DNA of 64,000 nucleotides from a virus. Under the pieces are notes generated by a model that was not told the origin of the DNA, did no database searches, and worked only from the letters and a program-made list of their open reading frames with translations. Positions within the stretch are counted from its first letter, which is position 1. Each line of letters starts with the position of its first letter. Shown piece after piece: positions 1 through 64,000 of the stretch. The translations under genes were made by a program, and so were the position numbers. The stretch is from positions 1 to 64,000 of IMG/VR virus record IMGVR_UViG_3300010397_000003; one strand, 5' to 3'.

Positions 1-136
1 AACACTAAAGAAGATTAACGCCTGGGCTTGCGTCTGCGATCGCTGTGGGTATTCATGGACTTCCCTCATCAAAGATCCAAAACGGTGCGGATCGCGTACC
101 TGTAAATCTCAATACTGGAACACCCCACGGACCCGT
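1..136. other. Window edge, no supported gene
   Basis: A 12-codon minus-strand ORF behind a GAGGGA sequence (ATG near 67) and an open partial frame running off the left edge can be read, but neither is long enough to call. It lies downstream of the left operon. Confidence 0.3.
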
Positions 137-358
137 TTACCCGCCGATAGGAAAGCCAAAGAGCCTCAGGCCAATTAGAACAAACAGCACGAAGATGAGC
201 AGGCTTCCACCAATCGGACGCCATGCGCGGCCATCTGGCGTTACTGCCGGCCATCCTGACCACAAACCGAAGATTAGCCAGAGGATTACCAAGAGCCAGT
301 AGAGAAGCCCGATCGGCACTGCGCCGCCGCTGCCCGCCAGTGTTAGTAGAATTGTCAT
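137..358 (-). CDS. Small membrane protein, two hydrophobic segments
   Basis: 73 residues, almost entirely two transmembrane segments (about residues 1-35 and 50-70) joined by a short Trp/Pro-containing loop. The start is set by GGGAGG seven bases upstream. It is the last gene of the left operon, after other small membrane proteins, so a holin-like or envelope role is possible, but no family motif proves it. Confidence 0.6.
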   Translation of the reverse strand: MTILLTLAGSGGAVPIGLLYWLLVILWLIFGLWSGWPAVTPDGRAWRPIGGSLLIFVLFVLIGLRLFGFPIGG

Positions 359-413
359 TTACAACCTCCCGAATTCGCTTAATACTTATCTTCCAGTTCG
401 CGGAACTCAGCAA

Positions 414-671
414 TCACGGCTTCGGCTCTTTGTACTCGAAGTTCAGCGAATGCGGCCACGGCCCCTCGAATCCCTGACTCTCAAGCCAAACACGTTGCGC
501 TTTGAATACAGCGTCCTCGGCGGTGTTTAGTAGTTCTACCATCTTGTAGCCCGCGTCCTCGGACAGCTCCACCGTTCCCGGCGCAACAACGCGCTCACAA
601 AGGTATTCGAGAGTGCTGGCAATGCAGCCGCCGTTGAGGATGATTTTTTCCTTACAGGGAAGTCCACCCAT
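414..671 (-). CDS. Hypothetical protein, 85 aa
   Basis: Acidic small protein without recognised domain. GGGAGAA upstream fixes the ATG. It ends just before the membrane gene at 358 and starts right at the stop of the gene at 673, so it is co-transcribed with the membrane cassette. Function unknown. Confidence 0.6.
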   Translation of the reverse strand: MGGLPCKEKIILNGGCIASTLEYLCERVVAPGTVELSEDAGYKMVELLNTAEDAVFKAQRVWLESQGFEGPWPHSLNFEYKEPKP

Positions 672-672
672 C

Positions 673-1074
673 TTAGTTTCTCCCTCTCGCTGCTTGTTTT
701 TCGCGCATGTCCGAGACCTTCAAATCCGTCAATTCTCGCCGCTCGGTTTCCTTTGCTATCTCACGTTTCAAGTCCTCAACCTGTCTCGCGTGATCCGCAT
801 CACGAAGCAATAGCGTGGTACTCAGATTGGAAACTTGAACCTGAATCGTTACCAGCCCGGTAACCAACACGATTGCCAGCGTGACGATGATCGCCAACAA
901 AGGCCACGGAATAAAAACGCCTTTCGCCGCTTGTTGCGCTACCACTTGGGTCTCCTGATGAGGTAAAAACCACCGCTCCCAAAACGAGTCTTGATGCGAT
1001 TTTGGCATATTAGCCGCGTTGCTGTTTGTGGGAATGGCGCGTATCTGAGTGGCGATTGCTGCATTTGATTTCAT
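673..1074 (-). CDS. Single-pass membrane protein with C-terminal coiled coil
   Basis: 133 residues: polar N-terminus, one hydrophobic segment at about residues 55-77, then a charged heptad-like helix (about 90-125) rich in Arg, Glu and Lys. This layout is compatible with a spanin- or holin-associated protein, but I see no lipobox or diagnostic motif, so this remains inference from topology and location in a cassette of small membrane proteins. Confidence 0.55.
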   Translation of the reverse strand: MKSNAAIATQIRAIPTNSNAANMPKSHQDSFWERWFLPHQETQVVAQQAAKGVFIPWPLLAIIVTLAIVLVTGLVTIQVQVSNLSTTLLLRDADHARQVEDLKREIAKETERRELTDLKVSDMREKQAARGRN

Positions 1075-1083
1075 GCGCTCATT

Positions 1084-1248
1084 TCACAAGATCGGAGTGT
1101 CAACCGGGTTGCGCTCGGGTTGTTTTTCTTTCCGCTTTTCTTGTTCCCCATCCGGGCTTTTGTTATCGTTCGCGCGCTGCGTCGCTTGAGCCTGAAAAGT
1201 TAGGCGACGTACGCGGTCGGCGGCGAGACTTTCGGGCCTCGTCGCCAC
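1084..1248 (-). CDS. Hypothetical charged protein, 54 aa, GTG start
   Basis: Open frame between the genes at 1255 and 1074, beginning with GTG directly after GGAG and ending in TGA ten bases before the next ATG. The product is hydrophilic with a Lys/Glu/Gln-rich C-terminal half. The very short SD-start spacing is a weakness. No known family. Confidence 0.4.
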   Translation of the reverse strand: MATRPESLAADRVRRLTFQAQATQRANDNKSPDGEQEKRKEKQPERNPVDTPIL

Positions 1249-1254
1249 CTCCGT

Positions 1255-1473
1255 TTACGCCTCAAAAACGTGCGTGCGATATTTTCTAACCAGCCGCGCA
1301 CCTTCGTAATAACGAAGCCTGCTGGCGAGCTTGTAGAGCCACAAGCGCATTCCTCGAATTCGCATCGCTTCAGGAAGAAGATTCGTTGCGCGTTCTTCGT
1401 TTACGTCTCCAGCAAGCGCCTTACATATCGCACTGAACACCTTTTGTCGTCTTGAAATCTTGGCTTTCCTCAT
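1255..1473 (-). CDS. Hypothetical basic protein, 72 aa
   Basis: Strongly basic helical protein (many Arg/Lys) with AGGAGAA nine bases before the ATG. No recognised domain; the charge suggests nucleic-acid or phosphate binding, which is only inference. Confidence 0.5.
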   Translation of the reverse strand: MRKAKISRRQKVFSAICKALAGDVNEERATNLLPEAMRIRGMRLWLYKLASRLRYYEGARLVRKYRTHVFEA

Positions 1474-1510
1474 GATGAAATTCTCCTTAACTTATCGATC
1501 CTATCAATCT

Positions 1511-1660
1511 TCACTCTTCTCGCCGTCTAGTAATCAACTGAAGGACTAAAAGTATCAAAGCAATCACGATCAGAACGTGAATAAGAACGCCGCCAAAATG
1601 AATAGCCCATCCGCATAGCCAGAGGACGATTAAGAGTGTTATCAGATACCAGAGGATCAT
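1511..1660 (-). CDS. lmo0937-type small membrane protein
   Basis: 49 residues starting MILWYLITLL: two hydrophobic helices separated by a Gly/His turn and ending in RRREE. This is the pattern of the lmo0937 family of tiny membrane proteins (about 48-50 aa). The ATG at 1660 is chosen over an upstream in-frame start because GGGG lies eight bases ahead and the family begins here. Cellular role unknown; an unusual cargo for a phage. Confidence 0.65.
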   Translation of the reverse strand: MILWYLITLLIVLWLCGWAIHFGGVLIHVLIVIALILLVLQLITRRREE

Positions 1661-1664
1661 TGCT

Positions 1665-2072
1665 TTACCCCCTTCGCAGCGCCATGAAGATCGCAATCAA
1701 GCCCCCTAGTGACGCGATGATAGCGAAAATCATTAGAAGTCCATTCGTGCGGCCCTCATTCTTGTCTATACGAGACGCGAGAAATGTTATCTTCTCAGTA
1801 TTGCTTCTACTGGCCTGCTCTGCCTCCGTGCGAGGCATCAGCGTCCGCTCCCGGTCGTTCATAGCCCCACGCCACTCGTTTGCGCTTGCGCGCCATTTCT
1901 CCGCGTTCGTCTCAGCTACCGCAACCGCCTTTTCTGACGCTGCCAGCGCCGCCGCCACCGCTTCCTTCTGCGCCGTCAGAGCATCCTTGACCGCCTGCTC
2001 CTGGGCGATGAACCGCTGATCGTAATGGGCTTTGAGCGTCTCGACTGTCCATTGTGAATCTTCGCGGCCCAT
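1665..2072 (-). CDS. Coiled-coil protein with C-terminal membrane anchor
   Basis: 135 residues. Residues about 20-75 form an Ala/Glu/Gln-rich helix, followed by a polar segment and one hydrophobic helix near residues 112-131 ending in RRG. This resembles C-tail-anchored phage proteins found near lysis cassettes. No catalytic motif. Confidence 0.6.
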   Translation of the reverse strand: MGREDSQWTVETLKAHYDQRFIAQEQAVKDALTAQKEAVAAALAASEKAVAVAETNAEKWRASANEWRGAMNDRERTLMPRTEAEQASRSNTEKITFLASRIDKNEGRTNGLLMIFAIIASLGGLIAIFMALRRG

Positions 2073-2084
2073 TCATATCTAGCC

Positions 2085-2567
2085 TCACTGAACCTTCATC
2101 GCGGCTTTCAATTCCGCAAGTCGATCACTCAACTCTTTCGCCGGATTTGCTGCCGGCCCGCCTACAGTTCGCGACGATCTGGGTGCAACACCGTAATAGA
2201 CCTTCGCGGCCTCGATTATGCCGCGCAAGATGTTTTCCACGTTCTGAAGTTTGGGACTCAGCTTGAAATGCCCGCGTCTTTCGATGTCGAAAAAGCGCAC
2301 CTCAAAGCGGGAGATCGCTTCCACCTTGCAAGGCTTCGACGTATCACAGGCTTTCAAATCAGTGGAAAGCGTTGCGGCCCCTTGCGCGAGATCGGAGAAG
2401 TCCTGAATTACTGCCTGCTTCTTGTCGCCCAGATTGAGCGAGTTTATGAGCGGCGTGCTTGCGGCGAGAATCAGTCGAAGCTGGCTTGCGAAGTCACTGG
2501 CACCGCAGTTGGCGAGTACCAGGATCGTGATTAGTGCGAATGCGTGAATGGATCGACGGTTAAGCAT
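2085..2567 (-). CDS. Putative lipoprotein
   Basis: 160 residues from the ATG at 2567, which has GAGG upstream. The N-terminus is a lipoprotein signal peptide: basic MLNRRS, a hydrophobic core and the lipobox-like LANC at about residues 17-20. The rest is a helical periplasmic domain with two further Cys near residue 75. It overlaps the upstream exported protein by eight bases. It could be an outer spanin or an envelope-acting lipoprotein. Confidence 0.6.
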   Translation of the reverse strand: MLNRRSIHAFALITILVLANCGASDFASQLRLILAASTPLINSLNLGDKKQAVIQDFSDLAQGAATLSTDLKACDTSKPCKVEAISRFEVRFFDIERRGHFKLSPKLQNVENILRGIIEAAKVYYGVAPRSSRTVGGPAANPAKELSDRLAELKAAMKVQ

Positions 2568-2844
2568 ACGCGCCTCTTTCGATGTAAATGGTTTGGCGTA
2601 GATTAAATACGCGCCCCGCGCCAACTTTGAACGGGTTATCGGGAGAATTCTTGAGGATTGACGCTATGCTGCCGTCCGGCCAGTAAACAATCTTGCCATC
2701 AAACCACGCTTGCAGCGCCTGGGTGTCATCATGAACCCCGTCGCCGTAGAGAACGTAACGCTTCCCACCAAAAAGAGTCGCTGGCGCAAGAGCTACAGCC
2801 GCCGCAACCAACGCGCTCGTGCAAATAAACGATCTGCGATTCAC
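2560..2844 (-). CDS. Exported protein with pectate-lyase-like N-terminal motif, short
   Basis: 94 residues from a GTG at 2844 set by AAAGGAGA seven bases upstream. It begins VNRRSF, then a hydrophobic stretch (a Tat-like signal, twin Arg), then YGDGVHDDTQALQAWFDG, the conserved beginning of pectate-lyase/beta-helix tailspike domains. The family is normally several hundred residues; here only the start remains, so it may be a truncated spike or a small protein reusing that fold. Confidence 0.55.
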   Translation of the reverse strand: MNRRSFICTSALVAAAVALAPATLFGGKRYVLYGDGVHDDTQALQAWFDGKIVYWPDGSIASILKNSPDNPFKVGAGRVFNLRQTIYIERGAYA

Positions 2845-2957
2845 AGAAATCTCCTTTACAGGGATATTAAGACGATTGATCACCGTCTTAGAGGATAGCT
2901 TTTGTGGTTTATTTACGTTCGCTGGAAGGTTAGAAAACACAAACAGCCTCGATCCTT

Positions 2958-3053
2958 TTAGACCGAAGCTGCCTGCGTGAATTGGCGACAGCCCTGACCA
3001 CGCTTACTCGGTTGGGCGATATGGCCGACCATTTCTGGCCGTGGCTTTTCCAT
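2958..3053 (-). CDS. Short ORF, doubtful
   Basis: 31 codons from an ATG without a good ribosome binding site. The frame stays open for about 30 further codons upstream with no start, so this may be the 3' part of a decayed gene. The rest of 2845-3246 holds a GGCC-GAAA-GGCC mini-hairpin near 3130 but no clear gene. Confidence 0.25.
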   Translation of the reverse strand: MEKPRPEMVGHIAQPSKRGQGCRQFTQAASV

Positions 3054-3246
3054 GTACTCTAGCTCGCGGATCGCCTTGGAGACTGATTGCTCAGTAGTAC
3101 ACGCTCGCTGATTTAAGGACTGCCGGGCCTTTCGGCCAGCGCTTGAAAAGAACTAACGACTGAGGCTTGATGAATTACGCGCGGCTAGCACCAAGCACGA
3201 GACGTTTGCGACTCTCTCAGACGCAAAGACATTTTACCACGACTCT

Positions 3247-3405
3247 CTACCTCACCACGCTCCGCCGCCAAAGCAACAGCTTCCACCATCGCGTACCGCG
3301 CACAGTTCCGAAACGACGAACGATCCAACCGGCATCCCAAAGGTCTTTGCGCCAAGTGTGAATGTCGGTAATTGCGATTGGGCCGATGCGAAGATTGATC
3401 GTCAT
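3247..3405 (-). CDS. Hypothetical small basic protein, 52 aa
   Basis: ORF with GAGG nine bases before the ATG, directly downstream of the gene at 3420. The product is Arg/Trp-rich and begins MTINLRIGPIAITD. No known family. The strong SD and tight spacing support it over overlapping frames on both strands. Confidence 0.5.
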   Translation of the reverse strand: MTINLRIGPIAITDIHTWRKDLWDAGWIVRRFGTVRGTRWWKLLLWRRSVVR

Positions 3406-3419
3406 TTTGGTCTACCTCA

Positions 3420-3746
3420 TTACTCGCCGTCGCAAAACTTACTTTGTCGGCATGGGCCGCACCGCATTCTATCAGGGAACCGCTCGCCGTACATATCAAC
3501 CGGCGGCGATACCAAGTGTCCGCATTCTAGTTTCCAGCGGGGCGCTCGCACCATCATGCCGTCATCATCCAACCCGAGATTAGTGAACTCCTCGGTGCTT
3601 ACCACGGCCCGCAACGGAGCATTCCGAAGTCCGATACGCTTCGCTTCGCCGGCCTCCATTCGGGCATCACGTTCCGGGTTAGGCTTTAACAGGCCAAGGT
3701 CTGTCGCCTTCTGAACCATTCGCCTATGTTCTTTTATTCCGCTCAT
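3420..3746 (-). CDS. Hypothetical protein with CxxC pair, 108 aa
   Basis: An upstream in-frame ATG lies inside the GGAGGA sequence, so the ATG at 3746 is taken as the start. The C-terminal part carries one Cys (LECGH) and a CGPCRQS pair, suggesting a small zinc site. No assigned function. Confidence 0.6.
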   Translation of the reverse strand: MSGIKEHRRMVQKATDLGLLKPNPERDARMEAGEAKRIGLRNAPLRAVVSTEEFTNLGLDDDGMMVRAPRWKLECGHLVSPPVDMYGERFPDRMRCGPCRQSKFCDGE

Positions 3747-3775
3747 GTTTCGTTCCTCCAACCTGATGGAGTCAC

Positions 3776-4078
3776 CTACCGGACACTTTCGTTTTCTCTG
3801 AACTTACTTTGCGGGTTTCTTCTTCTTTGGGCGTCCGCCCGGAACCGCTCCGCGCTTTCGATTCCAGTGCGGATCGTAATTCCATGAACAGCAAGCATAT
3901 CGCTCTCCCTCGCTAATTCCTGTCGAAGCCACGCCTTGATTGCCTCATGCCGTTTCCAGAACCGCTCCTTGTTGCCGTAATACCATCCGGTCTGTTCGCA
4001 GTCGTCCGCGTAACTCGCAATCTGAGCAAGCATCGTCGCGCTAAGTTTCAGCCGCTTTTTTGATTTCATGATAGCCAC
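3776..4078 (-). CDS. Hypothetical protein, paralogue of the gene at 29637
   Basis: 100 residues from a GTG at 4078 (AGGAG nine bases upstream). Residues about 8-50 match the protein at 29637-29879: both contain LKLS-TMLAQIA-YA-DC and GWYYGN followed by FWKRH-AIKAWL. The shared block is mainly helical. C-termini differ. A duplicated gene split between the two early arms; function unknown. Confidence 0.65.
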   Translation of the reverse strand: MAIMKSKKRLKLSATMLAQIASYADDCEQTGWYYGNKERFWKRHEAIKAWLRQELARESDMLAVHGITIRTGIESAERFRADAQRRRNPQSKFRENESVR

Positions 4079-4185
4079 TCTGTTCTTCTCCTTTTGCGAG
4101 CAATAGCGAGCGGTCGTCTGTGAATGCTGGTCGTCTCGCCAGGTCTGGGTTCTTATTTTTATGATCCTATAAATCGAAAGAGAAA

Positions 4186-4212
4186 GCCGATCCACCTCCA
4201 AAGTAGATCGGC
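4186..4212 (-). terminator. Intergenic hairpin, terminator-like on the minus strand
   Basis: GCCGATC and GATCGGC form a perfect 7-bp stem with a 13-nt loop. On the minus strand it is followed by TTTCTCTTT. The loop contains GGAGGTG. It sits in the 259-base gap between the genes at 4338 and 4078 and fits an intrinsic terminator or attenuator. Confidence 0.5.
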
Positions 4213-4337
4213 CCTTGCTAAAACTAACCACAGATTGTGTTGGGAAACGCATTAAATCTACTGAGTACCTGATCGACATGTGATACGCATATTGACTCCT
4301 TTGTTTGATTTGATTTCAGCATAACTAGTTTGTGGAC

Positions 4338-5321
4338 TTACGCCGCTACGGGTTTGGCTCTGTAATCCTCAGTCGGAGGTTTGATCGTGATCTTCGGCAT
4401 TGGCTTGTCTGTGCGCACCCATTCGGACACTCGGCCGCCGCGGGCCTGATCTGGTTTCCACTGTTGAGGCTGCTTGATGAAATAGCCGTCAGTTTGAAGA
4501 TTAAGCATTACGCGGCGAACCTCTGAAACCGGAAGGAAAGTAAACTCTGACATGAGGCTGTCCGTGTTGTAGCCCTTCTCCCAGGCGTAGAGCAACGCTT
4601 CCTCTGCGGCCTCGATAAACAATCCGTCGTGGCGTTCGAGCAGTTGCACGATTATCTCCAGAATATCATCCGCACAACGGGTATCGGGACACCTCAACCG
4701 GAGGGCATCAAGCGTAGGGTGCGCGTCAAAGTGAAGCCAGTTAGCCATCGCTTTGCGCTTCTCGCCGCCTATGGACTCAACAAAAGCCTTTCGCGCCGCG
4801 CTTCGGGTTTCCTTAATTTCCTCAACCGCTTTGCGGGCATCCGCGACCGAGAAAAAAGGGTTGTCTGCTTTCTTCTGCGCAAACACCTCCAACGCTTCTT
4901 CAGCGTCGGGCGCTCGCAGGGCTTGCTCGTAAAATCCCTTCTCCGTCAGGTCTGCGAATTTCTGATCGATCAGAAATTTCCCAAGCGTGTCGATAATTTG
5001 GGCGTTACGGTAAATCGTTGAACGGCTCTGGCCCTTTAAGTACGCTTCCTTGTCAACCGCCGCGACCACGCCCACGTCATCGCCTTTGGACTCAAGGCGC
5101 TTGAACATCTCAGAATCACAAGCGCACTCGACCACCCAAGCCCATGTTCCAACCTCTCGCGCCTTGTCGCGTATCTCTTTAATCTCTTCCGGTTCAAGTT
5201 CAGGAAGGAGCAGCAGCAACGAGTCACGGGTCTGTTCGAGACTGTTTGCGCCGTGAATGATTTCGGCCAAGGCTTCAGTTACGCGGGTCTTACGTGGTTT
5301 TGGTTTTAAGGCTGCTGACAC
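4338..5321 (-). CDS. Putative DNA-binding protein, 327 aa
   Basis: GTG start with AGGAG upstream. Predominantly helical; residues about 92-115 (KGQSRSTIYRNAQIIDTL) look like a helix-turn-helix, and the last third (about 245-285) resembles a winged helix (LPVSEVRRVMLNLQTDGYF). Full function unknown; a phage regulator or ParB-like/replication accessory protein are options. It lies immediately downstream of tnpB. Confidence 0.5.
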   Translation of the reverse strand: MSAALKPKPRKTRVTEALAEIIHGANSLEQTRDSLLLLLPELEPEEIKEIRDKAREVGTWAWVVECACDSEMFKRLESKGDDVGVVAAVDKEAYLKGQSRSTIYRNAQIIDTLGKFLIDQKFADLTEKGFYEQALRAPDAEEALEVFAQKKADNPFFSVADARKAVEEIKETRSAARKAFVESIGGEKRKAMANWLHFDAHPTLDALRLRCPDTRCADDILEIIVQLLERHDGLFIEAAEEALLYAWEKGYNTDSLMSEFTFLPVSEVRRVMLNLQTDGYFIKQPQQWKPDQARGGRVSEWVRTDKPMPKITIKPPTEDYRAKPVAA

Positions 5322-5395
5322 AGGGGTTGCTCCTATTCAAACTGTTTCTATTTCCATTAATCAACTCCCATGAACTTTCGCGGCTTACTTAATTG

Positions 5396-5426
5396 CGAAT
5401 TTCAGGCTGCCCTTGCGGACAATTCG
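5396..5426 (-). ncRNA. Hairpin at the tnpB 3' end, candidate part of a guide RNA scaffold
   Basis: CGAATT and AATTCG pair around the tnpB stop codon, enclosing a second short stem GTCC-GCAA-GGGC with a GNRA loop (minus strand). TnpB guide (omega) RNAs are made from the 3' end of tnpB and beyond, so this is the expected place. The element boundary and guide cannot be assigned from sequence alone. Confidence 0.3.
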
Positions 5427-6454
5427 AGGCTCATTCCAAGCCCGACCTTGAGCGTGTTGATAGCGGCGTTAACGTCTCTATCGTGCTCGGCTCCACAATG
5501 AGCACACGTCCAAAGTCTTACCTTCAAGCCTGCCCATCCGCTCGGCCCGGAAAGAGCGCCGCACGTCGAACAAGTCTTGGTGGAATTTCGTGACGGCACT
5601 TCGATGTACTCACGACCGCCTGCACGGCACTTGTACGCGAGCATAGATCGAAGCTGTCCGTGGCTACTTGATGCGACGGACTTGCCGAACTTCTTTGCGA
5701 TGTTTTTATGATTGTCTGCGCTGAAGGCGATTAACTGATTCTCGGAAACCAATCGTCGCGACAACTTGTGATTGCGATCCTTGCGCTGATTCGCAATTCG
5801 CTCGTGTAGTCTCGCAACCTGTTTGCGGTTAACGCCTCGCTGGGCCTGCGCCAATCGCAACGCGGAGGCTTCTAATTCTCGTGGGTGCGACATCTTCTCG
5901 CCTGACGATAGTGCGAGCAAATCCTTAAAGCCAGGGTCGATACCTATCTCTGAATCAGAGACGTGCGGAATCGCGTTTGGTTCCGCATCTATGAATAGAC
6001 ACAGATACCAGCCGCTTGCGCGCTTAACGATTCGGCCGCATTTGACTTTACCTTCAGGGACTTCCTGTTTGTGGTGGCGGATGCGCCCCAGAGTCGGGAT
6101 GCTTATGCGGCGATCGGGCCATCGCTTTACCGGATCGATTAGCGGAATACTGTTGAGTCGATTGCGGAATCCTTTGAGTCGCGGCCTGCGAGCAATACCC
6201 TTGAAGCATCGAGACCACGCGAGGTACGCATCGGCCAAGATCCCTTGAAGCACGTGACTTGGAATCTCCACCTTCTGGGAATGGTTCGCCAGAAGATTCT
6301 GAAAGGCTTTCGGCGTATAGAACACCCGGTCACGAGCGTCGTTCTCGATCTTTTTTACGCCCCAGTTCCACACGGCGGTTAGATGGCAAAGCCAGCGGTT
6401 AAGCTGGCGCTCTTGCCGCGGAGTGAGTTTCAGTTTTAACTGAACCTGAACCAT
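5402..6454 (-). CDS. tnpB: TnpB, IS200/IS605-type RNA-guided nuclease homologue with altered RuvC-II site
   Basis: 350 residues, close to the usual 350-450. N-terminal helical/WED-like region; RuvC-I at IGIDPGFKDLL (D173); RuvC-II region at residues 240-252, where the usual Glu after the hydrophobic strand is Ser245 (LIAFSAD); zinc ribbon C295, C298, C317, C320; RuvC-III HDRDVNAA at 324-331. Family members are programmable DNA nucleases guided by an RNA from their own 3' end. No tnpA is nearby, so it is an IS1341-like stand-alone copy. Loss of the Glu suggests reduced or no cleavage. No clear SD sequence precedes the ATG. Confidence 0.9.
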   Translation of the reverse strand: MVQVQLKLKLTPRQERQLNRWLCHLTAVWNWGVKKIENDARDRVFYTPKAFQNLLANHSQKVEIPSHVLQGILADAYLAWSRCFKGIARRPRLKGFRNRLNSIPLIDPVKRWPDRRISIPTLGRIRHHKQEVPEGKVKCGRIVKRASGWYLCLFIDAEPNAIPHVSDSEIGIDPGFKDLLALSSGEKMSHPRELEASALRLAQAQRGVNRKQVARLHERIANQRKDRNHKLSRRLVSENQLIAFSADNHKNIAKKFGKSVASSSHGQLRSMLAYKCRAGGREYIEVPSRNSTKTCSTCGALSGPSGWAGLKVRLWTCAHCGAEHDRDVNAAINTLKVGLGMSLELSARAA

Positions 6455-6515
6455 GTGAAACTATCTTATTTTACAACACTTTAGCGAGAGATTGGAGAAC
6501 TTTGTTCAACTCCCT

Positions 6516-6764
6516 TCAACACGTCTCGCAATAGGCTATGCGGCCTCTGTGCGTCAGAATCCAGCCGTGAATCGTCATCGGGAATTGTCCGCCCAATGTG
6601 AATTCGACGGCATCCACCAATCCCTTTTCTTGCATTGCGTCGAGAATCTTGGCCTTCGATTGGAAACAGCGCGGCAGACTCTTGTGATAGAACGCTTGCG
6701 CAATCTCAGAAGCGAACATCTTTTCGAGCATCTTCATTTCTGCTTTCGTGATCGTGTCTGCCAT
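6516..6764 (-). CDS. Hypothetical protein, 82 aa
   Basis: GAGGGAG precedes the ATG. The sequence (KAEMKMLEKMF, then KAKILDAMQEKGLV) suggests a small winged-helix-like fold and ends in a Cys pair (CETC). No family recognised. Confidence 0.6.
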   Translation of the reverse strand: MADTITKAEMKMLEKMFASEIAQAFYHKSLPRCFQSKAKILDAMQEKGLVDAVEFTLGGQFPMTIHGWILTHRGRIAYCETC

Positions 6765-6777
6765 TACCTAAACTCCC

Positions 6778-7071
6778 TCAACCCGCAACCTCAATTCCAA
6801 GCGCTGCGAATGCGTCAGCTAAAGTCTCAACTTTGAAGATCGGATAGCCCGCCCATTTCTCCGCAAACTCCTTCTGGCCGGGACGCAGTTTTCGTGCGCT
6901 TGGCTTCTTCGCGCCGTCCTTCAATTCAAAAAGCACCAAACGTTGACGGTGACCCACAAGAAGATCGGGGATTCCTTTGCCGCCTAACTTCTGAACCTTG
7001 ACGCCGATCTTCTCTAAGGCGCTCACGATTGCCTTCTCGTTGGCATCTTTTCTGTGAACCGCGTAACGCAT
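6778..7071 (-). CDS. VRR-NUC-type nuclease
   Basis: 97 residues with the VRR-NUC layout: N-terminal helix (EKAIVSALEKIG), GGKGIPDLLVGH containing the catalytic Asp, then LVLFELKDG with the E-x-K pair and a later RPGQKEFAE helix. These stand-alone phage enzymes are PD-(D/E)XK nucleases proposed to act on branched DNA. Tightly packed with the next gene. Family assignment is firm, substrate is not. Confidence 0.8.
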   Translation of the reverse strand: MRYAVHRKDANEKAIVSALEKIGVKVQKLGGKGIPDLLVGHRQRLVLFELKDGAKKPSARKLRPGQKEFAEKWAGYPIFKVETLADAFAALGIEVAG

Positions 7072-7395
7072 CTATTTCGTTTCGATTGCTGCTAGAGCAG
7101 CTAGACAGATTGCTTTGGGGAAGGTTTCGGCTTCAATCCATTCATTGTGCAAACCGTCTGTTAGTCCGTCTTTTAGAAATTGCGCAAACCACCGCCTTTG
7201 TCCGTTACGCTGGATTAAATAGTCCGACATGAAGTGGAGTCCTGGCGCGGCGATCTTCTCGACTACTTCCATTGCTGCGGAGATGTCCGTGGAGTAGCGT
7301 GGGAGTATTGACGCGCCCACCTTATCCGCGCCAGTCATCCAGTCCCAACCCATTACCTTCACGCCAATCTGCTTATCTAATTCTCGATCTTCCAT
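7072..7395 (-). CDS. Phage ABA-sandwich domain protein
   Basis: 107 residues. It has the typical features of this family: KVMGWDW near the start, YSTDISAAMEVVEKI in the middle and FPKAICLAALAAI at the end. The ATG at 7395 lies five bases after AGAGG; an in-frame GTG six bases upstream is less likely. Common in phage early regions; role unknown. Confidence 0.7.
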   Translation of the reverse strand: MEDRELDKQIGVKVMGWDWMTGADKVGASILPRYSTDISAAMEVVEKIAAPGLHFMSDYLIQRNGQRRWFAQFLKDGLTDGLHNEWIEAETFPKAICLAALAAIETK

Positions 7396-7556
7396 CTCCA
7401 CCTCTTTGCGAGCGAGCCACGAAACTACATCGAAACGGGCGTCGCTGAATTACCGTTGCTTTCAGAAAATAAATTCATTTCTGTTAATGAGAACCAGAAC
7501 CCTTCTAACTTTGTCGTCACGGTCTCCGTTTTCTCGCTCTGGTACGGCGTCCGATG

Positions 7557-7733
7557 CTAATCCTGATCATCAATCCAAAGCTGCGCGTTATCCCGCGCTT
7601 CGTCTTTATCTTCGCCGCGCGCATCGTGAACGCTGTTCTGTAGTTCGTCGTGAACGAAGCCCCACCATTCGCCCGCACGCTCTTGAAGGTCGATGTAGTA
7701 ACCGCGATAGTATTCCCACTGTTCGCCGTTCAT
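7557..7733 (-). CDS. Hypothetical acidic protein, 58 aa
   Basis: Starts in an ATGA overlap with the stop of the gene at 7730. Aromatic-rich N-terminus (MNGEQWEYYRGYYIDL) and acidic C-terminus. The translational coupling supports it. 7396-7556 holds no supported gene. Confidence 0.55.
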   Translation of the reverse strand: MNGEQWEYYRGYYIDLQERAGEWWGFVHDELQNSVHDARGEDKDEARDNAQLWIDDQD

Positions 7734-7936
7734 GGTCTTGCTTCCTTGGCTACGCGCCGACCCTTAGCCGTCAATCGCGCGATTTCGATTATTCCCGGCA
7801 CGCCAAGCCGCTCAATAAATCCTTGCGACATGCAATAGCGATAGCCTTTGGTTTTTGATGGCGGCAGAACAAGTCCTTTGCCCGGCTCACATTTCGCCAA
7901 CTCAATAAGTAGTTGCTTCCAGTTCTCGATTGCCAT
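7730..7936 (-). CDS. Hypothetical protein, 68 aa
   Basis: Start at MAIENWKQLL, with GAGAGGAAAGAG immediately upstream, rather than the longer in-frame start. Small helical protein with a Tyr/Cys region (YRYCMSQGF) and a winged-helix-like end (IARLTAKGRRVA). Function unknown. Confidence 0.55.
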   Translation of the reverse strand: MAIENWKQLLIELAKCEPGKGLVLPPSKTKGYRYCMSQGFIERLGVPGIIEIARLTAKGRRVAKEARP

Positions 7937-7946
7937 CTCTTTCCTC

Positions 7947-8162
7947 TCAGATACCCCGAAGCGCAGCGTCTTTGAAATGAACGTGGCCGCATTCACAAAC
8001 ACATTTCACCGTCTTAGCGGCGTGCGGTGTGAATTGTTCACACTTATCACACCATTGCACCTCTGCCGCACATTCGGCAGTCACCGCGCCCTTTGATGGC
8101 GTCCCGCACGTCACGCAGTTCAAGAAATGCGAATAGCGCGGCTGGCGTTTGGTTCTAGCCAT
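7947..8162 (-). CDS. Cys-rich zinc-ribbon-like protein, 71 aa
   Basis: Contains CVTCG, C-A-A, CDKCEQF and CVCECGH motifs, eight Cys in total, enough for two zinc sites. An in-frame GTG six bases upstream could also start translation after GAGGTGAA. No defined family. Confidence 0.55.
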   Translation of the reverse strand: MARTKRQPRYSHFLNCVTCGTPSKGAVTAECAAEVQWCDKCEQFTPHAAKTVKCVCECGHVHFKDAALRGI

Positions 8163-8220
8163 TCTCACTTCACCTCAAAAAGAAAAGGCCCGAATAAATT
8201 CAAATCAAAATCATTCAGTT

Positions 8221-8742
8221 TCATGCTACCCAGAACCCTTCCTGCTTATGTTCTAAATCCCCGCTAACCGCGCTGGTGGGTTGTGTGTTGCGTAACACGA
8301 ACGCAGCGATGTGCCGCCCTGTCCCTTTTCCCGGTTTGTGATCTTCGATTGAAAGCCAGCGCACGTCGCCCAGGTTCCGCACCGTGGATCCAATCGTTTC
8401 CAGAATCATCAGCACCCACTTATCAACCGGATAGACCAAGACCACCGTTTTGCCCTTCTTGTGTTCCTCGATTGCTTTGCGAACCCACGCAGTCGGGCCT
8501 TTCTTCTTACCGTTATGAATGATCGAACCGAACGGCGGGTTGACGTAGTTTGATTCGCCCCATTCGCATGTAAGCCCGTCAAAGTTCTCCGGCAACGGAT
8601 ACGGACACGGATCAAACGTGAATCGAAACTCCGCGTTCAAAGCCTCATACAACTCCGGCGGTGTGAGCCAATAATGCTTTCCGTCGTCACTGTTGCCGAC
8701 GTGAAACTTGTTTGCCTCCGGCTGTAGTTGACTTTGGTGCAT
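8221..8742 (-). CDS. Dam-like phage DNA N6-adenine methyltransferase
   Basis: 173 residues with the phage Dam family layout: HYWLTPPELYEAL (about 23-35), DPCPYPLP (44-51) and the catalytic NPPF at 68-71 inside NYVNPPFGS, followed by an AWVRKAIEEH helix. It methylates adenine in DNA using AdoMet, probably protecting phage DNA from restriction or marking replication. A second, related enzyme is at 13489. A terminator-like hairpin lies directly upstream. Confidence 0.85.
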   Translation of the reverse strand: MHQSQLQPEANKFHVGNSDDGKHYWLTPPELYEALNAEFRFTFDPCPYPLPENFDGLTCEWGESNYVNPPFGSIIHNGKKKGPTAWVRKAIEEHKKGKTVVLVYPVDKWVLMILETIGSTVRNLGDVRWLSIEDHKPGKGTGRHIAAFVLRNTQPTSAVSGDLEHKQEGFWVA

Positions 8743-8743
8743 T

Positions 8744-9121
8744 TCAAAAAGAAACCCGATCAGGCGTCCCCAATCGGGCTACCGAAGCCCCTGCTAACCA
8801 CTCGCGAAAGAGGAAGGACAGGGGCAACGATGCGTTAAAAAATAAAAGTTCGTTACGGCTTACGATTTCCGCGATGTTTAGAACCACTCGCGAAGGGTCG
8901 CGCAATTCGTTGCGCAGCGTTCCTCTAACAGCATGTGAGTATCGCGGAAAATCACGAGCTATAACTGTGCCGACAGTGGCGGATGGATCAAGTGTCCCAC
9001 TAGGAATGGGCGCGGATCGGCAAATCGCTTTCCCTGTAAACAGGTTTTCTCCGGGCAACGGGACGGTAATCGATCCGTCAATGCCAGCTACGTCCCGGTC
9101 GTATGTCAGAGTCATCAACAT
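8744..9121 (-). CDS. Hypothetical protein, 125 aa
   Basis: Uninterrupted frame between 9137 and the Dam gene with natural-looking composition in its first ~97 residues; the end runs through the hairpin at 8755. No clear SD (ATG TTG ATG). A competing plus-strand frame covers the same bases. An imperfect repeat around CTTCGCGAGTGGTT occurs twice within it. Moderate doubt. Confidence 0.4.
   Translation of the reverse strand: MLMTLTYDRDVAGIDGSITVPLPGENLFTGKAICRSAPIPSGTLDPSATVGTVIARDFPRYSHAVRGTLRNELRDPSRVVLNIAEIVSRNELLFFNASLPLSFLFREWLAGASVARLGTPDRVSF
8755..8778 (-). terminator. Terminator-like hairpin ahead of the Dam gene
   Basis: On the minus strand CCCGAT and ATCGGG pair around a 12-nt loop and are followed by TTTCTTTTTG, ending two bases before the Dam ATG at 8742. 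This placement, right before the start codon, could attenuate the methyltransferase rather than simply end the upstream transcript. Confidence 0.5.
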
Positions 9122-9136
9122 GACAAATAAAGCGAG

Positions 9137-9334
9137 CTAAAGCCGATCTCCTTGAGCCTGAAATAACAGACCATACCCTTCGCCAATAGCCACATCAGCC
9201 TTCTCAGGAATACTGACGAGGGAAGCTGGCGGTCTGTCTGATCCTGCTTTTGGTCTACAAAATAATTCATCACAAGCCCTACTTCTTTGGCTGTATGGAG
9301 TGAAACAGAATGGACAAGAATCTTTGTCGTTCAT
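9137..9334 (-). CDS. Small zinc-finger-like protein, 65 aa
   Basis: Start at MNDKDSCPFC with AAAGG upstream. Two Cys pairs (CPFC and C-x5-C) in the first 25 residues suggest a zinc finger; the remainder is unremarkable. No family recognised. Confidence 0.5.
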   Translation of the reverse strand: MNDKDSCPFCFTPYSQRSRACDELFCRPKAGSDRPPASLVSIPEKADVAIGEGYGLLFQAQGDRL

Positions 9335-9354
9335 TCTGTCTGGGCCTTTTGGTC

Positions 9355-9918
9355 TCATTCGCAACCACGTCCAACTTCGCCTGGGTTATTCGGCGCGGTA
9401 AATTGCTGCCACGGCACAAAGCCTTTCGGACACCAGAAACCCCATTCGCGAATACGCGGCCCCGTGATAACCAGCGTCCAGCAGGGGATCGGTTGCCGCG
9501 CTACGCCGCCCCGCTTCAACAGAACTACGCGATGCCGATGCGTTGCGCGACGAATACCCACGGACAGCCAACGCCGAAACACCCACTTGCCGCCGGTCAC
9601 GATCTCCCAATAGCAACCCTTTAGCATGAACGAGACGAACCACCACGGGTGATCGTGTAGCGCTCGATCTTCGTCGTCACGCATGAACTTGTGAATGTAA
9701 ATACTCAGCCACGGATTACGCGGAATGACGTACCAACGCAGAAGATAAGGATCGTCTTTCCGGCCGACGATGAAATGCGGGCCACCGCACAGCCATCCGC
9801 GAAGCCATTTCTCAATCGCGGCGCGGGCGCTCCAGTTAGGTTCCAGACTTGTGCGATTCAATATTTTCACGCTGCTTTCAGATGTAATGGAAGTCCGTTT
9901 TCTGTCCACGCGGAACAT
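9355..9918 (-). CDS. Cupin-like phage protein
   Basis: 187 residues. A jelly-roll pattern is visible: SIYIHKFMRDDEDRALHDHPW with an H-x-H metal pair, then YWEIVTGG, then THRHRVVL and PCWTLVITG, near the usual second cupin motif. Similar proteins in phages are annotated as RmlC-like cupins. Reaction unknown. The start is weakly supported and overlaps a small upstream frame. Confidence 0.65.
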   Translation of the reverse strand: MFRVDRKRTSITSESSVKILNRTSLEPNWSARAAIEKWLRGWLCGGPHFIVGRKDDPYLLRWYVIPRNPWLSIYIHKFMRDDEDRALHDHPWWFVSFMLKGCYWEIVTGGKWVFRRWLSVGIRRATHRHRVVLLKRGGVARQPIPCWTLVITGPRIREWGFWCPKGFVPWQQFTAPNNPGEVGRGCE

Positions 9919-10066
9919 TAACTATCCATTTCATCCACTCGGTATAAGTGAATAGATCGGCGAGTTGTCGAAAGATTGAGATTTCCGAAAGGATGGCGAG
10001 AACTAGAAAAGTCCTACCTGCGGAGCCAATCTTGAGATTAATCGCCAATGTTTTCCTATTCACCAC
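9878..10066 (-). CDS. Hypothetical protein, 62 aa, uncertain
   Basis: GTG start after AGGTG, overlapping the start of the cupin gene by 41 bases in another frame. Composition is protein-like (FRQLADLFTYTEWMKWIV). Either this gene or a shorter cupin start must give way if large overlaps are excluded. Confidence 0.35.
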   Translation of the reverse strand: MVNRKTLAINLKIGSAGRTFLVLAILSEISIFRQLADLFTYTEWMKWIVNVPRGQKTDFHYI

Positions 10067-10094
10067 CTGATTCTAAGTCCAAAAAGTGTCCACG

Positions 10095-11186
10095 TCATGC
10101 TATTTTCCGCTCTAAAACCGCTTCCATAACCTTCGCGGCGCGACTTCTCGTTTCACCGCTCGGATGCGAGTAGTAGAGGATCATCGTTCGATCCGAATGT
10201 CCGGTGATCGATTGAATCGTTGACAGGTCTGTCCCTGCCCTAAGCAAGTCCGTGGTCAACGTGTGGCGGCAATCGTGAATGATGATGCCGTCCTGATCGT
10301 TACCGTAAGGTATTCCCGCGTCGCGACAGCCGGCCGCGAGAACGCGATAGAACTTCGGGCTTGTTTGACCGCTTCGGGTGAACACGAATCGAGATTTCGT
10401 TTCTGAGGCACGACGTTCGAGAATTCGGCGCATCGCAGACGTGATCGGAACATATCGGTTCTTCGGGTTCTTCGTCTCGCGTACTTGGATATCCGTTTCG
10501 CCAATGTGCGCCCACTCAAGTTTATCTATCTCCCCGTGGCGCATTCCGGTCGCTAGAGCGAATTGAAAGAGAAGTCCCACTGTCTGCCTTGCCCTTGCGT
10601 CGGCATCAGTCTCCAGCGGTCGCCTATCACTCATAAGGCAGTCAATAATCGCCCACCGCTCCTCTTGCGTGATGTATCGCTCGCGTCTCCGGCTCTTACC
10701 TTTGGGTCTGGGTATCTTCGGCACGATCCATTGTCCCAACTGTGGATAAAGAATTCTCGCAGCGTAGAGCGCGGAACCTATCGTGTTCAATTCGCGCTTG
10801 ACTGACTCAGGACTAATCCCCACCGCGTACCGAGCGTCAACATAACGCTGAAGATCGGGCGTCGTAACCTGATCCACCGCAACGCCGCGAGGCATTAAGT
10901 CAGCCAGCCGAGTGAGCAGGGTGCGCGCTCGCGTCTTTTCCTTCTTGCTGCGGATCGTCGCGCAGCGTCTTTCGATTAATTCGAGAAACGCGGGCGCATC
11001 AACGGTCGTACGGATGCCAAACTTCTTCAGTTGTTTATCTCGCCGGATTTTATACGCCGCAGTTTCAGCGTCGGCCTGAGTCGCAAAGGTCGCTCTGATT
11101 CGCTTCCGATTCACGCGGATATCAAGCTGCCACTCGCGCTTACCGGACTTCTTATTCTTGATAGGTTTGATCACGCGGCGAATCAT
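10095..11186 (-). CDS. int: Tyrosine-family site-specific integrase
   Basis: 363 residues. N-terminal DNA-binding arm (about 1-60), core-binding domain (about 65-165), catalytic domain (170-355) with Arg216 in ATGMRHGEI, Lys near 239-242, HDCRHT (H304, R307), GHSD (H330) and the tyrosine nucleophile at 338 or 339 in LYYSH. It integrates the phage at a host attachment site, which shows a temperate lifestyle. The small HTH protein just upstream is a likely excisionase. The attP site cannot be located without a host junction. Confidence 0.93.
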   Translation of the reverse strand: MIRRVIKPIKNKKSGKREWQLDIRVNRKRIRATFATQADAETAAYKIRRDKQLKKFGIRTTVDAPAFLELIERRCATIRSKKEKTRARTLLTRLADLMPRGVAVDQVTTPDLQRYVDARYAVGISPESVKRELNTIGSALYAARILYPQLGQWIVPKIPRPKGKSRRRERYITQEERWAIIDCLMSDRRPLETDADARARQTVGLLFQFALATGMRHGEIDKLEWAHIGETDIQVRETKNPKNRYVPITSAMRRILERRASETKSRFVFTRSGQTSPKFYRVLAAGCRDAGIPYGNDQDGIIIHDCRHTLTTDLLRAGTDLSTIQSITGHSDRTMILYYSHPSGETRSRAAKVMEAVLERKIA

Positions 11187-11190
11187 AGGT

Positions 11191-11439
11191 TTAACTAGCC
11201 AGTCTCAGCAATGTTTTACGCTGCTCGTTTTCTGCCCTTGCCGATTTGATTAACTTGAAAGCTAATGCTTCAACTTCACTCCGAACCAGGAACACGCGGC
11301 GCCCTAACCGAACGTGGGTCAACTCTTCCGTGCCAGCTTTGCGCTGCCGAAAGGTCGTGTGATGCAGCGGTAAAATCTCCGAGGCTTGCTCGAAACTAAT
11401 CAGCGGAGACTCTGCTATTTGTGAAACCTTTGTACTCAT
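11191..11439 (-). CDS. Small HTH protein, candidate excisionase
   Basis: 82 residues from an ATG overlapping the stop of the upstream gene (ATGA). Residues about 12-60 (ISFEQASEILPLHHTTFRQR, then VRLGRRVFLVRSEVEAL) match the MerR-like HTH-17/excisionase layout, with a wing giving the Arg-Arg-Val-Phe strand. Its position four bases before integrase supports a directionality role. It could instead be a general DNA-binding adaptor. Confidence 0.65.
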   Translation of the reverse strand: MSTKVSQIAESPLISFEQASEILPLHHTTFRQRKAGTEELTHVRLGRRVFLVRSEVEALAFKLIKSARAENEQRKTLLRLAS

Positions 11440-11888
11440 GCTGCGAACATCTCGGTGCTTATGTGTTCTGAACACGTATTGACCCTGCCGAACGAGGTGG
11501 CAAGTTGTCCGCAATGACATCGGGCGCGCAAGTCGTTGCCGCTTACTACTCCGTCGCCAATTTCTTTCCAGAACTGCGCGTGCGTGCCGAACCCCAAAAC
11601 CAAGATGTACTGCATGATTGAAACTTGATCGTAGAGTCCTGTGCGTTCGCATTGATTCACTACGTCTTGAGTGAGAATGTCTGCGCCTGTTCCGTTAGAG
11701 CAATAAACAAAGTGCGCGTTGTGCATTTCATCGAGAATGCCGAACACTTTGTCGTAAGTGTGCGAACGATCTAGTTGTGGTGAGTATCCGGCAGGCTCAC
11801 CTAGCTTCTGATTGCAGTCTAAGCACTTCCAGCCTTCCTCGTTCGACTCAGGCCAATAGCCCACGGATTTATGTTTACACTCACCCAT
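11436..11888 (-). CDS. Hypothetical protein with zinc-ribbon start, 150 aa
   Basis: GGAGGGGAACGATCCTA precedes the ATG. Starts with C-x2-H and CLDC spacing (MGECKHKSVG, WKCLDCNQKL), plus CHCGQ near the C-terminus. Middle part is helical. Function unknown. Confidence 0.6.
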   Translation of the reverse strand: MGECKHKSVGYWPESNEEGWKCLDCNQKLGEPAGYSPQLDRSHTYDKVFGILDEMHNAHFVYCSNGTGADILTQDVVNQCERTGLYDQVSIMQYILVLGFGTHAQFWKEIGDGVVSGNDLRARCHCGQLATSFGRVNTCSEHISTEMFAA

Positions 11889-11991
11889 TAGGATCGTTCC
11901 CCTCCTATGTACATCAAGCATTAGGATAATGAAGCACAATACCCTTCCTGCTTACGGTCTGAGTTCCTGAGTCCCACGCAGGTACGTAGCG

Positions 11992-12177
11992 TCATGCGGC
12001 GTGCGCGCGAAGCGTCGCTTGACTGTCCATCCAAACTTCCCCGATTTGATTACGCTCGAACCACCCCTCAAGTAGTTCAATCTGAAAACAGCCGTCCTTC
12101 GTGCGCGTGTTTCTAACATTAAACACCCGACGCCAGTCCAGCTCTCGCTTGTTGTTTTTATTCGGGTAGCAAAACAC
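11992..12177 (-). CDS. Hypothetical protein, 61 aa
   Basis: GTG start 20 bases inside the end of the upstream gene. Natural sequence (RVFNVRNTRTKDGCFQIELL, then a Trp-rich acidic part). It ends about 100 bases before the gene at 11888. No family. Confidence 0.45.
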   Translation of the reverse strand: MFCYPNKNNKRELDWRRVFNVRNTRTKDGCFQIELLEGWFERNQIGEVWMDSQATLRAHAA

Positions 12178-12415
12178 TGGCCCAATCTTCAGCGCGTCGG
12201 AAACCTGACGCGGCGATTGCAGTAAGTGACGCCCCTTCGAGGCGTGGGTTTCTTTCCCAAAACGCTACGCAGCCGGGACACTCGCCTTTGGGGATTACGA
12301 GAGCTTCAACGGGTCGCTTTTCTCTGCGGTGTCTGGCCGGATGACCGAGACACGCGACGCCGGGACCGCAAACTAAACAGGTCTGCGCTGGTTGTTCTGT
12401 TTGCATAATCTTCAT
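12158..12415 (-). CDS. Cys-rich hypothetical protein, 85 aa
   Basis: Contains CLVCGPGVACLGH and CPGC, spaced for one zinc site, with a Trp/Ala-rich C-terminus. Its leader belongs to the dispersed repeat family and contains the palindrome CCTTGC-A-GCAAGG on the minus strand. Confidence 0.5.
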   Translation of the reverse strand: MKIMQTEQPAQTCLVCGPGVACLGHPARHRREKRPVEALVIPKGECPGCVAFWERNPRLEGASLTAIAASGFRRAEDWASVLLPE

Positions 12416-12420
12416 TCTTT

Positions 12421-12580
12421 CTTTGCGAACGAAAAAGTGAGCGGTCGTCCTTGCTGCAAGGTCGTCAGGGAATGCCCTGCTGGCTTCAAAACTTCTGATT
12501 CATCTGTGCGCGACCATAGGTAGTACTCCGGGGTCCGTTTCTATCTTGTTATCTGGGCTCGCTTTCCGCTCGCGCGATTC
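12421..12580. repeat. Intergenic composite repeat, two copies back to back
   Basis: The gap 12416-12600 has no gene. It holds one plus-oriented copy (about 12421-12490, with GTGAGCGGTCGTC and GGGAATGCCCTGCTGG) and one minus-oriented copy (about 12500-12575, minus strand GCGAGCGGAAAGCGAGCC, then CCTATGGTCGC). Related copies sit near 4093, 17165, 20640, 24680, 29150, 29808 and 35574. Confidence 0.6.
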
Positions 12581-12600
12581 GCTCGCACTTTCCAAAATGT

Positions 12601-12834
12601 TCACTTGAGTACGTCCAGCGCTTTCTCAAGAAGGCTTGCCGCCTGCCGAGCTTCTTCTTGCGTCTTGAAGTCCTCAACATGAAGCAGGCCGCTGCCGGTT
12701 ACGTGCCAGTAAACCGACCAGCACGCTATCGCAGGGTCGCCCGCTTCGCATTGCTCCATGAGTTCTTTACCTTCATCGTCCGCCCCAACAATCGCGCAGG
12801 GGTGAAACTCTACTGCGTCAGGAAATCGCTCCAT
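12601..12834 (-). CDS. Hypothetical protein, 77 aa
   Basis: GGAGACGACG precedes the ATG. Acidic N-terminal half with a Cys triplet spread (HPCAIV, EQCEAG, IACW) and a C-terminal helix (EEARQAASLLEKAL). It overlaps the methyltransferase gene upstream by 17 bases. Unknown function. Confidence 0.6.
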   Translation of the reverse strand: MERFPDAVEFHPCAIVGADDEGKELMEQCEAGDPAIACWSVYWHVTGSGLLHVEDFKTQEEARQAASLLEKALDVLK

Positions 12835-13423
12835 CGTCGTCTCCTATCAACATGAATTGTGCCGACTCGCGCTTTCGTTCCACGGTAACAATAGTGTCAT
12901 TGTGAACGCCGCCATGACTCACGAGCAAGATTTCCTCGGTAACAAACCCGTGCTTAACTCCCATGCCAACCGTGTTCCAGCCACACGAGATGACAATTCC
13001 TTCCGGCTCGCATATTCGAGCGATAGCGGACTTCCAATCTGCCCAAGACTTGCCCTGCGTGTCCTGCATAGTCGTTACGCGCCCAACTTGCGCGTAACAC
13101 TCCGCCACCTGTCGTGCCGAGTATGGCGGATCGAATATGACCAAATCGGCGGAGACCTTGCGCGCCTCAAGCATTGCTAGGAACTCAAGTGCGTCCACGT
13201 GAGACTCTGCGGCTGTTTCAGGATTCAAGTCGTTGGTGTACGTCGCCCATCGCTTGTTTCGCGCAAACGGATCAACGCTCACTTTCGACTGGTAGAGATA
13301 CGATTTCACTAAGGCGCGGATCGGTGGAATGTCAAAGGTGTTCGGAGAAGGCATCGCCCACACGCGACGCATCGGAATCGCCCGCTCAATCGAAACCAAT
13401 TCTTCTTGAATTACTGCGCTCAT
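12818..13423 (-). CDS. DNA methyltransferase with DPPY motif
   Basis: 201 residues. DPFARN at 51-56 and a following TNDLNPE fit an AdoMet-binding region, and LVIFDPPYS places the catalytic DPPY at 98-101, typical of amino-methyltransferases acting on adenine or cytosine N4. Later ICEPEGIVISCGWNT fits the next Rossmann strand. Target sequence unknown. Adjacent to another methyltransferase at 13489, so probably part of an anti-restriction set. Confidence 0.8.
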   Translation of the reverse strand: MSAVIQEELVSIERAIPMRRVWAMPSPNTFDIPPIRALVKSYLYQSKVSVDPFARNKRWATYTNDLNPETAAESHVDALEFLAMLEARKVSADLVIFDPPYSARQVAECYAQVGRVTTMQDTQGKSWADWKSAIARICEPEGIVISCGWNTVGMGVKHGFVTEEILLVSHGGVHNDTIVTVERKRESAQFMLIGDDDGAIS

Positions 13424-13488
13424 TTACCCTCGCGCGGAACGCGCTCACGATCTCCCAAAGCACCGAGCCTCTTAAATCACCCGTGGTT

Positions 13489-14070
13489 TCAATCTCTAAA
13501 TTCAACCTTCACGACGCCGAAGCTCTTGTACTCGCGAGCGAAGGCAGCGACGTTCTTTCCAAAGTAAGTGACGACGCTTCCCTTCGACACGCCTTTCTTG
13601 ATCGTTCCATCCGGTAAGCGATAGTTGGTTCGCGGAACCAGAGAACACTGAGGAAGCCTTGCGAGCGGCTGAAACCAAGCCTCGGATGTTGCCGCGTAAG
13701 TGATATTGCAGGCTTCGACCGTGCGGCCTTCGTAATACTCGCGTACAAGTTTTGCGATCCACTTTGTATTGCCGTGGTAAGGGTAGGCGTGGTGGATATG
13801 CTCTTTAATGCACGATGCCCCACACGCTTCCTCCGCGCGACCGAATGGATGATTGAGCCAGATGCGCCCATGCCAAAGCCGGGCAAGTCCGTCATCTTGC
13901 GCGGTGAAGATCCGCGTTGCCTTGACGATTCGATTCGCGTTCTCGCTACTCGCCGGATCAAGATCGATTCCGCCCATAACACGGCGCGCGGCCTCAACGA
14001 TCTCGACGGGTGTGTAATATTCGACTTCGCCAGAGGTTTGATTAATAAGCTGATGTGCTGCTACTACCAT
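13489..14070 (-). CDS. Phage N6-adenine methyltransferase-like protein with NHPF
   Basis: 193 residues from MVVAAHQL (AAAGAG upstream); longer in-frame starts exist. It has the phage Dam-like order: EYYTPVEIVEAARRVMGG, then GIDLDPASSENAN, then WLNHPFGR. The catalytic tetrad is NHPF instead of NPPF/NPPY, a variant found in this phage family, so activity is likely but not assured. It is distinct from the enzyme at 8221. Confidence 0.75.
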   Translation of the reverse strand: MVVAAHQLINQTSGEVEYYTPVEIVEAARRVMGGIDLDPASSENANRIVKATRIFTAQDDGLARLWHGRIWLNHPFGRAEEACGASCIKEHIHHAYPYHGNTKWIAKLVREYYEGRTVEACNITYAATSEAWFQPLARLPQCSLVPRTNYRLPDGTIKKGVSKGSVVTYFGKNVAAFAREYKSFGVVKVEFRD

Positions 14071-14116
14071 TTCTGCTCTTTCCCATACTGCACAGTCTCC
14101 ATTAAGTCTTGAAGGG

Positions 14117-14467
14117 TTACTCACTGCTCGGCCACCAACGCAAATCTTCATTCCCGATCTGCGAGCTATACACACGATGAATCTTCCGCAAGTCTGCTAA
14201 TCGTTTCGCCAGCACGTACCGATCAAGAGTGCCGAGTCCCGCAAGTTCCTTACTCGTTTTCCCTGGATACTGTGTGACTAATTCCAACGTCATTTTCGTT
14301 TGTCCTCGCAGCGCTCCGCTTCGTCTGAGTTCTTGCTCGGCCCGGTGTGAACTTTTCGGGTCCGTGTTCCGGCTGAGTTGCGGTATGTACTCATCGTCTT
14401 TCAGTGGAGGCGCGGTTGCCGTTCCTCCAAAGAAGCGATCAAAGTCTAAAGATGATTGAGCGTTCAT
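14117..14467 (-). CDS. Winged-helix DNA-binding protein
   Basis: 116 residues. Disordered N-terminus (about 1-50); residues 55-110 form a winged helix: LELVTQYPGKTSKELAGLG, then DRYVLAKRLADLRKI. The start overlaps the preceding stop. Probably a regulator; no target site found. Confidence 0.6.
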   Translation of the reverse strand: MNAQSSLDFDRFFGGTATAPPLKDDEYIPQLSRNTDPKSSHRAEQELRRSGALRGQTKMTLELVTQYPGKTSKELAGLGTLDRYVLAKRLADLRKIHRVYSSQIGNEDLRWWPSSE

Positions 14468-14676
14468 GCTGCGACTGTCTTAACCCGCGTTATCACCCCT
14501 GAAGGCGCAGACCTTCTTGTGATCCGCTCTGTTCCGGTTGTCTTAAACCGTCCTTTAGAATCCAAATCATCCGAGGCGGAACGAGGCGCTAGTAATTTGT
14601 CTACACATCCATCGCATAGGCCGTCTATGCAATCCTGAGGATCGAATACTGGATGTGAACACTGAACACAGATCAT
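14464..14676 (-). CDS. Small zinc-finger protein, 70 aa
   Basis: MICVQC and later GLCDGC give four Cys within 25 residues (C-x2-C-x14-C-x2-C), a small zinc knuckle, followed by a basic tail. Coupled by ATGA overlap to both neighbours. Confidence 0.55.
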   Translation of the reverse strand: MICVQCSHPVFDPQDCIDGLCDGCVDKLLAPRSASDDLDSKGRFKTTGTERITRRSAPSGVITRVKTVAA

Positions 14677-14855
14677 GCTGCGCGTCTCGTGTAAATCATT
14701 TTCTTAGTGCAATCGCGGCAATACGCTGACGCCTTATTAGGCCGTGCGTTGCAGGCGTAAAACTGGCTAAGTGACAACCTGTTCCCGCATCCCTTTGGCG
14801 CAGGACATACCCTGCTTCGCTCTAGCCAGTGTGAATTTGAAGCGTTGAATTTCAT
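14673..14855 (-). CDS. Small zinc-ribbon protein, 60 aa
   Basis: Cys positions CPAPKGCGN, FYAC and YCRDCTKK match small phage zinc ribbons related to the N-terminal part of endonuclease-VII-like or HNH zinc proteins, but no catalytic part is present. Coupled to both neighbours by overlapping stop and start codons. Confidence 0.55.
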   Translation of the reverse strand: MKFNASNSHWLERSRVCPAPKGCGNRLSLSQFYACNARPNKASAYCRDCTKKMIYTRRAA

Positions 14856-15328
14856 CAGAACATCGACACATCGTCAGGGTCTTCAACCGGAACGTGATCG
14901 CATCTTTGCGCCGGCAGTTTGTATCCTTGCGCGTCTTTTCCTTCCGGCACGTAGAGACCTGAGCCGAAACATTTCTTGCAGACATCACCGGACAGGAGAT
15001 TCGTGGTTTGCGCTAGCGCGTTTCGCTCGGAGGCGCAGAGCGAACGGAACCCCTGTATCAACTGCGGCGCGGTCAGGGTGTACGTGTTGTCGCTGTCCTG
15101 CATCGCTCTCACGTAGGCGTCAGCCAAACGATTCTCTGGTACGGCCCCTAATAGAATCTCTGACCACGTTGCGACGTGGATCATCAACTCTTCGTTTTCG
15201 AGCGGCGGCATTCCCGACGCCACGCGACTCTTAACGATTAGCTGCGCGACCGCCTGATCGTATGAACTCAAGGTTAGACCTGAGTTGATCAACTCGCTTT
15301 GCTGATGCTGAAGGTTTGCTGTTTCCAT
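14855..15328 (-). CDS. Hypothetical protein with C-terminal CxxC site, 157 aa
   Basis: Helical protein; near the end VCKKCFGSGLYV and later RCDH resemble a DnaJ-type zinc site. The chosen ATG overlaps the replication gene by 98 bases; a shorter start near 15208 would remove this overlap but lacks an SD. Confidence 0.5.
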   Translation of the reverse strand: METANLQHQQSELINSGLTLSSYDQAVAQLIVKSRVASGMPPLENEELMIHVATWSEILLGAVPENRLADAYVRAMQDSDNTYTLTAPQLIQGFRSLCASERNALAQTTNLLSGDVCKKCFGSGLYVPEGKDAQGYKLPAQRCDHVPVEDPDDVSMF

Positions 15329-16088
15329 TTCCGTTTGTTCCGTTTTCCAAGATCGCCATGAACTTCTCGACGCGCTCTCCGTCCCTGCAAATCAACTCCA
15401 AATCGTCATACTTCATCCCGGTATCGTTTTGGCCCTGGTGAAACGGTGACGCTCGGCATCCCCTTATCGCGGCTCGGATTTGCTCAGGCGAATAACCCTG
15501 CTGTAAGCGAGCAATAACGCGCCGCCTGCGCTTGTCCGTGAACACCGCCTGGCCGTGGCCGGTTTGTTCTCGCCAGTAATCGAAGATGGAAACCGCAAGC
15601 GCAGCGCGCGGCACGTTCTCGGTATCGTCCTCGTTAGTGTTCTCGGTATCGTTAGTGTTCTCGGGTGACACGTCGAAACCGGATAAATCTGGATTCACCT
15701 GGATGCACCCGGATTCACTAAGGCTCGGAAATCGCTTAATACGCTTACCGTTTCGCCCTGCCGGTTGCGAATCCTCAAAGCCGACAATGTGTAGATATGG
15801 CTCGCCTTTGGCTTCGTAGAATTCAATCAGGCCCGCCTCTTTCATCTCCCGAAGCCACCCAGAAACTTGTTTGGCACTGATTTTCGATAATCGTCGCCCT
15901 GCGGTTTTGGCGTGACAGAGGTCGGGATCGGCGTGGCCGTTGCCAAAATCGTCCACGGTGACAAGAATTCGCCAGAACCACGCCTCGGCTTGGAGTGAGA
16001 GGCGATTGATTCGTTGGCCGGTTGTGAAGCCGGAGTACAGACGGCGGTAGACGCCTCGGGTTAGGTCGGTTACGGCTTCGTCTTTCAT
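15231..16088 (-). CDS. DnaD-like phage replication initiation protein
   Basis: 285 residues. N-terminal winged helix (about 20-105: LSLQAEAWFWRILVTVDDFG, then VSGWLREMKEAGLIEFY), acidic linker full of Asn/Asp/Glu, then a C-terminal domain of the phage replisome-organiser type (FDYWREQTGH, then IRAAIRGCRASPFHQG and YDDLELICRD). Such proteins bind the origin and load the host helicase. No origin repeats were recognised. It follows the endonuclease with a 4-base overlap. Confidence 0.7.
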   Translation of the reverse strand: MKDEAVTDLTRGVYRRLYSGFTTGQRINRLSLQAEAWFWRILVTVDDFGNGHADPDLCHAKTAGRRLSKISAKQVSGWLREMKEAGLIEFYEAKGEPYLHIVGFEDSQPAGRNGKRIKRFPSLSESGCIQVNPDLSGFDVSPENTNDTENTNEDDTENVPRAALAVSIFDYWREQTGHGQAVFTDKRRRRVIARLQQGYSPEQIRAAIRGCRASPFHQGQNDTGMKYDDLELICRDGERVEKFMAILENGTNGNGNSKPSASAKRVDQLRSNLEFIRSGGRAANR

Positions 16089-16804
16089 GCCGCTCTCCGT
16101 CCTGTCGCAAACCGCTGGCGGTCAAAATCCTTATTCTCTCGTCGCCGCACTCGGGCCATTTTCCGAGGCGGTTTGGTTCTGCGGCGAAGCTCTCGTTCTG
16201 CTATGTCCGTCGCTCGGGCGAGGTTGCGCTCCCATCGTTCCACTAGCGATTCGGCATAGAGTCTCGGCTGTGCAGTCTCCCAATAGTGAAATGTTTCAGG
16301 CGTCTCGCGGCTGATTTCCCCTGCGAGGATGGCGCGCGCCCGTTCCAGCTTGCGCTCACATTCGGCGATCCGCGGCCCTGAGTATCGACACAGAACGGTT
16401 TTGTTAAATTGCTCTTGTTGTTCGCGCTGATACTGAAGATGTTTCGAGTCGGGCCGTGTAGACACCTTGCGAATAGAAGCTATCGCCTCCCGCAGATCGC
16501 CCTCAGATGCGACCTCGTAAAACCGGATACCTCGCCGCTCGCAGACTGCTCGCTTCTGCTTGTCGGCCTCGATCTGGCGCTCAAAACCCTTGGCGTTTTT
16601 GTGGAAATGCGACGAGAATTGATAATGCTGAGGCCCCTGCACTTCGATTGCCGTACGAATGCTTGGAATGTAGATGTCGAGTTCCAAGCGTTGGCCCTCT
16701 GAATTCCTAAGCCAATCGGGGCGCACGTTTTCTTGAACCGCGTGACAGCCAAAGATTCGATCAACCTCTTTTACAGTTTGGGCCTGAAGGCGTGATGTAC
16801 CCAT
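16085..16804 (-). CDS. PD-(D/E)XK-type endonuclease
   Basis: 239 residues from ATG 16804. The N-terminal half carries ELDIYIP and AIEVQGPQHY, the D and E-x-Q/K pair of DUF559/DUF2726-like restriction-fold nucleases, then a helix ending in DKQKRAVCERRGIRFYEV. The C-terminal half is basic and helical and may bind DNA. The gene starts right after a terminator-type structure, so its expression may be attenuated. Confidence 0.65.
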   Translation of the reverse strand: MGTSRLQAQTVKEVDRIFGCHAVQENVRPDWLRNSEGQRLELDIYIPSIRTAIEVQGPQHYQFSSHFHKNAKGFERQIEADKQKRAVCERRGIRFYEVASEGDLREAIASIRKVSTRPDSKHLQYQREQQEQFNKTVLCRYSGPRIAECERKLERARAILAGEISRETPETFHYWETAQPRLYAESLVERWERNLARATDIAERELRRRTKPPRKMARVRRRENKDFDRQRFATGRRAA

Positions 16805-16920
16805 AAACAAAAACCCCTTAGCGAGATGCCTGGCGCTTTGGGAAGCAATTCAAATCCGAAGACAAGAATCAGTAACCAGAGCACCCCGCTAAAGGGTCTT
16901 CAGTCACGGTTGCTTCCCAA
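16805..16920 (-). promoter_or_regulatory. Structured leader with terminator and competing helix
   Basis: On the minus strand, CCCTTTAGCG (16896-16887) pairs with CGCTAAGGGG (16823-16814) and is followed by TTTTTGTTT: an intrinsic terminator ending at the endonuclease start. A perfect 11-bp inverted repeat, TTGGGAAGCAA/TTGCTTCCCAA (16920-16910 with 16848-16838), and an inner GAAGAC/GTCTTC pair cross the terminator helix, so the two folds exclude each other or form a pseudoknot. Not a riboswitch class I recognise. Confidence 0.6.
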
Positions 16921-16972
16921 TTCAACCGGCCAAATTGTCAACTTCATTTCTTATTCTCCATAGATTTTCAAC

Positions 16973-17155
16973 TTACGTTTTCCGGTTACCATGCCCAACG
17001 TGATACGGCCTTGCTCGGCATCGAAACTCTGCGCAGATGTAGACATGTAACTTCAAGGGATTCTTTCGATCTGGAATCATTTCTTGCCGGCGCAGTAGTG
17101 ACCTGATATGCGCCTCTGCCTTTCCCCTGGATTCGTGTCCTACTTTTCTGCACAT
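16973..17155 (-). CDS. Small Cys/His protein, 60 aa
   Basis: Basic protein ending VYICAEFRCRARPYHVGHG, like a widespread short phage family whose end reads C-x2/4-C-x-WHxGH and may bind zinc. AGGAATCAGGTGAG precedes the ATG. Role unknown. Confidence 0.6.
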   Translation of the reverse strand: MCRKVGHESRGKAEAHIRSLLRRQEMIPDRKNPLKLHVYICAEFRCRARPYHVGHGNRKT

Positions 17156-17156
17156 C

Positions 17157-17582
17157 TCACCTGATTCCTTTTTGTGCGACCATAGGGCATTCCACGGCGT
17201 TCGTTACGTTATGGGTGCGTGGCTCGCTTTCCGCTCGCTCAGTCAGCGTTACGTAACCAAGTTTCTCTTCTTCTTTTTCGAGCCAGTCTGCAATATCGGC
17301 GCGCGACCAGCGGTGGCTATCGTTTAAGTGAATGATTACGTCAGTCATGTCCACGGCATCTTCGTCTTGGCATTGACTAACCGGACAAGTTGAAGGCTCT
17401 TTGAGGTAGGGGTATTCTAATTCAGGAACCGCAGCGCTAACGCCTTCCAGACCGCCTGTCATTGCTTCATAGCCCGCGCCTATCGCGCACGTGCTTCCAT
17501 CGCGGTACATCTGGCGAAAGGACTGCGGCCGGAGCTTCGCCCCTTCTCGAATAGCCTCACTGAACGATGCGAATAGTTTCAT
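17157..17582 (-). CDS. Hypothetical protein, 141 aa, with repeat-derived C-terminal tail
   Basis: Residues 1-110 are a natural helical domain (LFASFSEAIREGAKL, STCAIGAGYEA). The last ~27 residues are encoded by a copy of the dispersed composite repeat; the tail resembles that of the protein at 29637 (both contain PR, then a NAV/DAV and PM). The leader has a perfect mini-hairpin and AGAGG. Confidence 0.6.
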   Translation of the reverse strand: MKLFASFSEAIREGAKLRPQSFRQMYRDGSTCAIGAGYEAMTGGLEGVSAAVPELEYPYLKEPSTCPVSQCQDEDAVDMTDVIIHLNDSHRWSRADIADWLEKEEEKLGYVTLTERAESEPRTHNVTNAVECPMVAQKGIR

Positions 17583-17596
17583 TGCGCTTTACCTCT

Positions 17597-17612
17597 GGCC
17601 GGTTTACCGGCC
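17597..17612 (-). promoter_or_regulatory. Pre-RBS hairpin, GTRAAC class
   Basis: GGCCGGTAAACCGGCC, a perfect 7-bp stem around AA, followed on the minus strand by AGAGG and the ATG at 17582. Upstream lies ACGTCAACGATTCG, shared with the leader at 20557. Confidence 0.6.
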
Positions 17613-17680
17613 CACGAATCGTTGACGTAACGAACGTCTTTAGTTGCCCTATGGCTTCACACTTCAAAAGTTCTGAGAAC

Positions 17681-17845
17681 TCAAGAGCGAGTGTCGCCGC
17701 CTACACGACACGCTGGAGTTTCCCCGCAGTCGCCAGCGGCATGTAGCCACCGACTTCGACCGCTCTCTCGATACATTGGCCGCATCATGCCTTGGATCGA
17801 CACGACAAACCGCTTAGATAGGCTTATCCACCACCTACCTGTCAC
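17681..17845 (-). CDS. Hypothetical basic protein, 54 aa, uncertain
   Basis: GTG-initiated frame in an otherwise gene-free 334-base gap. Arg/Trp-rich, two Cys near the end. Weak SD (AAGAG). The remainder of 17583-17916 carries a plus-oriented copy of the dispersed motif (17628-17661). Confidence 0.3.
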   Translation of the reverse strand: MTGRWWISLSKRFVVSIQGMMRPMYRESGRSRWLHAAGDCGETPACRVGGDTRS

Positions 17846-17916
17846 CAATGAATCTCTTTCAAATATCCGTTGCGCGACGCGCCCTCAGTTGCCTTCTCAC
17901 GCCCCCCGCGCAAGCC

Positions 17917-18156
17917 TTAAACGACTTCTTCGCTTAACGATCCATCGTCTCGAAGCCAGGTAATGCCCCTGACCTCGATTGCTCCAGTCATTGACGGCCA
18001 CGTCCTCCGGTCGTAAAACTGCGCCATCGCGTCGGGCCCGTCTTTGGCTGCGTCAATTTCACGCTCTCGCCAGTCTGGCCATTTCGCATTCGCTTTTAGT
18101 TCTTTGGTGCGATAGGTGATTAGGGCGCGTTGCGGTTTCTTGTCTTTGTCGTCCAT
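17917..18156 (-). CDS. Hypothetical protein, 79 aa
   Basis: AGGAGAAAC precedes the ATG at 18156 (a longer start is less likely). Charged, with WPDWREREIDAAKDG and a Trp-containing beta end (GAIEVRGITWLRD). Eight bases after the SSB-like gene. Confidence 0.55.
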   Translation of the reverse strand: MDDKDKKPQRALITYRTKELKANAKWPDWREREIDAAKDGPDAMAQFYDRRTWPSMTGAIEVRGITWLRDDGSLSEEVV

Positions 18157-18163
18157 GTTTCTC

Positions 18164-19027
18164 CTAGAAGGGCACGTCGTCATCCGATTGATCGTCGCCG
18201 ACAGATTTATTCAGCCGGAAGTTGTCTAGCTTCTCGCTTAACGCTTGAATCAAATCTTCTGTCTGCTCGAAGGAGAGACCGGCAGCGCCCTTGGTCGTTT
18301 CAAACTTCTCGTTCACGTACTGGTCAAGTCTGGCTGGGCTGAATGGCGGCTCGTAGCCTTCATCGTTTAGCAGCTTGCACGCGCTCCGCACGCCCTTCAT
18401 CAGCGCTTCCTTGCGCTCGGCCATTAGATTGCCCTGCGGCGGCTCAGAGGCCGGAGAATCGCCCAGGATGACGTTGTGACGCTGCGCGTCAATGCAGACC
18501 GTAGCGAAGCAGGCTTGCTTGGCCTGATCGTCCACAAGGTTCAAAGCAGTAATGAGTTCAATGGCAACATCGGCACAGCCCAGAAGGTGCGTCTTAAAAC
18601 TTTCGGCGTCGTATCTCTGTGGCGCCGAATACTCTACGCGGGTGTCAGGCTTGTGACCGTTCCCGTTCGATTTGGCCGGCGCAGTTGTTCCGTTTCCGTT
18701 CTGCCATTCCCACTTGGCCGAGCCCGTAACAACGATCTGATCGAAGGTCTTATCTCTGTATTGCTCATGCTGAACGCTAAGACCTGTCAGTCCGTGCTGC
18801 TTTGAATGGTTCGCTTTGAGTATGACCGTTTGCCCGGCCTTATCGTTTCCGACAGCATCGACATTCTTTAGTTTTAATCGCCCGCCACCGGCCAGTTGTA
18901 GTGTTTGAAACGACCACGGGCCATGTTCACCTTCGCCCGATTTTCGCTCGTAAACTTTGTCGATCTTTACTGTCACCTCTGGCGGCGTGAACCCGTCTGG
19001 CTGCTGTAAAATTTCTTGTAAATCCAT
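18164..19027 (-). CDS. SSB-like protein with acidic C-terminal tip
   Basis: 287 residues. N-terminal ~100 residues are beta-rich and OB-like (VTVKIDKVYERKSGEGEHG, LQLAGGGRLKLKN); an Asn/Gly linker follows, then a helical domain with HLLGCADVAIELI, and the protein ends DDQSDDDVPF. That acidic tip with terminal Pro-Phe is the protein-recruiting tail of single-strand binding proteins. Adjacent to an exonuclease, it probably protects or anneals single-stranded DNA during phage recombination. Confidence 0.7.
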   Translation of the reverse strand: MDLQEILQQPDGFTPPEVTVKIDKVYERKSGEGEHGPWSFQTLQLAGGGRLKLKNVDAVGNDKAGQTVILKANHSKQHGLTGLSVQHEQYRDKTFDQIVVTGSAKWEWQNGNGTTAPAKSNGNGHKPDTRVEYSAPQRYDAESFKTHLLGCADVAIELITALNLVDDQAKQACFATVCIDAQRHNVILGDSPASEPPQGNLMAERKEALMKGVRSACKLLNDEGYEPPFSPARLDQYVNEKFETTKGAAGLSFEQTEDLIQALSEKLDNFRLNKSVGDDQSDDDVPF

Positions 19028-19035
19028 AAGACTCC

Positions 19036-19713
19036 TTATGCGGCTCGCTTCTTGAGCCTTTTGTCGATGTCGTACGCTTCTCGAAAGAGAATAAACTGAC
19101 GCCAGCCATCATCAAGATTCTCGAAATAGTGATGACTAAAATCTGCTTCGTCGCGGCTGAATCGGCATAGATGGAATCCGCCCTCGATTGGCTGATCAGG
19201 GAAGTTTTCTTCCCAAAGAGCTTTGTACGCCGCTACCTGTACCAAGGCATCCCGATAGATAGCCGATGAAGTTTTCCAGTCTGCGAGGCTTCGTACGCCG
19301 TCAATTTCCACAACTGCGATTCCGTCAAACGTGCCGCCGAATTTATACTTCTCAGACACTAGGGCCATTTCCGTTTTGACCACCGAGAGTTTCGTGGTTC
19401 GTTCCCAATTCAAATAGTTTTCATAGGCGCGGTTCGCTCTTTCCAGAATCTCCGGCGAAACCTTTTCCGCTTCAATCATCGCCGTGATTTCCGCGTCAGA
19501 CTTTCCGGTGATGTGATACTCGACTAGCGCGTGGGCGATGGTTCCAGCTTGCGCGGCGTCGTCCTTCGTCTCGCGGAAGTCGAACCCGTTGCGACCCTGA
19601 TCCCAAGCCCAATAGATGATGCCGCCAGAGTCCTTAAAGCGTCCGATGATGGTCGTGACGCCAGGGACTTTTGTGCCGTCCGCGAGGTGATATCCGCCTT
19701 TAGGCCGCGACAT
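19036..19713 (-). CDS. PD-(D/E)XK exonuclease (RecB/Cas4-like)
   Basis: 225 residues. Helical start with GVTTIIGRFKD, AGTIAHALVEYH (the conserved G-x-x-x-H), then FGGTFDGIA (catalytic Asp), SLADWKTSSAIY (D-x-K) and QVAAYKALW (the Q-x-x-x-Y helix). These five elements in order define RecB-type nucleases. With the SSB-like protein it forms a likely recombination pair. Confidence 0.82.
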   Translation of the reverse strand: MSRPKGGYHLADGTKVPGVTTIIGRFKDSGGIIYWAWDQGRNGFDFRETKDDAAQAGTIAHALVEYHITGKSDAEITAMIEAEKVSPEILERANRAYENYLNWERTTKLSVVKTEMALVSEKYKFGGTFDGIAVVEIDGVRSLADWKTSSAIYRDALVQVAAYKALWEENFPDQPIEGGFHLCRFSRDEADFSHHYFENLDDGWRQFILFREAYDIDKRLKKRAA

Positions 19714-19822
19714 TTAACGCCTCCACTTGCTCCCGACGCTCCACTGAATCCGCCCAGACGCACATCTCGCATCTGCACGTCGCTGAATCGTGAATACCTG
19801 TCATGTTCGGCGCTTCATTCAT
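19700..19822 (-). CDS. Small CxCxxC protein, 40 aa
   Basis: GAGAG precedes the ATG; contains TCRCEMC. It overlaps the exonuclease start by 14 bases and sits between it and 19828, filling the gap exactly. Likely a zinc-binding or redox-sensitive peptide. Confidence 0.5.
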   Translation of the reverse strand: MNEAPNMTGIHDSATCRCEMCVWADSVERREQVEALNVAA

Positions 19823-19827
19823 CTCTC

Positions 19828-20217
19828 TCACACTCCACCAGGGACTATGCGACTCACAATTCCATACCTAAATGCTTCAATTCTCTCCGTCCGGTTCAGC
19901 CGCCAGCAGATCAACTTTTCGTTCATCCCCGGCCGATTCTGATTTCGCCGATCTATCGTGACGACTCCATTGATCGCTTCGTAGTGCGCCACGCGATCCG
20001 CTTCTTCTCTTTCTTCGTCCGTTAAGGGCTTAACTGGTATCCGAGGATCGGGCATTGCCGGAAGAATCTTGGCGATCTCTTTCTTGGCCCGCTCGGCACC
20101 TAATCTCGTTTGGGCATAAGCGATTATTTTTTTGCCGTAGTACAAGTCCCATCGGTGACGCGGAAACGGGCCAGCAGGATTCGCGGGCAGGATGTGAATC
20201 GACATGCTTCCGATCAT
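19828..20217 (-). CDS. Hypothetical protein, 129 aa
   Basis: GGAAGGTAAAGCA precedes the ATG. N-terminal WDLYYGKKIIAYAQTRLGAE suggests a small alpha/beta fold; the middle is charged (LTDEEREEADRVAHYEAI). No family. Confidence 0.6.
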   Translation of the reverse strand: MIGSMSIHILPANPAGPFPRHRWDLYYGKKIIAYAQTRLGAERAKKEIAKILPAMPDPRIPVKPLTDEEREEADRVAHYEAINGVVTIDRRNQNRPGMNEKLICWRLNRTERIEAFRYGIVSRIVPGGV

Positions 20218-20231
20218 TGCTTTACCTTCCC

Positions 20232-20543
20232 TTAGAACGCCGTCGCAGCTTTGGGATTTGTGATATGCCCGATCCCGCTTTCCGGCTTGACTTCATCTGC
20301 GAATAGCGGCCTGAACCATGCTTGCGGGCACTCCGCGTCGATGTACTCAAGGCCGTGGCGTTTGACCGTCAACCAGAGAACGCCAAGCATTTGCGGCGGG
20401 TAGCCGTTCGCGTTATCGCTCCACTGCTGCGCCATTGATTCGTTCTCCGGCGCGGCCTTGACTCGCTCGACAACCGCATCAACTTGAGCCGGAAACATGC
20501 CGCAGTTCGTTAGCCGTTCGCGCATTACCTGTTCAAAGGTCAT
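20232..20543 (-). CDS. Conserved phage protein, 103 aa
   Basis: Matches a common small phage protein pattern: MTFEQVMRERLTNCGMF, AVVERVKAAPEN, then YPPQMLGVLW and ECPQAWFRPLF. Function not established. Its leader has the mini-hairpin at 20557. Confidence 0.65.
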   Translation of the reverse strand: MTFEQVMRERLTNCGMFPAQVDAVVERVKAAPENESMAQQWSDNANGYPPQMLGVLWLTVKRHGLEYIDAECPQAWFRPLFADEVKPESGIGHITNPKAATAF

Positions 20544-20556
20544 CTGCTTTACTCTC

Positions 20557-20568
20557 GCGGTTTACCGC
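20557..20568 (-). promoter_or_regulatory. Pre-RBS hairpin, GTRAAC class
   Basis: Minus strand GCGGTAAACCGC followed by GAGAGTAAAGCAG and the ATG at 20543. Same layout and same upstream ACGTCAACGA block as the leader at 17597, with a shorter but still perfect stem. Confidence 0.6.
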
Positions 20569-20584
20569 TTCGATTCGTTGACGT

Positions 20585-20705
20585 GTCGGACGCCTTGAGA
20601 ACTACCTTGGGCCTCAATCCCTGAATCCTATTTGTCAAAGCCTCGGGCATTCATGGACGCCCGTTTCTATCTGGGTGCGTGGCTCACTTTTTCGCTCGCT
20701 CAAGC
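20585..20705. repeat. Composite repeat copies between 20543 and 20700
   Basis: No gene in 20569-20699. A plus-oriented motif (GGACGCCTTGAGAACTACC, 20587-20605) and a minus-oriented copy (GAGCGAGCGAAAAAGTGAGCC, shortened here to its core, then GTCCATGAATGCCC) lie head to head. The stop codon of the Ala-rich gene overlaps the repeat. Confidence 0.5.
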
Positions 20706-21455
20706 CGCTTTCTTTTGCCTTGGAGCGAGGTCTAACCACTTACTTCCCGGCGTTTTGAATTTGATGCAGGCTTGGACGCAGATTTCAGCGGCGATATTCA
20801 GGATTTCATCGCGGGCTTTAGCTCGCGCATAAGCAGCAGCAGCATCAGCAGCATAAGCAGCAGCATCAGCAGCATAAGCAGCAGCATCAGCAGCATCAGC
20901 AGCAGCAGCATCAGCAGCATAAGCAGCAGCATCAGCAGCATAAGCAGCAGCAGCAGCATAAGCAGCATAAGCAGCACGGCACGCCTTACGGGCGTTTTCG
21001 GCGGCCTCTCGCGTGCCCTCGTTCTCGCAGCGGAGCGCGGCTTCGACAATGGCTCCAGCGTGAATTTTATCTTTGAATCTCAGCGCGGTAGCGCGAAGCG
21101 TGACGGGAAGAATCTGGCGAATCACTTGCTCCGCGAGGTGCATCACGAACTCTTTACGGAGTTGGCGATTCTCAGGCAGGTCAAGGAACTCGCTTCCAAG
21201 TTGAGCGATCGCCGCGCGTCTCATCCCTGCGGTTCGGGCCGCATTACTTGACCACGCTGCATCGTTGATTCGGATTTTGTATCGCCGGATGCAATTCGCT
21301 ACGCACTCCGGCTGATCGCCGTGCGGTAATTCGAGCGCATAGCAGATGGCCGCTTCAACGCACATCTTTCCCGGCTTCGCGACGCCTAAGCCGGACACAA
21401 GACCAGCATCCACGACCCCTAAAACCTTCCGCGCATGGTTTTTGGTTAGCTTCAC
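20700..21455 (-). CDS. Ala-rich repeat protein, 251 aa
   Basis: GTG start after GAAGGAGAAAGACG and a GCCGC hairpin; a longer in-frame start is less likely. Residues about 1-150 are a natural globular part (KVLGVVDAGLVSGLG, GDQPECVANCIRRY). Then ~50 residues of AAYAADAAA-type repeats written in GCA/GCT/TAT/GAT-like codons, and a C-terminal helix (EILNIAAEICVQACIKF). Related phage proteins with this Ala/Asp/Tyr repeat exist; function unknown. The repeat is a DNA microsatellite likely to vary in length. Confidence 0.7.
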   Translation of the reverse strand: MKLTKNHARKVLGVVDAGLVSGLGVAKPGKMCVEAAICYALELPHGDQPECVANCIRRYKIRINDAAWSSNAARTAGMRRAAIAQLGSEFLDLPENRQLRKEFVMHLAEQVIRQILPVTLRATALRFKDKIHAGAIVEAALRCENEGTREAAENARKACRAAYAAYAAAAAYAADAAAYAADAAAADAADAAAYAADAAAYAADAAAAYARAKARDEILNIAAEICVQACIKFKTPGSKWLDLAPRQKKAA

Positions 21456-21469
21456 CGTCTTTCTCCTTC

Positions 21470-21482
21470 GCCGCAAGGCGGC
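21470..21482 (-). promoter_or_regulatory. Pre-RBS hairpin, GCCGC class
   Basis: Minus strand GCCGC-CTT-GCGGC followed by GAAGGAG and the GTG at 21455. The identical 13-mer precedes the Nudix gene at 27301. Confidence 0.6.
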
Positions 21483-21514
21483 CCCACACTCTTTACTAAA
21501 ACGGGCGTCTTGAT

Positions 21515-21739
21515 TCACCCTTTGGCTTCAGCCCTGCGGTTCGTGCGGTGTTTTAGGTATTCGCTAGCCCTGAACAGTCCCGCGATTCCTGACGCGATCT
21601 GCTTCCGGTAATTCTTGAAAGAGAACGCCGGAGCCTGACCGGGTTTACGCTGTTTGTTGTCGCCGTACCTGTTACACCGAGTCCCGACAAACATTTCAGA
21701 CTGGTTCCGCTTGATGTTTCTGATTGATGTTCCGTTCAT
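21515..21739 (-). CDS. Hypothetical basic protein, 74 aa
   Basis: GAGGGAAAAATC precedes the ATG. Basic, Asn/Arg-rich, no domain recognised. The gap to the RHH gene (21740-21929) holds only a weak GGCTGC/GCAGCC hairpin near 21890-21913. Confidence 0.5.
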   Translation of the reverse strand: MNGTSIRNIKRNQSEMFVGTRCNRYGDNKQRKPGQAPAFSFKNYRKQIASGIAGLFRASEYLKHRTNRRAEAKG

Positions 21740-21929
21740 GATTTTTCCCTCTATGTCCGTATCCGTACTGTCAATCTCACCTGACTTCCGCCGACATTTC
21801 ACGTAACTTTGAATCTTGACGATTTTCTTGCTTTAGGCTTAACCTCAGTCCACTAAGGAAAACCCCTATTCCCCCATGCCCGCGTTTTCGGCTGCGACTT
21901 TCAGGCAGCCTTAATTTGGAGCAAACGAG

Positions 21930-22112
21930 CTACGCAGCTGACACTTGCTTAATCGCGCCCTGAACATCTGGCGATTCATCGATCAGCTTCTTGATAACTT
22001 TTGAAACGGATCGGTCGTCAGCTTTGGCTACGAGCTTGAGGGCTTCCGCCGTGACGGGCGTAACCATCGCTCCCACGAGCACTAAATCTGTTTTTTTCTT
22101 TTTCTTAGCCAT
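21930..22112 (-). CDS. Ribbon-helix-helix protein (left side of the switch)
   Basis: 60 residues: Lys-rich start, beta strand (DLVLVGAMVTPVTAE), helix (EALKLVAKADDRSVS) and second helix (KVIKKLIDES), the Arc/MetJ-like RHH layout. The first gene of the minus-strand early operon, divergent from another RHH gene at 22195, so probably an autoregulated switch repressor. Its start lies about eight bases from the predicted -10, so the message may lack a leader. Confidence 0.7.
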   Translation of the reverse strand: MAKKKKKTDLVLVGAMVTPVTAEALKLVAKADDRSVSKVIKKLIDESPDVQGAIKQVSAA

Positions 22113-22119
22113 CGGCCTA

Positions 22120-22149
22120 AGAATAACCTTAAAGGTTTTTGAAAGTCAA
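22120..22149 (-). promoter_or_regulatory. Leftward promoter with embedded operator
   Basis: Minus strand TTGACT (22149-22144), then TATTCT (22125-22120) with an 18-base spacer. Between them is the perfect inverted repeat AACCTT-A-AAGGTT (22125-22137). The same sequence abuts a rightward TTGAAA-16-TAGGAA candidate (22139-22166) for the gene at 22195. Confidence 0.6.
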
Positions 22150-22194
22150 TAGAAATTATTTAGGAAGATAAATCTAGCAGAGGAGTCTTAAGAG

Positions 22195-22422
22195 ATGGTA
22201 AAAAAGCGCGTGCCTAAGGAGAACCGCGATGCCAAAATGATCGGGTTTCTCGCTACGCCTACCCTTCGTGCGGAATTAGAGCGGATAGCCGAGTATGAAG
22301 AACGCTCCCTCAGCTATGTTTGCTTTGCATTGGTTCAAAAAGGACTGGACACATACCAGCAGGATCATGATCTGCGCAGCCCTCGCAACCTTCCCGCGCG
22401 TAAAAGTAAGAACAGTCCATAA
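22195..22422 (+). CDS. Ribbon-helix-helix protein (right side of the switch)
   Basis: 75 residues: basic start, beta strand (AKMIGFLATPTLRAELERIA), helix EYEERSLSYVCFALV, then a charged tail. AGGAG lies about ten bases upstream. Likely the counterpart of the RHH protein at 21930, each controlling one early arm. Confidence 0.7.
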   Translation: MVKKRVPKENRDAKMIGFLATPTLRAELERIAEYEERSLSYVCFALVQKGLDTYQQDHDLRSPRNLPARKSKNSP

Positions 22423-22476
22423 TTGTCCCCGTTTGACCGCCCCGGCATCCATCTAATTTTGGGAGGTTCCGCCAAA

Positions 22477-22683
22477 ATGGAACGCATTGATCTTATTGAC
22501 CGCCTTCTCCCCGCACCCTCGCACACCCTTGTCGTGGAAACCCCAAAAGGGGAACTGATCCTGGTATCCACAGAGCGAAAACCTAAGCGCGGAGATACGG
22601 TCTTCGTGGATGAGGCTTTTAAGAAGTATCGCAGAGGAGCGGCCATCACTGGCGTTGCCTACTGCGTGATCTCCTTCCTCTAA
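22477..22683 (+). CDS. Hypothetical protein, 68 aa
   Basis: GGGAGG nine bases before the ATG decides the start. Beta-rich (TLVVETPKGELILVS, then RGDTVFVDEAF); the GD-x-VFVD strand recalls LexA/S24 folds, but no Ser-Lys dyad is present, so I do not call it a peptidase. Confidence 0.55.
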   Translation: MERIDLIDRLLPAPSHTLVVETPKGELILVSTERKPKRGDTVFVDEAFKKYRRGAAITGVAYCVISFL

Positions 22684-22727
22684 AAACCGCCTAGTTTTAG
22701 CCCCATTAAATTTAAGTGCGAAAAGTC

Positions 22728-22757
22728 TTGACTTTTGTCTTAAAGGTTCTTTAGAAT
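22728..22757 (+). promoter_or_regulatory. Rightward promoter with operator half-site
   Basis: TTGACT (22728-22733), 18-base spacer and TAGAAT (22752-22757). The spacer contains CTTAAAGGTT (22739-22748), matching the operator at 22125-22137. The predicted start of transcription is within about six bases of the ATG at 22770. Confidence 0.65.
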
Positions 22758-22769
22758 GCTTCAAAGCCC

Positions 22770-23270
22770 ATGAAGCACCTATACATCGGAATGCAAGAAC
22801 AGCGGCGGGTGAGGGACTTTTTGTTTCGCCACCTGCACCTGCTCGGACGCGACGAGCAAAACATTCTTGTTCTGAGGTATGGCGTGATCAAGGTGGGGCG
22901 TGTTGGCTGGGGCGAGGTGGCGGCGCTTTTGGGCATTCAGCCTGTTGAACGTGTCCATCAACACCACGCCGCCGCGCTTAAGAAAATCGTAAGACTTTCC
23001 CGCGAAGATATTCCGCCGTCGCTGCGTTGGGACTCAGAAAACGAATATGCGCAGCAAAAGCGTCGCGCCCGTAGACTGCTCATCGCTGCCATTAATACAG
23101 GACGAGTAGAGCGAAAACCGTGTGAAAAGTGCGGCAATCCCAAGTCTGAGGGCCACCACCCTGACTATTCCAAAGCCTTAGAAGTTGTCTGGCTATGCCA
23201 TGCCGATCACGCGGTCGAACACGCAAGGTTGCGGAATAAGTTAAAGCAGTCACAACTCAAAGCAGCCTAG
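22770..23270 (+). CDS. Sigma-region-4-like HTH fused to HNH-type zinc domain
   Basis: 166 residues. Residues about 20-75 resemble sigma region 4 or a LuxR-type HTH (RDEQNILVLRYGVIKVGRV, then GEVAALLGIQPVERVHQHHAAALKKI). Residues about 112-155 are the zinc module seen in phage HNH-like proteins: CEKCG, GHHPDYSKALEVVWLC and a final H-x4-H. No complete HNH catalytic site is obvious. First strongly promoted gene of the right arm; may be a transcription factor that activates it. Confidence 0.65.
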   Translation: MKHLYIGMQEQRRVRDFLFRHLHLLGRDEQNILVLRYGVIKVGRVGWGEVAALLGIQPVERVHQHHAAALKKIVRLSREDIPPSLRWDSENEYAQQKRRARRLLIAAINTGRVERKPCEKCGNPKSEGHHPDYSKALEVVWLCHADHAVEHARLRNKLKQSQLKAA

Positions 23271-23281
23271 AGGGAACATTC

Positions 23282-23824
23282 ATGCCAAACACCGAAGCAG
23301 CCACCATAAGAGATCAAGACCAGCCAAAGCCGCTGACTGATATTGCTATAGGAGATCGGGTCTGGGTGAGCGATCGCTATTCACGCGGGCGCGGTGATCT
23401 TCATACGGTTATTCATCTGACTCCGACTCAAGTTCACCTTGACGGCTACAAAAACAAGTTCAAGCGCGGCACTCCGTCGCGCTGGTCAAAAGAGCCTGAC
23501 TGGTCGGGTATTAGCTTTACTCGTGGGCGCATTCTTTCTATCGCGACAGCCGATGAAGCCGCTGCGTGGGACGCAGAAGTCGAGCGCAAGAAGGCCGACA
23601 TTGAGGCGCGCAAACAAGAGGCCGCGAACGTGCAATCGAAGCGCGAAGAATTGTCGGAACTGTTCGGCGCGAAGGAAGGCAACTTTGGAATTTACGTGAC
23701 TGGCGCGTCGTTCGGCGATTCCGAGTTTCGCAAAAACAGATACGACGTGACGTTTCATAGCCTTACAGAGAGCGAAGTGCGCGACATGGCGAAACGGTTT
23801 GCGGCGCAAGAGACACAGAAATGA
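23282..23824 (+). CDS. Hypothetical protein, 180 aa
   Basis: AGAGGGAACATTC precedes the ATG. N-terminal SH3-like beta region (IAIGDRVWVSDRYSRGRGD), a coiled coil at about 95-130, and a C-terminal alpha/beta part. Unknown function. Confidence 0.6.
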   Translation: MPNTEAATIRDQDQPKPLTDIAIGDRVWVSDRYSRGRGDLHTVIHLTPTQVHLDGYKNKFKRGTPSRWSKEPDWSGISFTRGRILSIATADEAAAWDAEVERKKADIEARKQEAANVQSKREELSELFGAKEGNFGIYVTGASFGDSEFRKNRYDVTFHSLTESEVRDMAKRFAAQETQK

Positions 23825-23976
23825 ACGCCACCCAAACACAACCCGAACCAATCAAGACCTTTATCTGTGGATGTAGAGAAGATGAACCGTGCTTCGATCA
23901 TAAACTGAAAGATTCTGAGTGTGAGACCACAGGGAGTCTTGTGGGGTTCGTTTTAATGAAGATTAGAAGCACGTAA
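23821..23976 (+). CDS. Small Cys-containing protein, 51 aa
   Basis: ATGA overlap with the upstream stop. Contains FICGCRED and later CFDH, ECE, a possible zinc site. Its stop codon sits in the hairpin that precedes the next gene. Confidence 0.5.
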   Translation: MNATQTQPEPIKTFICGCREDEPCFDHKLKDSECETTGSLVGFVLMKIRST

Positions 23977-23982
23977 ACGTGC
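23969..23982 (+). promoter_or_regulatory. Pre-RBS hairpin, GTRAAC class
   Basis: GCACGTAAACGTGC, perfect 6-bp stem, followed by GAGGGGGAAGCG and the ATG at 23995. Confidence 0.6.
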
Positions 23983-23994
23983 GAGGGGGAAGCG

Positions 23995-24705
23995 ATGATC
24001 GAAATCAAAAACAGGTACACGGGCGCAGTCATTGTCCGCGATGGTGAGGCTGAGACGCTACGAGATGCGGTGATTCGATTCGTCGCAAACGAGCGAGCAG
24101 CGGAGCGCTCTGCCGACTTGAGCTCTGCCGACTTGCGCTCTGCCGACTTGCGCTCTGCCAACTTGCGCTCTGCCAACTTGCGCTCTGCCAACTTGCGCTC
24201 TGCCAACTTGAGCTCTGCCAACTTGCGCTATGCCGACTTGCGCTCTGCCAACTTGCGCTCTGCCAACTTGCGCTATGCCGACTTGCGCTCTGCCAACTTG
24301 CGCTCTGCCAACTTGAGCTCTGCCGACTTGAGCTCTGCCGACTTGAGCTCTGCCGACTTGCGCTCTGCCAACTTGCCATCCCCAACCGCCGTTCTGCTGG
24401 CGACGTGGGGTGATTTATCGCCGCAACTTGTCGCTGATCTAATGGTGTTCGACGCGGCTAACCATCCCAACCCTGAAGCGTTCGACGCTTGGGCCAAAGG
24501 CGGTTCGTGTCCCTATAGCGGCGTTCGCGTTCAGAGGGCCGCAAATTTCACAGAAGACGCAAGGGAGTGGGGCAAAGGCGTATCGTGTCGCCCCTATGAT
24601 TTGATGGTGCGGGTACTGGCTGAGAAGTGTCCCGAATGGTCAGAAGAGAGGATCGCGGAATTCACCAAGAGGTTTGAAGCGAGCGATAGCTCGCCACGCA
24701 ACTAA
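23995..24705 (+). CDS. Pentapeptide-repeat protein
   Basis: 236 residues. Residues about 39-129 are some 18 tandem A(D/N)LRS/A(D/N)LSS pentapeptides, which would form a right-handed quadrilateral beta helix that can mimic DNA. The C-terminal ~105 residues carry WGDLSPQLVADLMVFDAAN, HPNPEAFDAWA and GGSCPY, a conserved companion domain. DNA mimicry against host enzymes is possible but unproved. The DNA repeat is nearly perfect 15-mers. Confidence 0.8.
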   Translation: MIEIKNRYTGAVIVRDGEAETLRDAVIRFVANERAAERSADLSSADLRSADLRSANLRSANLRSANLRSANLSSANLRYADLRSANLRSANLRYADLRSANLRSANLSSADLSSADLSSADLRSANLPSPTAVLLATWGDLSPQLVADLMVFDAANHPNPEAFDAWAKGGSCPYSGVRVQRAANFTEDAREWGKGVSCRPYDLMVRVLAEKCPEWSEERIAEFTKRFEASDSSPRN

Positions 24706-24750
24706 GCCAAACACGGACGCCTTGAGTCGCCCTATGGCTGCACATAAAGA
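24679..24750 (+). repeat. Composite repeat copy
   Basis: GCGAGC-GATA-GCTCGC hairpin (24679-24694), then ACGGACGCC and GCCCTATGGCTGCACA (24728-24743). It overlaps the end of the pentapeptide gene and forms the leader of the Lar-like gene. Confidence 0.6.
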
Positions 24751-24770
24751 AAAAGATTTAGGAGCAGAAA

Positions 24771-25139
24771 ATGAATCAGGTAAATGAAGCCAAGAACCTT
24801 TCTAGCGTAACGTCTGAATCCCCAAGTCCTGCGCTGTTACCGTGTCCTTTTTGCGGCGGTCAGGCGATCGACTCAAGCGAGGCCGATGAGGTGAGCGGAA
24901 CGTGTTATTGGGTCGAATGCAACTCTGGCGTTTGCGGGGGCCGAACCGATCCCTTTTTCGCAATCGAGTCAGCAATCGAAGCGTGGAACACTCGCCCCCC
25001 TGCCTCCCCTTTAATTGCTGCTGCTCCCGCGTTACTCGAAGCTGCGAAGTTCGCGCTCATTAGATTATTACAAGATTCAGGGGATGCGGACTCAATCAAC
25101 AAATTGACCGCTGCTATTACCTCAGCAGAAGGAAAGTAA
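24771..25139 (+). CDS. Lar-like restriction alleviation zinc protein
   Basis: 122 residues. LLPCPFCGG, WVECNSGVCGG and ESAIEAWNTR form the Lar signature (zinc ribbon plus AWN-R helix). The C-terminal half has ALLEAAKFAL, a separate helical module. Lar-type proteins can reduce host restriction; fits with the phage methyltransferases. A related N-terminus occurs at 34762. Confidence 0.75.
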   Translation: MNQVNEAKNLSSVTSESPSPALLPCPFCGGQAIDSSEADEVSGTCYWVECNSGVCGGRTDPFFAIESAIEAWNTRPPASPLIAAAPALLEAAKFALIRLLQDSGDADSINKLTAAITSAEGK

Positions 25140-25141
25140 CC

Positions 25142-25411
25142 ATGAGACGAGAAATCATCGGCGTATCGCAAGCTGTTAGAGCGGGAGCGCGAGTAGTAAA
25201 CATCGACTTCGGGATGGACGACGAAGATCGCTGCGAACTCCGCGAAGGCGAAGATCGATGTCCGAATCGGGCAACGCGGATCGTGAAAGAACCTTATACG
25301 CCCGCAGGGTTTCAGCAATTCGTCTGCGATGAATGCGCGAAGTCTCAGATTGATTTTGGATACATCGACGGAGGATTGATTTGTGATTCGTTGAAAGGTG
25401 GCTGCAAATGA
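25142..25411 (+). CDS. Hypothetical Cys-containing protein, 89 aa
   Basis: DRCELREGEDRCPNRAT and FVCDECAK form a probable zinc site in the middle of the protein. Translationally linked to the next gene (ATGA overlap). Confidence 0.55.
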   Translation: MRREIIGVSQAVRAGARVVNIDFGMDDEDRCELREGEDRCPNRATRIVKEPYTPAGFQQFVCDECAKSQIDFGYIDGGLICDSLKGGCK

Positions 25412-25605
25412 CAATTACGATCAAGTTTACGGACTCTGAGGCGCGGGTGGCCCATGCATACCTAAAGGCTCGCTACAAGTCCAAAGCGTCATTTGAGAAG
25501 CTGGCGAAGCTGGCTATCCGTACCGAAGTTGCGGCACAAGCGCGAATTGAACTCGAAAAGATTGGGACGCGCCTCAACGCCCAAAAAGAGGAAGGTCAAT
25601 CGTGA
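25408..25605 (+). CDS. Hypothetical helical protein, 65 aa
   Basis: Starts in the stop codon of the previous gene. Helices HAYLKARYKSKASFEKLAKL and AAQARIELEKIG; basic. No family. Confidence 0.55.
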   Translation: MTITIKFTDSEARVAHAYLKARYKSKASFEKLAKLAIRTEVAAQARIELEKIGTRLNAQKEEGQS

Positions 25606-25820
25606 TAGCCGAGATAGCAGTCAGCGAAGTGAATCTAGATGTTGACTGGATTCCCTGTGAGAAGTGTCACCGCACTGGATGGCTTGACTATGAGGTTGAC
25701 TACTTTGGTCGTAAGACAGAACCAGGAAGATGTAATGCGCTAGGGTGCGAGGCGGGAATGGTGGCTCAAAGCCAAGGGCATTCAGCGACGACCGTTAATC
25801 ACAGAATGTTGGGCGCGTGA
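25602..25820 (+). CDS. Small zinc-finger-like protein, 72 aa
   Basis: WIPCEKCHRTGWLDYEV and RCNALGCEAG give a C-x2-C...C-x4-C site of DnaJ type. Coupled to the upstream gene. The stop TGA lies in the loop of the next leader hairpin. Confidence 0.55.
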   Translation: MIAEIAVSEVNLDVDWIPCEKCHRTGWLDYEVDYFGRKTEPGRCNALGCEAGMVAQSQGHSATTVNHRMLGA

Positions 25821-25826
25821 ACGCGC
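25813..25826 (+). promoter_or_regulatory. Pre-RBS hairpin, GTRAAC class
   Basis: GCGCGTGAACGCGC, perfect 6-bp stem around GA, followed by an AAAAGGGAAAGC ribosome site and an ATG at 25848. Confidence 0.55.
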
Positions 25827-25847
25827 TAGGCAAAGAAAAGGGAAAGC

Positions 25848-26178
25848 ATGAGCCGATACGTGTCTCCTAACAATCTCAAGCCGTCACCATTGTCTTGTGC
25901 GGCGACTTAGAAGCGATTTGGGATTGGCGTTATCAGAAAGCGACGAGAACTATGCGCTCTATGGTTGCGCAGCGGGTCGTAATCAGAAATCGGCGGGAGC
26001 GTGGGCTTGGGAGTTGTATGTGCGACAGCGCGGCGAGTGGCGACCAATGGGGATCGGTTCGTGCGACCCTGCGAGTTCGATGCGCAAGCAAAGCACTCTA
26101 ACGAGTTTTACCAATCACGGGGATTGCGAGGTTTGTATCGAACAACCGCGAACAGGGAAGAAGGCAACACGAACCTAG
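25848..26178 (+). pseudogene. Probable frameshifted small gene
   Basis: The hairpin and ribosome site lead to ATG 25848, but this frame stops after 20 codons (25910). The frame from GTG 25897 then stays open for 93 codons with protein-like content (ALSESDENYALYGCAAG, WAWELYVRQRGEWRPMG) but has no ribosome site. A single indel near 25890 would join them. It may instead be a 93-aa gene with a poor start. It ends KATRT, like the gene at 33470. Confidence 0.45.
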
Positions 26179-26240
26179 ACCGCGTAAGCGGCAACAACCG
26201 TGACCTGTGGGGTTGAGTTTTGTTGCAGCATTAACAGAAA
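26164..26240 (+). ncRNA. Structured dispersed element, copy 1
   Basis: Begins with GCAACACGAACCTAGACCG, identical to copy 2 at 34070. It has a CCGC-GTAA-GCGG tetraloop hairpin, then GCAACAA (26191-26197) pairing with TTGTTGC (26220-26226). Three of five aligned inner pairs change compensatorily in copy 2. It contains the stop of the upstream ORF and precedes the gene at 26303. Confidence 0.6.
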
Positions 26241-26302
26241 GATTTTCGTGTTTGTAGACAGAAAGATTTTGTTTGAGGGTTGAAGTAAGAGAGGCGGCTT
26301 AG

Positions 26303-26635
26303 ATGAAAAAGCGAATCAAGAAACTTTGGGTTGATGCGTTGCGGAGCGGTGAGTTTCAACAGTGCGAAAGGACGCTGCGTAAAGGCGGCGGTAAAAATGT
26401 TGAGTATTGCTGTCTCGGCGTGCTTGAACAGATTCGTGTTCAAGAAACAGGCGACCGCTTTACTCGCGGTAAGGGCTCCTATGCCGGATTGCTTTCTGAG
26501 AAAACTCAAGCGTGGGCCGGATTATCGACATCCGATCCGGTGTTAATGCCGTTGCGGAAAAAGACCGCCTCGGATCTTAACGATGACGGCAAGACCTTCG
26601 CAGAAATCGCAGATCGAATCGAGAAGTATCTGTAA
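26303..26635 (+). CDS. Conserved phage protein, 110 aa
   Basis: Typical of a common phage/environmental family: WVDALRSGEFQQCERTLR, YCCLGVLEQI, then AGLLSEKTQAWAGL and DLNDDGKTFAEIADRIEK. No known function. Preceded by GAGAGGCGGCTTAG. Confidence 0.7.
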   Translation: MKKRIKKLWVDALRSGEFQQCERTLRKGGGKNVEYCCLGVLEQIRVQETGDRFTRGKGSYAGLLSEKTQAWAGLSTSDPVLMPLRKKTASDLNDDGKTFAEIADRIEKYL

Positions 26636-26652
26636 GAAACGGAGAACCAATC

Positions 26653-26823
26653 ATGCCGCTAACACTTGATGAAGTAATCGACGCCTTAACGCTCGCTCGC
26701 GATGCGGTCAATGGCGTTGACGGACTTACGCCCGTCGATGTTTGGATGGGCGATGATGTCGCAACGATTCGAGAGATTGCTTCCGACATGAATGGCGTCT
26801 CGATTTATCTGGATGCCGATTAG
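26653..26823 (+). CDS. Hypothetical protein, 56 aa
   Basis: GGAG seven bases upstream. Begins MPLTLDEVIDALTLARD and has a WMGDDVATI strand and an acidic end; a compact alpha/beta shape, repeated in many phages as small acidic orphans. Confidence 0.55.
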   Translation: MPLTLDEVIDALTLARDAVNGVDGLTPVDVWMGDDVATIREIASDMNGVSIYLDAD

Positions 26824-26831
26824 GAGAACCT

Positions 26832-27077
26832 ATGAGTACGCCAGTCAAAACACTTCCATTCCCGCAACGCCAGATCGTCCCTATCGCCCCGGGGGAATTT
26901 TCAATTCAACAACTGACCATGATCCGTGAAGCAATCCTCTGTGTCGTTGACGAAGGAAACCGAGACGGCTTGGTCTGGATGCTGGATACCGAGGACGAAG
27001 ATCGAGCGAACCAGGATCGTCTCGACTTTTGTGACGCGGTGCAATCGTATTTAGTGGATCGAACGGTGAAGTTGTGA
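26832..27077 (+). CDS. Hypothetical protein, 81 aa
   Basis: GGAGAACCT precedes the ATG. Helical acidic protein (LTMIREAILCVVDEGN, DRLDFCDAVQSYLVD). No family. Confidence 0.55.
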   Translation: MSTPVKTLPFPQRQIVPIAPGEFSIQQLTMIREAILCVVDEGNRDGLVWMLDTEDEDRANQDRLDFCDAVQSYLVDRTVKL

Positions 27078-27098
27078 TCGTGGAGTGGAAGTAGACAG

Positions 27099-27224
27099 AT
27101 GTACGAATGCGCAACCATTGGATGCACTAATCGCGTGTCGCACCCCGACCAGTTATGCGTGACGTGTTCTGATGACGATCAGCCTTGGGACGATGACTAC
27201 GATCCTGATGATGAAGGTTGGTAG
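27099..27224 (+). CDS. Small acidic Cys protein, 41 aa
   Basis: MYECATIGCTN and LCVTCSD form a C-x4-C...C-x2-C site; the rest is Asp-rich (DDDQPWDDDYDPDD). Likely a zinc knuckle with an acidic tail. Confidence 0.5.
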   Translation: MYECATIGCTNRVSHPDQLCVTCSDDDQPWDDDYDPDDEGW

Positions 27225-27272
27225 ATGAAGCCCAACGGAGGATCGCGGCGTTCGTTAATTCAATGATCGTGA

Positions 27273-27285
27273 GCCGCCTTGCGGC
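27273..27285 (+). promoter_or_regulatory. Pre-RBS hairpin, GCCGC class
   Basis: GCCGC-CTT-GCGGC followed by AAAAGGAAAAGCAAA and the Nudix ATG at 27301. Identical 13-mer to the minus-strand hairpin at 21470. Confidence 0.6.
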
Positions 27286-27300
27286 AAAAGGAAAAGCAAA

Positions 27301-27768
27301 ATGAGCGAGAAATGTGAAATCGGCGCGCACTACGTTGTTGGATTCATGTTCAGCGCAGACCTTCGGTTTGTTCTATTAGTGCTAAAGAATCGTCCTGACT
27401 GGCAGCGCGGAAAGCTTAACGGCGTTGGCGGTAAGGTTGAAGAAAACGAGTCACCGGATCAAGCGATGAGCCGTGAGTTCTTAGAAGAGGCCGCGATTGA
27501 CACCGAGGACTGGCTGCGCTTCGCAACGCTTGGTGATGATCGTGGATGGATCATTCATTTCTATTACGCGAAGGGCGACATCAACAAGGCAAAAACCGTG
27601 ACCGACGAATCACTGATGATGTTTCCGCTCTGGAAGGTGTCGAGTGATACGACGCTAATTCCCAACCTTACGTGGCTGATTCCAATGGCTCTAAGTATGC
27701 AGAAAGAGCGCTGCGATTACTTTCAAATTACCGAGCAGCAAATATTTGAGCCACGAACGCAGGATTAA
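27301..27768 (+). CDS. Nudix hydrolase
   Basis: 155 residues with a full Nudix box at about 44-66: GKVEEN-E-SPDQAMS-REFLEEAAI, giving the G-x5-E-x7-R-E-x2-E-E pattern. These enzymes hydrolyse nucleoside diphosphates linked to another moiety (for example oxidised dNTPs or NAD derivatives) with Mg. Substrate cannot be told. Phage Nudix enzymes may clean the nucleotide pool or affect NAD and mRNA caps. Confidence 0.85.
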   Translation: MSEKCEIGAHYVVGFMFSADLRFVLLVLKNRPDWQRGKLNGVGGKVEENESPDQAMSREFLEEAAIDTEDWLRFATLGDDRGWIIHFYYAKGDINKAKTVTDESLMMFPLWKVSSDTTLIPNLTWLIPMALSMQKERCDYFQITEQQIFEPRTQD

Positions 27769-27807
27769 CTGACGCCGCCGAATGCCCTTTGGTTGCAGAA
27801 AAAGAAA

Positions 27808-28158
27808 ATGCCGAAACGAATTCAACGGAGCCGCAAGAAGGGATCGCGATTGCCCTACGGGACAGTTTGCCTAACGCGGCCCGGCCCCTATGGAAATCCT
27901 TTCAGAGTTGGGATGTGGTTTCGCAAGATCACCTCGGACTGGAAAGTGTGGACAAGGGGTAACAGTCCTGCGTTTGGCAATCAGCAAGTTCGCGATTTAG
28001 AGCATTCGCTGGAATTGTTTGACGAGTACGCAGAATGTCGTATCAAGTGGCAGCCTGATTGGCTCAACCCGATTCTCGACAAAGACTTCTGGGCGTGCTG
28101 GTGCCCGCTCACTTCCAAGTGCCACGTTGACACTTACCTCAGACTGGCGAACCAATGA
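27808..28158 (+). CDS. DUF4326-like protein
   Basis: 116 residues from the ATG at 27808 (a TTG lies 15 bases upstream). It shows the family order: PKRIQRSRKKG, RPGPYGNPFRVG, then LFDEYAECRI and DFWACWCPLTSKCHVDTYL. The CWCPL-x3-CH-x-D end may bind metal. Function unknown; common in phages. Leader contains GAATGCCCTTTGG of the dispersed motif. Confidence 0.75.
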   Translation: MPKRIQRSRKKGSRLPYGTVCLTRPGPYGNPFRVGMWFRKITSDWKVWTRGNSPAFGNQQVRDLEHSLELFDEYAECRIKWQPDWLNPILDKDFWACWCPLTSKCHVDTYLRLANQ

Positions 28159-28718
28159 AACGATCACCCATAGGCCCAAAGACGTTTGCAGAAGCCCTAG
28201 AGAAGCGTCTAGCGCAGCCTCAGAAGCCGCGTAAGCGTGGTTATGAATGGAAACGTCCGCGCAAAGCTCTGGACTTCAAGGGAAGAAAGCGTCTCACGTC
28301 ACGCCGGCCGAACAAGGGCAAGACTGTAGATGGCGATTCGCCTAGGGCGATCAAGGACGAATGCGATCAACTTGTGCGGGACATTATCGCGTTGCGTGAT
28401 TGTTCCTGTGTCACATGCAACCGAGGGGATCGAGTACTTCATGTGGGCCACTTGTTCAGGCGCGGCCTTGAATCTGTCCGCTGGAATCTCTTGAACTGTA
28501 ACGCGCAGTGCGACCCATGCAACGTGATTCATGAAACAGAACCGCTTCACTATCAAATGTGGTTCAGATTCGTTTACGGCAACGTAGCTTATGACGTGTT
28601 GGAAATCGCAAGCCGAAGCAAGCACAAATTCAAGTACATCGAACTAGGCGAGATCCGCGACGGGTTGCGAGCGGAACTGAAGCGATACGAAGCAGCGCAG
28701 AAAGCGAGAGCAGCATAG
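28155..28718 (+). CDS. ninG: NinG/Rap-like recombination protein
   Basis: 187 residues. Basic N-terminus, then a zinc-binding region CSCVTCNRGDRVLHVGHLF and QCDPCN-x-H, with a helical C-terminus. This is the lambda NinG (Rap) pattern; Rap is a structure-specific Holliday-junction endonuclease that supports recombination. Overlaps the upstream gene by four bases. Assignment by motif order only. Confidence 0.7.
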   Translation: MKRSPIGPKTFAEALEKRLAQPQKPRKRGYEWKRPRKALDFKGRKRLTSRRPNKGKTVDGDSPRAIKDECDQLVRDIIALRDCSCVTCNRGDRVLHVGHLFRRGLESVRWNLLNCNAQCDPCNVIHETEPLHYQMWFRFVYGNVAYDVLEIASRSKHKFKYIELGEIRDGLRAELKRYEAAQKARAA

Positions 28719-29078
28719 ATGGATAGAGATATCGTCAACACACACGATCAGTTGCGCGCGGCCGGTGGCGGGGTTGCTATCGTCCCGACATATACAGGCA
28801 CTCGAACTCAATATCCCTACGGTTGGGGTATCTATCGAATGGGTGCCGACGGAAAACAGATCGTCACTGATTCAAAAGCGCATTGGGCTGATTACGGCAA
28901 GAAGATATTCTCGCACAACAGGCACAAAGGGACGCCCGCCGAATGTAAGCGGCTATCGCTTGAAGAAGCAAAGCGGTGGGTTGCCGAGCAGGGATGGTAT
29001 GACGGCGAATGGAAACGCAACCGAATGCGCGACTATGTTCCGGCTGAAATTAACAAGAGGTTTCCACTTTCCAAATGA
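28719..29078 (+). CDS. Hypothetical protein, 119 aa
   Basis: Follows NinG without gap. Contains PYGWGIYRMGADGKQIV and a Trp-rich C-terminal helix (EEAKRWVAEQGWYDGEW). No family recognised. Confidence 0.55.
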   Translation: MDRDIVNTHDQLRAAGGGVAIVPTYTGTRTQYPYGWGIYRMGADGKQIVTDSKAHWADYGKKIFSHNRHKGTPAECKRLSLEEAKRWVAEQGWYDGEWKRNRMRDYVPAEINKRFPLSK

Positions 29079-29215
29079 CGGCAGTTTGCAGCGCGTGTTA
29101 CCGGCGGAACTCGCTGTTTCGAGTCCCAACCGAAAAGAAACGAAGCGAACGGAAGTGAGCCGGACAAGTGAGATCGACTGACGCCCGTGAATGCCCTTGG
29201 GTTTCAAAACAGAAA

Positions 29216-29362
29216 ATGATTTGCGCAGATTTGAATGTTGAAGCCACGGAAGACTTAGGGGATGAAATGAAAAACTTAGACTTTGCGATTTTCTTTGTTG
29301 GTTCGATTTGGGCGATCGCTTGGGCTATTGTCCGCGTCGTTCAGACTCGAAGCAAGATGTAG
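29216..29362 (+). CDS. Small membrane protein, 48 aa
   Basis: Start chosen by analogy with the 27808 leader: the same GAATGCCCTTGGG motif and CAGAAA precede the ATG. A shorter start at 29267 has GGGG upstream. Residues about 22-42 form one transmembrane helix (AIFFVGSIWAIAWAIVRVV). 29079-29215 holds a composite-repeat copy (about 29150-29205). Confidence 0.5.
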   Translation: MICADLNVEATEDLGDEMKNLDFAIFFVGSIWAIAWAIVRVVQTRSKM

Positions 29363-29414
29363 GGGATCGAAACCAAAGGGAGTCTAACGACGCCCGTATC
29401 TTGAAAGTTTGTGG

Positions 29415-29427
29415 GCCGCTCTGCGGC
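29415..29427 (+). promoter_or_regulatory. Pre-RBS hairpin, GCCGC class
   Basis: GCCGC-TCT-GCGGC directly followed by GAGGGGAGAAG and the ATG at 29439. Confidence 0.6.
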
Positions 29428-29438
29428 GAGGGGAGAAG

Positions 29439-29636
29439 ATGGCGCTAGATTGCAAAACTGTTTATTACGACGGCGGCAGCATGGTCGTTGGCTGTGGTTC
29501 GCAGCCTTGCAAATGCGGACATCTAGCCGCGTTGTTTGAAGAGGATCATGAGGCGATCTTCGCCGAACTGGAAGCGGAACTAGCGAAGCCGTTACCCGCT
29601 GATTACGTGCCAAGTGGCCAAGAGTGGTGGGACTGA
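29439..29636 (+). CDS. Hypothetical Cys-rich acidic protein, 65 aa
   Basis: MVVGCGSQPCKCGH gives three close Cys and a His, followed by an acidic helix (EEDHEAIFAELEAEL). Adjacent to the next gene with no gap. Confidence 0.55.
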   Translation: MALDCKTVYYDGGSMVVGCGSQPCKCGHLAALFEEDHEAIFAELEAELAKPLPADYVPSGQEWWD

Positions 29637-29879
29637 ATGGCGACCAAAACACCCAAACATCTCAAGCTATCGAAAACAATGCTGGCGCAGATTGCCGCCT
29701 ATGCTCAGGACTGCGAAGAGGCCGGATGGTACTACGGAAATAGGGCCGAGTTCTGGAAACGCCACAAGGCGATTAAGGCGTGGCTCAAGCAGGAAATCTC
29801 CGCGCGAGCGAAAAGCTCGCCACGAATCCACGCTAAAACGGACGCCGTGATCGGCCCTATGGCTTCGATCAAAGAATGA
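29637..29879 (+). CDS. Hypothetical protein, paralogue of the gene at 3776
   Basis: 80 residues; residues 8-50 match the protein at 3776 (TMLAQIAAYAQDCEEAGWYY, then FWKRHKAIKAWLKQE). The last ~25 residues are encoded by a copy of the dispersed repeat, and the resulting peptide resembles the tail of the protein at 17157. The core probably is the functional unit. Confidence 0.65.
   Translation: MATKTPKHLKLSKTMLAQIAAYAQDCEEAGWYYGNRAEFWKRHKAIKAWLKQEISARAKSSPRIHAKTDAVIGPMASIKE
29808..29870 (+). repeat. Composite repeat copy inside a gene end
   Basis: GCGAGC-GAAAA-GCTCGC hairpin, then ACGGACGCC and GGCCCTATGGCTTC. Here it is translated as the C-terminus of the upstream protein and lies 40-100 bases before the gene at 29913. 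Confidence 0.55.
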
Positions 29880-29912
29880 TTTGAGGAATGATTTGAGAGG
29901 AGAGCTAAGAGA

Positions 29913-30140
29913 ATGGCTGAGATTCAACTTACAGTGACGGAACATGATGCCATTCGGCAACTTCAAGCCCTAGCGCAAGCGTGGCCGTCATCACTGTGGC
30001 TATTCTCCGCAAGCGGCTCGCTTCATGTTATGCGCAAAGTGAACGGCAAGCGAATGATGAACAAGCATGATGGCGGGATCGACGCCGATTACGTGGTTGA
30101 GACAATCAAAGGCATCGACAACGACGGAGGTGACTGGTAG
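29913..30140 (+). CDS. Hypothetical protein, 75 aa
   Basis: GAGAGGAGAGCTAAGAGA precedes the ATG. Beta-rich centre (SSLWLFSASGSLHVMRK) and acidic end. Unknown. Confidence 0.55.
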   Translation: MAEIQLTVTEHDAIRQLQALAQAWPSSLWLFSASGSLHVMRKVNGKRMMNKHDGGIDADYVVETIKGIDNDGGDW

Positions 30141-30142
30141 CA

Positions 30143-30490
30143 ATGCCTGACAAATCCACCACAGATAAAGACCGCAAACGAGCCGAGACGCAAATACGTG
30201 TAGCAGCCGCAGAAATGTACGACTTGTTGCCGCTTGGTGTCTACGAACGTGTAATCAAGCGCATGGCTGAGGCCGCCACTACCTTTGCATCTGAAGTACG
30301 AGCAGAACAAAAGATTCCGTCGTGCGCAATCTGCGGCGGCGGTCGCGTGTCGATTCGTGGTCGATTCCCACGCGATCCACAACGCGAGGTCTGCCCGACC
30401 TGCGTCACTGAGAGGCTTGAGCAGATTCACGAAATCGCAAGCATGGAATATGGTGCTGCCGCTGCGATTCGTAACGAGGTAGAACCATGA
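30143..30490 (+). CDS. Hypothetical protein with zinc-ribbon, 115 aa
   Basis: Helical N-terminal half; CAICGGG and VCPTCV (C-x2-C...C-x2-C) in residues about 68-95. Overlaps the next start by four bases. Confidence 0.55.
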   Translation: MPDKSTTDKDRKRAETQIRVAAAEMYDLLPLGVYERVIKRMAEAATTFASEVRAEQKIPSCAICGGGRVSIRGRFPRDPQREVCPTCVTERLEQIHEIASMEYGAAAAIRNEVEP

Positions 30491-30963
30491 CAGTAAAACA
30501 AGTTCCAGCGAAGTACCAAGCATCGGACGGCGTAGAGTTCGACAACGAAGAGGAAGCCAAACTTCATGACGAACTGATTACGGCGCGGAAAGAATACGAT
30601 GAGGCCCGAGGCAAGTTCAGCCGCGCCGTGGCTGCAACTCAAAAGACGGCGGACGGGGAGCTGTTCGATTTTAGAGGTGGCGAGTTTTGGTACGTCACCG
30701 ACTATTACAATCAAGAGCCGCGGTTGAAGCGCGTTTACTTTCTCGGTTGGAATTTTGAGGTAACCGAGTACGGCGACCGCGTTGAAATTAGCCAGGACGA
30801 AACGGACGGTAACAACCGTCAACAGCGTCACTCCTACCCGATAAACAAACTCTACACAACTAAACGACGAGCATCTGAGGCGCTTGTTGGCGCTCTTGAA
30901 TCGTGGGCAAACGAAGTGCGTCGGACTGTTACCGAAACACAGGACGAATTGAGACGATCATGA
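30487..30963 (+). CDS. Hypothetical protein, 158 aa
   Basis: N-terminal YQASDGVEFDNEEEAKLHD followed by a charged helix, then a beta-rich part with aromatic residues (FWYVTDYYN, RVYFLGWNF) and a C-terminal helix. Recurrent style of phage early orphan; no function. Confidence 0.55.
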   Translation: MTVKQVPAKYQASDGVEFDNEEEAKLHDELITARKEYDEARGKFSRAVAATQKTADGELFDFRGGEFWYVTDYYNQEPRLKRVYFLGWNFEVTEYGDRVEISQDETDGNNRQQRHSYPINKLYTTKRRASEALVGALESWANEVRRTVTETQDELRRS

Positions 30964-31208
30964 CTGACAGCAAAGCTAAATCAAAATCAGAAGTAGCACG
31001 TAACATTGCCCGTACTTATTCTGAGGCCGCGCTGATCCCATTGTGTGCCAGTCAAATTGAACTAGCGATTGCTAATGCAGAGTCTCAACTGGCTGAAGAG
31101 GTGCTGAGAGAGATTGCCAGTTTAGAGGAACGAACTGCTTATGCTGTTTATGTTGGCAAACGGCTGCGCGAGTTATTCGCCAAGTTGAATGTGAAGGTGG
31201 AGGGGTAG
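30960..31208 (+). CDS. Hypothetical helical protein, 82 aa
   Basis: ATGA overlap with the upstream stop marks the start. Helices with IELAIANAESQLAEEVLREI and a C-terminal LRELFAKLNVKVEG. Unknown. Confidence 0.55.
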   Translation: MTDSKAKSKSEVARNIARTYSEAALIPLCASQIELAIANAESQLAEEVLREIASLEERTAYAVYVGKRLRELFAKLNVKVEG

Positions 31209-31211
31209 AAG

Positions 31212-31502
31212 ATGATCGTTGAAACAACGCAGAAGGTTGATCCAGAAGTCGCCAGCGACATGCTAAATGGGCTGGCGCGGCTTGATGGGTTTATTTGCGG
31301 CTACGTCCGAATAGATGCCAAGCAGTTCACGTTGGTCACTCTCATTCAATGCAAAGACGGCGACGTGGGGCGCGGGCAGCGTGAAGTGCGATACGTCGAA
31401 GGCCGCGAAGGCGCAAACGACTACCGCAACGCCAAACGGTTTCAGGATGAAGTCAACGAACCGCCCGCACCGTGGCAAGGCAACTTTATCGAGGTTTTGT
31501 GA
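31212..31502 (+). CDS. Hypothetical protein, 96 aa
   Basis: GGAGGGGTAGAAG precedes the ATG. Alpha/beta small protein (DMLNGLARLDGFICGYVRID). Unknown function. Confidence 0.5.
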   Translation: MIVETTQKVDPEVASDMLNGLARLDGFICGYVRIDAKQFTLVTLIQCKDGDVGRGQREVRYVEGREGANDYRNAKRFQDEVNEPPAPWQGNFIEVL

Positions 31503-31523
31503 GCGCAACATATTTACTTCTGT

Positions 31524-31916
31524 ATGACCATTATGAGCCAGAACCTTCTAAAAAACTCTAAGCAAGGGAGTCAAGTATATAATTCCCTTATTTTAAGTAA
31601 TCCACGCCAAGAGATACGCCTTTTCAGGAAGCCGGATTGGGCATTCAAAGGCGATATATCGACCTTCAAGACTAACCGTTGGGCAGAAATGATCACAGGT
31701 AGCAAACACTACCGCCGCCATTGGGACGATGATGATTTTGATGCACTGATAGCTCTGTCATTCACAGATAACGGGCGGTTCTTGTGTGAGTGCGGCAGAT
31801 TCTTTGACGAGCCGTTTGGCGCTTCAAATCACGGTATTTGGCAAATGCACTGCCCGCACTGCGGAGGTAGAAGTTATAAAGAACCCGAGGGAGTTAAAGA
31901 TGCGCGAACAGACTAG
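31524..31916 (+). CDS. Zinc-ribbon protein, 130 aa
   Basis: The C-terminal third has FLCECGRFF and HCPHCGGRS, a C-x-C/C-x2-C ribbon; N-terminal part basic and aromatic. Its first 25 codons contain GTCAAGTATATAATT, a copy of a recurring promoter-like motif. Overlaps the next gene by 17 bases. Confidence 0.5.
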   Translation: MTIMSQNLLKNSKQGSQVYNSLILSNPRQEIRLFRKPDWAFKGDISTFKTNRWAEMITGSKHYRRHWDDDDFDALIALSFTDNGRFLCECGRFFDEPFGASNHGIWQMHCPHCGGRSYKEPEGVKDARTD

Positions 31917-32733
31917 TGAGCCAGCCAAGAGATCGTGCCGAGAGTGTGGGGAGCGAAGCTGGCATTTAGTCGAATGCCCACTGAATACGGAAGGCGCGAG
32001 TCGTCTCTATGTCTCAGACTCTGAGCGCGTCCCTGAACCAGTACCCAACCGGCACGCTTTCCAAGAGCCGGGAGGCGGCCTTGTTGGTTGTTTCAAAGCT
32101 CACCGTGGTCAACCAAAGGATGCAACGGTTCACGCTGCACCACAGAAAGACGAAGCCGAGAGTTTAGGAGTTGAGGCGCAGAAGGTTTACACACAACCTT
32201 TTTTGCGGGCTGCTACACGAATTGTGAAAATATTTCTTTCGCCTCCCGCAGACGAGCGGGCGATTAAGAGCGTCGCGGCCATAATGGAGCAGGAATGGAA
32301 CCGAGCAGCGCCCACCTCAGCCCAGAAGTTAGGTTGTGCCGCTCACGGATTCAAGTTTCGAGAAGGCTGCGATGCTTGTGAATCAACTGCCTCAGCCCCA
32401 GCAGGGCCGGAACTCAAGCAAGTGGTTCAGAAGTTTTTAGATGATGAATGGTGCGGTGTATTGAATGAATATCAGCGCCGCCACATCGCTAAGGAAATCG
32501 AATTCCAATGGGAGTTAGCTAAACTTCGTGCCACCCATGCACCAACAGAGCCAAGTGTAGAGCCAACGATTCGAGTCAGAGCGCAGTGGTTCATTGACCA
32601 CGAGAAGGATCAACACCTTGACCATGCCTGCTTTGAGTGTACAGGCGACGAAGCTACGAAGCGTCACGGATTCACTTGCTACTTTCATCAGGCGGTGGCT
32701 GCTGTCCGTGAGCATTTCCAAAAAGGAGAATAA
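31900..32733 (+). CDS. Hypothetical protein with Cys motifs, 277 aa
   Basis: GAGGGAGTTAAAG precedes the ATG at 31900; a longer in-frame reading is rejected. Cys/His groups at the N-terminus (SCRECGERSWHLVECPLN), the middle (GCAAHGFKFREGCDAC) and the end (HACFECTGDEA, FTCYFH). Looks like a mosaic of small zinc modules. No catalytic motif recognised. Confidence 0.5.
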   Translation: MREQTSEPAKRSCRECGERSWHLVECPLNTEGASRLYVSDSERVPEPVPNRHAFQEPGGGLVGCFKAHRGQPKDATVHAAPQKDEAESLGVEAQKVYTQPFLRAATRIVKIFLSPPADERAIKSVAAIMEQEWNRAAPTSAQKLGCAAHGFKFREGCDACESTASAPAGPELKQVVQKFLDDEWCGVLNEYQRRHIAKEIEFQWELAKLRATHAPTEPSVEPTIRVRAQWFIDHEKDQHLDHACFECTGDEATKRHGFTCYFHQAVAAVREHFQKGE

Positions 32734-32737
32734 GTAA

Positions 32738-32830
32738 ATGTCAGGACTGTGGAGAAACGATTCAGAGACGCCAGAAGGCAAGTATCCGATTGTGCCGCGG
32801 CGGGACGGGAGGAGTCACAACTATGAATGA
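32738..32830 (+). CDS. Truncated small phage protein, 30 aa
   Basis: AAGGAGAATAAGTAA precedes the ATG. It begins LWRNDSETPEGKYPIVPRRD, the start of a known phage family that is normally 60-90 residues long, and then stops early, probably after an indel. Could still produce a short peptide. Confidence 0.45.
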   Translation: MSGLWRNDSETPEGKYPIVPRRDGRSHNYE

Positions 32831-33038
32831 GTCACCCACACCGCCAGAGCGAATCACGTCGCCCGTACCTGATGAACTGTGCCCGCACGTGGAATTAGGA
32901 GAAGAGATGGCTGGCGGTTTTGTCTTTGATGCCGAGAGTCCAAAAGTAAGCGTTGGCATGTGCGAGGTTTGTTTGGCGATCTGCCGCGCTGAATTCATTA
33001 CCGCTGAACCGTTCAGCCTGTACAGGAGAGAGCAATGA
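32823..33038 (+). CDS. Hypothetical protein, 71 aa
   Basis: GGAGGAGTCACAACT precedes the ATG. Contains ELCPHVELG and MCEVCLAIC, a probable zinc site. Overlaps both neighbours by a few bases. Confidence 0.5.
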   Translation: MNESPTPPERITSPVPDELCPHVELGEEMAGGFVFDAESPKVSVGMCEVCLAICRAEFITAEPFSLYRREQ

Positions 33039-33409
33039 GCGAGGACTTTGACAAACTAAAAGCGCGTAAAGACATGCTAGTTCAACGCGAACGAGAAACC
33101 GTCCGCTCCGTCTCTCCTGATGCTGACACGTTAGCCTATTGTGGCTGTGGTGATGGGTTTACGACTACAAATCCAGGTACGTGTGTTAACTGTCTCGCAT
33201 CGCTTACCGCTCCTGATGCTGGAGAGGTAGCGCGGAGAGCGGCAGAGAAGATTTGGGAGAAGTTTCGAGTTTACGATCCCGGTGCAGCAATTAACGAGAT
33301 GCAGATCGACATCTTTGCGGGCATCATTCAATCCGAACTCGCCAACGTCGGTACTCCCGATGCAGATGAGCCGCAGGATTCAGGAACCGCAACCAAAGGT
33401 CATTCGTAG
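33035..33409 (+). CDS. Hypothetical protein, 124 aa
   Basis: N-terminal charged helix, CGCGDGFTTTNPGTCVNC zinc-like group in the middle, and a helical C-terminus (EVARRAAEKIWEKF). Unknown. Confidence 0.5.
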   Translation: MSEDFDKLKARKDMLVQRERETVRSVSPDADTLAYCGCGDGFTTTNPGTCVNCLASLTAPDAGEVARRAAEKIWEKFRVYDPGAAINEMQIDIFAGIIQSELANVGTPDADEPQDSGTATKGHS

Positions 33410-33467
33410 ACGACCGTTCAATTACCACGACCGCTCACTAGCGTTCGCAAAGAAAAGAGGGGAGTAG
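33366..33467 (+). CDS. Short basic ORF, 33 aa, doubtful
   Basis: ATG inside the end of the previous gene; basic peptide ending KKRGE just before the gene at 33470. Coding status uncertain. Confidence 0.25.
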   Translation: MSRRIQEPQPKVIRRRPFNYHDRSLAFAKKRGE

Positions 33468-33469
33468 CA

Positions 33470-34084
33470 ATGGAAAGCGCAATCAGGCAGGCCGGGTTGG
33501 TGGAGTTTCCGCCGTTCATGGGTGAAAGAATTTACATGCGAGAGTTTACGAAGCGCGACGGATTGCCGTCCGATCTCTTGCGCTGGCAGTTTACGATTGA
33601 TGCGATGCTTGCCGAGATCGAAACGGATGGGCCAATCTATCTGATGGTTGATCAGGGATTCGTTAACGCTGGGAATGTACATCGAAGAGGAGGCCCGCAT
33701 GTGGACGGTGCTTGGCATCCCGGCATCTCCGCGCACGGTAATCCTCGCCCGCATCACAACCCCATGCCTGAACCTCGACCCTACCCAAGACACAGCCTAA
33801 AACTCGGCGGACACGGGCATCGCTTTGACGGCTCGTCGGAGTTGATAGTTTTCGCGTCTGACGTGCTGGGGTGTCAAGCTTACGTCGGAAGCTACGACGG
33901 CACGCCAGCAGAAGACGGAGATTGTTCGCGCCTCGACCTTAGCCGCATGACCGTTATCAACATGGAGCCGGGGCGTGTGTGGACGGGAGACGCCTTCACG
34001 ACGATCCACGAATCCGTCCCAGTACAGCACGATTGCCTGCGGACAATGGTGCGCCTAAATGCGCCGAACGCAACACGAACCTAG
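33470..34084 (+). CDS. Putative 2-oxoglutarate/Fe(II) oxygenase-like protein
   Basis: 204 residues. GGPHVDGAWHPG offers an H-x-D pair, and GDAFTTIHESVPV followed by TMVRLNAP offers the distal His and Arg expected in 2OG/Fe(II) dioxygenases, with FASDVLGCQAYVGSY as a strand between. The spacing (about 100 residues from HxD to His) fits. This is inference from motif order; a cupin is the alternative. It ends NATRT in the structured element. Confidence 0.45.
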   Translation: MESAIRQAGLVEFPPFMGERIYMREFTKRDGLPSDLLRWQFTIDAMLAEIETDGPIYLMVDQGFVNAGNVHRRGGPHVDGAWHPGISAHGNPRPHHNPMPEPRPYPRHSLKLGGHGHRFDGSSELIVFASDVLGCQAYVGSYDGTPAEDGDCSRLDLSRMTVINMEPGRVWTGDAFTTIHESVPVQHDCLRTMVRLNAPNATRT

Positions 34085-34147
34085 ACCGTGCAAGCGTCGC
34101 TAACTCAGACCGTGGAATTGAGTTTTGCGACCACGTATTAACAGACC
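34070..34147 (+). ncRNA. Structured dispersed element, copy 2
   Basis: GCAACACGAACCTAGACCG as in copy 1, a CGT-GCAA-GCG hairpin with a GNRA loop, then GTCGC (34096-34100) pairing with GCGAC (34127-34131), and a common TTGAGTTTTG and ATTAACAGA. Pair changes relative to copy 1 keep the stem. It precedes the gene at 34182. Confidence 0.6.
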
Positions 34148-34181
34148 AATTCCCCGTTAATGCAGATGATAAGGAGAAACG

Positions 34182-34451
34182 ATGAAAATAGAAATGACCT
34201 TTGACGGCGTTCGTGTTGACGGAACTTTGGACGGCAAAACCTTTGCTGTTGTGCGACGCGGCGCAGAAACAAGCCTCGAAGGAATCACGGGTGATGACAC
34301 GTTCGGCGGGATGGTCGGTTCTGCGATTCTTGACTTCGCCGGACATGTGCTTGACGGAGCCGTGATTATCATGGAAGCAACTGACGATTTGAAAGTCTGG
34401 GACAAATTGGACGACGATCTTGCGAACGAAGTTTACGACGCGATGATCTGA
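34182..34451 (+). CDS. Hypothetical protein, 89 aa
   Basis: AAGGAGAAACG precedes the ATG. Beta-rich first half (MTFDGVRVDGTLDGKTFAVV), helical second half. Unknown. Confidence 0.55.
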   Translation: MKIEMTFDGVRVDGTLDGKTFAVVRRGAETSLEGITGDDTFGGMVGSAILDFAGHVLDGAVIIMEATDDLKVWDKLDDDLANEVYDAMI

Positions 34452-34460
34452 GGAGCAACC

Positions 34461-34769
34461 ATGACTATGACTAAACCTAATGCAGATGATGAAGCGCGGG
34501 AGATTGTTGGTGCTTTTACTTTGGAGTTAGGCCCAACACGCCGACCGCCAAAAGCAACCGAGGAAATGTTAATGCAAGTTATTGCCGCCGCTCTCACTCG
34601 CTCCCGTCAGCGAGTAGTTGAAGTCGTAAAGGCGAAGCGGGATGAATGGCAACGGCAAGCCGATATCTATGAAGCAGCCGAACATGATTCAGTGTTCGCG
34701 TTTATTAAGTTTGTCGCCGCAGCAAATGAAATTCTCGCTGAGCTAGAGAGGGGGATGGGTAATGGCTGA
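34461..34769 (+). CDS. Hypothetical helical protein, 102 aa
   Basis: Helical; RRPPKATEEMLMQVIAAALT and a basic helix RQRVVEVVKAKRDEWQRQ. Overlaps the next gene by eight bases. Unknown. Confidence 0.5.
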   Translation: MTMTKPNADDEAREIVGAFTLELGPTRRPPKATEEMLMQVIAAALTRSRQRVVEVVKAKRDEWQRQADIYEAAEHDSVFAFIKFVAAANEILAELERGMGNG

Positions 34770-35376
34770 AGAAGACGGAGAGTGGGGCGATATGTATGCC
34801 GACGATGGGCCACGGGATAATCAACCACAAGAACTGCTACCGTGTCCGTTTTGCGGAGAGCGGCCAGTATTGGACGACGCTGGTGACGTGCTGTGCAAAA
34901 AGACTAAATGTCTGGTTCATCCTTTTGTAATTCAAAGCGTGCGAGACGGGAAGCCGCTCAACGATCCAGTGATGGCTTGGAACGCCCGCGCTGCCTGTCC
35001 TGATGAAGTAGAAGCGCCCGACGATGAGATAGTTAAGATTCGTCATGCTTATGGCGGAACAAAGCCAGCATGGTTCAGCGAGCCTCACGCATTTGCTCAG
35101 GTCGCAACCGACATGGATCGTGTCACGTCTACGGTTGCGGCGTTGCGAGAGAGGATCGTCGCACTACAAGAAGAACGCGAGAAAGAAATGTTGGAGGACG
35201 ACGCCTCTAATCAGCCCACCGCCGCCGAAGTTGCAGCGTTACGTGCTGAGAATGAGCGGCAAGATTCGGATCATCTGATGACGGTTGAGCAATATGAAGA
35301 TGAAATTACGTCGCTACGTGCTGAGAACGAAGAACTGAAACAGCGGGGCTGCGGTGAGGGAATGAGGAATGGTTAA
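34762..35376 (+). CDS. Lar-like zinc protein with coiled-coil tail
   Basis: 204 residues. LLPCPFCGERP, CKKTKC and MAWNARA give a Lar-type zinc module at about 25-78, as at 24771. The second half (about 120-200) is a coiled coil with two ALRAEN/SLRAEN repeats. A fusion that may tether the Lar-like module to a complex. Confidence 0.6.
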   Translation: MAEEDGEWGDMYADDGPRDNQPQELLPCPFCGERPVLDDAGDVLCKKTKCLVHPFVIQSVRDGKPLNDPVMAWNARAACPDEVEAPDDEIVKIRHAYGGTKPAWFSEPHAFAQVATDMDRVTSTVAALRERIVALQEEREKEMLEDDASNQPTAAEVAALRAENERQDSDHLMTVEQYEDEITSLRAENEELKQRGCGEGMRNG

Positions 35377-35581
35377 GCTAACAGACCTGTCATTGGTTCA
35401 AATCAAGCCCTTCGTTGACACGGACGGTAATCCGCGCCGTGTTTTAGAATTGGTTTTTGAGTGCGGGCAGAGAGTTAAAGTCTCACCCGAATCGTTAATT
35501 GCCTTCGCGGAACGCGCGATTCGGCAAGCCGAAGCTGCTAAAGATAACGAGCCGTCCCGTGAACACGCCGCCGAGCGATAG
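35369..35581 (+). CDS. Hypothetical protein, 70 aa
   Basis: Beta strands (VQIKPFVDTDGNPRRVLELV) and a helix (LIAFAERAIRQAEAA). The end of the gene lies in a composite-repeat copy. Unknown. Confidence 0.5.
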   Translation: MVKLTDLSLVQIKPFVDTDGNPRRVLELVFECGQRVKVSPESLIAFAERAIRQAEAAKDNEPSREHAAER

Positions 35582-35635
35582 CGAGTGGTCGCCTTGAGGC
35601 TTACCGAGTTACTGTGAATGCCCTGGGCTTTGAAA
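35574..35635 (+). repeat. Composite repeat copy
   Basis: GAGCGATAGCGAGTGGTCGCC, split here as GAGCGATAGCGAG plus TGGTCGCC, followed by GTGAATGCCCTGGGCTTTG. It closes the contiguous right operon before the disturbed segment. Confidence 0.5.
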
Positions 35636-35665
35636 CCGATAATTCTTTTTCTGAAACCGATCTAT

Positions 35666-36137
35666 TCAAGCAAGAGGATCGCGTAGCCCTCGATCCCTCA
35701 ACGGCTTGGTTGATAAGAGATCCGCTTCGGTGTTTTGTTCGCGCGGAATCCACTGGTAAACGACGTTCGGTAATTGGTTCGCCAAGGCCCGCGCCTCATC
35801 GTATTTCGGCAAGTAAATCGGGTCGCGCTTGCGCTTCACTTTCATCCGGCCCGAAATCTGGCTGATGATCATATCCGCATCACCAAAGACTTTCGCCTCG
35901 GTAATGCCATGCTCGATCAGGTATCGGAGAACCAGGCAGAGCCCGCCGTACTCGGCCAGATTGTTTGACGTGCGGCCGTCTCCTAAATACTCCGACAGTT
36001 CCGCGATCGTCGCACCGTTGCGTTTGATTACCGCTCCACAGGCAGGAAGGACCGCCAGGGTTCGGCCACGTCGCGCCATCAAACCAACATTCGACTTCAT
36101 ATTGCTTGTTTGGATCGATCTGTTCTTGAAATAACAT
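35666..36137 (-). pseudogene. rnhA: RNase HI with +1 frameshift
   Basis: GGAGATCAGA precedes ATG 36137. Frame 1 gives 33 residues ending ECWFDGATWPNPGG, the RNase HI start with the first catalytic Asp. The rest reads in the +1 frame: ACGAVIKRNGATIAELSEYL, NNLAEYGGL (Glu), VFGDADMIISQ (Asp), EQNTEADLLS (Asp). All four catalytic residues survive across the two frames, which meet in GGTCCTTCCTGCC near 36070. Either a one-base insertion, a sequencing error or a programmed shift. Opposite strand to its neighbours. Confidence 0.75.
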
Positions 36138-36263
36138 TCTGATCTCCTTCAGGTAAAAACAGACTGAGGGATTCCCTTCGGCATGCATGCTGTCTTATGC
36201 TCTGGGTATTGCCTTACTCGTTAGCGAAGAGAATTAACCATTAATTTCAGCGCAATTATATAC

Positions 36264-36292
36264 TTGACATACCCAGACTGGTTTGGTAGCAT
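36264..36292 (+). promoter_or_regulatory. Promoter of the transposase gene
   Basis: TTGACA (36264-36269), a 17-base spacer and TAGCAT (36287-36292). Upstream is AATTATATAC, part of a motif found three times in the window. Confidence 0.6.
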
Positions 36293-36320
36293 GGTTTCGT
36301 TAAGGAAAGGCGCGAAACCG

Positions 36321-37346
36321 ATGAACCTAGCAGACCTAATGGAGCGATTCGCAACGGTAGAAGCTGCGAGAGAATATCTTGAGAAAGAGCGTTGGCCAGA
36401 AGGCCCGGAATGCCCGCACTGTGGGCTTGTGGGTGAAGCCTACAAGATAACTCCAAAGCCGCGCCACATACCGGACGAATACCAGACGAAGCGCGAAGTA
36501 GCTGCGCAAGCCAAACGAGTACGCAAACCGCGTCAAGGTCTCTGGAAGTGTAAAGACTGCCGTAAGCCGTTCACTGTTACCGTTGGCACTATCTTTGAAG
36601 ATTCACATATCCCGCTTAACAAGTGGGTGATCGCTGTTCATCTCATGTGCGCCAGCAAAAAAGGAATGAGTGCGCATCAGATTCACCGGATGCTCGGAGT
36701 GACTTACAAAACGGCGTGGTTTATGTGTCACCGCATCCGCTACGGAATGTCTCAAGAACCTCTGGCCTCGCAGCTTACGGGCGTTGTAGAGGCCGATGAA
36801 ACCTACGTTGGCGGTCGTCTGCGACATAAACAATCTACTCAGGTCAAACAAGGCGTGCGTGCACAGGATCGCGTTTCACCGTTTGACAATAAAGCCGCCG
36901 TCTTTTCAATCCTGCAACGTGACGGCCGCGTGCGCTCTACGCATATGGATCGCGTCACTGGCGAGAACCTGAAAGCCGCAATCAAGCAAGTCTGCGCGCC
37001 GGACGCGCATATCATCACGGACAATTATCCGGGCTACAAACGTCTCAAGAGTGAATTCAAACACTCTAGCGTCAATCACTCTGCCGGAGAATACGCACGC
37101 TGGGAAGATGGCGTCTGCATCACGACGAATTCAATCGAGGGTTTCTTTTCAATTCTCAAGCGCGGCATTAATGGAACGTATCATCACGTTTCCAAACAAC
37201 ATCTTCACCGCTATCTCTCAGAGTTTGATTTCAGATACAACGCCCGCAAGATGACTGATAGTGATCGCCGTGAAGCCGCGCTCAAGGGTTTCTCAGGCAA
37301 GCGGCTCATGCTTCACGATCCTATTGGCAAGACTGGCGAAAACTAA
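36321..37346 (+). CDS. IS1595-type transposase
   Basis: 341 residues from the ATG preceded by GGAAAGG; an upstream ATG at 36291 is possible. N-terminal zinc ribbon (CPHCG, then CKDC), an HTH (HQIHRMLGVTYKTAWFM), the catalytic core VVEADETYVGG, IITDNYPGYK and NSIEGFFSILKRG. This is the IS1595/ISXO2 DDE-type layout. No terminal inverted repeats or target duplication are visible in the flanks, so it may be a stranded or domesticated copy. Confidence 0.85.
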   Translation: MNLADLMERFATVEAAREYLEKERWPEGPECPHCGLVGEAYKITPKPRHIPDEYQTKREVAAQAKRVRKPRQGLWKCKDCRKPFTVTVGTIFEDSHIPLNKWVIAVHLMCASKKGMSAHQIHRMLGVTYKTAWFMCHRIRYGMSQEPLASQLTGVVEADETYVGGRLRHKQSTQVKQGVRAQDRVSPFDNKAAVFSILQRDGRVRSTHMDRVTGENLKAAIKQVCAPDAHIITDNYPGYKRLKSEFKHSSVNHSAGEYARWEDGVCITTNSIEGFFSILKRGINGTYHHVSKQHLHRYLSEFDFRYNARKMTDSDRREAALKGFSGKRLMLHDPIGKTGEN

Positions 37347-37366
37347 ACCAATCGACTAGGCTATAG

Positions 37367-37453
37367 TGGTGGGGACGACGGGATTTGAACCCGCATGGTC
37401 GTGAGACCGAAAGTTTCCTAGGCTTGCGCGTTTACCAATTTCGCCACGTCCCC
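37367..37453 (-). tRNA. Class-II tRNA, Leu-like, with abnormal anticodon arm
   Basis: Minus-strand acceptor GGGGACG pairs with CGTCCCC, discriminator A and an encoded CCA. D arm GCG-AAATTGGTAAA-CGC, variable arm GGTC-TCAC-GACC, T arm GCGGG-TTCAAAT-CCCGT are regular and Leu-like. The anticodon region GCAAGCCTAGGAAACTTTC does not give five pairs around a 7-nt loop: a 9-nt loop CCTAGGAAA (UAG, Leu) or a poor 7-nt one (AGG) are the options. Function may be impaired. Confidence 0.75.
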
Positions 37454-37476
37454 ACTATCTCAAAAGAACTGCTACC

Positions 37477-37514
37477 GGCCCGGTCTTGAGTCTTTGCGGG
37501 AATTAGACCGGGCC
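37477..37514 (+). terminator. Strong terminator
   Basis: GGCCCGGTCT and AGACCGGGCC form a perfect 10-bp stem with an 18-nt loop, followed on the plus strand by TTAGTGTTTGTT. Closes transcription from the transposase side. Confidence 0.75.
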
Positions 37515-37594
37515 TTAGTGTTTGTTACGGCCCTTCGCGTTTGAGCAGCAAAGCAATTTGAACGCGAGAGGCTATGTATCTAACTTCATAACAC

Positions 37595-37745
37595 CACCTC
37601 GCACCTCGCACCTCGCATTATGTTTAGGCGAGTCTGCCAATTCCGTCAAAATGGAAAGAAAAGTTTTTTAATCTTCCAGTGGAAACTATTGGAGAATAAA
37701 TTACAGTGGAAAGAATTAGGTGGATACTTTACAGGGGGGGGGGCG
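37595..37745. repeat. Short tandem repeats and a G10 run in a gene-free stretch
   Basis: Three CACCTCG heptamers near 37600, two copies of CAGTGGAAA (about 37677 and 37704) and ten consecutive G at 37734-37743. No gene in 37454-37749. Confidence 0.6.
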
Positions 37746-37749
37746 TAAC

Positions 37750-38016
37750 TTATTCGATCTTTTCCTTCCATCCCGGTTTTCCGATTCGATCCCACGTGAA
37801 ATCATAACCAAAGGTTTTCATAAGCCTTACTGCGCGATTTATCTGTTGTCTAAATTGTTCTCTACACTTCTCTGTGTGACGTTTTTTCTGACCTAGACCG
37901 CACGGGCAGAAAACGTCCGTAGCTTGCCTGAGAGTGACGGCGGGATACGCATATTTTCCGTCAAGCGCAGCAAGTGCTAAATGTCGTTTTGAAGGTGGTT
38001 GCCCGCCCTGAAGCGT
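37750..38016 (-). pseudogene. 5'-truncated ORF, 88 codons without a start
   Basis: An uninterrupted frame with protein-like content (YAYPAVTLRQATDVF, CPCGLGQKKRHTEKC, INRAVRLMKTFGYDF) ending in TAA. It opens after a TGA at 38017 and has no ATG, GTG or TTG before a late Met. The CPCG...KC arrangement looks like a zinc site. Probably the remains of a gene. Confidence 0.5.
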
Positions 38017-38103
38017 TCAGGAAATCGCAACTTGTCCCCTATCTGGCCGGACAGGGTTAAGGCGCGGCGAAAGTTGTTAGCGAGAGTTTACATCAATGGT
38101 AGA

Positions 38104-38271
38104 ATGCGGGAAATGAAAGCAGAACGAAACACGAATCCTGCCGGACGTGAGGGAAGACCTATTAGCCTTCATCCGCTGAAACCACGCGATGCGATCCGTG
38201 GTCTTCTAGCTGTGAAGCCACCACCGAAAGACACTCACAAAGCAGAGAAGAAAACTAAGCGCAAAAAGTAG
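38104..38271 (+). CDS. Conserved small basic protein, 55 aa
   Basis: Begins near MKAERNTNPAGREGRPISLH, a recognisable short family (NTNPAG-EG-P-SLHPL...A...LL-VKP) of phages and plasmids with unknown role. TAGAAT at 38100-38105 sits directly before the start, so the transcript may be leaderless. Confidence 0.55.
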   Translation: MREMKAERNTNPAGREGRPISLHPLKPRDAIRGLLAVKPPPKDTHKAEKKTKRKK

Positions 38272-38276
38272 AACCT

Positions 38277-38504
38277 ATGACAGGTACAATACTTAGAGGC
38301 GACGCCCTAGTGATCGAAAATATTGACTAAAGAGTTGGTCGGGCGATTTTACAGCGCCACAAGCAACTCTCTTCGAGCCGGGGGAGTATTGCGATTTACA
38401 GTTGGTAGATGGTCGCGGGGGAGGCTTTTTCATTTCCAACATCCGCTTCCGAAGCGGCAGACCTATTTCGGTTGAATTTGTCGGTTCTGGTGACTTGAAG
38501 TAAG
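38277..38504 (+). pseudogene. Probable frameshifted small gene
   Basis: ATG 38277 reads 17 codons (ILRGDALVIENID) to TAA. An adjacent frame then reads about 57 codons of protein-like, beta-rich sequence (SGDFTAPQATLFEPGEYCDL, ISNIRFRSGRPISVEFVG) to TAA 38502. They join if a single-base indel near 38330 is assumed. Confidence 0.45.
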
Positions 38505-38541
38505 TGGATTCGGGTGGCGTATAGGTGATATAAGCCGCCTT

Positions 38542-38835
38542 ATGGCGAATTACTTTATTTCTTTCGACCTGTCACCCACCGTCAACGAGAAAGAGCGACC
38601 GCCAATGGCAAAGGTCATCGCGGAAACGTTCCCGCTCAGAAGCTTCCAGTTCCTCAGCAATGGCTGGTTTATTCAAACGGATTGGCCTGCCGAAGATATT
38701 CGGCTATGGCTCTTAGGTGAGATCAGTCCTAGCTGGCGTGGCGTTGTTATTCGCATAACCGATCCGATGTTTGGGCAACCCCGCGATCCGGCTGACCTGC
38801 CCGAGTGGCTCTTGATCGAAAACAAGGATTCCTGA
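38542..38835 (+). CDS. Small Cas2-like/SinR-type ferredoxin-fold protein
   Basis: 97 residues: NYFISFDLSP strand, a helix, FQFLSNGWFIQTDWPAEDIR, then WRGVVIRITDP strand. The order matches small stand-alone Cas2-like (SinR family) proteins. No CRISPR array or cas1 is nearby. Overlaps the convergent gene 38713-39000 by 123 bases. Function unknown. Confidence 0.5.
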   Translation: MANYFISFDLSPTVNEKERPPMAKVIAETFPLRSFQFLSNGWFIQTDWPAEDIRLWLLGEISPSWRGVVIRITDPMFGQPRDPADLPEWLLIENKDS

Positions 38836-39000
38836 TCCGCCTTGAGGCTTGGTGAGCCTTTCGTATTCCTCAAAACCCACACGCGCCATATAAGCGTTAA
38901 CCACTCGCGTGTCATCTAATAGACGACAAGGCTCACCGTTGAAAGAAACCACCGTCCCTTTCGGGATAATAGCTATCTTATCGACATCGTTTCCATCCAC
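38713..39000 (-). CDS. Hypothetical protein, 95 aa, convergent overlap
   Basis: GTG start after GGTGG. Natural sequence in the first ~70 residues (IAIIPKGTVVSFNGEPCRLL, then VNAYMARVGFEEYERL). The last third lies opposite the end of the Cas2-like gene. Unknown. Confidence 0.5.
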   Translation of the reverse strand: MDGNDVDKIAIIPKGTVVSFNGEPCRLLDDTRVVNAYMARVGFEEYERLTKPQGGSGILVFDQEPLGQVSRIAGLPKHRIGYANNNATPARTDLT

Positions 39001-39064
39001 TTGCCACCTTTACTTTCATTCAGGATTTATCGACCTGTCACGCCCTCTGATTGTAGTGGGTATG

Positions 39065-39382
39065 TCATGTATATAATCCCGCCGCTGACTGTTGAGCTTG
39101 CCGTCTGCGAGCTTGAGCGCCGCCTAAGCGTAGACAGGAAACCCGCCAAGAAATAAGCGTTGCGTGAAGTGGGCTTTCCCGCGGAGCGTCTAACGTACCG
39201 CCTGCCCAGCCAATCCAATACATTACCACTACCACAAGAATCGTGATCAGCGCTGGAATAATGACGTACCTGAGAGACTCGGCTATTCCTTTCCGTCTCA
39301 GTAATCTATTCAAACACCAGAGAAGAGTTCCGCCAATCACCAGAAATAGAAGAGCCGAAAGGGCGAGTGCTGGAAATGACAT
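39065..39382 (-). CDS. Two-helix membrane protein
   Basis: Hydrophobic helices at about 3-24 and 40-62 separated by a basic turn (NRLLRRKG); the last ~40 residues are polar and less convincing. Placed at the end of the tail module, so a holin is possible. No good SD. Confidence 0.5.
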   Translation of the reverse strand: MSFPALALSALLFLVIGGTLLWCLNRLLRRKGIAESLRYVIIPALITILVVVVMYWIGWAGGTLDAPRESPLHATLISWRVSCLRLGGAQARRRQAQQSAAGLYT

Positions 39383-39432
39383 GTCCGCATTATCTCAGAC
39401 ATCCAACACGAGCGCACGCCGATTTCGTGATT

Positions 39433-41040
39433 TTATTTCTTCTCAGGGTTTGCCTTCGCCGCCACTCTATAACGCGCATGTCTGCGTAGCCTGTCAATTC
39501 TCTTTTGCTGAACCTCTATTTGAGATTGCATCTTCCTAATCTGCTCTTGCTGTTCCTGCACAGCCTTCACCAACACGGCAGTTAGCTGTTGATACCGAAC
39601 GGCGTGTGGCGAGCCGTCTGACTCCGTGCTGACTAGACGACTATCAACTTTCGCAACGTCCTCAGCCATCAACCCAAGCTGTTCTCCTAAGCCGGTAGGG
39701 TTGTATTTAGGCTTCAGAAAATAGGAGACAGGCTGCAACTTCAATATCGTACTCAGACCAGAAGAGAGCGGACGTTCCTGTTGTTTGAACTTCCGAGACG
39801 AAAGAAGGCAAGTGGTCGTGGTGTCTACGTTGATGATTCCAGTTCCCGTAGTCCAGCATACCGTTCCAGTGGTGGGTGCCGATGAGGTTCCCAAGCCTGG
39901 GAGTGAAACACTGGCCCCGCTAATTACAGGCTGGTTGATCGTGGGAAAGGTATCGTAGACCAGCTTTCCACCGCCGGTTGCGCCTGTACTTGTATTGCCC
40001 TCGAAAGTAGTGTGGCCAGTCGCGCTTAACGTAGTGAACGATCCCGCTAACGGCGTAGTCGTTCCAATGATGATGTTATTGAGTTGATTGCCGCCGCCTG
40101 AGATTGTGCCGCCGAGAGTAAAGGCCGGAAGCGTACCTGCCGATGAAGGTGAACCTAACGCACCGCCATTAGCTACAAACGCTCCTGCCGTGCCTACGTT
40201 GACCGCTAAAGCAGTTGCCACGCCAGTACCTAGCCCTGTAATGCCTCCTACGGGCACAGCAGCGGCGGTAATCGAGGTGTTACAACCAAACCCCGTGTTC
40301 GTTGTCCAGATCAACGCGCTGCCTGCCGTGCTGCACGTGCCTACTGTCAACGCCGTAGGAACGGCCGTACCTGACGTGGCGTTGCCTAGGACGGTGTTTG
40401 TAGCTTGCGTCGCCATCTTCGCAAGGGTGACGGCGTTGTTAGCGATTGCGAGAGCAAGTGACCCCGCGCTGTTAGTCACATCTCCCGTGTGAGCAGGTTC
40501 TTGTGCGGCTTGGAGGGTGCCGGTCAATCCCGTCGTCGGCAATCCAGAGCCGTTGGTGAGAGTAATCGAGGATGGGGTGCCACCTGCCCCGTTGAATAGA
40601 ACTGGAGCGCCGGCAGATCCGATGTTGACACCCAACGCCGTGAGAATGCCCGTTCCGGTCGTTGTGGTAGAACTGGCTTGAGAGCCACCACCGATCATCA
40701 AATTGTTAGAGGTGAGGCTTGCCGCGCTGGTAACACACGTCGCGCAGGCAATCGTGCCCGTGGACGTAATCGTTCCGCCTGTGATTGGCGATGTAGTGGC
40801 GATGGACGTGACCGTGCCGGGGCCTATCCCAAAATCACTCCAAGTGTTAGCCGTGAGACACTGGCGATCTTTATGAGTTGTTAAGTTGTGATAGACATCG
40901 CCGGGAGCGCAGCTTGTTGGTTCAGAAGTAAGACGGCGAAAGCGAGACGCGGTTTGACTAACCGGGCCTGGCCCCGGCTGCGCCGATACGCTCACAGCTA
41001 AAGCCAACAAAAAAAGAGTAATGAGAATTAGACGTTTCAT
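39433..41040 (-). CDS. Tail fibre with signal-peptide-like start and endosialidase chaperone end
   Basis: 535 residues. MKRLILITLFLLALAVSVSA is a typical Sec signal; the middle is Gly/Thr/Ser-rich repeats (TGTVTSI, TGGTITSTGTIA) of fibre type; the last ~110 residues are a Peptidase_S74 domain: SSRKFKQQERPL, LKLQPVSYFL, LGLMAEDVAKV, YQQLTAVLVKAVQEQQEQI. The C-terminal chaperone trimerises the fibre and cleaves itself off. The signal peptide is odd for a virion protein. Confidence 0.75.
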   Translation of the reverse strand: MKRLILITLFLLALAVSVSAQPGPGPVSQTASRFRRLTSEPTSCAPGDVYHNLTTHKDRQCLTANTWSDFGIGPGTVTSIATTSPITGGTITSTGTIACATCVTSAASLTSNNLMIGGGSQASSTTTTGTGILTALGVNIGSAGAPVLFNGAGGTPSSITLTNGSGLPTTGLTGTLQAAQEPAHTGDVTNSAGSLALAIANNAVTLAKMATQATNTVLGNATSGTAVPTALTVGTCSTAGSALIWTTNTGFGCNTSITAAAVPVGGITGLGTGVATALAVNVGTAGAFVANGGALGSPSSAGTLPAFTLGGTISGGGNQLNNIIIGTTTPLAGSFTTLSATGHTTFEGNTSTGATGGGKLVYDTFPTINQPVISGASVSLPGLGTSSAPTTGTVCWTTGTGIINVDTTTTCLLSSRKFKQQERPLSSGLSTILKLQPVSYFLKPKYNPTGLGEQLGLMAEDVAKVDSRLVSTESDGSPHAVRYQQLTAVLVKAVQEQQEQIRKMQSQIEVQQKRIDRLRRHARYRVAAKANPEKK

Positions 41041-41053
41041 TTATGGTTCACCT

Positions 41054-43612
41054 CTATTGTGCCGCGGGCTGGATCATCTGAAAGTTCGTGCCATCGTAAA
41101 CAGCCACCACTACACTACCCGCTTTAATGAAGTTATCAGGAGGATCAGTCGCAACGCCGCGCTTCAAAGCCTTTGCGCCAAGTCCGTTGATATTGACTGA
41201 GCAAGCTCCAGTGTTTGCTGTATTGGCCGTGAAAACAATAGTCATGCCCGTTACGTACGCAGTTACCGAGGAAAGCGTGATTGCGTAGGCGTCAGTTGAA
41301 CCTGCATCTGCCCCGAAGTTTACCGCGCCGCTGTAGGTGACGTTTCCTCCTGTCGCAATCCGCATCCGCTCGATGTTGGCTGTCTGGAAGGTCAATGGCG
41401 CGGCGGCCACTTGGTTGATGACCAAAGCTACATTGTTCTGAGCTTGCCACTGAACTACCTGCCCCGCCGCGATTGATTGCGTTATGAAATCACTAGTGGC
41501 CGCGTCAGACACTAACTGTAGTCGAGTTTCGGCGCTCGCTCCCGCGTTGGGATTCTGAACGCGTAGTTGTCCCGACCCGTCAGTGTTTTTGTAAACATGT
41601 AGAGCGGTAGACGGGGACGTGTTACCCGGTATGCCAATGCCATAAGGAATTGATTTTGCGCTATAAGTTGCGCTGCTTGGCCCGGCGTAATTTGCGGTAT
41701 CAAACTCGCCAGCGACCATAATGTACTGGCTCATGTCAAAAGTAGAACCATGCTGCCAGAAGCAATTAGTCATCGTAACGATGTCTGCTTGTGCCCCACC
41801 TACAGGTGTCATGCGTATGCAAACATCACTTCCTGCCGTGGCGGATTGAGCAGCAACTATTGATGTGTAATTGACTTGGTAAACACCCCGAACATCATAG
41901 CCGTTGCTGTCCGAGCCAACTTCGCAATTCTTAAAGCTAACATCAATACCGCCTGTTTGGATGATTGAGAACCCGAACCCTGTACTTGGTTGCGTAAGCC
42001 CCGCATCCGCGTTCGCGCTTTGCTCATAGCGGACGTTTTCAAATGACAATCCCTGGGAGGGTACGTTGGGCGATACTCGCGTATCGTTCATTCGGAAACC
42101 GCCCACGCCCGCTGCCCAAGATTGGTAGCCTGTAAAAGAAACATTATCCAGTCCGATACCGTCGTCTACGTGGACGCAGTAATTCTTCCATCCAATTAGA
42201 TATAGATCGTTGAAGTTCACCTGATCGAGGTCTTCGTTATCAGTTCGCGCAGTATTAGGATTGGCTGAAACAACAACGGGGCGATCCGCCCAAGACCGAA
42301 TGTTGTCGAAAGCGGTCAGGTCGCGACCGCGAGTGTGAATTCCGATACTCGTACCGTTTACGTCGTGCCACATTGGAGCAGTAGCGCCGCCCCCCGTCAC
42401 CGTAATGTTAGGGCCGGTGATTACTACGTCGTCAAAGATGCACCCGTTAGTTAGGTCGGAATAATCTATTGCCGTTTTTGTAAAAGTCGAGTCATTAGAG
42501 GTGAGCGTAATCCCCTTCAAAGTAAACTGAGGAACTTGAGAAGCGCCTGCGGATATGCGTAGGCACGTAGAGTTACCTGTGGGCGCAAACCGAATAGACG
42601 TTTTACCGGAACCCGCGCCTAGAAGCGCGATATATCCACGACTAACCAACACTTCACTTATGGTCTTGTACGTGCCAACGCCAAATAAAACCCTACCACC
42701 AGTCAAGGGAACGGTAGCTACAGCCTGCTTAATTGGATTTGTACTATCGGCTGCCCCTGTACGATCAGCACCAAACCATCCTGCCGGAATATCGCCATTC
42801 TGAGTTAGTGCGACAGTTCCCGTACCCGCAGCATCAAATAATTGCTGGTAAGGATCGGCCTCGATCAGCCCATTGAAGGTGAGCGTATTAGTCCCTCGCG
42901 TGATCACTCCATTAAGAAACATCACCCGTGCTGCGTTTAGCGTAGTGTTGCCTGAAAGCGTGAAGTTCTTATCAATTACCAGCGTCCCGCTCACCGCCGC
43001 CGCGTCAGCTAAAGCCAATGACGAATACTGAGACGCATAGAAGAGTCCAGTAGTCGAGGCTGGTACGCGAGGATCGTTGTCTCCTAACGCAATCGGATCG
43101 ACTACGTTGGCCGCCGGCACACTGAGTCTTACCCATCCTGCAATTACTGAAGTTGCAAACCTTAGAACCCCGATGACCGTGTTGATGTATTGCTGTATCC
43201 ACTGGTCGAGTCTGGTAATTGCATCGCTTTCAAAAAGCGTCTGTCCGGCATTGAGAAGTTTTAATGCCCCAAAGGTGATCGTTGGATTTGCAGACGGAAT
43301 GAACCCTTCAAAGATCACATTACGCGGACTCCCAGACTGATCCCAGAGTTGCCACGTCTCTCTGACGTTTGAACCTGTTTGGGGATTGTCAGTTGGAGTT
43401 GCGGGGAAGCTAGGGACGGTGACCGTGTTTCCTGATAGCGTGCAGGCTATTTCATCAAAGAAACTCGTTGAACTATTTTGGCTTCCTTCTGCATGAAACA
43501 CACCATCTACGTCAGTCCAATCCTGATCGTAGTATCGGCGGAGCTTGCAAGTGGTTCCAAGGAAATTACAATCCGGCAATTGGAACTCGGAGATTGTAAT
43601 GGTCGTCGGCAT
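41054..43612 (-). CDS. Tailspike, pectate-lyase-like beta helix
   Basis: 852 residues. N-terminal virion-binding part (~1-270), then the spike start AGWFGADRTGAADSTNPIKQ and a parallel beta-helix region with AVATVPLTGGRVLFGVGTYK, extending to about 640; C-terminal trimerisation-like part. Tailspikes of this type cleave surface polysaccharide and set host range. No catalytic residues can be assigned by eye. Confidence 0.75.
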   Translation of the reverse strand: MPTTITISEFQLPDCNFLGTTCKLRRYYDQDWTDVDGVFHAEGSQNSSTSFFDEIACTLSGNTVTVPSFPATPTDNPQTGSNVRETWQLWDQSGSPRNVIFEGFIPSANPTITFGALKLLNAGQTLFESDAITRLDQWIQQYINTVIGVLRFATSVIAGWVRLSVPAANVVDPIALGDNDPRVPASTTGLFYASQYSSLALADAAAVSGTLVIDKNFTLSGNTTLNAARVMFLNGVITRGTNTLTFNGLIEADPYQQLFDAAGTGTVALTQNGDIPAGWFGADRTGAADSTNPIKQAVATVPLTGGRVLFGVGTYKTISEVLVSRGYIALLGAGSGKTSIRFAPTGNSTCLRISAGASQVPQFTLKGITLTSNDSTFTKTAIDYSDLTNGCIFDDVVITGPNITVTGGGATAPMWHDVNGTSIGIHTRGRDLTAFDNIRSWADRPVVVSANPNTARTDNEDLDQVNFNDLYLIGWKNYCVHVDDGIGLDNVSFTGYQSWAAGVGGFRMNDTRVSPNVPSQGLSFENVRYEQSANADAGLTQPSTGFGFSIIQTGGIDVSFKNCEVGSDSNGYDVRGVYQVNYTSIVAAQSATAGSDVCIRMTPVGGAQADIVTMTNCFWQHGSTFDMSQYIMVAGEFDTANYAGPSSATYSAKSIPYGIGIPGNTSPSTALHVYKNTDGSGQLRVQNPNAGASAETRLQLVSDAATSDFITQSIAAGQVVQWQAQNNVALVINQVAAAPLTFQTANIERMRIATGGNVTYSGAVNFGADAGSTDAYAITLSSVTAYVTGMTIVFTANTANTGACSVNINGLGAKALKRGVATDPPDNFIKAGSVVVAVYDGTNFQMIQPAAQ

Positions 43613-44002
43613 TTAGATTCCAAGGGTGATGATTTCAATGTCCTGACCCGCAGCGCTATAGATGTACACCGTGTTGTCGTCTACGGGGCCACGGAAGTAG
43701 TCAGCGAGACTATATGGCTGCTCCGCGACAGCTTTAGAGCCGCGATACAGCACTGGAGGTCCGGCAGCCGATGCGCTGCTCACAAACGCGTCGTGACCTA
43801 CATAAACATCATCGGTTTGAGGGATCAAGCTTCCGCTAGACGACATGAATGAGTCGGCAGACTGTTGCGTGGTCGCCACGTTATTGCTGTCCATAACGAA
43901 GCCCCAGCCGAGTAGCCGCTTGAGCGCAGCAAGGGTCACGGCCCCGCCGGGATGTGCAACAGTAGCCGAAAAGAAATTACGTTTTTGGATCGTAGCTCCC
44001 AT
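43613..44002 (-). CDS. Virion-associated protein, 129 aa
   Basis: Beta-rich protein with VYVGHDAFVSSASAAGPPVL and a C-terminal DDNTVYIYSAAGQDIEI, like small tail adaptor proteins. Location between spike and glycan genes supports a structural role. Confidence 0.5.
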   Translation of the reverse strand: MGATIQKRNFFSATVAHPGGAVTLAALKRLLGWGFVMDSNNVATTQQSADSFMSSSGSLIPQTDDVYVGHDAFVSSASAAGPPVLYRGSKAVAEQPYSLADYFRGPVDDNTVYIYSAAGQDIEIITLGI

Positions 44003-44063
44003 AACCCACCTCCAGAAAAGAAGGGGCAGCGCCCTATGGCTGAGACGCCACCCCGCAGGAAAC

Positions 44064-44579
44064 TTAAACTGGCAAAAGATGTGACTCCATCAACTCGCTA
44101 CGCATTGGCTCGGCATAAACGTCAAAATTCATCGCTGACCGTAATCGCGCCGGTTCACCTCTGACAACTGCGCCATCAGGAACATCTTTTGTAACAACCG
44201 ATCCGGCTCCAATCATTGCAGCCTTTCCAATAGTTACGCCTGGCAGAATGACGCTTCCCGCGCCAATGGAACATCCGTCCATCAATCGAGGTGGCTGCGC
44301 AAGGTACTCACTATTGCCCGCCCAAGGCCGCTTATCGTCGCAAAACATCACATGGGGAGCGATGAATACGCGCCTTCCGACTTGCGAGTTTGGAGGCAAA
44401 AACACAAATGCCCCTATTCGCGATCCATCGCCAATCACTGTTCCTTGCCCGACTTCAGCGTGAGAGCCTATCGAGCAGTTTTTGCCGACCTTGACGTTTT
44501 GGAGGACAACCGCGAAGTGCCAGACTTGCGCGCCTTCGCCGATTTCCGCGGTCTCGTCAATAAAGTTGGTTGGTTGCAT
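44064..44579 (-). CDS. Left-handed beta-helix acetyltransferase (WbpD/WlbB-like)
   Basis: 171 residues of hexapeptide repeats: IDETAEIGEGAQVWHF, VKVGKNCSIGSHAEV, GTVIGDGSRIGAFV, ILPGVTIGKAAMIGAGS. The pattern matches UDP-2-acetamido-3-amino-glucuronate N-acetyltransferases of O-antigen pathways. It probably modifies a sugar of host surface glycan. It overlaps the glycosyltransferase by 112 bases. Confidence 0.75.
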   Translation of the reverse strand: MQPTNFIDETAEIGEGAQVWHFAVVLQNVKVGKNCSIGSHAEVGQGTVIGDGSRIGAFVFLPPNSQVGRRVFIAPHVMFCDDKRPWAGNSEYLAQPPRLMDGCSIGAGSVILPGVTIGKAAMIGAGSVVTKDVPDGAVVRGEPARLRSAMNFDVYAEPMRSELMESHLLPV

Positions 44580-45547
44580 ATTCCCTCGTAGATATTGCGC
44601 ATCGCCAGCGCGGTTTCCGAAATATCAGGAACCTCTTGCTTGTCCTTTCGCGGCCCCACCTGTCCTTTCAAAACCGCAATCAGATCGGCGGCGGTCTGCC
44701 GTTGATCCCCTTCCGTTACCCAGAAGTCCGCATAGGGATTACCTGGATAGGAAATAACCCTGCATCCAGATGCGGAGGCTTCTAAGCACAGTCGATTAAA
44801 ATCCCCGTAACGCACGTGAGAAAACTGGTAGTCAACTGACTTAAAGACGTTTCGGAGTTCAACGTGTGGAAACGTGAAGGATGAAATGTGAGCACCAAAA
44901 CTCGCCCCGTTTCGGTTCACTAATGGAAAGAACCACCGATGCTTATCGTTGGGAAGATAGTTCACGTGGAGACTGGCGCTGGGGATTTCCTTATAGACCC
45001 ACGGCCACATGAGAAGTAAATCCAAGGGCCATTTGATCTGATGGCAATTCTCGGCGGAAAGCACCGAAGGATTCCCGGCCCACTTTCCGGCACTCTGACC
45101 CTCCGCCCAGAACTTGCGATTGATCCCAAGGGGAACCAAGTGGACTTTCGTGCCTTTGTCTACCATTGTTTCCATGATTGCTTGATGCCGTGGCCAGAAC
45201 GTAACCCTGGCGTCAGCATTTTGCATCCAGTATTGAAAAAGCATCCACCCATCGCCATGCCCGTATCCGGTCTTTATCGACTCGACTGCCGAGTAGAAAA
45301 TGTGCTCTGGCGTTCCGTGACACGGGAAAACGAGCTTTAGCGGCCGCGTTAATCGCGCCCTCATCTCGTTCGGGAAATGCGTGTGGGCCACATGCACGTC
45401 CGCGTCTGCCCACTCGTCCCACTCAACTGACCCTTGGATGTCAACTAAATGCGAGTCGAGTCCGATGGCCTGCTCCGCCGCCGAAATAGACCCCGCTACG
45501 TTGTACATCCCCGAATTGGGGTACGCGACCCAATGACAGATTTTCAT
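44468..45547 (-). CDS. Glycosyltransferase (GT4-like)
   Basis: 359 residues. GMYNVAGSISAAEQAIGLDS at the N-terminus and YGDFNRLCLEASASGCRVIS with a late E-x7-E pattern fit GT-B (GT4) transferases. The last ~40 residues are a Lys/Ser-rich extension overlapping the next gene and may be non-essential. Forms a surface-glycan pair with the acetyltransferase; a serotype-conversion cargo is the simplest reading. Confidence 0.7.
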   Translation of the reverse strand: MKICHWVAYPNSGMYNVAGSISAAEQAIGLDSHLVDIQGSVEWDEWADADVHVAHTHFPNEMRARLTRPLKLVFPCHGTPEHIFYSAVESIKTGYGHGDGWMLFQYWMQNADARVTFWPRHQAIMETMVDKGTKVHLVPLGINRKFWAEGQSAGKWAGNPSVLSAENCHQIKWPLDLLLMWPWVYKEIPSASLHVNYLPNDKHRWFFPLVNRNGASFGAHISSFTFPHVELRNVFKSVDYQFSHVRYGDFNRLCLEASASGCRVISYPGNPYADFWVTEGDQRQTAADLIAVLKGQVGPRKDKQEVPDISETALAMRNIYEGICNQPTLLTRPRKSAKARKSGTSRLSSKTSRSAKTAR

Positions 45548-46011
45548 TAGGCCGAAATTGCGGCGCTTGTCGCGAACGACAGCAACGTACTCTGCGATGT
45601 GTTCTGGCTGTCCGCTGTGGACTTGTTTTTTGAAGCCACGGTAACAGCCGACTCGCCCTTGCTGTCAGCAACAGACGTAGCCGTGGTGCCAGTGCCGCTA
45701 TCGACAACTGCCGACACGATCGTCCATTTGTTATTGAACGCTCGCGCTTCAGCCATCTGTCCCGGCAGCATCACGGTTAGTCCTTCGATGCTGTCAGCGG
45801 AGTTGGCCGCGTAAGTGGCGTTTCCCGCCGAGCTGCTACTGTTGCCGATGATCTTGCGTCGATGATCAGCATCCAGAGTGGAAATGGCCGGAAAAGTTAT
45901 AGTCTTCCCTGTCGCAATCAGCGGAATGATCAGGTCGTCATTCTTGTCAATCGTGTAAGTGTTTGTCGGCCGTGCTTCCTGTTGGTAGTCGGTCCCAATG
46001 CGCGTTCCCAT
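45547..46011 (-). CDS. Virion protein, 154 aa
   Basis: GGAGAAAACAAACT precedes ATG 46011. Beta-rich Thr/Ser-rich sequence (TYTIDKNDDLIIPLIATG, NNKWTIVSAVVDSG), typical of tail-associated or head-decoration proteins. It shares one base with the glycosyltransferase start. Confidence 0.55.
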   Translation of the reverse strand: MGTRIGTDYQQEARPTNTYTIDKNDDLIIPLIATGKTITFPAISTLDADHRRKIIGNSSSSAGNATYAANSADSIEGLTVMLPGQMAEARAFNNKWTIVSAVVDSGTGTTATSVADSKGESAVTVASKNKSTADSQNTSQSTLLSFATSAAISA

Positions 46012-46031
46012 AGTTTGTTTTCTCCTTCGCG

Positions 46032-46511
46032 TTATGCGCTCATCGGCGCAGCCCCAGCGGCAGCAGATAAGACCTGTGGCCCCCAAGGCTGAGTTTGTGT
46101 AATTGTTCCTGAACTTGTCCCGGTAGTCGTTCCGCCTGTTTGGGTCAACTGTGGCTGAGACATTCCGGCCACTGTTACATCGCGGGAATAGCCAAGCCTG
46201 TTGGCGTCATACTGTCCGCCTCGATAGGCTTCAGCTTCCTGTTGTCCTAATCGTTCCTCACCTGAGCGAATAATTGCGTCTCTTACTTCGGGGCTGTAAT
46301 TTGCTCCCAGAGGGTTGTTGAACCCGGATTTGAGTTGACTGCGAAGTTGTCCATATTGAGCGTGAAGCCCCGGATCGACCTCAAACTTAGCGCCCGACAG
46401 CTTTGCTAATGCAGGAGTAGTCGGCGGCGTCTGATAGCCATAAGTCGCCGTGGTCGCTCCCGATTGGGTTGACTCTTGTTTCTGTTTCGAGCTGGAAATT
46501 CCCGTGGCTGT
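46032..46511 (-). CDS. Virion protein ORF lacking a canonical start
   Basis: An open frame of 159 codons with convincing protein content (AKFEVDPGLHAQYGQLRSQL, NPLGANYSPEVRDAIIRSG, QYDANRLGYSRDVTV) ending in APMSA. It opens right after a TGA; the first Met is near the end. AGGTG lies seven bases before an ACG and 13 before an ATT. A competing GTG frame of 42 codons starts at the same place. Either a rare start codon or an upstream frameshift. Confidence 0.6.
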   Translation of the reverse strand, partial: TATGISSSKQKQESTQSGATTATYGYQTPPTTPALAKLSGAKFEVDPGLHAQYGQLRSQLKSGFNNPLGANYSPEVRDAIIRSGEERLGQQEAEAYRGGQYDANRLGYSRDVTVAGMSQPQLTQTGGTTTGTSSGTITQTQPWGPQVLSAAAGAAPMSA

Positions 46512-46574
46512 TCACCTGCAAGACAGAATGACTACCTCGCAGAGCAGGGTACTGGATATGCAGGGTTTAAGTTT

Positions 46575-47018
46575 TCAGGCCACGTAGCGAAGCCACGTAT
46601 GGGGGGAGTTATTGAAGGTAAGTTCTTTGTCGAGGGTATAGCCACAGTCTTCAAGAAACGCCTTTAGCGCTCTGTTTCGCGCCACGATGATAGCTGAGAC
46701 CTCAACGGCCCCATTCTGAATTAACCAAGTCGTCAGTTGGACTCCTCCCGCAACAAGATATTCTCGCGGAGCCTCACGTTTAGCCGTGAAGTGCATGTCG
46801 TAATAGTGAGGGGCATATTCTTTAACCATGTACGCTGCTAAAAACTCTCCATTGAATAATCCCATGACAACCCGATCTGGATTCGGCTCAACAAATTCTT
46901 CAAAGGGCATCTGCCCTCCACTAGCACGTTTAGAACGCATCGTGCGCCAGTTGTGGGCTTCGCGGAATAGATCAAAGTCTTGATCGGGACTGAGATGTCG
47001 GAGTTCGAGCTTGCTCAT
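46575..47018 (-). CDS. GNAT-like phage protein, 147 aa
   Basis: ATGA overlap with the upstream gene fixes the start. Features of a GNAT fold: MGLFNGEFLAAYMVKEY strand pair, then VEVSAIIVARNRALKAFLED and a C-terminal strand. The acetyl-CoA loop is not clear. Tail-linked phages often carry such proteins; role unknown. Confidence 0.55.
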   Translation of the reverse strand: MSKLELRHLSPDQDFDLFREAHNWRTMRSKRASGGQMPFEEFVEPNPDRVVMGLFNGEFLAAYMVKEYAPHYYDMHFTAKREAPREYLVAGGVQLTTWLIQNGAVEVSAIIVARNRALKAFLEDCGYTLDKELTFNNSPHTWLRYVA

Positions 47019-47431
47019 CCGATCTGTAACCAAACCGCAGCGCCAACAGCCACAGATACGGCCATCCAGTACGATGGAGTGACAGTGTTAAGCCAAACTG
47101 ATCCTGTCGCGTATCCCTGAGAACTATCATCACCTACCGCCGGATCGACTACCGCCGTGAGGTTGCTTTTCTTAGTGGATATCGGGTCAATCCCAGAAAG
47201 GTTGAATGAGATCGTTCCCGCTCCCTGGGTAAATGTCACCGTGACGCCGGCGGGCACAGTGCCCGATTGCAACGTAACCGGCCCTCCAAGTCCGTTCAGC
47301 GAGGCAACAAAGGCAGTAGACGGTAATTCCCCTGATCCCGGACTGGTGGATGGCCCAACCTGCCTTGCTTGGATGATCGCAATGTCAGGGTTTATTTCTG
47401 GCGGCCCATCGCCGCCCAGCTCGTTGTTCAT
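47015..47431 (-). CDS. Tail-associated protein, 138 aa
   Basis: Pro/Ser-rich N-terminus, then a beta-rich domain (VTLQSGTVPAGVTVTFTQGA) ending in a hydrophobic strand. Probably structural by location and composition. Confidence 0.5.
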   Translation of the reverse strand: MNNELGGDGPPEINPDIAIIQARQVGPSTSPGSGELPSTAFVASLNGLGGPVTLQSGTVPAGVTVTFTQGAGTISFNLSGIDPISTKKSNLTAVVDPAVGDDSSQGYATGSVWLNTVTPSYWMAVSVAVGAAVWLQIG

Positions 47432-50040
47432 TTACGGTTTCCCATTGGTTGAAATTCAAGATACAACTCATCTAACCTGTCTGGCTCTCCACTGCCCGCG
47501 TATGTGCCACTAATTCGCGGCGCAAATATTCCTAACTCGGGCCAGTTCCCCTCTTGCAGATACAATTGCTGCACATCGGTCTGAGTACCAAGAGAGAGAT
47601 TACCTGTTACGGAATTCGCGCCGTTCTCAACATCGGTCATATTTATGTTTGTCGCAGAATCAAATCCGTGCAACTGCAAAACTCCAGCAGTAAACTTTCC
47701 GGTTGGTCGCATGATCTTGACGGACTTGTTTTGTGTTTCCGATCCGCCATCGCTGAATTGGGGAACCGCGTAATAATCAACGGCGACTCCTGCCACGGTG
47801 TTCCAACGATACGTGTCAACTTGGAAACCCGCATCTTTACGTCCACCAGCGAGAAACTCAAGATGCTCGCCAACTTTCGCCACGGAACACACGATGAAAT
47901 CTCGCGTTGTACTTGAGAGTAGGACATCCCCAATCCACGCTGATTGTCGAAGTCCCCATAGCAGGACTCGCGTGGTCCAAAATCCCTGGGTGTTCAGCGA
48001 ATGAGCTGGATGGAAGAAACATACCGCATCAACATTGGGATCAGGATCGTGTTCAACCAAGACGTGAGCACTTACAAAAGTCCGCCAAATCTCAGCAACA
48101 TAATCTCCGAAGTATTGCTCCTTAACACTCTCCGCGTCGCTTACCGATCCGGTCGGACCACTATGCGGTGCTCCGATTAACTGGTTGGCGACGCAGATAA
48201 GTTGCTGGTGATTGGCAAATCCGACATTCCAATACGATCGTTGTGTTATTGGCGGAATTAACGGATTTCCAGTGTCTCCAAACACACCTGTCTGGAGAGT
48301 GGCTGCGGTCGGAAAATATAATCGTGCTTGTGAGCTAACCACTCCAAGGAGATCATTGCCATCTGATGAACTCACACGCCACCCCGCCGGCGACGCTTCA
48401 ATGTTTTGGGGTTTGAAGGGCGCGATTGATGGTCCCGGGCTACCCCCGTATTTCCCGTCACAGCTAACTCCGACCACGGCACTGGAAATCACACCAATGT
48501 ACCCGCTCGCGGGAGGTGGATCGTTGTCGAAGTCAACTTCGCCTTGACGGTTTATTTCCGTGCCCAAATAATCGATCGGAAACACGTTACCTTCCGCCTC
48601 CGATACGGTGCGAACGAAATCCCACGGCCCTTGATTTGAATCGGAGCGTGGCTGAGTGGGAGGTTGTGTTGCGTAAATATCTCTCCCGTCTTGTCCGCTC
48701 GCGGCGTCTATTGTCGAAAGCGTTGCGTCTACTTGGGCATAGTCGCCATCATTGACCAGGTTGAAATTTGCTCGCGGGCCAGGATTGCTATACCCATTGG
48801 TCGCGCTGCGCGAACGAACCTCGCGCAAAGAATAGTCACCCGCGATCATGCCGTGCGTTCCGCCCGCAACTCCTGTCACTGTTGGGGCAACTGTTGGTGC
48901 CGATAATCCCAGCGGATAGATTGCGTATTTGTTGATTGTCGGCTTGTAGATCGCAATTTTAGGAGAGCCACTGAGTACCATTGAACTTCCCGCTGTCGTC
49001 ACGTAATAGACCGTCAGGAACATATAATCAACTTCTAAGGTTGCGCTCTCGCCGCCTGGGTCATTTGTGACAGCCGAAATCACGGCTCCAACGTCAGCGT
49101 CAGCAAAGTCCGCCGGAACCCACGTCTCGCCCCACAGGTCGTTTTGACCACCGTAAATTGAGTAAGCAAAGTTCGTATTCGGCCACAGCGCCGGGCTGGA
49201 TCTATCTGTCGTTCCGATGGCCCCGCTGGGTTTGACGATTCGCACTCTGCTATCTCTGACCGTTTCCAGCGTTGCGCCCGTGACTCGCTTACTGATCGTC
49301 ACGGCGATCCCGGTAATGGTTGCTCCGGCGGGGATGGCTGCAAAACCGCAATTAGTTCCCTTGAGGTAGTGGGTCGTGCTTGCCGCTCCCACAGGAGCGC
49401 AATGGGCGACGGCTCCGCCACTCCCCGTGATACCGCCCGGAGTTGTCCACGCTACCGTGCCGACCGCCGCGTCGTCTGCGCCTGTCCCGACGCCTTTGGC
49501 TTCGTTGACCGGCACAACAGACGGTAGTTCGGCTCCGTTGCGTCGTAGCGTGCCAAAGCCCGTTGCTATGATTGTCCCTTTGGGAAACTCTGCCGCGTTC
49601 CCTCTCTGGGTCAGCGTTCCGCGCTTGCGTTTAAGATCGAACAGCGTGGGAAGGAATTTAGCGGTAGAACCTGTCAAGGCGGTTACGGTCGGTCCGCGGT
49701 AGACCGTTAGGTGGGTGTCGTCAATAATCTCATCCACCATGAAATGATCGGCAACAGAAAAGAACCGCTGCCCTGATTGCAATTCAGATGTGAATAGTGT
49801 TCCTGATCCAACTATGGTCTTTACGCCCAACCCTGCCGTAAGAGTGCCGGTCAAGGAATCAAGCGGGATTGTTTCACTTAGATCAAGACTGCCTTTGTAG
49901 CAGAGGTAGTACAACAGCGGCGCGAGTCCGGTGAGGATGAAGTTCTTCAGCCTGAGCCAAGTGCCGGTGATGTCTCCGCTTCTCGGCGAGGTAGGCTGAT
50001 ATTCCGCCGCTCTGTAGGTTATATCCTTGAAGGTTTCCAT
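47428..50040 (-). CDS. Large tail/virion structural protein, 870 aa
   Basis: Long beta-rich protein (repeating Thr/Gly/Val strands, VVGSGTLFTSELQSGQRFF, TATSV-like segments). It is consistent with a tail tube/baseplate or receptor-connecting protein of a short- or medium-tailed phage. No enzymatic motif recognised. Confidence 0.6.
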   Translation of the reverse strand: METFKDITYRAAEYQPTSPRSGDITGTWLRLKNFILTGLAPLLYYLCYKGSLDLSETIPLDSLTGTLTAGLGVKTIVGSGTLFTSELQSGQRFFSVADHFMVDEIIDDTHLTVYRGPTVTALTGSTAKFLPTLFDLKRKRGTLTQRGNAAEFPKGTIIATGFGTLRRNGAELPSVVPVNEAKGVGTGADDAAVGTVAWTTPGGITGSGGAVAHCAPVGAASTTHYLKGTNCGFAAIPAGATITGIAVTISKRVTGATLETVRDSRVRIVKPSGAIGTTDRSSPALWPNTNFAYSIYGGQNDLWGETWVPADFADADVGAVISAVTNDPGGESATLEVDYMFLTVYYVTTAGSSMVLSGSPKIAIYKPTINKYAIYPLGLSAPTVAPTVTGVAGGTHGMIAGDYSLREVRSRSATNGYSNPGPRANFNLVNDGDYAQVDATLSTIDAASGQDGRDIYATQPPTQPRSDSNQGPWDFVRTVSEAEGNVFPIDYLGTEINRQGEVDFDNDPPPASGYIGVISSAVVGVSCDGKYGGSPGPSIAPFKPQNIEASPAGWRVSSSDGNDLLGVVSSQARLYFPTAATLQTGVFGDTGNPLIPPITQRSYWNVGFANHQQLICVANQLIGAPHSGPTGSVSDAESVKEQYFGDYVAEIWRTFVSAHVLVEHDPDPNVDAVCFFHPAHSLNTQGFWTTRVLLWGLRQSAWIGDVLLSSTTRDFIVCSVAKVGEHLEFLAGGRKDAGFQVDTYRWNTVAGVAVDYYAVPQFSDGGSETQNKSVKIMRPTGKFTAGVLQLHGFDSATNINMTDVENGANSVTGNLSLGTQTDVQQLYLQEGNWPELGIFAPRISGTYAGSGEPDRLDELYLEFQPMGNRK

Positions 50041-50043
50041 GCA

Positions 50044-50583
50044 CTATTTCTCTTCCGGCTGTCCCAGAAGGTACTCAATGAAGACAGATGCGAACATCGT
50101 TAAAAACTCTTCAGGAGCAACGAATGGATCGGTCGCGAGGGTGGGTATGTCCGGCGATTTAATACAAGTCAAAGTCGCGGCCCCGGCATAAGCACCGCCA
50201 CCATTCATCGCTGAACTCTTTGCGCTGATTAACAGGTTAGAGTAAGACCACCAGGCTAATCTGCCGTCTCGTGTTCTGAGGTAGTCGGCATAAGGCTCTA
50301 CCAGCGAAGCGACTTCGCCCGTAGACAGTACCAACGTGGCGTCTTTCAGATAATCTTTGAGAACGCCTGCGGGAATACCAATCGAGCCGCCAACGAAAGT
50401 TAGGGATTCGTCTTTACGAATCAATGCGCGCTGATCTTCATTCGCCGCAAACCTATTTGAGACTTCATCGTTAATACGCGGGAACGCCGCATCAATCTGC
50501 ATGAGCAGACGAGCGCGCGAAGCGTCAGGCTTGGCCCGCAGGACACCTTGGATTATTCGCTCAGTTATTTCAGCGTACGTCAC
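50044..50583 (-). CDS. Virion protein, 179 aa
   Basis: Helical N-terminus (ITERIIQGVLRAKPDASRAR) and a mixed C-terminus. Packed between two structural genes by a 4-base overlap; probably a neck or tail accessory protein. Confidence 0.5.
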   Translation of the reverse strand: MTYAEITERIIQGVLRAKPDASRARLLMQIDAAFPRINDEVSNRFAANEDQRALIRKDESLTFVGGSIGIPAGVLKDYLKDATLVLSTGEVASLVEPYADYLRTRDGRLAWWSYSNLLISAKSSAMNGGGAYAGAATLTCIKSPDIPTLATDPFVAPEEFLTMFASVFIEYLLGQPEEK

Positions 50584-51290
50584 GCTTGCCCCTCACTCAG
50601 CTTTGTCTGCCCTGAGCCTATCGCCGCAATCCACGCTTGATAGCGCGGCGCATACATTTTGGAAAGTTCGGTTAGTAAGGCGTCCGTGTTCATCAACAGC
50701 GACATTAGCCCTGAGAAGTAACAGTCCTGGGCTTCTGTAAATAACAATTCCCCGTCCGCAAATATTGCCGCCTTACGAACGTCGTAATCGTAAACAGAAA
50801 CGTCGATGATCGCGTTCGTTCGCGTGTGGTATAGCCGTTCTCGCTCTCGCGCGAACGAGTAAATATCCGACTTAAACATTGCGGCTGGGTTCAAAGATAA
50901 CTCTCGAATGTCAGCTACGGTCAGGTCGTTTGTAAGTGGCCGGAAAGGCGAAGCCGCATCGCGCACCTCATGGTACTTGCCGATAATCTTTGCGGTCGCA
51001 GTGCTGATTCCCACGCTTGGTATTCGCGCTCCGCTGGTGATCGAAGCTGTCACGTCATGGATTATGTTTTGCCAAGGGTGCTCATCTTGGCCGCCAACAA
51101 CTCCAGCGATCTCCTGCTCTATGCCAACCAATCCATCAAGCAACACGCTCTTTGTAAAGGATGCAGACTTGGCGTTCGTTGATGGGTCAGTCAGAAGATA
51201 CGATGCTTCAATCGCCGCCGCTTGCCCTTGGTAGGCGCCGATACGGATGAAACACTGCCGAAGTATGATCGAGGGAAGTAGACCCGCCAT
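50580..51290 (-). CDS. Virion protein, 236 aa
   Basis: Mixed alpha/beta; IRIGAYQGQAAAIEASYLL, then a long helical C-terminal part. Overlaps neighbours by one to four bases. No family assigned. Confidence 0.5.
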   Translation of the reverse strand: MAGLLPSIILRQCFIRIGAYQGQAAAIEASYLLTDPSTNAKSASFTKSVLLDGLVGIEQEIAGVVGGQDEHPWQNIIHDVTASITSGARIPSVGISTATAKIIGKYHEVRDAASPFRPLTNDLTVADIRELSLNPAAMFKSDIYSFARERERLYHTRTNAIIDVSVYDYDVRKAAIFADGELLFTEAQDCYFSGLMSLLMNTDALLTELSKMYAPRYQAWIAAIGSGQTKLSEGQA

Positions 51291-52027
51291 TAATAGTCAT
51301 CCTCCGGCGACCACAACTGGCCCATCGTTGAACCTGTGTGAATTAGGGCGTCATCAGTGAATTGCTTATCAAACAACTTTTCTTCCCAATCAAGCGTAGT
51401 CCCTAATTCTTTCCGGCGTTCGGTGTTTAGCGCCCTGTCGTCAAAATAATCAGCGAACGGCAACATGCTGATTGCGGCTCTAATCTCAGATAGCGTATCG
51501 CCAATCTCCCCCATTGCCAGCGGATCGCTTAGAGCCATTACGTCAACGCTGTCACCTACAACAAACAGGCAAAGGTAATCCGCAGCGGCTTGAGGCATTG
51601 GTTGGAATTCCAAGTAGGGAGTTCCTGACGATCGGTAATAAGCTACCCGTTCCGCACTGTGCGCGCTGCCATCCCAACTCCCCATTGACGTGCCAATGTC
51701 GTTAGGAAGTCCCCAATTCCAAGCAAGGTTTTGGGGTGCATACCACGGAATGACTCGTTGGAAGTGTTGAGGATTGGAATCGTCTACGGTGACAACGGCA
51801 AGCGGAGTTCCGAACCTGGCATCGCCTATTTGATACTTAGCCTTGCCGGACTGAACCTTAATCCGCTTGGTTGAGTAGTCCCACGGATTGCCTGTGTTCT
51901 TTCGCTTCGCGCGTAAGAGCTTTATGTGGTCGCAGAGTGAGCGGAGTACGTCACCATCGCTAGGCCGATTAGCTCTGGGATGTTTCAGCCTATCCCGGAC
52001 ATTGCCGATCCTGTCGTAAAGGTTCAC
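51290..52027 (-). CDS. Virion protein, 245 aa
   Basis: N-terminal helix (MNLYDRIGNVRDRLKH), then a beta-rich domain (VVTVDDSNPQHFQRVIPWYA). Resembles head-to-tail connectors of podophage-like genomes but not provably. Confidence 0.5.
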   Translation of the reverse strand: MNLYDRIGNVRDRLKHPRANRPSDGDVLRSLCDHIKLLRAKRKNTGNPWDYSTKRIKVQSGKAKYQIGDARFGTPLAVVTVDDSNPQHFQRVIPWYAPQNLAWNWGLPNDIGTSMGSWDGSAHSAERVAYYRSSGTPYLEFQPMPQAAADYLCLFVVGDSVDVMALSDPLAMGEIGDTLSEIRAAISMLPFADYFDDRALNTERRKELGTTLDWEEKLFDKQFTDDALIHTGSTMGQLWSPEDDY

Positions 52028-52029
52028 GG

Positions 52030-53307
52030 TTACTCACTGGCTTGTTCTGGGACTGATTGCGCGTCGCGTTGCATCTTCTCCCACGTCTTGTGATGGACGT
52101 GCGCGGGGCACGGCCCGGACAAGTCGAAATGGAGCGCGTTCAGTACGTCGCCAGTCTTGGGGTCTTTGATTATCGGAGGAACAAAGCCTTCGCCATACTC
52201 GCCCGCCTTCATGCGTTCAAGCGTGCCCTCCGCCCCGACGTGAAGGATGTCGCGTTCGTATCGCGCAGATAGCGCGGCTTGAATTTCTTCGGGCGTAAGT
52301 ATAGAAGCGGGCGCAGTAATCGGCGCTGCGGCCATCGTGTTCTGATCGGGCTGTACTCGCGCCACTGCTTGCTCGGCTCTCCACTCGGCGATGATCTCGT
52401 TCTTCATCGAAACGTACTCTTCGTGAGTGAGCGCTCTGGGCTGTTGCTGCGCGTTGGCTGTCGCTGACTGCTGCGCCGTGCGCTTGTAATGTTCATCCTG
52501 CCGCTCTATGCCTAACTGCGGTAAGAGCACCAAATCAACCTCATCATAAGGGAAGAGATAGCCTTGCGAGGCGGCTTGCCCCATGCGCTGATGAACCTCT
52601 TCGACGTGCCGAACGAGCCACGATTCACCCTGTTGACAAATCGCCAGCCAGTCTTGTGCAACATCGCGAATGTCTCCCGTATTGGAGTCGAAGGCGATTT
52701 GAATTTGTCGCCTGAAGTCACTCAACAACACGGGTACTTGGGGATAGTTCGGAAACAACGCCAACTGAATTTTCCACAAGTCAGGATCGCTCAGGAATCC
52801 ACCCATATCTTTGAGCGTGTACTTGTGTCCTTTGAGCGTGGAAATCTCCCCAGCGAGGCGCTGAGTTCCGCCGATCACTGAACCCTCAAGAATGTGATTG
52901 ATCTGCTGGCCAGGGTAAGCCGGATAGCCAACATAACCACCTTCCGTAGTTAATGGGCCATCACCTCGGAAGGTCATGTCGCCGCCGGCAGGGATTTCAA
53001 AGTAAGCCGAATTCTCCGTGTTGACTTCTTCCACGGGTACAGGCGTGTGAGTATTCGTCAGCAACGGGACAATGCGGCCTTTCTTTACGAAGTGCCCCGT
53101 ATGCCGCAAGCAGTGATTGAAGATGTTCAGTCCTCCGTCCTTCATGTGCGGATTGTCCCGCACTAAAGCCGGAGTGATCATATTGATCGCAGTGCCCAGA
53201 TAGCGATCCCGCTTAACATCTTCGTTGACCTTTGGGAGTTCAAACAACCCGCCAACATCTTCACCGCCAAGCGGTAGGCCGCCATTCACCTTCACCTCAT
53301 CCAACAT
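52030..53307 (-). CDS. Virion protein, 425 aa
   Basis: Mostly globular (MITPALVRDNPHMKDGGLNI, GYVGYPAYPGQQ) with a Gln/Ala-rich helical insert at about 285-330. Likely structural; identity unknown. Confidence 0.5.
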   Translation of the reverse strand: MLDEVKVNGGLPLGGEDVGGLFELPKVNEDVKRDRYLGTAINMITPALVRDNPHMKDGGLNIFNHCLRHTGHFVKKGRIVPLLTNTHTPVPVEEVNTENSAYFEIPAGGDMTFRGDGPLTTEGGYVGYPAYPGQQINHILEGSVIGGTQRLAGEISTLKGHKYTLKDMGGFLSDPDLWKIQLALFPNYPQVPVLLSDFRRQIQIAFDSNTGDIRDVAQDWLAICQQGESWLVRHVEEVHQRMGQAASQGYLFPYDEVDLVLLPQLGIERQDEHYKRTAQQSATANAQQQPRALTHEEYVSMKNEIIAEWRAEQAVARVQPDQNTMAAAPITAPASILTPEEIQAALSARYERDILHVGAEGTLERMKAGEYGEGFVPPIIKDPKTGDVLNALHFDLSGPCPAHVHHKTWEKMQRDAQSVPEQASE

Positions 53308-53309
53308 TC

Positions 53310-54089
53310 TTATTCTCCTACGGCGTATAAGCCGGAACCAGGTCTGCGAACAAATCCCTTAAAAATGCGCGGAACTACAGGAAGCGGATTATGTACCATC
53401 TCTCTTTCCAGTTTTGCTTTCACAATCCGATCTAGTGTTGGGTTGCTCAAATGGGCCACGGGCCTTGTAGGGTCGATGTACTTATCTTCCCGCGCCTTCA
53501 TTGCCCTCATGCCGATGTACTCTAAGAGTTCAGCATTAGGTTCGATGTAATAGCCCCAACAGTCATCTTCGTTTCCCGCGCGTAAACAACATGAATCACT
53601 GTGTCGAATATGCCGATGCCAGCGCGTGTACATTCCGCCCTCTGGCGGTGGCCCCTTAGCATCGTGCCATCTTCCTTCGACTCTGACGTATCGAGTATCT
53701 TCCCATCCCGGTAAGTACTGCTCTGGCTCCATCCGCTCCATCAAACCCCACCGCGGCGGAGCAATGATGTTTCCATCTCGATCCTTTATTCCTGGAGTCC
53801 ATGATGGGAATGTGTAACCAGGAGGATTAGAACCAACCGGGTGCGGAGTCCACTCAAACACCTCTGGCATCCAGGCCAATTTGATAATCGGCTGATCACG
53901 GAATGTTCCCGTGATTCGATTGATCGCTGTCTGAAAACGATCAATCTCTACTTGCCCGAAACCGAGGGGACGCCGCATGTTGGGACGCCAGCACTTCGGA
54001 TCGTTGAGCGGATCGCCTAAGTAGTCTTCAGCGAAGAAGATGTTACTTGGCGTAACCGATGATTCTTGCTGCAATAACATTCGCGTCAT
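53310..54089 (-). CDS. Virion protein, 259 aa, Trp/Pro-rich
   Basis: Many Trp and Pro (WTPHPVGSNPPGYTFPSW), HRHIRHSDSC, and a C-terminal basic part. Overlaps the small protein upstream by 47 bases. Function unknown. Confidence 0.5.
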   Translation of the reverse strand: MTRMLLQQESSVTPSNIFFAEDYLGDPLNDPKCWRPNMRRPLGFGQVEIDRFQTAINRITGTFRDQPIIKLAWMPEVFEWTPHPVGSNPPGYTFPSWTPGIKDRDGNIIAPPRWGLMERMEPEQYLPGWEDTRYVRVEGRWHDAKGPPPEGGMYTRWHRHIRHSDSCCLRAGNEDDCWGYYIEPNAELLEYIGMRAMKAREDKYIDPTRPVAHLSNPTLDRIVKAKLEREMVHNPLPVVPRIFKGFVRRPGSGLYAVGE

Positions 54090-54318
54090 CTATCGCTGCC
54101 GTAGCCTTGAACGTGACTACCTGGCCAGAGATCGAATACTCTAAATTGCCGCCTACAATCACGCGATCAGGTTTTACGAACTGCGCGGTGTAGGTTCCGG
54201 TGTCGGCATCGACAGTCGAAGACGGCGCAATCGTAATTTCTTCCGCGACCATTCCGTTGGTATCAGGAACGGGGCCAGTAAAACCCGACGCCAAAGTGCA
54301 AGTAAGGGTAACTGCCAT
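54043..54318 (-). CDS. Small virion protein, 91 aa
   Basis: GGAGAATCAAA precedes ATG 54318. All-beta Ig-like pattern (AVTLTCTLASGFTGPVPD, then TYTAQFVKPDRVIVGGNLEY). Just downstream of the capsid gene, a typical place for a head-decoration protein, which is inference. Confidence 0.55.
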   Translation of the reverse strand: MAVTLTCTLASGFTGPVPDTNGMVAEEITIAPSSTVDADTGTYTAQFVKPDRVIVGGNLEYSISGQVVTFKATAAIDDANVIAARIIGYAK

Positions 54319-54329
54319 TTTGATTCTCC

Positions 54330-54338
54330 TGTTATAAT
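54330..54338 (+). promoter_or_regulatory. Extended -10 promoter for the HNH gene
   Basis: TGTTATAAT, a full TGnTATAAT extended -10, lies 70 bases before the HNH start on the plus strand. No good -35 is needed for such promoters. It would let the inserted gene be transcribed against the structural operon. Confidence 0.5.
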
Positions 54339-54348
54339 GAAGGGGTAA

Positions 54349-54374
54349 GGATCGGCGGGTTGCACCACCGATCC
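54349..54374 (-). other. Perfect hairpin between capsid and next structural gene
   Basis: GGATCGG and CCGATCC form a 7-bp stem with a 12-nt loop. No U-run on either strand, so a processing or attenuation site is more likely than a terminator. Confidence 0.5.
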
Positions 54375-54407
54375 CCACGCTCAAAATCTATCAAGGAGAT
54401 TCTGAAC

Positions 54408-55169
54408 ATGCCCGAATTTGATCCTAGTGTTCACTGTTATCTTCGTCAACCAACTTTCCCTAGGCCGAAGACGATCATTGGTCGCAAATTTAACCGCCTA
54501 ACGCCGCTCGGGTTTCTCGGAATGGTTAATAACCGTTCTCATTGGCTGCTCCGCTGCAAGTGCGGTGCCTTTTGGGTTGCGGACATAGGAGCACTTCAAA
54601 GGGGCTATACGCAATCATGTGGTTGCTTGAATCGCGAGTTAGTCCTGACTCGCAGCACAACACACGGTCAAGCTAGTCGCGGCCCAATCCGCAGCCAAAC
54701 CTACGTTACATGGTGCGCAATCATTAGCCGATGCCATAACCCTAAGAACGGAGCCTACCGTTACTATGGCGGACGAGGAATCGTCGTCTGTGATAGATGG
54801 CGCCATTCGTTTGAAAATTTCTTTGCGGATATGGGACATCCACCCACCGCCAAGCACTCCATCGAACGGCAAGACAACTCTCTCGGTTATTCGCCAGAGA
54901 ACTGCATCTGGGCCACACAAGACGCGCAAGCGCAAAACAAGCGAAGCAATAGACGTATCACCGCGAACGGTGAAACACGCATTCTCATGGAATGGTCGCG
55001 GCTGCGAAACATCCCACGAGAGCGCATCGCAAATAGATTGCTGCGCGGGTGGAGCCCAGAAGAAGCTCTTGAGTTAGTTCAAAGAACAGATAGGCGATTA
55101 CGCGCCTATCGCGAAAGCGTCAGACCCCGGTTACCGTCTGCACGACAGCGGGCTGGGTACAGCGCTTGA
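54408..55169 (+). CDS. Free-standing HNH homing-endonuclease-like protein
   Basis: 253 residues; GGAGATTCTGAAC precedes the ATG. N-terminal GRKFNRLTPLGFLG and CKCGAFWVADIGALQRGY with CGCLNRE (zinc), then CHNPKNGAYRYYGGRGIVV, CDRWRHSFENFFADMG, SIERQDNSLGYSPENCIWAT and NKRSN. This is the order of phage HNH/AP2-type homing endonucleases. It sits opposite to the structural operon and cuts capsid genes of competing phages in known cases; here the target is unknown. Overlaps the capsid end by 50 bases. Confidence 0.8.
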   Translation: MPEFDPSVHCYLRQPTFPRPKTIIGRKFNRLTPLGFLGMVNNRSHWLLRCKCGAFWVADIGALQRGYTQSCGCLNRELVLTRSTTHGQASRGPIRSQTYVTWCAIISRCHNPKNGAYRYYGGRGIVVCDRWRHSFENFFADMGHPPTAKHSIERQDNSLGYSPENCIWATQDAQAQNKRSNRRITANGETRILMEWSRLRNIPRERIANRLLRGWSPEEALELVQRTDRRLRAYRESVRPRLPSARQRAGYSA

Positions 55170-56394
55170 TCAAGATACCAGCGCGAGTACTCTTAATCGC
55201 CAACGTCCAAGCGCAACCCCAACTCCGCGCGCTAAGAAGGCTGCCAGTCTCGTTCGCCCCCGGTAACATCCGCCACGGCCCGCCTGAATCATCCAACGGC
55301 CCCCACTCGATCTCCGTCAGCTTCTTGAGTTGATCGCGCTTGAAGCCAAAGTGCAGGTCTTCATCGCTATTTGCCGCTTCGATGATCGTTGAACCGTCCG
55401 CGTCTTTGTAAGACTTCGGCGAATCCGTTGCAGCTTCGGCCATGTCTTTGCGACCAAAGCCGTATTGCTGTTGGCGAAGATCGCTCATCAAGCCCGGAGT
55501 CGTTACCCAAACCAGATTCTCTCTGGAACCGGAGTCCACGTTGTAGGTCACGAGGATCGTTTTTGCAGTGTCACGATCGGGAATGGTCAGCCGAGTATTC
55601 GCTTTATCCAGGGTCGGACAGTTCATTACGTCATCGACTGAAGTGTCTCGGCCCTGAAGGATGCGAGGGTTGTTATTCAAGCACTGCGGAAGTCCGCGGG
55701 GTGCTTTGTTGAAGCCTCCGACGTGGCAAATCGGGTCGCCAGAGCTAACGGAACCGGAAATCACCGTCACCACACAAGAGGTTTTACCCTGCGTTGTGAC
55801 CTTGATCGTTCCGCGCGCATTGCCAGTCGTCTCATTGAAGGCTTGGTAGAACTGATTTTTGCGCAGTCTCACCGCACCTTTGGTGTGGCCCGGATCGGCG
55901 GCGGCGGCAGTGCTGCAATTCATCGTCTGCCCAGCGCCCACCGCGAGAGTTGAGCTTGAGAATGCCAAAGCCCCACGTCCGTCACCAAGAGCAAAGAATT
56001 CCTGTTGCTGTGCGCCAACTTCGGTAATGCCCTTGAGGTAGCGTTCCATCTTCATGCGCTGGCCCGGCTTGTTGCGCATGATGTCCTGCATGAAGCGATA
56101 TTCAATCGCGGTCGGCAGCACATACATCATTGCTCGCGCGTACATGCTGTCGGACTGGCCTTGTTTGGCCCGATTGAAGTCAGGTGAACTCTTGGTCGGC
56201 AGGGTGTGGCCACCAGCCTCTTCCTTGTCGAAGTAAAACCGCTTACCGATTAAGCTCACTTCGTCGCCCTCGGTGAAACTATCGAGAGCGGTCAGAAATG
56301 GTGTTTTGAGATTAAACCAGGCAGGTGCTTCTTCTACGACCTGCGTAGACCAATCAACGTAATTGCTCAGTTGAGCAGCATCTAACGGGTCCAT
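55120..56394 (-). CDS. Major capsid protein candidate (HK97-like)
   Basis: 424 residues. Position after a scaffold-like gene and before small head genes, plus long helix and beta-rich order (QVVEEAPAWFNLKTPFLTAL, then KPGQRMKMERYLKGITEVGA, RLTIPDRDTAKTILVTY), fits the HK97-fold capsid. No sequence motif is decisive; the size and scaffold neighbour are the main support. Confidence 0.65.
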   Translation of the reverse strand: MDPLDAAQLSNYVDWSTQVVEEAPAWFNLKTPFLTALDSFTEGDEVSLIGKRFYFDKEEAGGHTLPTKSSPDFNRAKQGQSDSMYARAMMYVLPTAIEYRFMQDIMRNKPGQRMKMERYLKGITEVGAQQQEFFALGDGRGALAFSSSTLAVGAGQTMNCSTAAAADPGHTKGAVRLRKNQFYQAFNETTGNARGTIKVTTQGKTSCVVTVISGSVSSGDPICHVGGFNKAPRGLPQCLNNNPRILQGRDTSVDDVMNCPTLDKANTRLTIPDRDTAKTILVTYNVDSGSRENLVWVTTPGLMSDLRQQQYGFGRKDMAEAATDSPKSYKDADGSTIIEAANSDEDLHFGFKRDQLKKLTEIEWGPLDDSGGPWRMLPGANETGSLLSARSWGCAWTLAIKSTRAGILIKRCTQPAVVQTVTGV

Positions 56395-56430
56395 AATTGC
56401 TCTCCTTAAAAAGTGAAGGCGAGAGAAGGA

Positions 56431-57861
56431 TTAGCCATCCAAATCGGCCCAACGATGTCGGCCGTTTGGACTCCCCGCACCGGCCGCAACTCCGGCCCCT
56501 ACAGGGATTCTTGCTCTCTCCGTCTGATCCAATTTATCGTTATGAGACTGAGCGCGTGTCTTGAAATACTCGTTGCGGCCGGCGATGAGCAACGTGCCGA
56601 GGTCTTTCGCCTTGGCAAGTAGCTTTTGCTGAACCCGTGACGGATCTCCGTTTGTGCGCTGCTTTTTGTGGGACAAATAACCAAACTCTCTTCCTGATTG
56701 TGCGTAAGCCTCACGAGCGGCATTGAATTCATCCAAGGCTTTCTGGTCGATGCCCATTTCCTTGAATGCAGATTCAGCCGCAAAGCGAGTGTCGGGATGC
56801 GACAGTGCCGCAACAGCCACGGCTACCAGTGCTCCTTCACGCTTATTTACTTCAGGATTGTCAGTTGGTTTCCACGTCTCATAAATATGATTCGCGAAAT
56901 TTGTGAACGTACTCTTGAATCCCTGCTCGACGTACTGCTCCCCAGCGTCGTTAGCTTCTTGCTCCACGCGCTGCGCTGCTTCCACTTCAGCCCGTTGTTC
57001 CGCTGCTACTCGCCGCTCTTCATTGGCTTGCAGTAGTTCGTTTTGCTGAAGTGTTCGCAGGGTGTTTTTGACAAATTCAGGAGTTCGATCCAAAAGCTCC
57101 AGACGATCTTCGTAAGGAAGTTTTCGGTATCTGTCCTGTAAAGCCCGCTCTTCAGCGGTCACTTTGTCGGGATCATTTACGAGTCGATCCAGTTCATCTT
57201 GAGATGGCGTCCACGTAGGCGCAGGAACCGCGGATGGCTCAACCCCTCCAAGCATTTGCAAGGCGCGCGACCGTAATTGCGGGTCGTTCGCCATCACTTG
57301 AAGAACGAGTTCTGCTCGCGTTACAGGCTGTCCAGTGGCCGGATGCTTTGTCTGGCCCCAAACCAAGGCAGACGTTAAATAATCTGCTCGTTCAGGGTCG
57401 TCAGTGCTTATCTGCTGCGCAAACCCTGTAGGGTCAGGCCGCAACGCACCCGTGTCATCAGGACTGTACTTGTTCAGCGATTCATTCAGCGTGACGAGCT
57501 TCTGCGCCTCATCGGGCGTCTGAAACCGCTCTAAAACGGGTTCAAATGATTCGACTCGCGCTTTGAGTTCTTTGTGTTCCGCTGAAAGTGGTTCAAGCGT
57601 CGAACGCATCTGAAGGAGCCCCGCCGCGAGGTCGATCCCTTTCTCTTTCATCGCCGTCAGTTCTTCAACAGACGGGATGCCAGCAAAGACATCTTGCTCT
57701 GGCGGTTTTTCAGCTTGCGTTGATTGATCAGACGGTTGTTTTACGTCGGTTGACGAGACTCCTTCTGGAGCAACCGTACCCGTTGCGACTGACGAAGCCG
57801 CCGCATCTGGCGATGCGCTCAAATCTGGGCTTGATTGAGATACGTCTAGTTCATCTGCCAT
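56431..57861 (-). CDS. Scaffold protein candidate
   Basis: 476 residues. Low-complexity Ser/Pro/Ala N-terminus, then long helical coiled coil (EVEAAQRVEQEANDAGEQYV), ending in a basic tail with ERARIPVGAGVAAGAGSPNG. The Pro/Ala plus coiled-coil layout, just upstream of the capsid gene, is that of scaffold proteins. Confidence 0.65.
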   Translation of the reverse strand: MADELDVSQSSPDLSASPDAAASSVATGTVAPEGVSSTDVKQPSDQSTQAEKPPEQDVFAGIPSVEELTAMKEKGIDLAAGLLQMRSTLEPLSAEHKELKARVESFEPVLERFQTPDEAQKLVTLNESLNKYSPDDTGALRPDPTGFAQQISTDDPERADYLTSALVWGQTKHPATGQPVTRAELVLQVMANDPQLRSRALQMLGGVEPSAVPAPTWTPSQDELDRLVNDPDKVTAEERALQDRYRKLPYEDRLELLDRTPEFVKNTLRTLQQNELLQANEERRVAAEQRAEVEAAQRVEQEANDAGEQYVEQGFKSTFTNFANHIYETWKPTDNPEVNKREGALVAVAVAALSHPDTRFAAESAFKEMGIDQKALDEFNAAREAYAQSGREFGYLSHKKQRTNGDPSRVQQKLLAKAKDLGTLLIAGRNEYFKTRAQSHNDKLDQTERARIPVGAGVAAGAGSPNGRHRWADLDG

Positions 57862-57904
57862 ACAAGGCAGATAAGACCATAAAGTTTGCTTTTACGTTTT
57901 GGGG

Positions 57905-58195
57905 TTAATATCCGTGCCCGAACGGGCCGACGCCACCACCCGCGCCCGCGTGGCCTATTGAGCCGCCAAGATGAGGGGTTTCTGCCGTGTCTGGACGCTT
58001 GAATCGCTTGAGCAGGGAAGCCATTCCCGCGCCAGCAGCTTGCGCGTCTTGTGTCTGTCCGTCGCCCATTGGCATCCACTGTGCTTGTTCAGGCCCGGAG
58101 TAGAGAGGTAGGTTAGCCACAGGAGCAGGCTGCTGAAATTGCGGAGCGTCTGGCTGTAAGCGGCGGCGCATCTCTTCTTCGTATGGATTTAACAT
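57905..58195 (-). CDS. Small Pro/Gly-rich virion protein, 96 aa
   Basis: GGAGAGAC precedes ATG 58195. Pro/Gln/Gly-rich with LNPYEEEMRRRLQPDAP and a Gly/His end. Likely an accessory head protein. Confidence 0.45.
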   Translation of the reverse strand: MLNPYEEEMRRRLQPDAPQFQQPAPVANLPLYSGPEQAQWMPMGDGQTQDAQAAGAGMASLLKRFKRPDTAETPHLGGSIGHAGAGGGVGPFGHGY

Positions 58196-58202
58196 GTCTC
58201 TC

Positions 58203-61200
58203 CTATGTTCGGAACGCTTCACTTCCAGCCTTGAACGGATTGCGCGGCGGTAGCCAGGGTTTCAATAACGATTGTGACGCACCGGACGGAACTGGAAATG
58301 TTTGTTTCTGCTTCTTAAACTTTTGCGGACGAGGGGTTGCATCGTAAGCCGCCTGCCCTTCTTTTTCCGCCGCAGTCTTTACCTGTTTCAGTCTTTCAAT
58401 CTTATTTTCATCCGAGTCTTTCTGGTATTCAGGGTTTGCTACTTCTTTTTCAAGTGCGCGGCGGATATAGCCATTAACGAGCGGTTGGCGCTCGGCAAAT
58501 TCTTTCCGTGTTTCATCGGGATGCCTTTGCGCGCCCCGAAGCGGCATGCCAAGTCGTTCAATTTCCTTGCGAGAGCCGGGTCTGTCCGAGCCGTAGATAT
58601 CCGACGCCGGGCCTGACGGGAAATCCTCACGCACGCGAATGCCTGTTGCTGCGACCGCGCCAATGGGAACTGACTTCGCGAGCGCCCCGGCGTTGCTGGC
58701 ACCCTTCTCGCGCTCCGCATAATACGTTCGAGCGGCCTCCGCTAAAGGAATGGGCGTTTGGGTGCTCCAAACATATTCCGGCCAAGTGTATCGAGGAGAC
58801 TTGATCGTGCCTTCCTCTTTAGAAAACGGTAGTGGGCGTCCGCCATAGTCCGACTGCAACCAAATGTCCGCACCAGTCCCAAACAGAGGTGATAATTTAG
58901 AGCGGCCGTACTTAAATGTAGTCGTTGCCGCATCACCGATCTTCTCGCGCGGCTTTTTACTTTCCAATCCGATGTTCACTAAGTTGCCTACAAACCTCAC
59001 GGCGGTAAGCAGTCCACCCGCCGGGCTGATGACGTGTCCAGCAACCTTGAAAGCCAAGAAGTCCGACTTGGTAGGATCGGTTACATTGATCTTATCGTCA
59101 CTGCCCGATGCTGTCAGCAGTCCTTGATTCGCAGCCAAGAGCGCACCGTAAGTCGCGACTAATTGCGCGTTGCGGCTCGCTACTCGCTTTGCCATGTAAC
59201 GCTCTTCAGGTTTGGCGTTCTTCCAATTAGAAAATGCCTTGATCGCGCGATAATTGTCCCGCACAAGAAAATCCCACCGTGAGGCTTCCAATGGCGCGGC
59301 GAACATCGCCTTTCCGACAAATCGACTTGGCCAATCTTGACCGCTAAGAGCTTTCGACGATCCCGTGGAAGCATTGATTTCTTGCGCCAGAGCTCTTGCG
59401 GTTTCAGGGCTCTTCAGATCGCTGGTCATCTTATTCCATGCGCTATCGAACATATCCTGTCGCATGGTCTTGAGTGAATCGAAAGCGCGATTACCAGAAA
59501 CGCCTATCTTACCAAGCACCTTAGCCATCCACGGACTTTGATATTCGTCATATCCTCGTTTCGGATCGTTCGCCAGTCCGGCGCGTTGGGCCGTGATGTA
59601 GTTCGAGGAAGTTTCAAGATCAGACATTGCTCGTTCATGTCCACCCTTGCTGACCATGAACTGATAGGTACGTCCAAAGTTACGCCAAAAGTCCGCCCAC
59701 CTCGCGGGAATGAAAGCATTCGCCGGAGCGTGAGTAAATGGAGCAACCGCACCGTGACCCATCGTGGCTTTGATGAACCATAAACGACGAGCGTCCTCAA
59801 ACGCCTTAACCGCCAAAGGCGCATCGGCCTGTTTTATCCAACTCTCGGCATTAGAGCGAAGACGACGACGATCACTCATCTTCGCCCAGATTTCGTTGCT
59901 GAGTTGCTTCGCGGCTTTCGTGTTGGCCAAGGATCGCGTAACCACGTCAGGCGCAATCCCGAGGTCGCTTGCTACTTTTGCCCTGATCTCTGCGAAGTTA
60001 TTATTTCCCTTATCAACGTAATTCTCCCTTGCGTACCTCCATACCGCGCTGGCGTCTTCAGAAGAAATTGGCCCACGTTGTAGCCGCTTGCCTAGTTCTC
60101 GCTGCGCGGCTTCCGCATCCACGGCTTTTAATGTTGCCGCAACGCCCTTTTTCGTTTTTGCCCACTCGCTCTCAACTTTCTGCCCTTTGGGTGCGCCTTG
60201 ACCAAGAATCGCCTCAGCAACTTCTCGCTTGGTAACATCCGCGAAATCCTTAATTGCTCCGTGCACGTCATCAATGAGTTGGGCCGCGTCCGTTATGCCC
60301 GCCTTCGCGCGGTTCTTAGCGAGAGCGATGACCTGTTTAGTGATCTCACCTTCAGGGTCGATGCGCGCAAGTCCTGACGGCTGAATACCCGATCGGTCGC
60401 GCACCTTTTGAAAAGCCGCCGCAAGGTTCTGCTTGATAACTACGGCCTCATCATCAAGGCTCTTTCGCGTCTGCTGCCTTCCCGCGCGTCTGGACTCGCG
60501 GGCTTGATCGATGAAGCGAGATAGCGACTTCTGGACTTCATCAGGCAGGTCTTTAATTCCCGCTGCGCGATCCAGCTCCGCCGCTAATTGACTGCTGAGA
60601 TTCTTAACCTGTGAATCAACCGAAGCGTTACGATCCGCAAAGCGGTTCATTACTACCACTTCTCGCGGCGATGGTTCACGTCCTTTAGAGTCTTTGAACG
60701 CTCGATACATTCCATAGAATGTTCCTGTGTCAATGTCCGTCTCGCCCTGCTGCGCACGGCCAGTGTTGCTCCAAGCGGTCTGCATTGGCTTAACGGCATT
60801 GTCATAAAAGTCTTGCCGGACTTTCTCTGCGGCGCGGAATTCAGGACTGTCAAGTTTCCGCCTGCCGACATCAAATGCACGATTGGCCGCTTGAGCAAGT
60901 TCTTCGTGACGAGCGCGCACTAAAGCCATCGCATCGGCAGAAATCGCCCCTGATTTATCAAAGGCATCTATTGTGTCCTTTAGGTTGCCTTCGCGAAGTA
61001 GTTGACGGCCTCGCTCAACAGATTCTTGCGCACCGATAGCCTGACCACGCGACGGCTCTTCGCCTCTTGCGGCGGTTTCTACGCGATGCGCGATACCTGT
61101 CGTCTCGGCCGGAGATTGTTCCATGCCGGGGATATCAGTTTGGCGTTTAGCTGTTTGCTCACCGCCGGATATTTGCGCCCAAACCTTTCCTAAATGCTCA

Positions 61201-63995
61201 TCTGCCTTCGGCCCAAACTCTTCTCTGAGTTTCCGCGACCATTCTTCAAATGTAGGCTTAATCTTTTGATCGTAGAGTTCCCATCCACGAACAATTAGTG
61301 AGTCAATAAACTCGTAAGGGTCGGCTCCGGCATGTCGGTATTCAATGCCTTGCTGTTTTTCCGCGAGCCGATTGGCGGCACGCTCTCTGGCCGCACGAAC
61401 GACGGATGGTTCCGCTTGTGCTGTCTCAGTAGTTGGCGGATTTTCTGCACGTGAACCGGATTCGGATTGAACCCCTTCACCCGAAAATAAGTCAGGTTGT
61501 TTCTTGGCATCGTCTAACGTCTCCCTTAATGCTGCATCGAAAAATGATTCTTTAGTCGGATTCTCTCTGCCGAAGAAGGCTTGTTGCTTTGGACTGCCGG
61601 CGGCTTCAACAGCCTTCGCGTAATTGTCGAGCACGGAACTGATCGCTCTACCGCTTCGCTTGAAGCCCTCAAAGGTCTTAAGAATCTGTTTCTGAAGCGG
61701 CGTGAGATCGTCGCCAAACAGTCCGCGTTGGTTCAGATAGTCAGCGACCGCCTGCCCTTGTTCACGCAATGACGACATTTTCGCAAGCGACTTTGTTAGG
61801 TCGCTGGTGATGTCTACAGGATAGCGCTCACCTTTTTCGATTCCGTCTTTGAGAGAAGCAAACTGTCCCGCACGCTGCAACAGTGCCGTTGAAATCGCAC
61901 GGACGTTATTGTCAGGTGACTCAGCAATCTTCTCCAAGGCACGCAACCCTTCAGGTGAGTCACCGTAGGCGCGAGCAAAGATCGCGTTCCGAATTCGGGT
62001 CAGTCCATCTTGCGATATTTCACCGTCTGATGAAACGTATCGACCAAGATCGTTTGGGCCGACCACGTCTCTCATGAACGCACGAACAAACGGAGTGTTT
62101 GCTGTTGTGTTGATCTCGCCAGACTCCGAAGGCTTAAAAATAGCCAGATGCTCACTCGTTAATTGTCTGGCATCGCTCTTAGCTTGCTCTGGCGCAGACA
62201 TCGCAGCCAACGAAGACTCATTGGCTTCGCGAGCAAACTGTTCTCGATTCACATCCGAGGTTCGTAATCGAACCAAGACAGGCTCTTTGGCCGCTTCAAT
62301 GGATTTCGGATCGATCCCAAAGTTTTCCGCGTTGTCCAAAAGGTATTGTCGATAGTTGTCCGCATTGTCTTTTGCGTAAGCTCGGCGTAGTCCAATAGTG
62401 CGAGCGTTGCCCGACTCGACAATCCCATCCGGCCCGACGATTGGCGCACCATCGCTTGCTTTGGGTGATTGGGACAGGAGTTCGCCGCGAGGGTTCTTTT
62501 CAATCTTTTGAATTTGAACTTCGCCGGCTTGTCGGCTGCGATCCCTCGGCTGTAGTTCTTCTGGAAAGACAGGGTTGCGATTCAAAAGATCGTCGTGAGA
62601 AGTAATCAAGTCCTTCGCATCAACAATCGCGAGCTTCGTATCCACTTCCGTGCCACGCTCGGTGATTGCTTTAGATGTCGCGCCTTCTGATAGCGTGCGA
62701 ATTGGTGTCAAGGGTTCACGAACTAGCGCGGGACGCGCAGACGAACCTTTGGGTTCAGGGCTACTTGGAACACCCGCGGCTTCAGCAATAGGAGTTGTAG
62801 ATGCTTTAGTCTCTGGTTGAGGGGAGCGAGACTGTCTTACGATATTGGCTCTAATTTGATCTGTTAAGTCCGCCTGCTCAGTCTCAACCTGTCGCTGAAT
62901 AGCTGGATCGAAATGGCGTAGACCCTCATCTGTGATTTCTACATCACCAATGCGCCCGTAGCCCAAAGCTTTAAGTTTAGAGGCAGACTGCGAGATAACT
63001 TGATCACTCAACCCCATATCAGCCAGCAGATCAACTACGTCCTGTCCCGTGGGATTTTCGGGGAGTTCGCCGTAGATGTCTGGGCCAACTGTTTGATTGA
63101 AGGTGCGATTGATGGCGCGTAAGGCGTCAGTTGGAATTGGTCTATCTAAATCAATCGACTTACCTTGCACGGCGAGCGCTTGAGACGGCTTCCCTTCACC
63201 TACAGATACTCCACCCTCAACTTTGGGGGTCTCTGGCTGAGGGGAGACTTGAATCGTCAACGCAGGGTTCTGGGGATCGCGCCACGTGGTCGGATGCCGC
63301 GTGAACTCGGAATCATCAATAAAGATTCGCCCGTCACGCCCTCGTCCTGTTTTTGGTTTCCATGAATAAGCCAATCCCGACGCGGCCTGATAAATTTCTG
63401 CTTCACCCCTTGGTGTAACAATCGTATCGCCAGCTTTGAATCCGTTCTTTTTGAGGTGTGACTTCAGCGACTCATCTGAAATGGATTGCGCTTTGAAAGT
63501 GCGCACGTCAGATGGATCGCGCTGCGTGTAGCCTAAGTCCGTTGCCTCTTGACGAGAAACGGGCTGTTTCCCTTCAGGTACAGGTACTCCACCCTCAGAA
63601 GGTGCGGCGGGAGTCGATTGTTCTGCGGGTACTGGCGGGTTTACTTGCGCGAGTCTTTCTTCTCTCTGAGCGCGAGTTTCAGATTTGAATTGACCTTTGC
63701 CGTCTCCGCGCTGACGACGTGGTTGAAGATCTACATGGCGCGGAATATCGGCTCGAACGTTGCCGAGTTGTGCTTCTGGCTGTAGCGCACCAACTTGAAC
63801 CCGAGAAACGTCAGCCGTGGCCTCGGGAACGGATCGCGGCTCCGCGCTCTCAGGTTGCGCTGTGATATTCGGCTGCGTTTCAGTTTGTGTCGCATCTCTT
63901 GCTCCTAATTCGGTTAGACCTTCCGACTTTGCGCCACCGCCAAGAATTGCTCCTAATCCGCCTTGAACGGCAGCATCCAATAAGGCGTCAAGCAT
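58203..63995 (-). CDS. Giant polyvalent virion protein with DdrB/ParB-like domain, 1930 aa
   Basis: The largest ORF of the window; the start lies five bases from the right edge, so it may extend further. N-terminal ~430 residues are linker-rich with small domains. Residues ~440-640 match the DdrB/ParB-like domain of phage polyvalent proteins: GNARTIGLRRAYAKDNADNY, VLVRLRTSDV, FAREANESSLAAMS. Then long helical stretches; the last ~550 residues (MGHGAVAPFTHAP, then GKIGVSGNRAFDSL) resemble C-terminal LPD-type domains. Such proteins are packaged and injected to protect or process incoming DNA. Confidence 0.65.
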   Translation of the reverse strand: MLDALLDAAVQGGLGAILGGGAKSEGLTELGARDATQTETQPNITAQPESAEPRSVPEATADVSRVQVGALQPEAQLGNVRADIPRHVDLQPRRQRGDGKGQFKSETRAQREERLAQVNPPVPAEQSTPAAPSEGGVPVPEGKQPVSRQEATDLGYTQRDPSDVRTFKAQSISDESLKSHLKKNGFKAGDTIVTPRGEAEIYQAASGLAYSWKPKTGRGRDGRIFIDDSEFTRHPTTWRDPQNPALTIQVSPQPETPKVEGGVSVGEGKPSQALAVQGKSIDLDRPIPTDALRAINRTFNQTVGPDIYGELPENPTGQDVVDLLADMGLSDQVISQSASKLKALGYGRIGDVEITDEGLRHFDPAIQRQVETEQADLTDQIRANIVRQSRSPQPETKASTTPIAEAAGVPSSPEPKGSSARPALVREPLTPIRTLSEGATSKAITERGTEVDTKLAIVDAKDLITSHDDLLNRNPVFPEELQPRDRSRQAGEVQIQKIEKNPRGELLSQSPKASDGAPIVGPDGIVESGNARTIGLRRAYAKDNADNYRQYLLDNAENFGIDPKSIEAAKEPVLVRLRTSDVNREQFAREANESSLAAMSAPEQAKSDARQLTSEHLAIFKPSESGEINTTANTPFVRAFMRDVVGPNDLGRYVSSDGEISQDGLTRIRNAIFARAYGDSPEGLRALEKIAESPDNNVRAISTALLQRAGQFASLKDGIEKGERYPVDITSDLTKSLAKMSSLREQGQAVADYLNQRGLFGDDLTPLQKQILKTFEGFKRSGRAISSVLDNYAKAVEAAGSPKQQAFFGRENPTKESFFDAALRETLDDAKKQPDLFSGEGVQSESGSRAENPPTTETAQAEPSVVRAARERAANRLAEKQQGIEYRHAGADPYEFIDSLIVRGWELYDQKIKPTFEEWSRKLREEFGPKADEHLGKVWAQISGGEQTAKRQTDIPGMEQSPAETTGIAHRVETAARGEEPSRGQAIGAQESVERGRQLLREGNLKDTIDAFDKSGAISADAMALVRARHEELAQAANRAFDVGRRKLDSPEFRAAEKVRQDFYDNAVKPMQTAWSNTGRAQQGETDIDTGTFYGMYRAFKDSKGREPSPREVVVMNRFADRNASVDSQVKNLSSQLAAELDRAAGIKDLPDEVQKSLSRFIDQARESRRAGRQQTRKSLDDEAVVIKQNLAAAFQKVRDRSGIQPSGLARIDPEGEITKQVIALAKNRAKAGITDAAQLIDDVHGAIKDFADVTKREVAEAILGQGAPKGQKVESEWAKTKKGVAATLKAVDAEAAQRELGKRLQRGPISSEDASAVWRYARENYVDKGNNNFAEIRAKVASDLGIAPDVVTRSLANTKAAKQLSNEIWAKMSDRRRLRSNAESWIKQADAPLAVKAFEDARRLWFIKATMGHGAVAPFTHAPANAFIPARWADFWRNFGRTYQFMVSKGGHERAMSDLETSSNYITAQRAGLANDPKRGYDEYQSPWMAKVLGKIGVSGNRAFDSLKTMRQDMFDSAWNKMTSDLKSPETARALAQEINASTGSSKALSGQDWPSRFVGKAMFAAPLEASRWDFLVRDNYRAIKAFSNWKNAKPEERYMAKRVASRNAQLVATYGALLAANQGLLTASGSDDKINVTDPTKSDFLAFKVAGHVISPAGGLLTAVRFVGNLVNIGLESKKPREKIGDAATTTFKYGRSKLSPLFGTGADIWLQSDYGGRPLPFSKEEGTIKSPRYTWPEYVWSTQTPIPLAEAARTYYAEREKGASNAGALAKSVPIGAVAATGIRVREDFPSGPASDIYGSDRPGSRKEIERLGMPLRGAQRHPDETRKEFAERQPLVNGYIRRALEKEVANPEYQKDSDENKIERLKQVKTAAEKEGQAAYDATPRPQKFKKQKQTFPVPSGASQSLLKPWLPPRNPFKAGSEAFRT

Positions 63996-64000
63996 TGCCT

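Follow-up and report, generated by a model that had tools for sequence, protein, structure and literature searches.

Accessory genes in the early gene clusters of this phage seem to be bracketed by repeated boundary elements of at least two kinds, one of which is element A with its two copies, A1 and A2. We give roughly even chances to the reading in which A1 and A2 serve as alternative 3′ boundaries of short gene cassettes, with joints that are probably maintained by recombination. Both copies are set in a wider system that a sequence-only reading of the same DNA had missed: 18 inverted boundary elements, here called C or B according to their orientation (Table 1).

Genome and gene clusters

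The window, that is, the whole 64,000-nucleotide stretch analyzed, belongs to a virus record of 77,298 bases (G000). The first 123 bases of this record are identical to its last 123 bases in a self-BLAST comparison, which suggests a complete circular genome, and an integrase gene (10095-11186, minus strand) indicates that it is probably a temperate phage. Genes were called mechanically, as open reading frames (ORFs). Small ORFs form two divergent clusters, the left and right operons, which extend in opposite directions from a point near 22 kb; all tail-type proteins detected lie beyond 39 kb.

Several other features of the region deserve mention. An IS1595/ISXO2-type transposase gene (36264-37346, plus strand) adjoins a tRNA-Pro gene (37367-37453, minus strand), and the ORF at 23995-24705 contains internal repeats (24105-24397) that are about 88% identical by BLAST. 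A sub-threshold match to the Rfam family isrG is present at 20827-20972 on the minus strand (34.2 bits, where the family's gathering score is 100; E 2e-5). The protein encoded at 22770-23267 (plus strand) has a weak match, under the Pfam cut-off, to sigma-70 region 4; matches to this region are likewise present in the related contig G001 (see below). Such matches could bear on unusual phage promoters.

Element A at gene ends

Whole-genome self-BLAST aligns 26160-26238 with 34066-34145 (75% over 81 columns, E 3e-8), a similarity well beyond chance, confirming the earlier observation of two copies with the same first 19 bases. Conservation is block-wise, not uniform: identical blocks of 19, 10 and 9 bases (GCAACACGAACCTAGACCG, TTGAGTTTTG and ATTAACAGA) are set between divergent, poorly conserved stretches. 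G000 contains exactly two occurrences of the 16-mer ACACGAACCTAGACCG. As had also been noted, each copy begins within the end of an ORF, for which it provides an in-frame TAG (..ATRT, stop), and another ORF lies ahead. Translational bypass or readthrough at this TAG was rejected, because stops abound in the sequence after it, which is not coding-like. Neither copy has a promoter-like match to the sigma-70 consensus, which may not be that of the host, or a terminator-like site. Upstream of A1, the ATG best placed after the C element at 25764 (25848) is followed by a stop after only 20 codons, while a GTG-started ORF continues to A1; the region 25848-26178 is possibly a frameshifted gene or contains a sequencing error.

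Searches with a profile and with a covariance model, both built from A1 and A2, recovered only one convincing further copy, a shortened one at 3250-3287 of G001, a 62-kb virus contig that is distantly related to G000 and has a handful of genes in common with it. This copy reads AACACGAACCTAGACCGCGCAAGCGG-CC-AACAGAAGGGAGAGAG-ATG; it comprises the 5′ block, a GNRA hairpin and AACAGA, leading directly into the ribosome-binding site, and lacks the TTGAGTTTTG block as well as the entire main stem discussed below. The 5′ block terminates three unrelated ORFs at A1, A2 and the G001 copy with the same in-frame TAG (..TRT, stop). In IMG/VR, ACACGAACCTAGACCG has two more matches, in G001 and in an otherwise dissimilar sequence (L002). 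A DNA-pattern search of viral contigs and of bacterial and archaeal genomes returned, beyond G001, chance-like matches in which the other blocks are missing, and no copies were found among INPHARED phages. The ORF before A2 (phrog_8970) and an 852-aa ORF, used as routes to relatives, led to no confirmed viral contig. When 4227 Rfam families were searched, neither A copy had a match at the gathering threshold (a tRNA was the sole passing match in the window) or a meaningful one at permissive thresholds; a known RNA family was rejected for A.

A family of inverted boundary elements

BLAST within and between genomes, together with profile searches (nhmmer, cmsearch), identified 26 copies of a second element of ~75 nt in three phage contigs: 18 in the window (7411-33453), seven in G001 and one in another related contig, G002, those outside the window lying at loci L028, L030, L031 and L164. 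Its rough consensus is ARCCAWAGGGCATTC-NNN-GRCGNYCGTT-...-TCGTGGC-hairpin. C and B are opposite orientations of this single family. In the C orientation (11 copies in the window) the element lies just upstream of a gene start, its hairpin adjoining the ribosome-binding site; in the B orientation (seven copies) it lies at a gene 3′ end, its hairpin facing the gene. Watson-Crick stems of at least five pairs are found in 13 of 25 elements, against 0.93 expected by shuffling, and include at least six different sequences (GGCCGG/CCGGCC, GCCGC/GCGGC, GCGCG/CGCGC, GGCGC/GCGCC, GCGAGC/GCTCGC and others). Because these stems differ yet remain paired, the neighborhood does contain a repeated element of the sort that the sequence-only reading described, though not the one that it marked.

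The C and B partners of one cassette are no more alike than non-partners, and the genes led by several left-operon C elements (20563, 12420 and 7411) are followed by neither B nor A. The family has no match in Rfam, and searches of INPHARED and, with one pattern, of species genomes gave only chance-like matches. Identity with integron attC sites, whose R boxes are RYYYAAC/GTTRRRY, was rejected because these boxes do not fit by eye. IS605-type ends were also rejected: although the window has a TnpB gene, the elements are not at its ends but dispersed along the sequence and inverted. No inverted pair of repeats was found flanking the transposase gene at 36264-37346, and IS1595 terminal repeats were rejected as well.

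Table 1. Boundary elements and associated features in the window
Feature	Position	Strand	Context
Element A, copy 1 (A1)	26164-26240	+	3′ end of ORF 25897-26178; ahead of ORF 26303-26635
A1 conserved 5′ block and GNRA hairpin, CCGC-GUAA-GCGG	26165-26191	+	also kept in contig G001
Element A, copy 2 (A2)	34070-34147	+	3′ end of ORF 33470-34084; ahead of ORF 34182-34451
A2 conserved 5′ block and hairpin, CGU-GCAA-GCG, three pairs	34071-34096	+	one base shared with proposed main stem
C element	33387-33453	+	right operon; directly upstream of gene ending in A2
B element	29802-29871	-	3′ end of ORF 29637-29879
C element	29367-29432	+	upstream of ORF starting at 29439
B element	29145-29210	-	right operon
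B element	27738-27802	-	3′ end of ORF 27301-27768
C element	27225-27292	+	upstream of ORF 27301-27768 (NUDIX)
C element	25764-25834	+	right operon; upstream of gene ending in A1
B element	24679-24746	-	3′ end of ORF 23995-24705
C element	23920-23988	+	upstream of ORF 23995-24705; outside nhmmer seed, E 0.0012
C element	21463-21532	-	left operon
B element	20631-20702	+	3′ end of ORF 20700-21518
C element	20563-20617	-	upstream of ORF 20232-20543
C element	17593-17661	-	upstream of ORF 17157-17582
B element	17170-17240	+	3′ end of ORF 17157-17582
C element	13422-13497	-	upstream of ORF 12818-13423; nhmmer only
B element	12506-12575	+	left operon
C element	12420-12490	-	upstream of ORF 12158-12415
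C element	7411-7469	-	upstream of ORF 7072-7401
TnpB-like protein, OrfB_IS605 and Cas12f1-like TNB domains	5405-6454	-	left operon

Element A in the position of B

In the right operon, each of the five units led by C closes at B or A within one or two genes: C23920-B24679, C25764-A1, C27225-B27738, C29367-B29802 (two ORFs) and C33387-A2. In a placement simulation, for which 26-33 genes were assumed and the statistic was devised after the pattern was seen, an arrangement this tight arose in about 0.0003-0.001 of trials, and the chance that both A-ended genes would start with C was 0.02-0.03. Both A copies in the window close a gene that a C element opens (C25764 and C33387), and the short A of G001 (3250) likewise follows a C element, which lies two ORFs before it (2432). 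By inspection, the C elements of all three A-ended units carry GACGACCG, a variant that only a minority of C elements have. Since C-led units end at A, and all three A copies provide the in-frame TAG, A holds the position of B; we infer that it also does the job of B.

A might share more with B than position. It could belong to the C/B family as a much diverged member, a view compatible with its role as an alternative 3′ boundary, although we consider such kinship unlikely. The best pairwise alignments are found solely in the expected sense orientation, the position within the cassette is identical, and a profile-profile comparison using column shuffles gives a z of about 3.8 for the A pair and nothing on the reverse strand. 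However, neither nhmmer nor cmsearch detects a profile match between A1 or A2 and the C/B core (CCAAAGGG..GACGNCCG) with its hairpin, and the short A of G001 has no score in the column-shuffle test. Pairwise comparison of A with B is borderline against shuffles (p = 0.013 for A1 and 0.077 for A2) and non-significant against other genome windows, among which A1 ranks at 14% and A2 at 5%. Descent of A from B is not established by these sequence comparisons; the shuffle and column-shuffle tests lean towards it, while the profile searches and the genome-window null do not.

Folding of element A

The sequence-only reading saw in the two copies a main stem with three compensatory changes in five pairs, a claim that fails on alignment. 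The arms GCAAC/GTTGC in A1 and GTCGC/GCGAC in A2 are both present, each with a 26-base loop. In a MAFFT alignment the 5′ arm occupies columns 28-32 in one copy and 27-31 in the other, a shift of one column; scored on that alignment, four of the five positions are unpaired in A2 and there are zero double changes. An ungapped alignment has no shared stem. In a gapped one, with the gap shifted to favor the stem, a null model that re-deals the differing bases matches the stem quality in 6.2% of trials. RNAalifold, run on the pair, prefers other pairs to the stem. The minimum-energy fold of A1 is without the stem, which is present in the fold of trimmed A1; the best fold of A2 includes this same stem. 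Fold energies of the two copies are ordinary (z-scores of -1.21 and -1.12 against shuffles). A third copy with preserved pairing had been proposed as the deciding observation, and in the sole third copy the stem is deleted. The covariation claim is not carried, because two sequences are too few and the third contradicts it; more generally, apparent covariation between two copies may be a product of alignment choice.

The shared GNRA hairpin, also part of that reading, survives in its loop, which is kept in all three copies with GUAA/GCAA variation, but less well in its stem: the A2 hairpin has only three pairs, U-G included, competes with the main stem for one G (column 27), and is absent from the best fold of trimmed A2. 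Likewise, what stands of the suggested RNA structure of unlisted class is a repeated, uncatalogued element at two gene junctions, and not a structure attested by covariation. Evidence that A is a structured RNA is weak.

These results bear on the possibility that A is a structured cis-acting RNA, such as a leader, processing or antitermination site, in which the GNRA hairpin and a second stem would control the downstream gene. All three copies lie ahead of a same-strand ORF, and the persistent GNRA loop and the second stem in the best fold of A2 are consistent with such an RNA, as is ATTAACA, which may loosely resemble a boxA. We nevertheless judge it improbable, given a main stem that is missing from the G001 copy and misregistered between A1 and A2 (null about 6%), folding z-scores of about -1.2, the lack of an Rfam match, and an inconstant distance between A and the next start codon (roughly 10, 35 and 60 nt).

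Proposed exchange of genes at shared joints

Under the preferred reading of A as an alternative 3′ boundary, a typical cassette would open with C, immediately before the ribosome-binding site, continue with what is usually one gene and close with B or A, the first block of A supplying the stop codon of the gene. A, B and C are probably retained as shared-sequence joints, and homologous recombination between joints could allow accessory genes to be gained, lost or swapped while neighboring genes stay intact. In the transcript, the short hairpins may shield mRNA ends or separate adjoining genes. If so, early operons would take up accessory genes via conserved, oriented joints and not by random illegitimate recombination; the oriented C-B/A pairs make this testable by comparison of related phages. 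That single accessory genes enclosed by inverted ~75-nt hairpin elements (C...B/A) form, in this phage lineage, a cassette system in the full sense, in which each enclosed unit is recognized and then moved or exchanged whole and A and B can replace each other as the 3′ end, seems to us quite doubtful.

Element A might instead be an old duplicated gene end with its intergenic DNA, drifting and functionless, as would accord with finding no more than two complete copies and a partial one in the collections searched. This is quite unlikely, however, in view of the block-wise conservation of A and the preservation of its 5′ block in a distant phage with few genes in common. Very unlikely is a role for the 5′ block as a site of protein binding on DNA, such as an operator, positioned like the "stoperators" of some phage repressors: the block is short, identical and constant in orientation to transcription in three places, and CACGAACCTAGACCGTG in A2 has partial dyad symmetry, but the dyad is weaker in A1 and G001 (CGCG in place of CGTG), there are only two sites in 77 kb, and the conserved 3′ blocks would go unexplained.

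Comparison with known systems

We found no account of inverted elements bracketing genes in phages in the literature searched, which took in few subscription journals. A further comparison is with the put RNA antitermination sites of phage HK022: the genome of this temperate phage carries two of them, each of ~70 nt, in its early operons. A similarly has two copies in the ~70-nt range in early operons of a temperate phage; unlike put, both lie within a single operon, each after an unrelated gene, and conservation does not extend to the paired structure.

The C/B elements resemble the REP/BIME sequences of bacterial chromosomes (PMC2817692) in being intergenic and hairpin-forming, in occurring in both orientations with compensating stem changes, and in sometimes meeting head to head at a single junction (20631 and 20563). 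They differ in their length of about 75 nt, in a long conserved non-palindromic core, in an orientation tied to gene starts and ends, and in their 18 copies in a phage. No RAYT (Y1 tyrosine transposase) is among the Pfam matches listed for G000 and G001 (25 of 28 families for G001, and part of the ORFs).

In T4-type phages, intergenic promoter/stem-loop cassettes (promoter early stem-loops, PeSLs) have been tied to gene shuffling (Arbiol 2010; Comeau 2014, cited in PMC4503421). Compared with PeSLs as described there, the A copies are without a match to a sigma-70 promoter (a consensus that may not be the host's) or a terminator, the elements form inverted pairs around genes, and the phage encodes an integrase and, to the extent that this was tested, does not resemble T4. 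Both are short stem-loop repeats, intergenic, located in phage accessory regions and proposed to have a role in gene shuffling, and PeSLs are the nearest functional counterpart of the A, C and B elements.
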